Positions 1-22,130 of a DNA stretch of 22,130 bases are shown one piece after another (the first letter of the stretch is position 1; every line of letters starts with the position of its first letter). The stretch covers positions 1-22,130 of the IMG/VR virus record IMGVR_UViG_3300050821_003624. One strand, written 5' to 3'. A program made the translations under genes and the position numbers. Source of the stretch: a virus. The notes beneath the pieces are model-generated. The model did not search any database and had not been told where the DNA came from. It was given only the letters and a program-made list of their open reading frames with translations.

Positions 1-610
1 CACCATCTTGCGAAGCTCCCGTACTTCCCCATCCTGTCGGTGGAACTGTATGCGTATGCGCCGCACTTGTATGCGTATGATTCGCCATTGTGTGCGTATG
101 GTTGGCAAGACCATGCGTATGCGGATTAACCGTATGACTATGCGCCAAAATAACGGAGGTATTAAAAGGCGTGTTTCCTCCAGTCCCTCCACCCGCTCCA
201 TTAACAACACGAAGCGCTTTGTCGTTCTGAGTCGTAACTTGAGTCCAACCGGTTGGAGCGGCAGCTTGGTAGAAAACCATCACGGTCCCCGATGGAATAA
301 CAGGCGTTGACGTATTTAGAGTCGTTAGATTTATTGGCGGCTCCTGATACCAAAGCGAATTCCCAGTTATGTCCGCCAAGACGAAACGTATTCTTTCAAT
401 TTCACCGGCGAGCGAAGTAGGGCGAGAAGTCACCCCACCAGGATAGGGATCGGTCTGCGTACCCATGATCGTGTCATTCTGAGAATAGCTATCCATTCCG
501 GCAGGAATAAAATTCGTTCCAATGTTTAAAAATTCATTATTCCATAGTGACGCAGCAATAATCTGACCTGGAATTACAACGATCAAAGGAATGGTAAATT
601 GTGCGCCCAT
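1..610 (-). CDS. Tail fibre/receptor-binding protein with HxH repeats (C-terminus missing)
   Basis: The gene starts at 610 with AGGAG nine bases upstream and stays open to the window edge (203 codons), so the C-terminus is missing. Residues 1-95 form an N-terminal domain of the kind seen in many phage fibres (motifs SLAGEIERIRF and ITGNSLWYQ). Residues 106-123 carry PSGTVMVFYQAAAPTGWT, the collar-like motif that precedes fibre tips. Residues 157-187 hold five H-x-H motifs at exactly 7-residue steps (H157, 164, 171, 178, 185). In the T4 gp37 tip such motifs from three chains bind iron in an elongated needle; the same trimeric metal-binding tip is inferred here. It is the last visible gene of the virion block. 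Confidence 0.88.
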   Translation of the reverse strand, partial: MGAQFTIPLIVVIPGQIIAASLWNNEFLNIGTNFIPAGMDSYSQNDTIMGTQTDPYPGGVTSRPTSLAGEIERIRFVLADITGNSLWYQEPPINLTTLNTSTPVIPSGTVMVFYQAAAPTGWTQVTTQNDKALRVVNGAGGGTGGNTPFNTSVILAHSHTVNPHTHGLANHTHTMANHTHTSAAHTHTVPPTGWGSTGASQDG

Positions 611-1024
611 TTATATAACTCCTCTCATCATTTCTTCAATATCGATAGGTTCCGCTTTACGCATGATAAATCTCTTGTTCCAAGGTTCCATTAAAACATC
701 AATTATTAATTTGTCTTTCCCTTCAAATTCAAGCTCTTGATATTTTGCACGTTGAAGTTGACCTGTTATTAAATCTGCTTCTTTTTTGCCTATGTCAACG
801 AATCGACAAGAATCGCAAATCATAAGAAATGAAATCTTCATATCCGATAAAACAACAGGGATTTCTCTATAATCAGCATGTTTGGCTAAATCCCAAACAA
901 CTTTTCCATTCGATAGATCACTTGGAATTTGTTTTCGCGTCTTAATCGCATTGCCACACGCCATGCAACCAACTTGTTTAATCCCAAGTTCATCAAAAAC
1001 AAGATAATCGTGTTCAAAGTTCAT
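611..1024 (-). CDS. Small protein with two CxxC pairs, between nozzle and tail fibre
   Basis: A 137-residue protein of unknown function. Cys20-x2-Cys23 and Cys70-x2-Cys73 are spaced like the two knuckles of a zinc ribbon, so one bound zinc ion is likely. The rest is mixed charged/hydrophobic with no membrane segment or signal peptide. The start overlaps the stop of the upstream nozzle-like gene by four bases, and its own stop directly abuts the tail-fibre start, whose ribosome site lies inside this gene. Co-translation with virion genes suggests a virion or assembly role, but no family was recognised. Confidence 0.8.
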   Translation of the reverse strand: MNFEHDYLVFDELGIKQVGCMACGNAIKTRKQIPSDLSNGKVVWDLAKHADYREIPVVLSDMKISFLMICDSCRFVDIGKKEADLITGQLQRAKYQELEFEGKDKLIIDVLMEPWNKRFIMRKAEPIDIEEMMRGVI

Positions 1025-2556
1025 GCCGCTATCCTTACGCCCTGCTCTTTGTAGGCAATAATAACTTCCGACAAAAAGAAGTCTTCATTTAGTCCATTGT
1101 GGTCAATTTCCATCTGTAAAACTTTACCGTATGACTTAACATCGAAAGGCGAATCCGCTAGGAGATCGCCAGCAAATACAGAGTTGTCAAATGTTGCGTT
1201 GTCAAAAGTTGCACCAGATGCAGTTATTGTCGTGCTTATCATTGGCAATGCAATATTGTTTATCGATATAAAAATCGTTAGAGTTATATTTGTTGCCGAA
1301 CGAATCCTTAAAATTCCCTTCGGGAAGAATTTATGCATCAAAGGATTATTGAATTCCCACCGCTTCCATTTTATGACTGAGAGATAGGGGTTGTTGCTAT
1401 CGTTGCGCTGTGAACCTTCAAGCTCCCAAATATTCCCATTGTAATCCCCTGTTCGTACTCGGAAATCACTTGGTCCTTTACGGTAACTCCATGAGTAAGA
1501 TGCTGAATAACCGGACGCATAAACATTGTTATTGTGGATTGCCCAAATTTTATGTGGCTCTCTATCTATAAATTGAACAAGGGCCGTATTTGTATTTGAT
1601 CCTGATATCTGAATGAACCATTTAACGCACCGAAGTTTTTTGTCATATGCACAATGCCAGTTTTCAATATTACCAAAGGTTGAATTCTCGCGTAGATACC
1701 GATCGATTTGAGCGGGACGAGTTAAAGAAGCTCGACGATAATTCCCTGTTTGGAAAACTCCATTAAGAGAATAAATCGTTAAGTCTTCCGCCATGATATA
1801 GATATCATTATCAGCTTGAGTGACGAGGCGCCAATGTGCGGCGCCGCCTTCCCAGATAGCTTTCTCATAACCCCAAAGAGTTGGATCTACATTCGTGTCA
1901 TCGATAATGAAGGTTTCGGTTTTGCTTGCTACAAATAAGCGTTGACCAAATTCCCACGCTGCGACCAAACCACCAACGCTATAAACTGGAATTACGGTTA
2001 CGTCTGCATCCGCAAAGTCGGATCCGTTGTTATTCTTGGAAGCGTAAACTGCATATTTCGTAATCGCCCAATTACGGAAATTCGCTCCGCTTGGATGGAA
2101 AATGATCTGGAAAGGATTTCCTTTAATCGCCCAATCAGAAGCGGGAGTTACATTCGTAGCACTCCCAGAACCCGTCCACATTTTTGGTGTGGTTGATCCG
2201 TCGGCTATATAGAGCGTGTCCGCTAATTGACTGAAATGAAAGAAGTTGCTTACGGCCATTCCCGTGGCAATTACATTTGAATCACTATTGAAATAAACAC
2301 TTCCGTTATTCTTGGCGTAAATCTGGAATTGATTCCCGGTTGTTTGCCTGAAATCGTAACCACCCATGACACGATTTGTGACGGAAGGCGTGAATAGAAT
2401 AGATGATCCTCCACGTTTCTCAATTCCCATATTGTGAAGGTTGAAATTAACGGAAGGATCGATTAAAGCGGTATCCGGGGTTAACTCGAAGTTCCGGTTG
2501 AAATCAAAACCGGCTTCGGTCCCTGGAATCCTTAATTCATTTACTTTAAGTCCCAT
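1021..2556 (-). CDS. Putative tail nozzle-like structural protein
   Basis: A 511-residue, beta-rich protein without membrane segments. The region near residues 45-80 (IEKRGGSSILF, then GGYDFRQ) and the later run LFVASKTETFIIDD followed by DIYIMAEDLTIYSLNG resemble the repeated blades of podovirus nozzle proteins (P22 gp10 / T7 gp12 type), which extend the tail below the adaptor ring. Its place downstream of the adaptor and before the fibre fits. The assignment rests on pattern resemblance and gene order rather than on one diagnostic motif; a fibre-associated structural protein is the alternative. Confidence 0.65.
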   Translation of the reverse strand: MGLKVNELRIPGTEAGFDFNRNFELTPDTALIDPSVNFNLHNMGIEKRGGSSILFTPSVTNRVMGGYDFRQTTGNQFQIYAKNNGSVYFNSDSNVIATGMAVSNFFHFSQLADTLYIADGSTTPKMWTGSGSATNVTPASDWAIKGNPFQIIFHPSGANFRNWAITKYAVYASKNNNGSDFADADVTVIPVYSVGGLVAAWEFGQRLFVASKTETFIIDDTNVDPTLWGYEKAIWEGGAAHWRLVTQADNDIYIMAEDLTIYSLNGVFQTGNYRRASLTRPAQIDRYLRENSTFGNIENWHCAYDKKLRCVKWFIQISGSNTNTALVQFIDREPHKIWAIHNNNVYASGYSASYSWSYRKGPSDFRVRTGDYNGNIWELEGSQRNDSNNPYLSVIKWKRWEFNNPLMHKFFPKGILRIRSATNITLTIFISINNIALPMISTTITASGATFDNATFDNSVFAGDLLADSPFDVKSYGKVLQMEIDHNGLNEDFFLSEVIIAYKEQGVRIAA

Positions 2557-2559
2557 AGC

Positions 2560-2859
2560 TTAATCCGTACACGGAACAACGGGATCTTCTCTAACCCATG
2601 CGGGTGGTACCGTTGTTTGAAATTCGTTAACCCATACAGATGAAACGGAAGTCGTTGAATTCCATGTAACTACAGCCCCTGTTTCCAAAACCCAACAGGT
2701 TTGATTGGATGCTGGAGGCATAGCAGTAAGAATCCCCGCATAAACATCAGATGTTTGTTGACGATCCGGTTGCAAGATAACGCCTTTGGGAAAAGGTTTC
2801 GGCATGATCCCGGGGATCATCCAGACTGATTGACGTTTTTGGACTGTATCTATACTCAA
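2560..2859 (-). CDS. Small virion-block protein, unknown
   Basis: A 99-residue protein that I do not recognise. It is rich in Trp, Pro, Thr and Val, has two cysteines (one near the C-terminus, VVPCTD), and shows no membrane segment or signal peptide; the second half reads like beta strands. The start overlaps the preceding stop by four bases and only three bases separate its stop from the nozzle-like gene, so it belongs to the virion operon. A small structural or fibre-attachment role is inferred from position only. Confidence 0.75.
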   Translation of the reverse strand: MSIDTVQKRQSVWMIPGIMPKPFPKGVILQPDRQQTSDVYAGILTAMPPASNQTCWVLETGAVVTWNSTTSVSSVWVNEFQTTVPPAWVREDPVVPCTD

Positions 2860-3629
2860 CTGAAATTATCCTTCGTGAAAGTAGTTCCGTTATCAGATTG
2901 AGGAGCAGTGGCAATCACGGCGCCTGACGCGTTGTAAATCTTTTCGGTTGTGGCATCTGAAGTCCGCTTATTGCGAAGTGCCATTAAGAGAAACATCATT
3001 GCTGTTTTAAGCGTTGGCGTAGATGAAGGAACGCCAACCAATTCTGGGATGGCATCGCTTCCAACCGATGCGTCAACCTGACTTTTGATTGTAGACGCAG
3101 CAGTTGAACCAATATCATTAACGATTCCAATCGTTACGCCGGATTGATTGTTACTTAGGTTTACCGTATCCGTATTTCGATTGAATCCTGAAATACTTCC
3201 TGTAGGAAGTTTGTTAAAGATCGCTTGAACATCCGCAAGAATGCTCCCGGAAGTCGGCGAACTTATCACGGTATTCAAAGCTGTATTTATCTGAGTTAAA
3301 ACATCATTAGTTGAAAGCGGCGTTATTTCGTTGGTTCCATCCCAGAATATTTGGCTTTGATATACGATCTGATCGCCTAAAGCGGGAGAACCGCCGGCTC
3401 TCTGATAGATCGCATAAGTATATTTACCGGGACCAATCGAAGATGGGAAAGCGACTTTATAATAACCCGTGCTTGTTTGTTCCGTTAGCGTGATTGCATA
3501 CGTCGCATAGTTCCCAGAAGTAAAGGCTTCAAAAGCTGTTCCATTCCATAGTTGGCCCGATTTATCACGCACATTTGCGTAAAGATTAAATCCGGTTTGT
3601 ACTAGAAATGCTTCGATAAGTGCTGACAT
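2856..3629 (-). CDS. Putative tail/virion structural protein
   Basis: A 257-residue protein. Residues 8-75 form a compact beta domain (FNLYANVRDKSGQLWNG, then STGYYKVAFPSSIGPGKYTY) of a type common in phage baseplate and fibre-associated proteins. The middle (about 105-175) is Ser/Thr/Asn-rich and repetitive, like a fibre shaft or linker, and the C-terminal 60 residues contain a helix (TLKTAMMFLLMALRNKR) and a short beta tail (EKIYNASGAVIATAP). There is no signal peptide. It sits between the signal-peptide fibre-like protein and a small protein with a four-base overlap. Structural role likely; exact part unknown. Confidence 0.7.
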   Translation of the reverse strand: MSALIEAFLVQTGFNLYANVRDKSGQLWNGTAFEAFTSGNYATYAITLTEQTSTGYYKVAFPSSIGPGKYTYAIYQRAGGSPALGDQIVYQSQIFWDGTNEITPLSTNDVLTQINTALNTVISSPTSGSILADVQAIFNKLPTGSISGFNRNTDTVNLSNNQSGVTIGIVNDIGSTAASTIKSQVDASVGSDAIPELVGVPSSTPTLKTAMMFLLMALRNKRTSDATTEKIYNASGAVIATAPQSDNGTTFTKDNFS

Positions 3630-3632
3630 AAT

Positions 3633-4658
3633 TTAGCTCGCCGTTACCGTTGTGGTGCCCAAATTCGAGTTGACCGACCTATAGACGTAGTAATTCTCGG
3701 TGAAACCGGAGGCGTTTGTAATACTCAAAGTTTGAGGAGGATTGAATCCACCGGAGAATCCACCGACGGTAAAAGTTGCGGTTCCAAGGCGCGTCGGGTA
3801 AGCATAGACGATATATTGAGTTGCGCTAGGCGTAACGGTGAATGTATTGGCGACCGCGTTTGTTAAGTCTGTTCCAGCGAGACTTGTCACGTCAGTGCTA
3901 GTATAGACGCCAGATTGAGCTGAAACACCCCAGAACCGATCGTTATTGAAATTATGTGTGATTGAAGTAGAAGCGCTACCAGCGGCACCCGCTGCATTAA
4001 GCGTAAAAGTGACAGCCCCCGCAACCCCTGGATAATTTACATTTGATGTTGTCGCTGTTGGCCCCTGGAAACTATTGGTCATGGTGAGACTTGTGCCACC
4101 GGAAACCGTTCCACTTGTAGCCGGACCATTCCCATAAGAAGCGGTGAAGGTTATATTCCCGGCTGTTTTCCAAACACCGGTTCCAATTTCAAAAACACTA
4201 GGAAGACTGTCGCTGAAAGACGTGATCGAAAAAGCGAAGTTGGTTCCTTGAGCGGCCCAAACTCCTTTCGTTCCGTTGTAAAGCCAAGCATAATTTATAA
4301 GAGCGGTACTCGTATCAACCTGAATAACGTTTATATTCGAAACCCCATTCGGACCTTGAACAGCGGTAAAAGTAAAGCTGCTAAAGTTAATCTTCGAAGT
4401 CGGGCTTGAAACCGTAACACCACCGATCGAAACATTAAGAGAAGAACTTCCTCCGCCACCGGTTGCTGCTGTGGTCTGAATTGTTCCATCATTAAATTTA
4501 AGATTTGTCGTCTGCAAATTGGTAATGGTTCCACTTGAAACGTAGAACGTAGCCCCTTGCTGTAGAACGTTTTGATTCTGAATAAATGATCCGCCGGGAG
4601 GACCGGCGTAAGCCACTCCCGCTAATCCGATTAGAATAATTCCTAAATACTTTCTCAC
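3633..4658 (-). CDS. Fibre-like protein with N-terminal signal peptide
   Basis: A 341-residue protein. Residues 1-18 (MRK, hydrophobic YLGIILIGLAGV, then AYA before Gly19) are a textbook signal peptide with a signal peptidase I site; there is no lipobox cysteine. The mature part begins with shaft-like sequence (GATFYVSSGTITNLQTTNLK) and the FNDGTIQTTAA motif common in phage fibres, then a glycine-rich hinge (residues 67-70) and a Ser/Thr/Asn/Gly-rich beta region to the end. The start overlaps the adaptor stop by four bases. An exported signal is unusual for a virion protein: it may be displayed on or secreted from the host, or the hydrophobic stretch may anchor it in the particle. Confidence 0.75.
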   Translation of the reverse strand: MRKYLGIILIGLAGVAYAGPPGGSFIQNQNVLQQGATFYVSSGTITNLQTTNLKFNDGTIQTTAATGGGGSSSLNVSIGGVTVSSPTSKINFSSFTFTAVQGPNGVSNINVIQVDTSTALINYAWLYNGTKGVWAAQGTNFAFSITSFSDSLPSVFEIGTGVWKTAGNITFTASYGNGPATSGTVSGGTSLTMTNSFQGPTATTSNVNYPGVAGAVTFTLNAAGAAGSASTSITHNFNNDRFWGVSAQSGVYTSTDVTSLAGTDLTNAVANTFTVTPSATQYIVYAYPTRLGTATFTVGGFSGGFNPPQTLSITNASGFTENYYVYRSVNSNLGTTTVTAS

Positions 4659-5539
4659 CAGTAGTCCGTTACCAAGTCCGTTATATTTGAAATGTCAGAA
4701 CCATAGTTTTCTCTAAAGATTAAATCCTGGAGGAAACGCTTATACTTTCCTTGTTCATCTGCAACGCGATCATCATCTTCCACTTGAAGCTTTTTCATCT
4801 TGATGCCCTGAACAAACATATTACGCCAACGCCTAAGAAGAGTCGAAAAGAGAGCGCTTGCCATATCAATCTGGGTTATATCCGCATAATATCGTAGACG
4901 ACCACCATATGTAACATCGGGTGGCGTGTTAAATATGAAATAACCCTGATTGACGTCTCCAATCGGGTAAAGATAACGCGGCCTAAGTGGTTCAATCAAT
5001 TTTGTTTGCCGTTCCCATGAAAAAACAGGACGCGTTTCGACAGGATATTCAATATCGACAATCATGTAGGTACTTCCGCCAATAGGCGCAGTTGTCCAAT
5101 TTGGGACCATTGAAGCAACTTTGGTTATGCTGTTATAAGCCACGATCTGAGAATAACTACCGGTTCCAACCCCTGTCATAATCAAAATCTCTTTTCCGAT
5201 AACATTGGTTCCAGACATGTCATTAGAAGCAAGTGTAATTGAATTGATTGAACCAGATTGAGCTATTCCTTGATCGGTTCCGTAGAGAATCGTTAATTCA
5301 ATATCACTCGAATAATCGGAAGGATAAGCAAAACGAGATTGACCAATTGGAATAACGGTATAAGACGTTACTTGAAGAACTTTCGGCTTTTTACCAAGCT
5401 GCCAAATATCATTTTTTATTTCTTCCATCCATTCCGTTGAAGCGCGTGTAACCAAAGAAGCGGAAGGATTAGTTTCTCCAGCTTGATAGAGTCCTTCTAA
5501 GACAAGAGTGTTTACCGTGGGGTTGCTTGGAATTGACAT
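4655..5539 (-). CDS. Putative head-tail adaptor (Gp4/gp11-like)
   Basis: A 294-residue protein. The N-terminus (VNTLVLEGLYQAGE) and the C-terminal half (RLRYYADITQIDMA, then a long amphipathic helix LLRRWRNMFVQGIKMKKL) follow the pattern of podovirus adaptors (P22 gp4, T7 gp11), which join the portal ring to the nozzle. It is longer than those, with an extra Ser/Thr/Gly-rich beta insert around residues 75-155. The start overlaps the upstream glycosyltransferase by 28 bases. The position before the nozzle supports the call; no full motif set could be tested. Confidence 0.65.
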   Translation of the reverse strand: MSIPSNPTVNTLVLEGLYQAGETNPSASLVTRASTEWMEEIKNDIWQLGKKPKVLQVTSYTVIPIGQSRFAYPSDYSSDIELTILYGTDQGIAQSGSINSITLASNDMSGTNVIGKEILIMTGVGTGSYSQIVAYNSITKVASMVPNWTTAPIGGSTYMIVDIEYPVETRPVFSWERQTKLIEPLRPRYLYPIGDVNQGYFIFNTPPDVTYGGRLRYYADITQIDMASALFSTLLRRWRNMFVQGIKMKKLQVEDDDRVADEQGKYKRFLQDLIFRENYGSDISNITDLVTDYW

Positions 5540-6666
5540 AATCCCTCATAGGCTTTAATCCATTGTTTGTATTGCGTGTTAATATCAAAATGATCCTTAA
5601 CGATTTGACGCTCTTTTTCGCCAATAGACTGACGCAAATTCGAATCGTTAATTAACATCTCCAAAGCTTCAATCCATCCTTCTTCTCTATTTTCCTCTAT
5701 AAAAATACCGGCTTCCCCATTGCTTAAATCTGCCATCTCTTTATAAGGGGATATATAGGAAACAACGCATGGAACTTGAATAGCAGAGAATTCAATTAGT
5801 TTGATTGGACTTTTTGAATTATTGAAGGGAGTTTGTTTTAAAGGAATGACACCTATATCGATATCCAAAGCGGCAAGACGATAGGGATGAGCGGCCATTT
5901 CTACCCATTCATGAAATTCAACTTGTCCTGATCTATAATCATTTTCAAATGTAATCGGTTTAAAACCAATCATGACTATTTTTACGTTTGGATATTTAGA
6001 GCCGATCTTTTTTAAAACGTTTCTAATAAGTAGCAAATCTTCCCAGTGAGAATTCCCGCCATACCATGCGATTCGTATTTCTTTTGGATTAGGACGTACA
6101 ATGTTTATTTTGTTCCATTGATTTAAATCAATACAATTCGGAAGAATTGAAACATTATTGTTGTACTCACGAAAAACATTAGCCAAGGCTTCCGTTGTTA
6201 CAGTCACCATATCGGCACGAGAAACAGATTGTTTAAATTCTTCGATGGCAAGATTATTTTTATCCAAATCTATATTTACACCATGTTTCCATTCGTGAAT
6301 TAACTTCCCTTCATGCATGATCTTTAATTCTTTAGTACCAAAATCAACATAATGATTTGAAAGAGGCGAAACATTGAAAACGTCGTCATCATGATCGATA
6401 ACAATTTTCGCTTTCAATCCAACTTCACGAACAAAACTTTTAATCTTTTCTATGAATGATTTTGATCCTAAGCGCTGCAAAAGATAAATATCGGAAGAAA
6501 CAGTTTCCCAAAATTTGGCCGATCTTTCAGATACTTCCTGCAAAAGTGTTCCCATCCAAATCTGAGATGTTTTTATTTCTTTTTTGTCTTCTGCTTTAAG
6601 GAGAGGAAGAGTTGCGCGGTAGAAATCTTGCGCTCCATCACCTTGTCTAAAAATTCCCACCTTCAT
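5512..6666 (-). CDS. GT4-type glycosyltransferase (GT-B fold)
   Basis: A 384-residue cytoplasmic enzyme expected to transfer a sugar from a nucleotide-sugar donor. The N-terminal domain is MKVGIFRQGDGAQDFYR, with DHDDDVF at residues 91-97. The C-terminal nucleotide-binding domain starts near residue 195 (EIRIAWYGG) and carries the family signature DIGVIPL followed by SKSPIKLIEFSA (residues 284-295; E292 matches the donor-binding acidic residue). The start overlaps the upstream GT-A enzyme by four bases (ATGA), so the pair is translationally coupled. Both lie inside the virion operon, between the capsid and adaptor genes. Donor and acceptor cannot be told; a virion protein or host surface glycan is likely. 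Confidence 0.85.
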   Translation of the reverse strand: MKVGIFRQGDGAQDFYRATLPLLKAEDKKEIKTSQIWMGTLLQEVSERSAKFWETVSSDIYLLQRLGSKSFIEKIKSFVREVGLKAKIVIDHDDDVFNVSPLSNHYVDFGTKELKIMHEGKLIHEWKHGVNIDLDKNNLAIEEFKQSVSRADMVTVTTEALANVFREYNNNVSILPNCIDLNQWNKINIVRPNPKEIRIAWYGGNSHWEDLLLIRNVLKKIGSKYPNVKIVMIGFKPITFENDYRSGQVEFHEWVEMAAHPYRLAALDIDIGVIPLKQTPFNNSKSPIKLIEFSAIQVPCVVSYISPYKEMADLSNGEAGIFIEENREEGWIEALEMLINDSNLRQSIGEKERQIVKDHFDINTQYKQWIKAYEGLCQFQATPR

Positions 6667-7313
6667 AGCATTGATCCATATAGCAATCTGAAATTTGATT
6701 CAAAATCAACACCAAGATCATAAAGTTCAGCAAATGCAGCAACCGACACAACACTTGGAATTATCTTATAAGCAAAATTATCCGCCATCCGTTTGGCGAA
6801 TATAAAATCAGATACCGGATTAATTTCTAGCCAAGGTTTTGGTAATTTCACAAGACTTGGGAAATGGAAAAGTATCTTGCTGATATGGCATTGCGTAATA
6901 GAATGACCGATTTTCCAAGATGAAAAATCGTAATGCTTATCACGTGATACACCTATGATTTGACCCACGACCATGGAAACATTTTGACTTGCTTCCAAAA
7001 GATGTTTAAGACCCCATGGGAGTAAGCAATCATCATCAGCATCATTAAAAATCCAATCACACCAACCATAATTTTCCAAGCAATATTTGATCGGGATTGA
7101 TGGTTCTCCCTGTGGGACATTCTTAAGGATTCGAACTTTTTCTTTTTCTTGCGTCGTAAGTTGATCCATCAATTCCGGATAATCATCATCTGGAATTGAA
7201 ATAGTAACGCGAGATTTTACGTCTGAATTCAAAGCGGTATGAATCTGGCAAATCAAATTTGCAGTTCGATTCTTTAGAGTCGGAATAAAAACATCGACGT
7301 CGAAAGTTTTCAT
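6663..7313 (-). CDS. GT2-like glycosyltransferase (GT-A fold)
   Basis: A 216-residue protein that starts with VDVFIPTLKNRTANL, the first strand and loop of a GT-A fold, and has DADDD at residues 91-95, the metal-binding DxD region that holds the nucleotide-sugar. It is short for the family (usually about 230-300 residues) and has no membrane segment. Four-base overlaps link it to the small gene before and the GT4 enzyme after. The two enzymes probably act one after the other on the same acceptor; this is inferred from coupling, not seen. A late-block location argues against a role in early takeover. Confidence 0.8.
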   Translation of the reverse strand: MKTFDVDVFIPTLKNRTANLICQIHTALNSDVKSRVTISIPDDDYPELMDQLTTQEKEKVRILKNVPQGEPSIPIKYCLENYGWCDWIFNDADDDCLLPWGLKHLLEASQNVSMVVGQIIGVSRDKHYDFSSWKIGHSITQCHISKILFHFPSLVKLPKPWLEINPVSDFIFAKRMADNFAYKIIPSVVSVAAFAELYDLGVDFESNFRLLYGSML

Positions 7314-7627
7314 ACGCCGCTATTTACTGTCCAAAATTTCTTACCTTCTTCTGTATACAAAAGCTTATAAATAGTTTTTTCTCTTAGTTCTTTATCGCCA
7401 ACCAAAATTTCAGGATATTCTTTACACCACTTTTTCCAAGTTAAAGGAGAAATCCTGGCTACCATTCTCATGCTTCTTTCTTTATTCCATCCATCTTGTT
7501 CATCTTTTTTCGAATGGTAATTTGCTTCTAAAATTGGATCGATATTCATCGTATGAGCGAGAATGAGTTCCCCATTCTTTTCTGATATATCTGTTCCTTC
7601 TTTTAATCTGTTTGATCGAACAATCAT
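7310..7627 (-). CDS. Small conserved-looking phage protein downstream of capsid
   Basis: A 105-residue protein, largely helical and charged, with a C-terminal half (LTWKKWCKEYPEIL, then GDKELREKTIYKLLYTEEGK) that resembles small proteins found next to phage capsid genes. No catalytic or membrane feature is visible. The ATG has no clear Shine-Dalgarno sequence: the stem-loop at 7644-7673 ends only 16 bases upstream, so expression may depend on processing or on the hairpin. The stop overlaps the GT-A gene by four bases. Function unknown. Confidence 0.75.
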   Translation of the reverse strand: MIVRSNRLKEGTDISEKNGELILAHTMNIDPILEANYHSKKDEQDGWNKERSMRMVARISPLTWKKWCKEYPEILVGDKELREKTIYKLLYTEEGKKFWTVNSGV

Positions 7628-7643
7628 AAATTTGTGGGAAGTG

Positions 7644-7673
7644 CCCCGGTAGAACCCATGCTTTCTACCGGGG
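7644..7673 (-). terminator. Stem-loop after the capsid gene (attenuator or weak terminator)
   Basis: CCCCGGTAGAA at 7644-7654 pairs perfectly with TTCTACCGGGG at 7663-7673, an 11-bp stem with an 8-base loop, 21 bases downstream of the capsid stop. On the minus strand it is followed by CACTTCCCACAAATTT, not by a run of T. It may therefore be a partial terminator, an RNA-processing site or a 3'-end stabiliser that lets the capsid mRNA outnumber the genes below it. Confidence 0.65.
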
Positions 7674-7693
7674 TTAATCTTCCTTGATTCCTT

Positions 7694-8587
7694 TTAAGTC
7701 AGTTGCGTTACAACGCCAGAAGCTTTTTCATTCAAGCTTTCGAGTGTAAGTTCCGCAACGATCTGGAATTTACGCGCGTCACCTGTGCGAGCAAGCTCAT
7801 GAAGCAGAACCGGCCTAAGCCATGCTTTCCGCCAATAGCTCATATCCAAGTTGAAGATTTGATTCGCTTCGTTCGCATTCATAACATGCGATAACACAGT
7901 CTTTAACGTACCAAAACTCGATTGATAGATATCAACCGCGTTAACAACTTTCGCCGCTTCAGCTGAAATAAACCGCGTGTTCTGAGTGAATCCAGCAATT
8001 GCAATCTTCTGATTCCCACCGGTCAAGATAACATCCGGATCGCCGCCAGCAGCCCAAATAAGCGCCAGATTCGCATCGAGAATCGTTGACGTCAAAGGAC
8101 GATTCGCCGAAGCGCTGGACGTATTCGTCGCAATAAATCCCGAAATACCTTTCGACTGTCGAGCCGTTCCAGCAGCACCAGTAACAGCAGCAGAATTAAT
8201 TACAAGCATATATTCAATATCGGTCGCAAGTTCTTTAGTTAACTTCTGAACTTGATAACCGATTTCAGAAGCGCGTCCTGCTTTACGAACGATCTCTTGA
8301 GTTCCAGAGATGAGGAAGTTCTTGGTCAGGATTTGCGTGTTATTATTGAGACGAGTCGTCGCACCTACCGCAACACCAGCGCTATCATTCCCTTCAATTC
8401 CTGCATTAGCAGAAGGCGTCACCAAAGAATCAGTCTGCCACTCATGCAACGTCGCCATCGCGCGAACACTTTCCGTCATAGACAAAACAGGCGTCTTGGT
8501 CGGCGAGATATTGACGATAATATCGATCAAATCCTCGCGATTGCCTATCGCCTGATAGGTCTGGAATGTATTTGTTGGAACACTCAT
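7694..8587 (-). CDS. Major capsid protein, SU10-like (DUF5309) family
   Basis: A 297-residue shell subunit. The N-terminus (TFQTYQAIGNREDLIDII, then NISPTKTPVLSM) and the following HEWQTDSL, GIEGNDSAG and LISGTQEIVRKAGRASE motifs are diagnostic of the DUF5309/SU10-like capsid family, which has the HK97 fold. Length matches the family. The start is set by AAGGAG nine bases upstream of the ATG at 8587. It follows the scaffold gene after 22 bases and is itself followed by a stable stem-loop, as expected for the most strongly expressed late gene. Confidence 0.95.
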   Translation of the reverse strand: MSVPTNTFQTYQAIGNREDLIDIIVNISPTKTPVLSMTESVRAMATLHEWQTDSLVTPSANAGIEGNDSAGVAVGATTRLNNNTQILTKNFLISGTQEIVRKAGRASEIGYQVQKLTKELATDIEYMLVINSAAVTGAAGTARQSKGISGFIATNTSSASANRPLTSTILDANLALIWAAGGDPDVILTGGNQKIAIAGFTQNTRFISAEAAKVVNAVDIYQSSFGTLKTVLSHVMNANEANQIFNLDMSYWRKAWLRPVLLHELARTGDARKFQIVAELTLESLNEKASGVVTQLT

Positions 8588-8609
8588 TTTCTATTTCTCC
8601 TTAAGATTA

Positions 8610-9782
8610 TTAAGCGTCCGGGATAATCCCTTTCTGGCGGAGAACGTCATTCCATGCCTCTTTGTCATCGCCCAACGTTGAAGCTCGTCGAAATGCTGTG
8701 CGATACATTTGGTTTGGATCGTCATTAAGTCCGCTTGAAGGTCCCGAAGCACTATCGATTCTTGTTTCCGGTACTTTTTGTTCCACTTTCGGCATTTGAC
8801 GTTGAACAACTGGAGGAGGAGGCGCCGCTTGTCTAATAGCCTGGGGCTGATTAAGGTCTTGCGCTTTTAGCTGGAAATAGAGCGATTTAGCGCCCGTTGG
8901 CGTATCATAAAATTGCACTTCCTGTGGGTCTCGAAGTCCTAAAATATGGCTTTCCATTTTCGGAAGATAATCGAGAAAATCAGGGAACCCCTGCATTCTC
9001 AATTCATTCGCCACTCTTTGCCGGTTGGATTCATACATCGCCGGACGAGTACCTTCGACCACCTGGCGCAATTGCTGCTCTAAAGATTGGATTCGCTCCA
9101 TGAGAGGATTAAATTCTTGAGGGATTTGGTTGACAACTGGTTGCGGTGCATTCCATGTTTCACGTGGAACGTCGCGAGTTTGCTGTTGCTGTTGTTGTCT
9201 CAATTCCTGTAATTGTCGTCTCTCTTCCGCTAATCGTCTGCGCTCTTCTCCAACTCTATCCGCTGCTTCCGTCAAATGCTTTTTCAATTGATACTGACCC
9301 AATACTTCTTTGAAAGTCGGCGTTTCTTCTCGACCATCGATCTTAGCTCGGACCTTTCGGTCTCCGAACGTATCAACATCGAGCATGTCTTCACCTTCAA
9401 TAGATTTTTCCGGCTCTTTAGGAGGTATGGCCTCAGATACAACCTTGGCCAATTCCGATTTGTCGAGTCGTTCTTCGTCTGTTTCTTTCTGTGTTTTTGG
9501 AGCGGGAGTTTTGATTGTGTCCCGCACATCTACTTTTGGAGGCGCCAAGGGGTCTTGAATAATTGGCGCTTCCTCAATGGCTTTCTCCGCATCTTGCTTC
9601 TCTTGGATTAAGTCTCCAAAAAGTCGTTCCGTCGTCGACATAACATCTTCGCCGTCCGTCTGTCGCGATACTTCAACGACATTCATATTTGCCGCTTCTG
9701 GACGTGGCGTTTCTTCTGTTACCTCTGTTCGGATACCATTGTTTCCACTTCTATTTGCTCTCGGATACACACCTTTAGGCAT
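8610..9782 (-). CDS. Capsid scaffolding protein (putative)
   Basis: A 390-residue, highly charged protein located between portal and capsid genes, the usual place for a scaffold. The first 160 residues are acidic and look disordered (runs of Glu, Asp, Pro, Lys). Residues about 165-205 form a strong coiled coil (KHLTEAADRVGEERRRLAEE and a Gln-rich continuation), followed by another helix (FNPLMERIQSLEQQLRQV). The C-terminus is short and basic/helical (AFRRASTLGDDKEAWNDVL), where scaffolds normally contact the capsid. No protease motif is visible. The function is inferred from position, composition and coiled coil. Confidence 0.75.
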   Translation of the reverse strand: MPKGVYPRANRSGNNGIRTEVTEETPRPEAANMNVVEVSRQTDGEDVMSTTERLFGDLIQEKQDAEKAIEEAPIIQDPLAPPKVDVRDTIKTPAPKTQKETDEERLDKSELAKVVSEAIPPKEPEKSIEGEDMLDVDTFGDRKVRAKIDGREETPTFKEVLGQYQLKKHLTEAADRVGEERRRLAEERRQLQELRQQQQQQTRDVPRETWNAPQPVVNQIPQEFNPLMERIQSLEQQLRQVVEGTRPAMYESNRQRVANELRMQGFPDFLDYLPKMESHILGLRDPQEVQFYDTPTGAKSLYFQLKAQDLNQPQAIRQAAPPPPVVQRQMPKVEQKVPETRIDSASGPSSGLNDDPNQMYRTAFRRASTLGDDKEAWNDVLRQKGIIPDA

Positions 9783-10107
9783 GATTCAGCTCCTCCTTAT
9801 TGTCGAGGGTCGCGTTTTGTAGTTCTGCCAGAGATGCCCTCGCGGCGTCTCCCTGGGAAATCAAAAAATCGAGTTGACGTTTTGGCTTTTCTACCGCCAG
9901 GAACATTTGCTGCGCTTTCATGCGCATTTCTTCATTTTGAGCATTTCGCAATACTTGTATAGCTTCATCAAATATCGCTCCAAAAATATACTGGTTCAAC
10001 CATTTCCAATCTTCTCCATCTTTTACCCGCTGGGCTCGTTCCCCATGAAACGATTGGTTGATGAGAAGTTGATAATCTTTGTCTGGGAATTCGATATTTT
10101 GATCCAT
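9775..10107 (-). CDS. Small helical protein between portal and scaffold
   Basis: A 110-residue, mostly helical protein with a Gln/Glu/Ala-rich C-terminal half (MRMKAQQMFLAVEKPKRQLD). The ATG follows directly after the portal stop (TAA-ATG), and its stop overlaps the scaffold start by eight bases, so it is co-translated with both. Such a gene at this place often makes a small head-assembly factor, but I recognise no family and see no motif that decides the role. Confidence 0.75.
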   Translation of the reverse strand: MDQNIEFPDKDYQLLINQSFHGERAQRVKDGEDWKWLNQYIFGAIFDEAIQVLRNAQNEEMRMKAQQMFLAVEKPKRQLDFLISQGDAARASLAELQNATLDNKEELNHA

Positions 10108-12018
10108 TTAAGCCCCCATACTCGCGGCCGATGGATTCATATTTGAAACCTGACTTGAAGCGTCGGTTAATTGTGCTGGAGCGGAAGGTTGACCGGCAAC
10201 CGGACCATTGGGCGGAGGTGGTTGCATGGCCGGCAAAAGGAATTGATCCATTTTCATAATGCCGGAAAGAGGGAGGAGTTCTTCGACAATTTTCATGGGA
10301 TCGCCGAAACGAGCATTCTCTTTTGCGAGAACGCCGATTTGTAGAAGTTGACCGGTGGCTTGGTTGGCTTGGTTAATCCGGTCCATTATGAGGAGAAGGC
10401 GATTAATTTGTGCCTGTTTGTTAATTCCAATGTTGACATCAAGATCGAAATCGCCTTGTAAGACATCTCGAACGGGAACGCTTTTATCCCAAATAAGCGG
10501 ACCCATATATTTCCCGAGAACGTCCTTAATATATTCTTCGGTCTCATACGCTTGCTCAAGACGAAGAAGATAACGGAAAGCGGGAAGAAAAGCGGTATAG
10601 GCAATGTTCTTAATGACTAGGGCAATTTTCTTATTCGCATTGGTAAGTTGATTCGTACTTTCCGTCGCTGATTCGCTATTGGTATCAGCGCCCTGCAAGA
10701 GCGGAGGAAGTCCCGTCTCGTTATAATCATTGTCAGTACGGGCTTGCGTTCGTGCAAGGATGGCCGCTGAATTATTGGTGGGTATTTCGCCTACCGCTTC
10801 ATCCAGAGGGCCATCACCCAGGACATAGCCACCAATCCGTCGATTGGTTAACGACATCAAATCGACATTCGCGTCCCGATTGATATACATCGTTCGGCGA
10901 AGATCACGTGCAATCGCTTCCCGCTCCTGATTACGTTGCGCATTGGTTTCCATCTGCAATGCTTCTGTGATCTGCGGATAAGATTTCCCTTCGAGGCGGT
11001 GCGGTTCTGGATAAGCCTCGCCCAATATAATAGGAGGGCGATTGTGCTCGAAGGGAGAAAACCGATAAGGCAAATCATTTTCAACCCATCCGCGACCAAC
11101 AGCGGAAGATTGAAGCATGTCGCCTAAAAGAATGAATGAACCGGATTTAAGTTTCCCATCTTTCCCCGGCAGAAAATCCCAGTGCTCGAAAACCCAAATC
11201 TCATCCTCATCGCGAACCATGTGTTCATCATTAAAAAGAGTTTGATAGTCCTGTCGGCGTTGATACTTAACAACGTCTGAAAGTTGATCTTCGAGTTGAA
11301 CTTCCGGAGTTACATCAATATTTTTGTACCCGAGAAGTCTTAGTTCAGCACGCGTCCGTTTATAGCGGTGAACCATCGGGTATTTATAGTAGGTCTTCCA
11401 TGTCGCACGTTTGGAGAAGAAAACATCTTCGGGTGGAACACATTCAAGTCTAGGTTCGAAATACTTTATGCGTTTAACTTTTTCATCGACATAGGTCTGA
11501 TAAGGAGTCCCATCCTCTAACGTTTCTGTTTTTAGTCGAGATTCAGTGACACTCTCCGTTTCAATCTGCGGATAAACCTTAAAACAACAAATCATATTAC
11601 GAATAGCGTTTAGAGCCCCTTCGTATGCTTCCTTGTAGAATTCAATCGGATGACTATTCAAGCGATGATTCATAATCGCTTTCACCGCATGAATATGTTC
11701 AAGAGGAATTGATTTGTGCGTTTTTATGTCAACGATTTCATCCGGATCAAAAAAAATAGATTCGAGAACATCAACGAGGATTCGTTGTGTGTTAACAAAT
11801 GTTTTAGGAATGAATAGACGAGGAATGCCAAGCATGTCTGAGAATTTCCGTTCTTGCGTCGAGAATTTCCCGTCATACATGTCCATGTCTTTTCTCATTC
11901 GCTCAAAGAAAAGCTGATGACCGGTACGTGCAGAATCAAAGACCATCCTACCCTGGGTTAGAAGGAAATCGTCGGTGATTTGATCGGCTCTGGTTATGCG
12001 AAGTGGATCGCCGCTCAT
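10108..12018 (-). CDS. Portal protein
   Basis: A 636-residue protein directly downstream of TerL (four-base overlap), the standard portal position, with a length in the range of podovirus portals. The N-terminus is helical and charged (FFERMRKDMDMYDGKF); a central region has the bulky aromatic and acidic pattern typical of the clip and wing (ECVPPEDVFFSKRATW; DEIWVFEHWDFLPG). Residues about 350-470 form long helices with ITEALQMETNAQRNQEREAI and TNSESATESTNQLTNANKK, like the stem and crown. The C-terminus is Pro/Gln/Ser-rich and likely flexible. It forms the ring through which TerL pumps DNA. Confidence 0.85.
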   Translation of the reverse strand: MSGDPLRITRADQITDDFLLTQGRMVFDSARTGHQLFFERMRKDMDMYDGKFSTQERKFSDMLGIPRLFIPKTFVNTQRILVDVLESIFFDPDEIVDIKTHKSIPLEHIHAVKAIMNHRLNSHPIEFYKEAYEGALNAIRNMICCFKVYPQIETESVTESRLKTETLEDGTPYQTYVDEKVKRIKYFEPRLECVPPEDVFFSKRATWKTYYKYPMVHRYKRTRAELRLLGYKNIDVTPEVQLEDQLSDVVKYQRRQDYQTLFNDEHMVRDEDEIWVFEHWDFLPGKDGKLKSGSFILLGDMLQSSAVGRGWVENDLPYRFSPFEHNRPPIILGEAYPEPHRLEGKSYPQITEALQMETNAQRNQEREAIARDLRRTMYINRDANVDLMSLTNRRIGGYVLGDGPLDEAVGEIPTNNSAAILARTQARTDNDYNETGLPPLLQGADTNSESATESTNQLTNANKKIALVIKNIAYTAFLPAFRYLLRLEQAYETEEYIKDVLGKYMGPLIWDKSVPVRDVLQGDFDLDVNIGINKQAQINRLLLIMDRINQANQATGQLLQIGVLAKENARFGDPMKIVEELLPLSGIMKMDQFLLPAMQPPPPNGPVAGQPSAPAQLTDASSQVSNMNPSAASMGA

Positions 12019-13706
12019 ACGAGGATCGCCTCCTCATCTGGAATAAATTGGGCCTGCGTATCTTCAACAACAGAAGGACGCCAATTGAAACGGCGTTGAA
12101 GAATATATCGCACACACGCATGATGATCGTGAACGCCTTCGGCTATTTTGTCTTTTTGACCTTTCTCTTCTTCATTGGTCCATGTTTCACGTTGAAGAGT
12201 TTTAAATGTTTTTATGAGAAGTTTATTCTCCGGTCGATCCATAATAAAGAATCGAGGCTTTTTAACCCGTTCGTTTATTTTCAATCGTTCTTTTATATTC
12301 GAAATTCCAGCCGCGATTGAACCTTGGAACTTCTCAGCTTTGGTCAAATTCTTTAAGGCATATCGGCCGCGCCTCAAAAGTTCAAACACATTCACGTTGT
12401 CATAAATCGTTAGAGAAGAATCAGAAGATGGATCGACTATCTTTTTAACCACGCGCCGATCCTGGCAAAGATCAGTCAAATCTCGTTTCAATTCATCGAC
12501 GGTAACAGATCGCTTGTAGCATGTATCGACATAGAAATTATCTTCACGATCCACAAAGCAGAGGACCGCGCAGGAATCCTTGACCATATGGGGATCGATC
12601 CCGAGGAAACCCATGTATATAGAATAGGGGCACGCTTCCCCATGCGAATCTCCCACGGAGCCACAGTTACAAATGGTATCGAAGGCAGGAATAACGTGGA
12701 CGGAGGATTGAAACAATTTCCCGTACACAAGGCCGGAGAGAGAAACGAATTCACCAAGCAACCGCATCTTAAGTTCTTCATAGGTTTCCATCTCATTCAA
12801 GATTTCTCTCAAAACCTTTAAATTGGCAAATGGATTACAAACGCTGGCGATTTGAAACCATTCGACATTATTACCAATCTCATCGGTCCCACGCGTAAAC
12901 AAATCATAAGTCCACGAAAGTCCTTTCGTCGGTGTCATGCAGAAGAGGACATCCAAGGAACTCGCCGTCGTGAAACGCATCAGATTTTCTTTGTAAACAT
13001 CATGCTGCGGTTCCTCGTCAAAAACGAGCATATGACGAGGCGGGCCTTGGAACGTCCCCAAATCCTGCTTATTCGACATGAACTCAATGGTTCCACACAG
13101 TTGCTTTGTCGTTGGATCAAAGAGACGAAGAATTTGCTCACCCGCCGCATACGATTTCTCCCAACTTCCATCGAGCAAATATTCACGCGGCGCCCACTTG
13201 CGGTAAGTGGGGATCAAATTCCTCAATATCCCGTTCTGATAGTCTTCCCCAATCACCCGAACATGCTGAGGCCCTTTGCGAATCATGCGATGCGCCGGAT
13301 ACTTATAAGCGTCCGGCTTCGCTGGATCAAAACAATAAGGAAGGGCGCCGGTCGACTTGATATAGGCTTCGATGCAACCCGTTGTCGTTTTAGACGACTG
13401 ATTGCCCCCACTAGCCCCACGAATAGATGCATTCGACAAATGAACATCGATGGCGCCATGCAACTTAGGTGGGATATCGTCATCCTTAAGATAATTCTTA
13501 AGGAACGCACGATTTTCGGCGGGAATATTGCCGGTTACCGGCTGGTAGTACCAAAAAGGATTGGACGCCTTCGCTTGCTCGATGAAATCGAGATAGGCTT
13601 TCTTCTGTTCTAAAAGCTCGCCGCGAAGGAATGCTTTCTCTTCGGGAAGCAGAAGCTTCGGATTCTTTTTTAAAAGCTTCTTTGCTTTTAATGACAATTC
13701 GTTCAA
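12015..13706 (-). CDS. terL: Terminase large subunit (ATPase/nuclease)
   Basis: A 563-residue packaging motor. Walker A is GASGGNQSSKTT (residues 97-108), Walker B is HMLVFDEEP (D230, E231), and the coupling motif is TPTKG (258-262). The RNase H-like nuclease has D371 (GIDP), D425 (IVDPSSDS) and D527 (VHDHHA). The start is a TTG with AAGGA seven bases upstream; no ATG lies near it. A Cys/His-rich loop (Cys346, Cys348, His355, Cys359) sits just before the nuclease domain, possibly a small metal site. It is separated from the likely small subunit by about 2.7 kb. Confidence 0.95.
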   Translation of the reverse strand: MNELSLKAKKLLKKNPKLLLPEEKAFLRGELLEQKKAYLDFIEQAKASNPFWYYQPVTGNIPAENRAFLKNYLKDDDIPPKLHGAIDVHLSNASIRGASGGNQSSKTTTGCIEAYIKSTGALPYCFDPAKPDAYKYPAHRMIRKGPQHVRVIGEDYQNGILRNLIPTYRKWAPREYLLDGSWEKSYAAGEQILRLFDPTTKQLCGTIEFMSNKQDLGTFQGPPRHMLVFDEEPQHDVYKENLMRFTTASSLDVLFCMTPTKGLSWTYDLFTRGTDEIGNNVEWFQIASVCNPFANLKVLREILNEMETYEELKMRLLGEFVSLSGLVYGKLFQSSVHVIPAFDTICNCGSVGDSHGEACPYSIYMGFLGIDPHMVKDSCAVLCFVDREDNFYVDTCYKRSVTVDELKRDLTDLCQDRRVVKKIVDPSSDSSLTIYDNVNVFELLRRGRYALKNLTKAEKFQGSIAAGISNIKERLKINERVKKPRFFIMDRPENKLLIKTFKTLQRETWTNEEEKGQKDKIAEGVHDHHACVRYILQRRFNWRPSVVEDTQAQFIPDEEAILV

Positions 13707-13768
13707 CGGGGCGTCCTTAAGAGTACGCTAATCATGCCCGTTGGCCCTGGGAGGGCGTTGAGGGAAGC

Positions 13769-13864
13769 TTAATTCTTGTTCAGAATCTCTTTAATTTCAT
13801 CCTTGATGCCAAGACTATGAATCAAACTAATAATAAGACGAACAATACTTGATCGTTCCGGCAT
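13769..13864 (-). CDS. 31-residue coupled microprotein
   Basis: The reading frame starts in a TAATG overlap with the stop of the upstream gene and has GGAG eight bases before the ATG. It encodes 31 residues with an amphipathic helix (SIVRLIISLIHSLGI) and a charged tail (KDEIKEILNKN). The 62-base gap to TerL contains a small stem (GCCCT-CCC-AGGGC near 13744-13756). Coupling and a good ribosome site support translation; function unknown. Confidence 0.55.
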   Translation of the reverse strand: MPERSSIVRLIISLIHSLGIKDEIKEILNKN

Positions 13865-14136
13865 TACTGCTCCGTGTCATCAACCCCAAGCTCATGAGCA
13901 TAAGGATCTTTGGTTAGGCCAATCGGAGGATACTTACACGCCCGATTCTGATCCTCCAAGGTTTCACCGAAGAAATTCGGATCGGTCTCATTGCCCTGCT
14001 CATAAACAATAGGCCCGCCCATGAATTCAAGACGTCCCTTTTTCCACATATGACGCGCCTCATCCCAGGGATCGGTTGGTTCATCCAACGGAACAAGGAG
14101 AGGCAATGGCGGCATTACAACTTTTATGTCCGACAT
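13864..14136 (-). CDS. Small acidic protein, unknown
   Basis: A 90-residue protein preceded by GGAGG four bases before the ATG. It has a hydrophobic proline-rich N-terminus (MPPLPLLVPLDEPTDPWDEA) and an acidic C-terminus (HELGVDDTEQ), one cysteine and no membrane segment long enough to span. It lies in the run of small genes between the terminase subunits. No family recognised. Confidence 0.7.
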   Translation of the reverse strand: MSDIKVVMPPLPLLVPLDEPTDPWDEARHMWKKGRLEFMGGPIVYEQGNETDPNFFGETLEDQNRACKYPPIGLTKDPYAHELGVDDTEQ

Positions 14137-14153
14137 AGAACCTCCGCTCTGAT

Positions 14154-14453
14154 TTATTTCATCGGGCGAGCTTGAAGTTTAGCAGCACCGATTGCTTCTT
14201 CTTTCGTGTTGGCATCCTCGGACTTATCGCCAGATGTTTCAGTGAATTCGGCATCTGTTTCAAGCTCTTCGGGGCTGGCTTCCATAACAGCGGCTTTCAC
14301 CTTAAAAATAACATCGTCGCCATTCATCTCGGAATTGTGAAACGTTCCGACTTTCCATTCCTCACGCGTCGCTTCGGGAACACCCTGCAAAACGTCGTAA
14401 TCTTCATACGACATGATTTTCGGAATTCCCATCGCTTTCGGTTGATCGGCCAT
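14154..14453 (-). CDS. Small acidic protein, unknown
   Basis: A 99-residue protein with the ribosome site GGGAGGG seven bases before the ATG; that site overlaps the end of the preceding small gene. The first half (YEDYDVLQGVPEATREEWKV) is folded-looking, then an acidic, Glu/Thr-rich, probably disordered stretch follows (ETDAEFTETSGDKSEDANTK). There are no cysteines and no membrane segment. The role is not known; co-expression with its small neighbours is inferred from spacing. Confidence 0.7.
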   Translation of the reverse strand: MADQPKAMGIPKIMSYEDYDVLQGVPEATREEWKVGTFHNSEMNGDDVIFKVKAAVMEASPEELETDAEFTETSGDKSEDANTKEEAIGAAKLQARPMK

Positions 14454-14454
14454 T

Positions 14455-14628
14455 CTAATACCCTCCCTTTGGAGTCGTTCGACTCCTTACATCTTTCTCA
14501 AAATTCTTTACTTTCTTCCACATGTTTGGACCCTTATCGGCATACCCCGAAGAATCATTCTTCTTTTCGCCTTCCAAAACTCGATCGTAATGCTTCTTTT
14601 CTCTATTTTTCTCATCTGTCTCCGACAT
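14455..14628 (-). CDS. 57-residue charged protein, unknown
   Basis: Start at 14628, preceded by a near-perfect TAAGGAGGAT ribosome site. The 57-residue product is very hydrophilic: Lys/Glu/Asp-rich at the N-terminus (MSETDEKNREKKHYDRV) and ending PKGGY. The only tryptophan lies in NMWKKVKNFEKD, a possible short helix. Three bases separate it from the next ATG at 14453. The strong ribosome site and tight packing are the evidence that it is a real gene. Confidence 0.65.
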   Translation of the reverse strand: MSETDEKNREKKHYDRVLEGEKKNDSSGYADKGPNMWKKVKNFEKDVRSRTTPKGGY

Positions 14629-14637
14629 AAATCCTCC

Positions 14638-14979
14638 TTACTTCTGGATCGATTCTTGCGCCTTCGTCGTTCCAGACCAATCGCTTACACGCCCCTGCGC
14701 TTCATTAATCGGCTTCCTATACTTAACCGTATCCGAAACAGGCGCGCGCTCTCGTCCCACAAACTTTTCAATGTCAGACTCCATCTCCGTATCCGCCGGA
14801 GGCTGATAAGACCGATAACGATCCGAATCAATAGGAGGAATCAAGCCTTTCGCTTCACGATATTCGTCCTGATCCATTAGTTCAGGAACAAATCCCTTGG
14901 ATTCTCGATACTTATCCTGATCCATCATCAAATCATCGTTTTCTTGTTCGTCCATCTGCTTAAGGGGCAAATCTTTCAT
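14638..14979 (-). CDS. Acidic protein with 16-residue tandem repeats
   Basis: A 113-residue protein with AAGGAG eight bases before the ATG. Residues 19-34 (MDQDKYRESKGFVPEL) and 35-50 (MDQDEYREAKGLIPPI) are a clear tandem repeat, and DSDRYRSYQPP at 51-61 and DTVKYRKPINEAQ at 83-95 look like decayed copies. The shared core is Asp-x-x-(K/R/E)-Tyr-Arg. No enzyme or membrane feature is present. A repeated short linear motif suggests multivalent binding, to a partner that is not known. Confidence 0.7.
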   Translation of the reverse strand: MKDLPLKQMDEQENDDLMMDQDKYRESKGFVPELMDQDEYREAKGLIPPIDSDRYRSYQPPADTEMESDIEKFVGRERAPVSDTVKYRKPINEAQGRVSDWSGTTKAQESIQK

Positions 14980-15199
14980 TTGTAACTCCTTGAGATTTTA
15001 AAAATGATTCTCTCGTTCTCCATCCAAATTCTCTTACAAACAATCGATTAAAAACATAAAGGCGATCCAATATTCGCCAACGCTTTAAACCAATCGAAAA
15101 TCGCATCCAATTTGGGAATCCATAAAGGAATTCCAACCAAATGCGATTCCCCACGAAATCTTTCTCTATAGAAAAAAGAGCGCTTTTAAAAAGCTTCAT
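14960..15199 (-). CDS. Small basic aromatic protein, unknown
   Basis: A 79-residue protein rich in Phe, Trp, Arg and Leu (IWLEFLYGFPNWMRFSIGLK, then RWRILDRLYVFNRLFVREFG). It has no strong ribosome site of its own but starts in an ATGA overlap with a 19-codon frame upstream, which fits translational coupling. Its end overlaps the next gene by 20 bases and contains that gene's AAGGAG site. Alternating aromatic and basic residues suggest binding to nucleic acid or a membrane surface, which is speculative. Confidence 0.5.
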   Translation of the reverse strand: MKLFKSALFSIEKDFVGNRIWLEFLYGFPNWMRFSIGLKRWRILDRLYVFNRLFVREFGWRTRESFLKSQGVTNERFAP

Positions 15200-15255
15200 C
15201 CCGGATCACAAATAATCTCTACCATTGGCGATTTATTAAGTTCATTAAATCCCAT
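15196..15255 (-). CDS. 19-residue candidate leader peptide
   Basis: ATG at 15255, twelve bases after the stop of the upstream gene, with TAGGA seven bases before it. It encodes MGFNELNKSPMVEIICDPG and ends in an ATGA overlap with the 79-residue gene. It may be a leader that passes ribosomes to the next start rather than a functional peptide. Confidence 0.35.
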   Translation of the reverse strand: MGFNELNKSPMVEIICDPG

Positions 15256-15266
15256 ATATTATCCTA

Positions 15267-15563
15267 TTACCAATCGTCTTTATCACGATCCGGATCGGTC
15301 CACCCATGCATTTCCGCTTCAATCTGTTCCCTTATTTCATTTCTATGCGGATAAGCATCATCCACTTTACATGCGCAATGCTTGCAACCCAAATCTTTCG
15401 TCCAATAATCTTTTTTCGCCATCCATCCAGACTCAAATTCTCGCTGATGATCTCCGCTCATATGACCACAATTACATTCAACCATCATAACTATGGTTCC
15501 ATGACAATAAATGGAACTTAATGCTTTGTAAGCATGATTATCCGGGATGGTTTCGGTTATCAT
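15267..15563 (-). CDS. Small Cys/His-rich putative zinc-binding protein
   Basis: With the ATG at 15563 the product has 98 residues; a GTG start at 15611 is possible but overlaps the upstream gene by 74 bases. Neither start has a strong ribosome site, so the N-terminus is uncertain. Cys30-x-Cys32-x-His34 and Cys60-x2-Cys63-x-Cys65 suggest a zinc site. The C-terminus is acidic (WTDPDRDKDDW). It belongs to the small-gene run between the terminase subunits; function unknown. Confidence 0.6.
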   Translation of the reverse strand: MITETIPDNHAYKALSSIYCHGTIVMMVECNCGHMSGDHQREFESGWMAKKDYWTKDLGCKHCACKVDDAYPHRNEIREQIEAEMHGWTDPDRDKDDW

Positions 15564-15786
15564 AAATCGCACGCACAGCATCGCCCTGCGCCGTTCTTCG
15601 TTTCTGCTCACGAATACTCTTCTCCACCCCGCGTTTCCCCTGCTGCGCCTTCAATTCTTGCCTTTTCATTTCCCTAAGCGGCAATTCAAATTCATGCCCG
15701 CGAACTTCACTTTGAACCGGCTGACGAATCGCCACTTCCGTTTCGTCATTTTGCGGATTGGAAACTTTGAACTCAAACTTATCCAC
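15538..15786 (-). CDS. Small basic protein, unknown
   Basis: I place the start at a GTG (15786) with AAGG six bases upstream and an eight-base overlap with the preceding stop; a longer frame from a GTG at 15834 lacks a good ribosome site. The 82-residue product is Lys/Arg/Gln/Glu-rich, with a helical C-terminal half (LPLREMKRQELKAQQGKRGV, then EKSIREQKRRTAQGDAVR). It might bind nucleic acid. No family recognised. Confidence 0.6.
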   Translation of the reverse strand: MDKFEFKVSNPQNDETEVAIRQPVQSEVRGHEFELPLREMKRQELKAQQGKRGVEKSIREQKRRTAQGDAVRAIYDNRNHPG

Positions 15787-15955
15787 GGGCCTTTTTATGA
15801 AATTCGCCCACTTTCTTCGAAAGCCCCGCTTCACTCATCGCAATTGCCACTGCTTGCTTCTGCGATTTCACCTCCGGCCCATGCTTGCTACCCGAATGTA
15901 ATTTCCCCTTCCCAAATTCATGCATGACTTTCGAAACCTTCGCTTGTCCTTTCAT
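15779..15955 (-). CDS. DUF6496-like small protein
   Basis: The ATG at 15955 is preceded by GGAGGAG, giving 58 residues; an in-frame TTG at 15982 is less likely. The sequence KVSKVMHEFGKGKLHSGSKH, with PEVKSQKQAVAIAMSEAG after it, matches the pattern I know from DUF6496-type proteins: a basic GKL-SGS stretch, then a helix (KQAxAIAxSEA). These proteins are common in phages and bacteria and have no established function. It overlaps the next gene by eight bases. Confidence 0.75.
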   Translation of the reverse strand: MKGQAKVSKVMHEFGKGKLHSGSKHGPEVKSQKQAVAIAMSEAGLSKKVGEFHKKARG

Positions 15956-16028
15956 GCTCTCCTCCGAAACATCATAATCCAAGCTCGCTTGTAACCTTCA
16001 AATTGCTCCACATAAACATAAAAAAGCC

Positions 16029-16310
16029 TCATTTAAGCCCCATACACTTCATCCAACGCATTCCATGCCTATTCCTTAAGAATGTCCTTATATTATAAAG
16101 ACTCTTTTTGTTTTTTTGCGTAATTTTTGGATTCGTGCGTTGAGATATGAGATTCAAGTTGTCTTCTGAACCATTTAGAATGCTTTTACTGTATGACTTT
16201 TTATTTTTTGCGGTGGGATTGGCGTTAGGATAATCATTATCCTTACCGGGGGACGTACCCGACTCCCCCACCTGGCCTCTAGGCTCTCCTTCAATTGGCA
16301 ACATTCTCAT
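16029..16310 (-). CDS. 93-residue basic protein candidate, unknown
   Basis: GAGG six bases before the ATG at 16310 supports a start. The product is Asn/Lys/Ser-rich, hydrophilic, with a basic C-terminus (FLRNRHGMRWMKCMGLK). Two strong inverted repeats lie inside it (16227-16243 and 16248-16269), which is unusual for coding sequence; the region may instead work as DNA or RNA structure. Function unknown and coding status only moderately supported. Confidence 0.45.
   Translation of the reverse strand: MRMLPIEGEPRGQVGESGTSPGKDNDYPNANPTAKNKKSYSKSILNGSEDNLNLISQRTNPKITQKNKKSLYNIRTFLRNRHGMRWMKCMGLK
16227..16269. repeat. Two adjacent inverted repeats near the small terminase gene
   Basis: AGGATAAT at 16227-16234 and ATTATCCT at 16236-16243 form an 8-1-8 perfect palindrome. 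Four bases later GGGGGA (16248-16253) and TCCCCC (16264-16269) form a second stem with a ten-base loop. They lie 130 bases downstream of the putative terS gene. A packaging recognition site or a protein operator is possible; no family match is claimed. Confidence 0.6.
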
Positions 16311-16397
16311 TGATCCTCAAGCATTTAAGCGTTTGCCTTTGATACTCAATGCTTTGCAGCGAATCTACTTCCGATAATACATGATATGGTTCGAAAG

Positions 16398-16850
16398 CTA
16401 CTCAAGTGCTTCTAATTGGCTATCGAGCTTGGAGACAGACGTGGAAATGTGCTCAATTACGCTTCTATGCGACTCATTAGAAGTTGATAATCCATCCATC
16501 AATCTGCCCTTTTCTGTCATTATTCCAACAGTCGTTGCAATCTGCAAAAGGCTTGATTCTGCGAACTTTTGAGGTGTCATCGCAAGCAAACCTTGCAAGC
16601 CACGCTTGTAGAAAAGACCTTTCATTCCATCTTTTGTTTTACTCACTACTTGCGGTGAAAGGTCTTCTAACTCAGGATCATTCCATATCCTTGTAATTGT
16701 GTTTCTATTGGCATGAGTCAACGGAACAACATCCTGAACACTTAAATTAGAATCTTTAAGAGAACGAATAGCTAATTTTTCTGCAATAGAATAGCGTTTT
16801 CCATGCACTTTCTTATCGTATGACTTAGATGGATTTTCGTCTTGTTCCAT
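16398..16850 (-). CDS. terS: Putative terminase small subunit
   Basis: A 150-residue protein. Residues about 20-60 (RYSIAEKLAIRSLKDSNLSV, then THANRNTITRIW) form a helix-turn-helix that would recognise the phage packaging site. The following helices (KRGLQGLLAMTPQKFAESSL) and ATTVGIMTEKGRLMDG match the oligomerisation region common in small terminases of this HTH type. The C-terminus is a coiled helix (SVSKLDSQLEALE). AGGG lies eight bases before the ATG. It would partner TerL, though about ten small genes separate them. Another HTH regulator is the alternative. Confidence 0.65.
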   Translation of the reverse strand: MEQDENPSKSYDKKVHGKRYSIAEKLAIRSLKDSNLSVQDVVPLTHANRNTITRIWNDPELEDLSPQVVSKTKDGMKGLFYKRGLQGLLAMTPQKFAESSLLQIATTVGIMTEKGRLMDGLSTSNESHRSVIEHISTSVSKLDSQLEALE

Positions 16851-17088
16851 TCTTAACCCTATGCGTACTATTTATTTTCGTGCATTCCATTGAAAAGCAA
16901 TTTGAACATAGCAGAGTTTCTCTTGAATCGCAACTTTCGTTATTGCATTGAAAAGAAGAACCGCAAAGCGAACAGAGGTGAAAATGTATTGAAACGTGGA
17001 TTCTGGCGAGCGGATTTGATGGGAACGGATTTAAGCTGATTGTTTGTTTGCTTGATTTGCGGTTTAGATTGCTCAATGCGTTATGCAT
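16825..17088 (-). CDS. Cys-rich zinc-finger-like ORF upstream of terS
   Basis: An 87-residue frame whose end overlaps the terS start by 26 bases. Seven cysteines sit in 31 residues (39, 42, 48, 53, 61, 64, 69) as C-x2-C-x5-C-x4-C-x7-C-x2-C-x4-C, a pattern unlikely by chance and typical of a folded zinc-binding domain. There is no clear ribosome site; the ATG is 16 bases inside the upstream frame, so coupling is possible. Only the cysteine pattern and position argue for a real gene. Confidence 0.45.
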   Translation of the reverse strand: MHNALSNLNRKSSKQTISLNPFPSNPLARIHVSIHFHLCSLCGSSFQCNNESCDSRETLLCSNCFSMECTKINSTHRVKNGTRRKSI

Positions 17089-17267
17089 AGAAAACTCATG
17101 TTTTTATGCATTTGATGTGGTGAATGCATCATTTGTTTATGTTTGTACTGCGATTGCGCCAATTTCAATTGCGTTTGCACATAGCAGTAGCAGAAGGGAT
17201 AAGGTGTGGATTTGGTGAGATTGTCGGTCTCGATGGGTGGGGCTGGCGAATTCCGCTTATTGGCCAT
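17073..17267 (-). CDS. 64-residue leader-region ORF, doubtful
   Basis: The first frame downstream of the leftward promoter at 17379-17407. It encodes 64 residues rich in Gln, His, Pro and Thr (YVQTQLKLAQSQYKHKQMMH) with three cysteines. GAAGGA lies 14 bases before the ATG, rather far. It overlaps the next ORF by 16 bases. No family recognised; it may be only a transcribed leader. Confidence 0.3.
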   Translation of the reverse strand: MANKRNSPAPPIETDNLTKSTPYPFCYCYVQTQLKLAQSQYKHKQMMHSPHQMHKNMSFLCITH

Positions 17268-17378
17268 TTTTACCGCGCATTTCCTTCTGTTCGTAGTTTG
17301 CGCATTCCCTTTCGAATATCGCTTCGCTTATTCGACGATCTAATAGCGGGACATTGGAATCAGACCGCTGCACTTGCG

Positions 17379-17407
17379 AGTATTCATCCGTTTGCTTGAT
17401 TTGTCAA
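17379..17407 (-). promoter_or_regulatory. Leftward sigma70-type promoter for the minus-strand genes
   Basis: Reading the minus strand, TTGACA (17407-17402) is a perfect -35, followed by a 17-base spacer and AATACT (17384-17379), four of six matches to the -10. Transcription would begin near 17371 and run toward terS and the virion genes. It is the only good leftward promoter seen upstream of that block. Confidence 0.6.
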
Positions 17408-17417
17408 GGGGAATCCA

Positions 17418-17441
17418 TTAAGTATGATTTTTAACACTTAA
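17418..17441. repeat. Inverted repeat between divergent promoters (possible operator)
   Basis: TTAAGT at 17418-17423 and ACTTAA at 17436-17441 face each other across 12 AT-rich bases, centred between the leftward and rightward promoters. Related half-sites (GCTTAG near 17462, CACTTAG near 17492) lie in and after the rightward promoter. A repressor bound here could control both directions. No binding protein is known. Confidence 0.45.
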
Positions 17442-17454
17442 ATAGAAATATATG

Positions 17455-17483
17455 TTGACATGCTTAGGTATGTGTCCTATATT
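17455..17483 (+). promoter_or_regulatory. Rightward sigma70-type promoter
   Basis: TTGACA (17455-17460), a 17-base spacer and TATATT (17478-17483) make a near-consensus promoter. The first gene follows at 17518 with AAAGGAG upstream, so the leader is only about 28 bases. The strength suggests early expression by the host polymerase. Confidence 0.8.
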
Positions 17484-17517
17484 TATATTAGTCACTTAGA
17501 GATCAAAGGAGAGAGAG

Positions 17518-17625
17518 ATGGAGAAGCTTGTCGATTTATCTTTCGCATTTTTCATATTTTCAGCGGGAATTTCATTATTAGTATTTGTTGGGATTTCATT
17601 TTATGAAATCAAAAAAAGAAAATAA
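17518..17625 (+). CDS. 35-residue one-helix membrane protein
   Basis: The first gene after the strong rightward promoter, with AAAGGAG six bases before the ATG. It encodes 35 residues: a short N-terminus (MEKLVDL), one hydrophobic helix (FFIFSAGISLLVFVGISFY) and a basic tail (EIKKRK), so the C-terminus is probably cytoplasmic by the positive-inside rule. A host-inhibiting, lysis-related or superinfection role is possible; nothing decides between them. Confidence 0.7.
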   Translation: MEKLVDLSFAFFIFSAGISLLVFVGISFYEIKKRK

Positions 17626-17653
17626 GAGAAGAAATAACAAGGAGAAATCTAAC

Positions 17654-17875
17654 ATGAAATCCATCAACGAAGTTTATGCGGATTGCACGTTCGATCAATT
17701 GCAGATTAAGCTTTGGACAATTGGAAGAATCATCGAAGAATTTCACCAGCGTGAGCAATCTATTCCCAATGGCTATCGAAAAACGATTCTGGATGCGAGA
17801 GCGGCCGCGCAACGATATGGGCTTAGTAATGCCATGATTGCCCGAATTGAGCAGGAGGGGGCTGAGGAGGTATGA
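17654..17875 (+). CDS. Small helical protein, unknown
   Basis: I choose the ATG at 17654 because AAGGAG lies ten bases upstream; the frame is open further upstream but without a ribosome site. The 73-residue product is helical (FDQLQIKLWTIGRIIEEFHQ; TILDARAAAQRYGLSNAMIA) with one cysteine and an acidic end (EQEGAEEV). A small DNA- or protein-binding regulator is possible, but no HTH is clear. Its stop overlaps the next ATG (ATGA). Confidence 0.75.
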   Translation: MKSINEVYADCTFDQLQIKLWTIGRIIEEFHQREQSIPNGYRKTILDARAAAQRYGLSNAMIARIEQEGAEEV

Positions 17876-18054
17876 GAGAACATACAACACATTTTGATGA
17901 TTGCGGATGCCTCTCTGATTATTACAAGGATTTCCTTAAAGAAATAATTGAGGAATTTGGTCTTTTCCATTCGGTAAAGAGAGATAAAAAACATACCAAA
18001 TGTTCGCGCTGCGAATTACTTCACAAAGCAATGAAAATATGTGGGATGACTTAA
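17872..18054 (+). CDS. 60-residue Cys/His-rich protein
   Basis: GAGGAGGT directly precedes the start, which overlaps the previous stop by four bases. Cys11, Cys13, Cys44, Cys47 and Cys57 with nearby histidines suggest a zinc site; the segment between is an acidic helix (SDYYKDFLKEIIEEFGLF). The C-terminal part is basic (VKRDKKHTKCSRCELLHK). It belongs to a chain of coupled microproteins. Function unknown. Confidence 0.7.
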   Translation: MREHTTHFDDCGCLSDYYKDFLKEIIEEFGLFHSVKRDKKHTKCSRCELLHKAMKICGMT

Positions 18055-18185
18055 TGACGTGGCATGAGATTCTTTATCTTCGTAGGTGTGATCAGATGCG
18101 GAAATTCTACGGGACATCAAATGATTGGATTCAGTCAATGATCTGGGAGAAATGGTGTTTTTTATCGGCGGGGAATCCATTATGA
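18054..18185 (+). CDS. 43-residue aromatic-rich protein
   Basis: The ATG at 18054 shares its A with the previous TAA (TAATG), so translation is coupled; the ribosome site (GGGATG) is weak. The 43-residue product (MTWHEILYLRRCDQMRKFYG, then a Trp-rich helix) has four tryptophans. It ends in ATGA with the next gene. Function unknown. Confidence 0.55.
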   Translation: MTWHEILYLRRCDQMRKFYGTSNDWIQSMIWEKWCFLSAGNPL

Positions 18186-18250
18186 CGGAGGCGATCTACT
18201 TTTCTATTATCGTGCTAGCCTGTGTTTATATTTTGTTTGTAAAGGAATGA
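18182..18250 (+). CDS. 22-residue one-helix membrane peptide
   Basis: Starts in an ATGA overlap, with GGGGA seven bases upstream. The product is almost entirely one membrane helix (IYFSIIVLACVYILFV) ending Lys-Glu. It resembles other very small phage membrane peptides only in shape. Coupling on the upstream side and the composition are the evidence. Confidence 0.5.
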   Translation: MTEAIYFSIIVLACVYILFVKE

Positions 18251-18253
18251 ATT

Positions 18254-18391
18254 GTGAAAACGTGCGAGAAATGTCAGCGGATGATAAAGACGGGATGTCA
18301 GGTTTGTGGACGTTGGCTTTGTTACAAATGCAAGGGGAAGAAAAAAGATTGTCAGAATTGTGTGAAACTTGAACAATTAGAGGCGGCATGA
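18254..18391 (+). CDS. 45-residue protein with four CxxC pairs
   Basis: A GTG start at 18254 with AAAGGA seven bases upstream. Eight cysteines form four C-x2-C pairs (4/7, 15/18, 23/26, 33/36) in 45 residues, enough to bind two zinc ions, in a RING- or B-box-like spacing; no such family is claimed. The rest is basic (RMIKTG; KGKKKD). It ends in ATGA with the next gene. A compact metal-binding adaptor or nucleic-acid binder is the likely shape. Confidence 0.65.
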   Translation: MKTCEKCQRMIKTGCQVCGRWLCYKCKGKKKDCQNCVKLEQLEAA

Positions 18392-18834
18392 AAGAACCGC
18401 GGCAATTAGACGAGACAGATGTTCTGGCGCCATTTCCTCTCTATTTTACTCCTGAGGGAAAGCCGGCCGAGACTACGGTAACAATCCCCAACCCTGAGAA
18501 TAAAACAGAACTTAAAACATACACGATCGACTGGGATGGCAAGCGCCTTTCCATGCACGAAGAAGGGCCCTGGCCGAGGTTTTGGGGCTGTTTAACCATC
18601 ATTGTGGGCTCTGCCCTGCTTTGGTATGGAATTATCAAAATTGGCCGTTTTTTGTGGACAGCCATTAAAAACACTTTTTTCTTGATTATTTTGTCCGTTT
18701 TGCCTTTAAAAGCCAATATTTCTCCCTCTGGACCCTTTCAACCCGTAAATGATGGGGGGTTGCATGGAACCAATTGCCCGGGCCCTCAAACCCCAATTCC
18801 ACACCTAAAGGAGACCTTAAATGCGAAAGATTAA
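18388..18834 (+). CDS. Two-helix membrane protein (holin-like candidate)
   Basis: A 148-residue protein with GAGG before its ATG. Residues 1-62 are soluble and look like beta structure (PAETTVTIPNPENKTELKTY). Two hydrophobic helices follow: about 65-86 (FWGCLTIIVGSALLWYGIIK) and 89-108 (FLWTAIKNTFFLIILSVLPL), joined by a very short turn. The C-terminal 40 residues are Pro/Gly-rich. The end overlaps the protease gene by 14 bases. The adjacent protease makes a holin or membrane-docking role possible; holins are usually smaller and lack such an N-domain, so this is an inference. Confidence 0.7.
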   Translation: MKEPRQLDETDVLAPFPLYFTPEGKPAETTVTIPNPENKTELKTYTIDWDGKRLSMHEEGPWPRFWGCLTIIVGSALLWYGIIKIGRFLWTAIKNTFFLIILSVLPLKANISPSGPFQPVNDGGLHGTNCPGPQTPIPHLKETLNAKD

Positions 18835-19570
18835 ACGTTACGGCTGGCATCCTGATTTACCCGATCATCGAGATCGTCTTTTTCGGCCTGCTGTGCTTGA
18901 TTCATTGCCACCGGCGGTAGATTTAAGGCCATTGTGTCCCGCGGTTTACGATCAAGGCGAGCTAGGGAGCTGCACGGCTAATGCGATTGCAGGGGCTATT
19001 GAATTCGATCTATTGAAGCAGAATCAGGATTTCAGGCCATCGCGTCTATTCATTTATTACAACGAACGGGTGATTGAAGGCACAATTGATAGCGATAGCG
19101 GAGCGCAATTGAGGGATGGGATCAAGACTGTCGCTCAATATGGGGATTGCCACGAAGAGTTATGGCCTTATGATATCGTCAAATTCGCGGTTAAACCTCT
19201 TCCGGTCTGTTACGACGAAGCTATTAAGTATCAGGCTCTTTCTTACGAATCGCTGGATCAGGACATGGAATCGATGGAGACGTGTTTAGCGTCTGGGTAT
19301 CCATTTGTGTTTGGGTTTAGCGTCTATGATTCATTTGAGAGTCCCGACATGGCAAAAACGGGAGTGCTGGGAATGCCAGGAGAGGATGAGACGCTTCTAG
19401 GGGGTCATGCGGTCATGGCAGTTGGTTATGACCAATCTACCGAAACATTTCTTGTCCGTAATTCATGGGGCCCAAATTGGGGTCAAGCTGGCTATTTCAC
19501 GATTCCCTACGAATATCTGAATGATAGCACGCTCTCCAGTGACTTTTGGACGATTCGGGCCGTTAAATGA
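18821..19570 (+). CDS. Papain-like (C1-type) cysteine protease
   Basis: A 249-residue protein with AAAGGAG before the ATG. The N-terminus YGWHPDLPDHRD is characteristic of microbial C1 peptidases. The active site is complete: Gln45 (oxyanion), Cys51 in ELGSCTANA, His196 in GGHAVMAVGYD and Asn214 in RNSWGPNWG. There is no signal peptide and no long inhibitory propeptide. It lies between a two-helix membrane protein and a 30-residue membrane peptide. It may cut host proteins, or cut cell-wall peptide and so act as an endolysin; the catalytic fold is related to NlpC/P60 and CHAP enzymes. No other lysis enzyme is visible here. Confidence 0.92.
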   Translation: MRKIKRYGWHPDLPDHRDRLFRPAVLDSLPPAVDLRPLCPAVYDQGELGSCTANAIAGAIEFDLLKQNQDFRPSRLFIYYNERVIEGTIDSDSGAQLRDGIKTVAQYGDCHEELWPYDIVKFAVKPLPVCYDEAIKYQALSYESLDQDMESMETCLASGYPFVFGFSVYDSFESPDMAKTGVLGMPGEDETLLGGHAVMAVGYDQSTETFLVRNSWGPNWGQAGYFTIPYEYLNDSTLSSDFWTIRAVK

Positions 19571-19659
19571 TTGGCGTGGATGGCCCTTACTTTCTCACGG
19601 CTTATTTTTGGATAACCACCATTTTCGTTGCTACGATTATTATTTGCTTGAAGAGATAA
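19567..19659 (+). CDS. 30-residue one-helix membrane peptide
   Basis: Starts in an ATGA overlap with the protease stop. The 30 residues are MIGVDGP followed by a membrane helix (YFLTAYFWITTIFVATIIIC) and LKR, so the N-terminus is probably outside. The coupling to the protease suggests that they act together, for example as a small holin or spanin-like helper, which is speculative. Confidence 0.55.
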   Translation: MIGVDGPYFLTAYFWITTIFVATIIICLKR

Positions 19660-19669
19660 TGAAATTTAA

Positions 19670-19864
19670 ATGAATAATTTGACCACAGATGAACTCAAAA
19701 AAATAGAGCAATTGAGAAAAGAACTTTATCCAAAACTTCCGGGCGATAAATTGCCTGAAAGATGGTATGACCATAGGAATGTATTGACGAATGTTCTTTA
19801 TAATCAAGATCTGGATTTTCTCTTTAAATGTCTGGATTTTTTTATTCAACAATTTAAAGCTTGA
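19670..19864 (+). CDS. Small charged protein, unknown
   Basis: A 64-residue frame after the membrane peptide. The first half is a charged helix (TTDELKKIEQLRKELYPKLP), then KLPERWYDHRNV and a hydrophobic end (DLDFLFKCLDFFIQQFKA). There is no good ribosome site; a four-codon frame ends in an ATGA just at its start. The sequence looks protein-like, but translation is only moderately supported. The promoter of the next region begins inside its last codons. Confidence 0.5.
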   Translation: MNNLTTDELKKIEQLRKELYPKLPGDKLPERWYDHRNVLTNVLYNQDLDFLFKCLDFFIQQFKA

Positions 19865-19890
19865 CACGGATGAAGTAGATTTTTTAAGAT
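19861..19890 (+). promoter_or_regulatory. Promoter candidate for a structured transcript
   Basis: TTGACA (19861-19866), an 18-base spacer and TAAGAT (19885-19890). The -35 overlaps the end of the preceding gene. No gene follows closely: the next features are hairpins and terminators, so the product would be a short RNA beginning near 19897. The -10 matches consensus at four of six positions and overlaps an 8-bp stem (19878-19885 with 19903-19910). Confidence 0.5.
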
Positions 19891-19955
19891 TTACCCGTGA
19901 TGAAAAAATCTTGCGAATCAAAAAAACTGTTTTTTGACGGTAATACGTCAAGTAA

Positions 19956-20012
19956 ATGCCACGGGCGAATTTTTCCGCAAGAATTTTTCGCGTCCGTGGC
20001 ATTTTCTTTTTT
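19956..20012 (+). terminator. Strong intrinsic terminator
   Basis: ATGCCACGG (19956-19964) pairs with CCGTGGCAT (19994-20002), and the stem continues inside with GCGAA (19965-19969) and TTCGC (19987-19991) after a two-base bulge. It is followed directly by TTTTCTTTTTT. It fits termination of the rightward operon or of the short RNA. Confidence 0.8.
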
Positions 20013-20069
20013 AGGCGCTTTCAACCTCCTTGGTTTAAAAACCTCGCATTGGTTGGGCGCCTCTTTTTT
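20013..20069 (+). terminator. Second tandem intrinsic terminator
   Basis: AGGCGC (20013-20018) pairs with GCGCCT (20057-20062); inside, CAACC (20022-20026) pairs with GGTTG (20051-20055), and GGTTT (20032-20036) with AAACC (20039-20043). The stem is followed by CTTTTTT. It begins right after the T run of the first terminator. Two strong terminators in a row suggest tight insulation or a two-ended RNA. Confidence 0.75.
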
Positions 20070-20105
20070 GCCCCACGTCATCATTTATTCGGAGAGGGGT
20101 GAATT

Positions 20106-20219
20106 ATGACCTCTGGGGCTTTCTCTTGCTTTTATTGCGGCCATGATCTCATTCTTCATTCTTTCGAGATCGTTTGCTTAGTTGTGAGGTGCAATTCCGA
20201 CCATTGCTTGCATCCCTGA
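20106..20219 (+). CDS. 37-residue Cys-rich microprotein
   Basis: GGAGAGGGG lies seven bases before the ATG. The product (MTSGAFSCFYCGHDLILHSF, continuing VCLVVRCNSDHCLHP) has Cys8-x2-Cys11-Gly and Cys24, Cys29 and Cys34, with His33 and His36, like a minimal zinc ribbon. It lies just after two terminators, so it needs read-through or its own promoter, which I do not see. Function unknown. Confidence 0.5.
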   Translation: MTSGAFSCFYCGHDLILHSFEIVCLVVRCNSDHCLHP

Positions 20220-20540
20220 CCGAACTGGCGTTATGTCGTTAAACTAACCGCGCGGTGAATTCCGCGGGCTTTCGATTTCTCTTACACGTCGATCCGATGG
20301 GCATAAGCTGACAAAGAGAAGAGCCGCCGTAAGTCAAAACGGGATTTATTGAAAGAAACGTGATTGAGGGTTTTTACCCGTCCGGGGCGTGCGTGCGCCA
20401 CACAATCATCTTCTTGGACGTTATAGAGAATATTTGCAAATTGGGCTTTCTTTTAAAGGTATGCCCGGAGGAGAGTCTTTGTCTTTTCTTAGGGGTTAAA
20501 GCCTTTGTTTCTATCTTCTAATCCCCAAAGGCAAAATTTC
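20220..20540. other. Gene-free region with GC-rich dyads
   Basis: About 320 bases with no convincing gene on either strand. It holds a perfect palindrome ACCGCGCGGT (20247-20256), a 5-bp stem CCGCG/CGCGG across CGGTGAATTC, TTCTCTT/AAGAGAA arms 31 bases apart (near 20277-20320), and GGGT-TTTT-ACCC (20368-20379). GC content swings within it. It could be a structured RNA, an untranslated leader or a control site. No known family recognised. Confidence 0.4.
20501..20532 (-). terminator. Weak terminator candidate after the small minus-strand gene
   Basis: GCCTTTG (20501-20507) and CAAAGGC (20526-20532) form a 7-bp stem with an 18-base loop, about 20 bases downstream of the minus-strand gene that stops at 20552. 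On the minus strand TTTAACC follows, a short T run only. Confidence 0.35.
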
Positions 20541-20551
20541 GATTTTCGCGT

Positions 20552-20752
20552 TTAGAAACTGAATTGCAAATCAGCGTTGATTTCTTCTTTGATGGGTTTG
20601 GGCAATTCGGCGAGAATCGCTCGTTCGAAGGCGAGGAGCTCGGTGGGGTTGTAGTGGAATTTGGAGAGAAGGGCGAAAATCTCTCGGGTTCGGTAGCTGT
20701 AGAATTGGCCTTTTTTGCTCACGCAAAGGCTTTGCAAGTCATCTTGAGTCAT
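20552..20752 (-). CDS. 66-residue protein, divergent from the RHH operon
   Basis: AAAAGGAG lies seven bases before the ATG, a strong site, so this is a real minus-strand gene in a plus-strand region. The 66 residues are helical (REIFALLSKFHYNPTELLAF, then ERAILAELPKPIKEEINADL) with one cysteine. It faces away from the ribbon-helix-helix gene across 200 bases with a dyad, an arrangement often seen for regulator pairs. I recognise no family, and no DNA-binding motif is clear. Confidence 0.7.
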   Translation of the reverse strand: MTQDDLQSLCVSKKGQFYSYRTREIFALLSKFHYNPTELLAFERAILAELPKPIKEEINADLQFSF

Positions 20753-20782
20753 ACCATACTCCTTTTAGAATGGCTTTAAATG

Positions 20783-20815
20783 GGCCTACGATTCGATTTG
20801 TTGAACGTTTAGGCC
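20783..20815. repeat. Dyad in the divergent promoter region
   Basis: GGCCTA (20783-20788) and TAGGCC (20810-20815) face each other with 21 bases between; they lie upstream of the 66-residue minus-strand gene and beside the tandem TTGACA motifs. It could be an operator, for instance for the adjacent ribbon-helix-helix protein, but spacing and sequence give no proof. Confidence 0.4.
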
Positions 20816-20895
20816 TTCTGTGCACTTTCCTTCTGTTGACAAGTCTGCCATTTGGTGATGCCAATATGCAATAGAAATCTTTTTATAAATAGTTC

Positions 20896-20925
20896 TTGAC
20901 AGATTGGCCGGGTTGGGGTTACGCT
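20896..20925 (+). promoter_or_regulatory. Promoter candidate for the RHH operon
   Basis: TTGACA (20896-20901), an 18-base spacer and TACGCT (20920-20925). The -10 is weak (T, A and final T match). A second TTGACA lies upstream at 20836-20841 without a clear -10. The gene begins at 20954 with AAAAGGAG upstream. A weak -10 with a perfect -35 fits a regulated promoter. Confidence 0.45.
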
Positions 20926-20953
20926 TCGTTCATTGATTTAAAAGGAGATTTGA

Positions 20954-21175
20954 ATGCCGAAGATTGAAAAGCCGAAACAGAAAAAGCCACCTGCGATTTT
21001 CTTCCATGCTCCCGAGGAATTGCGGGCGCGTCTTAAAATTTATTGCGCGAAAGAACAAAAGACGGTCGGCGATACAATGAACGAGATGCTTTCTCTCTAT
21101 CTCAATTATATGGAGGCGAAACAAAATGAACGTCATTCCACTAAATCAAATGAGACGCTCATCACTCCCGAATAG
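20954..21175 (+). CDS. Ribbon-helix-helix (Arc/CopG-type) DNA-binding protein
   Basis: A 73-residue protein with AAAAGGAG before its ATG. After a basic tail (PKIEKPKQKK), residues 13-18 form the DNA-contacting strand (PAIFFH), residues 20-35 the first helix (PEELRARLKIYCAKEQ) and 37-53 the second (TVGDTMNEMLSLYLNYM), the classic RHH order with a turn at KTV. RHH proteins bind DNA as dimers, usually as repressors of their own operon. It is the first gene of its operon and faces away from a small gene, so a local repressor role is likely. Confidence 0.8.
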   Translation: MPKIEKPKQKKPPAIFFHAPEELRARLKIYCAKEQKTVGDTMNEMLSLYLNYMEAKQNERHSTKSNETLITPE

Positions 21176-21467
21176 AACCATGGCTAAAATGACGTTTGCT
21201 TTTATTTGCAAAAACTGTGGAGAGACATGGTATGCCACAGCTATCGAACTTAACCATGAAGACTCTCCTACCGAAATGTGTCCCGGGTGTGAAAATCAAT
21301 TTTGCCACCCTTGTTTTCGAAGACATGATTGCTATTTTCACGAAGCGGAGTCTGTTGATTGTATGGGATGCGGTAAAGAAATTCTAATCGATGAAAAGAA
21401 TAGGCCAGCGATTATTGAAGGGGACCCTTATTGCTTGAAATGCGCTACAAAAGAGATTAAAGAATGA
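21126..21467 (+). CDS. Zinc-ribbon-rich small protein
   Basis: The ATG at 21126 has GGAGG nine bases upstream and lies 50 bases inside the previous gene; an ATG at 21180 without a good site is the alternative. The 113-residue product has eleven cysteines: pairs at 28/31, 52/55, 60/63, 79/82 and 103/106, plus Cys69, with histidines between (RHDCYFHEAE). This suggests two or three zinc sites. No enzyme core is seen. A nucleic-acid or protein adaptor is likely; it shares an operon with a DNA-binding protein. Confidence 0.75.
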   Translation: MNVIPLNQMRRSSLPNRTMAKMTFAFICKNCGETWYATAIELNHEDSPTEMCPGCENQFCHPCFRRHDCYFHEAESVDCMGCGKEILIDEKNRPAIIEGDPYCLKCATKEIKE

Positions 21468-21574
21468 GTGAATTTCTATGGGGTTGGTGTTCCGCGGTCA
21501 TGGGATTTGTTGTCTTTCTTTGCATCATTCTTTTTTTTTATGAGATTCATATCGAACGGGAGAAAAAAGAGTGA
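21464..21574 (+). CDS. 36-residue one-helix membrane protein
   Basis: Starts in an ATGA overlap with the zinc-ribbon gene. The 36 residues are MSEFLWGW, one membrane helix (CSAVMGFVVFLCIILFFY) and a charged end (EIHIEREKKE). It looks like the first gene of the rightward operon at 17518 in shape (helix, then EIxxxK), though the sequences differ. Its stop overlaps a GTG start. Function unknown. Confidence 0.6.
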   Translation: MSEFLWGWCSAVMGFVVFLCIILFFYEIHIEREKKE

Positions 21575-21693
21575 ACTGGTTTTTGATTCTTAAATTTGTT
21601 GCGTGTTTTATTACTGGATTTTATATCGCTCATCTTTTTATCGAATTGCGAATACTTTATAAAAAAAATAGGAGGCCACCTTCATGGCATTAA
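21571..21693 (+). CDS. 40-residue one-helix membrane protein
   Basis: A GTG start inside a GTGA overlap, so translation is coupled. The 40 residues start with a membrane helix (WFLILKFVACFITGFYIAHL) and end basic (RILYKKNRRPPSWH). Its last ten codons carry the AGGAGG site of the following gene. Like its neighbour, it may be one of a pair of small membrane proteins; function unknown. Confidence 0.55.
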   Translation: MNWFLILKFVACFITGFYIAHLFIELRILYKKNRRPPSWH

Positions 21694-21998
21694 TAAAAGG
21701 GAATAAAATGAAAAAAGATAGACATGTAATTATACGAACATATTCAGCCGGGGTTTTTGCGGGAACGCTTGAAAGTAGAAACGGAAAGGAAGCGGTCTTA
21801 TCGAAATCTCGACGTATCTGGTATTGGTCTGGGGCTGCGAGCTTATCCCAGTTGGCGATGGAAGGCACTTCCGATCCGGTCAATTGTAAATTTCCTTGCA
21901 TTGTTGATCGCACCGAGTTAACGGAAGTAATTGAAATTATCGATATGACCTCAAAGGCTTATGATTCTGTGATGGCGGTTCCGATATGGGAAAAATAG
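21684..21998 (+). CDS. DUF6948-like phage protein
   Basis: A 104-residue protein with AGGAGG nine bases before the ATG; an in-frame ATG at 21708 with AAGGG is another possible start. The motifs VIIRTYSAGVFAGTLESR, RRIWYWSGAASLSQLAMEGT and NCKFPCIVDRTELTEVIEII match the DUF6948 pattern that I know from many phages. The family has no known function; it is small, globular and soluble. The stop codon's last G is the first base of the terminal G-rich repeat. Confidence 0.85.
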   Translation: MALIKGNKMKKDRHVIIRTYSAGVFAGTLESRNGKEAVLSKSRRIWYWSGAASLSQLAMEGTSDPVNCKFPCIVDRTELTEVIEIIDMTSKAYDSVMAVPIWEK

Positions 21999-22130
21999 GG
22001 TCCGGGGACGGGTCCGGGGACGGGTCCGGGTCCGGGTACGGGTACGGGTCCGGGTACGGGTACGGGTCCGGGTACGGGTCCGGGTCCGGGGACGGGTCCG
22101 GGTCCGGGTACGGGTACGGGTCCGGGTACG
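21998..22130. repeat. GGGNNC hexamer tandem repeat, open at the window end
   Basis: Twenty-two consecutive 6-bp units plus one base: eleven GGGTCC, eight GGGTAC and three GGGGAC. Each unit supplies a GGG run, so the plus strand can form G-quadruplexes. A higher-order pattern is visible: units 4-10 (22016-22057) and 16-22 (22088-22129) are identical, 72 bases apart. It begins exactly at the stop codon of the preceding gene and runs to the window edge. Confidence 0.95.

Follow-up and report, generated by a model that had tools for sequence, protein, structure and literature searches.

Xylellain-type cysteine peptidases, the 'short bacterial C1A' enzymes of the MEROPS classification, are represented structurally by xylellain from Xylella fastidiosa (PDB ID: 3OIS), whose own substrate is not known (PMC12090721). 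Published work already describes separate acquisitions of such peptidases by Mimiviridae and, among the tailed phages, by myo- and siphoviruses (PMC10380794).

The window analyzed here (the whole stretch of DNA, that is, an entire 22,130-base IMG/VR record without end repeats) carries a gene of this kind. Its product, referred to below as the phage papain, resembles xylellain in its fold, its catalytic Cys/His/Asn residues and its oxyanion Gln, and the two proteins align over their full length with about 46% identity. In contrast to xylellain, it is phage-encoded, it is shortened in a loop at about residues 120-130, and the additional N-terminal residues of the 3OIS chain are for the most part missing from it, as residue 2 of the query aligns with chain residue 28. 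The viruses described in PMC10380794 share both the enzyme type and its horizontal gain by dsDNA viruses, but the phages named there are myo- and siphoviruses, whereas the phage of the window is podovirus-like. The 595-kb uncultured megaphage LR756511.1 encodes a homologue that is 55% identical to the phage papain and also has no signal peptide; unlike the window gene, it has no membrane neighbors and is flanked by genes that, judging from the sequence, encode CTP synthase and ribonucleotide reductase. Thermoanaerobacterium phage THSA-485A ('peptidase C1A papain') and Alicyclobacillus phage MMB025 ('endolysin') carry C1 domains too, with 26-33% identity to the phage papain, but the former adjoins a GH25 lysin and the latter is fused to glycoside-hydrolase-like and peptidoglycan-binding domains, neither of which holds for the window.

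The phage papain and its family

The papain ORF (18821..19570, plus strand) is preceded by a strong Shine-Dalgarno sequence (AAAGGAGACCTTAAATG) and encodes a protein of 249 aa that matches the Pfam family Peptidase_C1 (PF00112; E 7e-15, 56.1 bits against a curated cut-off of 20.7), the PHROG family phrog_16701 'peptidase' (E 5e-18) and, over its full length in a phmmer comparison, xylellain 3OIS (E 8e-70). An AlphaFold2 model calculated with 64 homologues reached a mean pLDDT of 94.1 and a pTM of 0.92, and Foldseek returned 3OIS as the top match of this model (TM 0.90, 46% identity). The oxyanion residue Gln45 and the catalytic residues Cys51, His196 and Asn214 are invariant in an alignment of 66 sequences and near-invariant in one of 142 sequences, bearing out the complete C1-type active site that a preliminary description of this DNA had proposed. 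Searches of the protein with Pfam and PHROG elicited only papain-type and related cysteine-peptidase models, and no cell-wall hydrolase domain. Taken together, these data identify the protein as a xylellain-type C1A papain-fold peptidase with intact catalytic residues, and we regard this identity, along with the accessory status of the gene, as very highly probable.

The phage papain is short and consists of a single domain; its N-terminal segment is likewise short, with the catalytic Cys already at residue 51, and a cathepsin-type propeptide is missing. The preliminary description had rightly remarked on the missing signal peptide and long propeptide, yet this appears to be a family-wide property and nothing special to the window protein, since an N-terminal transmembrane segment was found in none of 134 homologues examined. 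The homologues are mostly 250-270 aa long. A Pfam search for an I42 chagasin-like inhibitor returned no match among the window ORFs. Such inhibitor genes adjoin some cellular xylellain-type genes (L029, by annotation; L113, L169, L182, L184 and L186, assigned to the family by eye), and a Priestia plasmid likewise carries a chagasin-like (I42) inhibitor beside a xylellain-type gene.

The distribution of the phage papain and its homologues is patchy. A single-sequence scan for close relatives returned none, while the three-sequence alignment A2 recovered homologues at no fewer than 282 viral loci in IMG/VR and at 533 or more cellular loci, whose gene surroundings are unrelated. Among the matches listed, the cellular homologues belong to archaea, Verrucomicrobia, Chloroflexi, Pseudomonas and others, the best being ~66% identical to the phage papain. 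A homologue occurs in 20 of 50,697 isolate records; the earlier view of C1 proteases as rare in phages thus holds when counted by genome, although the IMG/VR loci and the published cases (PMC10380794) show repeated acquisition of the enzyme. A tree of 130 sequences requires at least nine switches between viruses and cells, only two of which are forced by well-supported branches. Furthermore, no partner gene recurs at 60 viral loci, where no family accounts for more than 4 of the 220 nearest neighbors in Pfam and PHROG tallies that cover the 25 commonest families and may let single matches escape; in phage FLC9, the papain gene is a lone plus-strand gene. These results point to a common and mobile family that phages have repeatedly acquired.

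Flanking reading frames and the plus-strand operon

Terminase, portal, scaffold, capsid, adaptor and tail genes occupy the minus strand of the window, and a block of small ORFs that includes the papain gene lies on the plus strand from ~17.6 kb. The papain operon hence runs divergently from the structural genes and outside the head gene cluster. It is preceded by a sigma-70-like promoter, TTGACA-17-TATATT (17455..17483, plus strand), identified by its match to 11 of 12 consensus positions; this match and the strand of the operon would be in line with early expression. The same operon contains a 22-aa hydrophobic micro-ORF (18182..18250), which shares an ATGA overlap with the preceding ORF, and a 45-aa Cys-rich zinc-finger-like ORF (18254..18391; B-box-like, with an E of 0.0017 below the cut-off), and it ends with a 64-aa ORF without Pfam or PHROG match (19670..19864), all on the plus strand.

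The preliminary description had placed the papain gene between a two-helix membrane protein and a 30-residue membrane peptide, all coupled by overlaps, and this arrangement was confirmed. The upstream plus-strand ORF (18388..18834) encodes 148 aa with two predicted transmembrane helices, starting at residues 65 and 88, and overlaps ORF 18254-18391 by 4 nt and the papain ORF by 14 nt; the downstream one (19567..19659, plus strand), of uncertain coding status, encodes 30 aa with one hydrophobic segment and overlaps the papain stop codon by 4 nt. Neither product matches a Pfam or PHROG family, the helices being assigned by hydropathy. The 30-aa peptide constitutes weak evidence, since its ORF has no clear Shine-Dalgarno sequence and transmembrane-like stretches occur in 29 of the 220 window ORFs of 22-60 aa. 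No homologue of the 148-aa protein was detected in IMG/VR, and 160 papain loci contained no homologue of the 148-aa ORF, of the 30-aa ORF or of any other window protein. With membrane neighbors conserved nowhere that we found, the proposal of a coupled three-gene unit forming a new type of lysis or host-takeover cassette is not upheld.

Relatives of the phage and the ends of the fragment

The left end of the window falls within a tail-cluster gene (1..610, minus strand) with homologues in three related contigs (G001:15508-16452, G009:12615-13496 and G010:9677-10678), leaving a fragment of 22.1 kb. At the right contig end, positions 21998-22130 form a tandem array of GGGTAC/GGGTCC units with an 18-base period, which is a likely reason for the assembly break. 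GC content is alike along the whole window, and tRNA and Rfam searches of it returned no matches. Relatives were sought with the terminase large subunit (12015..13706, minus strand; phrog_2, E 1e-18) and the major capsid protein (7694..8587, minus strand; phrog_1328, E 1e-82) as queries; the portal protein is encoded at 10108..12018 on the same strand (phrog_1216, E 8e-25). Of the eleven relatives recovered by terminase homology, ten are 53-77% identical. G001 (38,221 bases) is probably complete, since it has an exact terminal repeat of 98 bases, and G009 and G010 each measure about 39 kb.

These three relatives share their structural gene order with the window and continue past the tail gene in which the window starts. 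Several kb beyond that gene, G001 and G010 encode an M15_3 peptidase (PF08291; E 3e-13 and 4e-18, respectively) and G009 a DUF5675 protein, and in this region G009 and G010 have in common a small holin-like membrane gene, so labeled from its hydrophobic stretches and without Pfam match. By domain and position, these genes may act in lysis. The matching region of the window phage is unassembled, as the fragment stops within the tail gene on the left and in the tandem repeat on the right. Profile searches of the 22.1-kb window confirmed the earlier remark that it contains no classical endolysin domain, but in a mere fragment this absence carries no information. Given that relatives of the same gene order have a gene of peptidoglycan-hydrolase type beyond the end of the window, truncation is the best explanation for the seemingly missing endolysin.

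Neither the eleven records related by terminase nor another 44 related by capsid contain the papain gene. Although fragments are frequent among these 55 records, several of the capsid-related ones span at least 36 kb, and the long records likewise lack the gene. Conversely, the window capsid protein was found in 0 of 44 papain-bearing contigs tested. The absence from all 55 records suggests that the papain is dispensable in this phage group. As far as the relatives show, the lysis reading is refuted, since the three long ones carry a separate hydrolase-type gene, accompanied in G009 and G010 by a holin-like one, and the membrane neighbors of the papain are not conserved.

Further features of this phage group were observed. 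Between the capsid and adaptor genes (5512-7313, minus strand), the window encodes a glycosyltransferase-like protein (phrog_7162, E 1e-35), retained in all long relatives, and a companion of unknown family. Putative tail-fibre genes (window 3633-4658, minus strand; G001:4830-12813; G010:14104-19716) have signal-peptide-like N termini, such as VRKYLGIILIGLAGVAYA and MKKLLLSLIGLALSSIAFG, which is unusual in tail proteins of phages. In G009 (L015/L022-L023; 23694-26297, minus strand), the terminase large subunit contains an in-frame insertion of ~300 aa in the Walker A region, with ends typical of an intein (NQS/CISGDSLIYDP...ETVSHN/SKTTTG).

Possible roles of the peptidase

Elsewhere, papain genes occur near lysis-type genes. 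In one phage group (L035, L050, L058, L074 and L088), every one of the five members surveyed has an amidase gene no more than 3 kb from the papain, and in L036 the papain lies within 1.4 kb of a DUF5675 gene. Among contigs with both a papain and a lysis-type gene, the two are within 3 kb of each other in 6 of 9 (p 0.0005) in a survey confined to Amidase_2, M15_3 and DUF5675 among endolysin families; five of these six contigs belong to the one related group, and with one representative per group the p value is 0.08. Whenever a surveyed contig has the papain close to lysis-type genes, it stands alongside an amidase or DUF5675. In the amidase group, L036, THSA-485A and MMB025, the papain accompanies a wall hydrolase or DUF5675 and does not replace it; an accessory lysis role in other phages is possible. 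The papain of the five-contig group is also near coiled-coil, single-helix membrane proteins.

The suggestion that the phage papain replaces the endolysin, with its membrane neighbors acting as holin or spanin, draws on the overlapping small membrane ORFs and on a fragment without endolysin domain, but fares poorly against the comparative data, and we judge it very improbable. The window is truncated, and beyond its left end the long relatives carry M15_3 (G001, G010) or DUF5675 (G009) genes and a holin-like gene (G009, G010), that is, past the tail cluster, whereas the phage papain is encoded opposite to the structural genes, lacks an export signal, occurs in no relative and adjoins membrane ORFs without homologues; papains near lysis-type genes elsewhere, moreover, come with an amidase or DUF5675. 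The main rival is instead an accessory lysis or envelope enzyme that would degrade membrane, spanin, S-layer or outer-membrane proteins beside a normal endolysin. The GH25 neighbor in THSA-485A, the MMB025 fusion and the amidase and DUF5675 proximities speak for it, including the count of six in nine contigs; for this count, however, p is 0.08 once each group is represented singly, and the window gene lies on the opposite strand from the structural genes, at a great distance from where a lysis region would be expected, making this role unlikely here. The broader proposition that phage xylellain-type proteases are accessory lysis enzymes cutting envelope or holin/spanin-type membrane proteins, coupled in the window to dedicated partners that place them at the membrane, seems to us decidedly improbable.

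A part in prohead or virion maturation might be considered in view of the fact that no other protease was recognized in the fragment, but no papain match was obtained in at least seven relatives whose capsid proteins are 79-82% identical, among them the probably complete G001, or in any of the other relatives tested, and the gene is located outside the head cluster; we consider this very unlikely. With cellular homologues as close as 66% identity among the matches listed, an assembly error that fused a bacterial gene to phage DNA could also come to mind. The gene is flanked by phage genes, however, with the terminase and structural genes at 611-13706 on one side and 21684-21998, which has homologues in G009 and G010, on the other; this and the similar GC content throughout argue against such a chimera, which we hold to be extremely unlikely.

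On balance, we favor, as a reasonably probable account, a horizontally acquired cytosolic xylellain-type endopeptidase, encoded by an accessory gene and cutting host or rival proteins. Within a podovirus-like phage group, one member would have gained the gene as a moron-type acquisition and would produce the predicted peptidase from an early-type plus-strand operon with a sigma-70-like promoter. Lacking a signal peptide, the enzyme would act in the cytoplasm of the infected cell, where it might cut host proteins, in take-over or counter-defense, or proteins of competing elements; the adjoining membrane ORFs would be unrelated small early-type phage genes. A cytosolic early-type peptidase is the simplest reading because there is no export signal, the gene lies on the strand opposite to the structural genes and the promoter is sigma-70-like. 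The association with wall hydrolases or DUF5675, by proximity or fusion, in the five-contig group, L036, THSA-485A and MMB025 counts against this account, and would fit an envelope role in those phages. The processing of host proteins, which the preliminary description had offered as an option, is our leading proposal, and we see the case for an intracellular role on host or rival proteins as evenly balanced.

With the phage papain, a familiar protease family that has been transferred repeatedly gains a podovirus-like case, and the amidase-linked phage group (L035, L050, L058, L074, L088) is a better place than the window to ask what the enzyme cuts.
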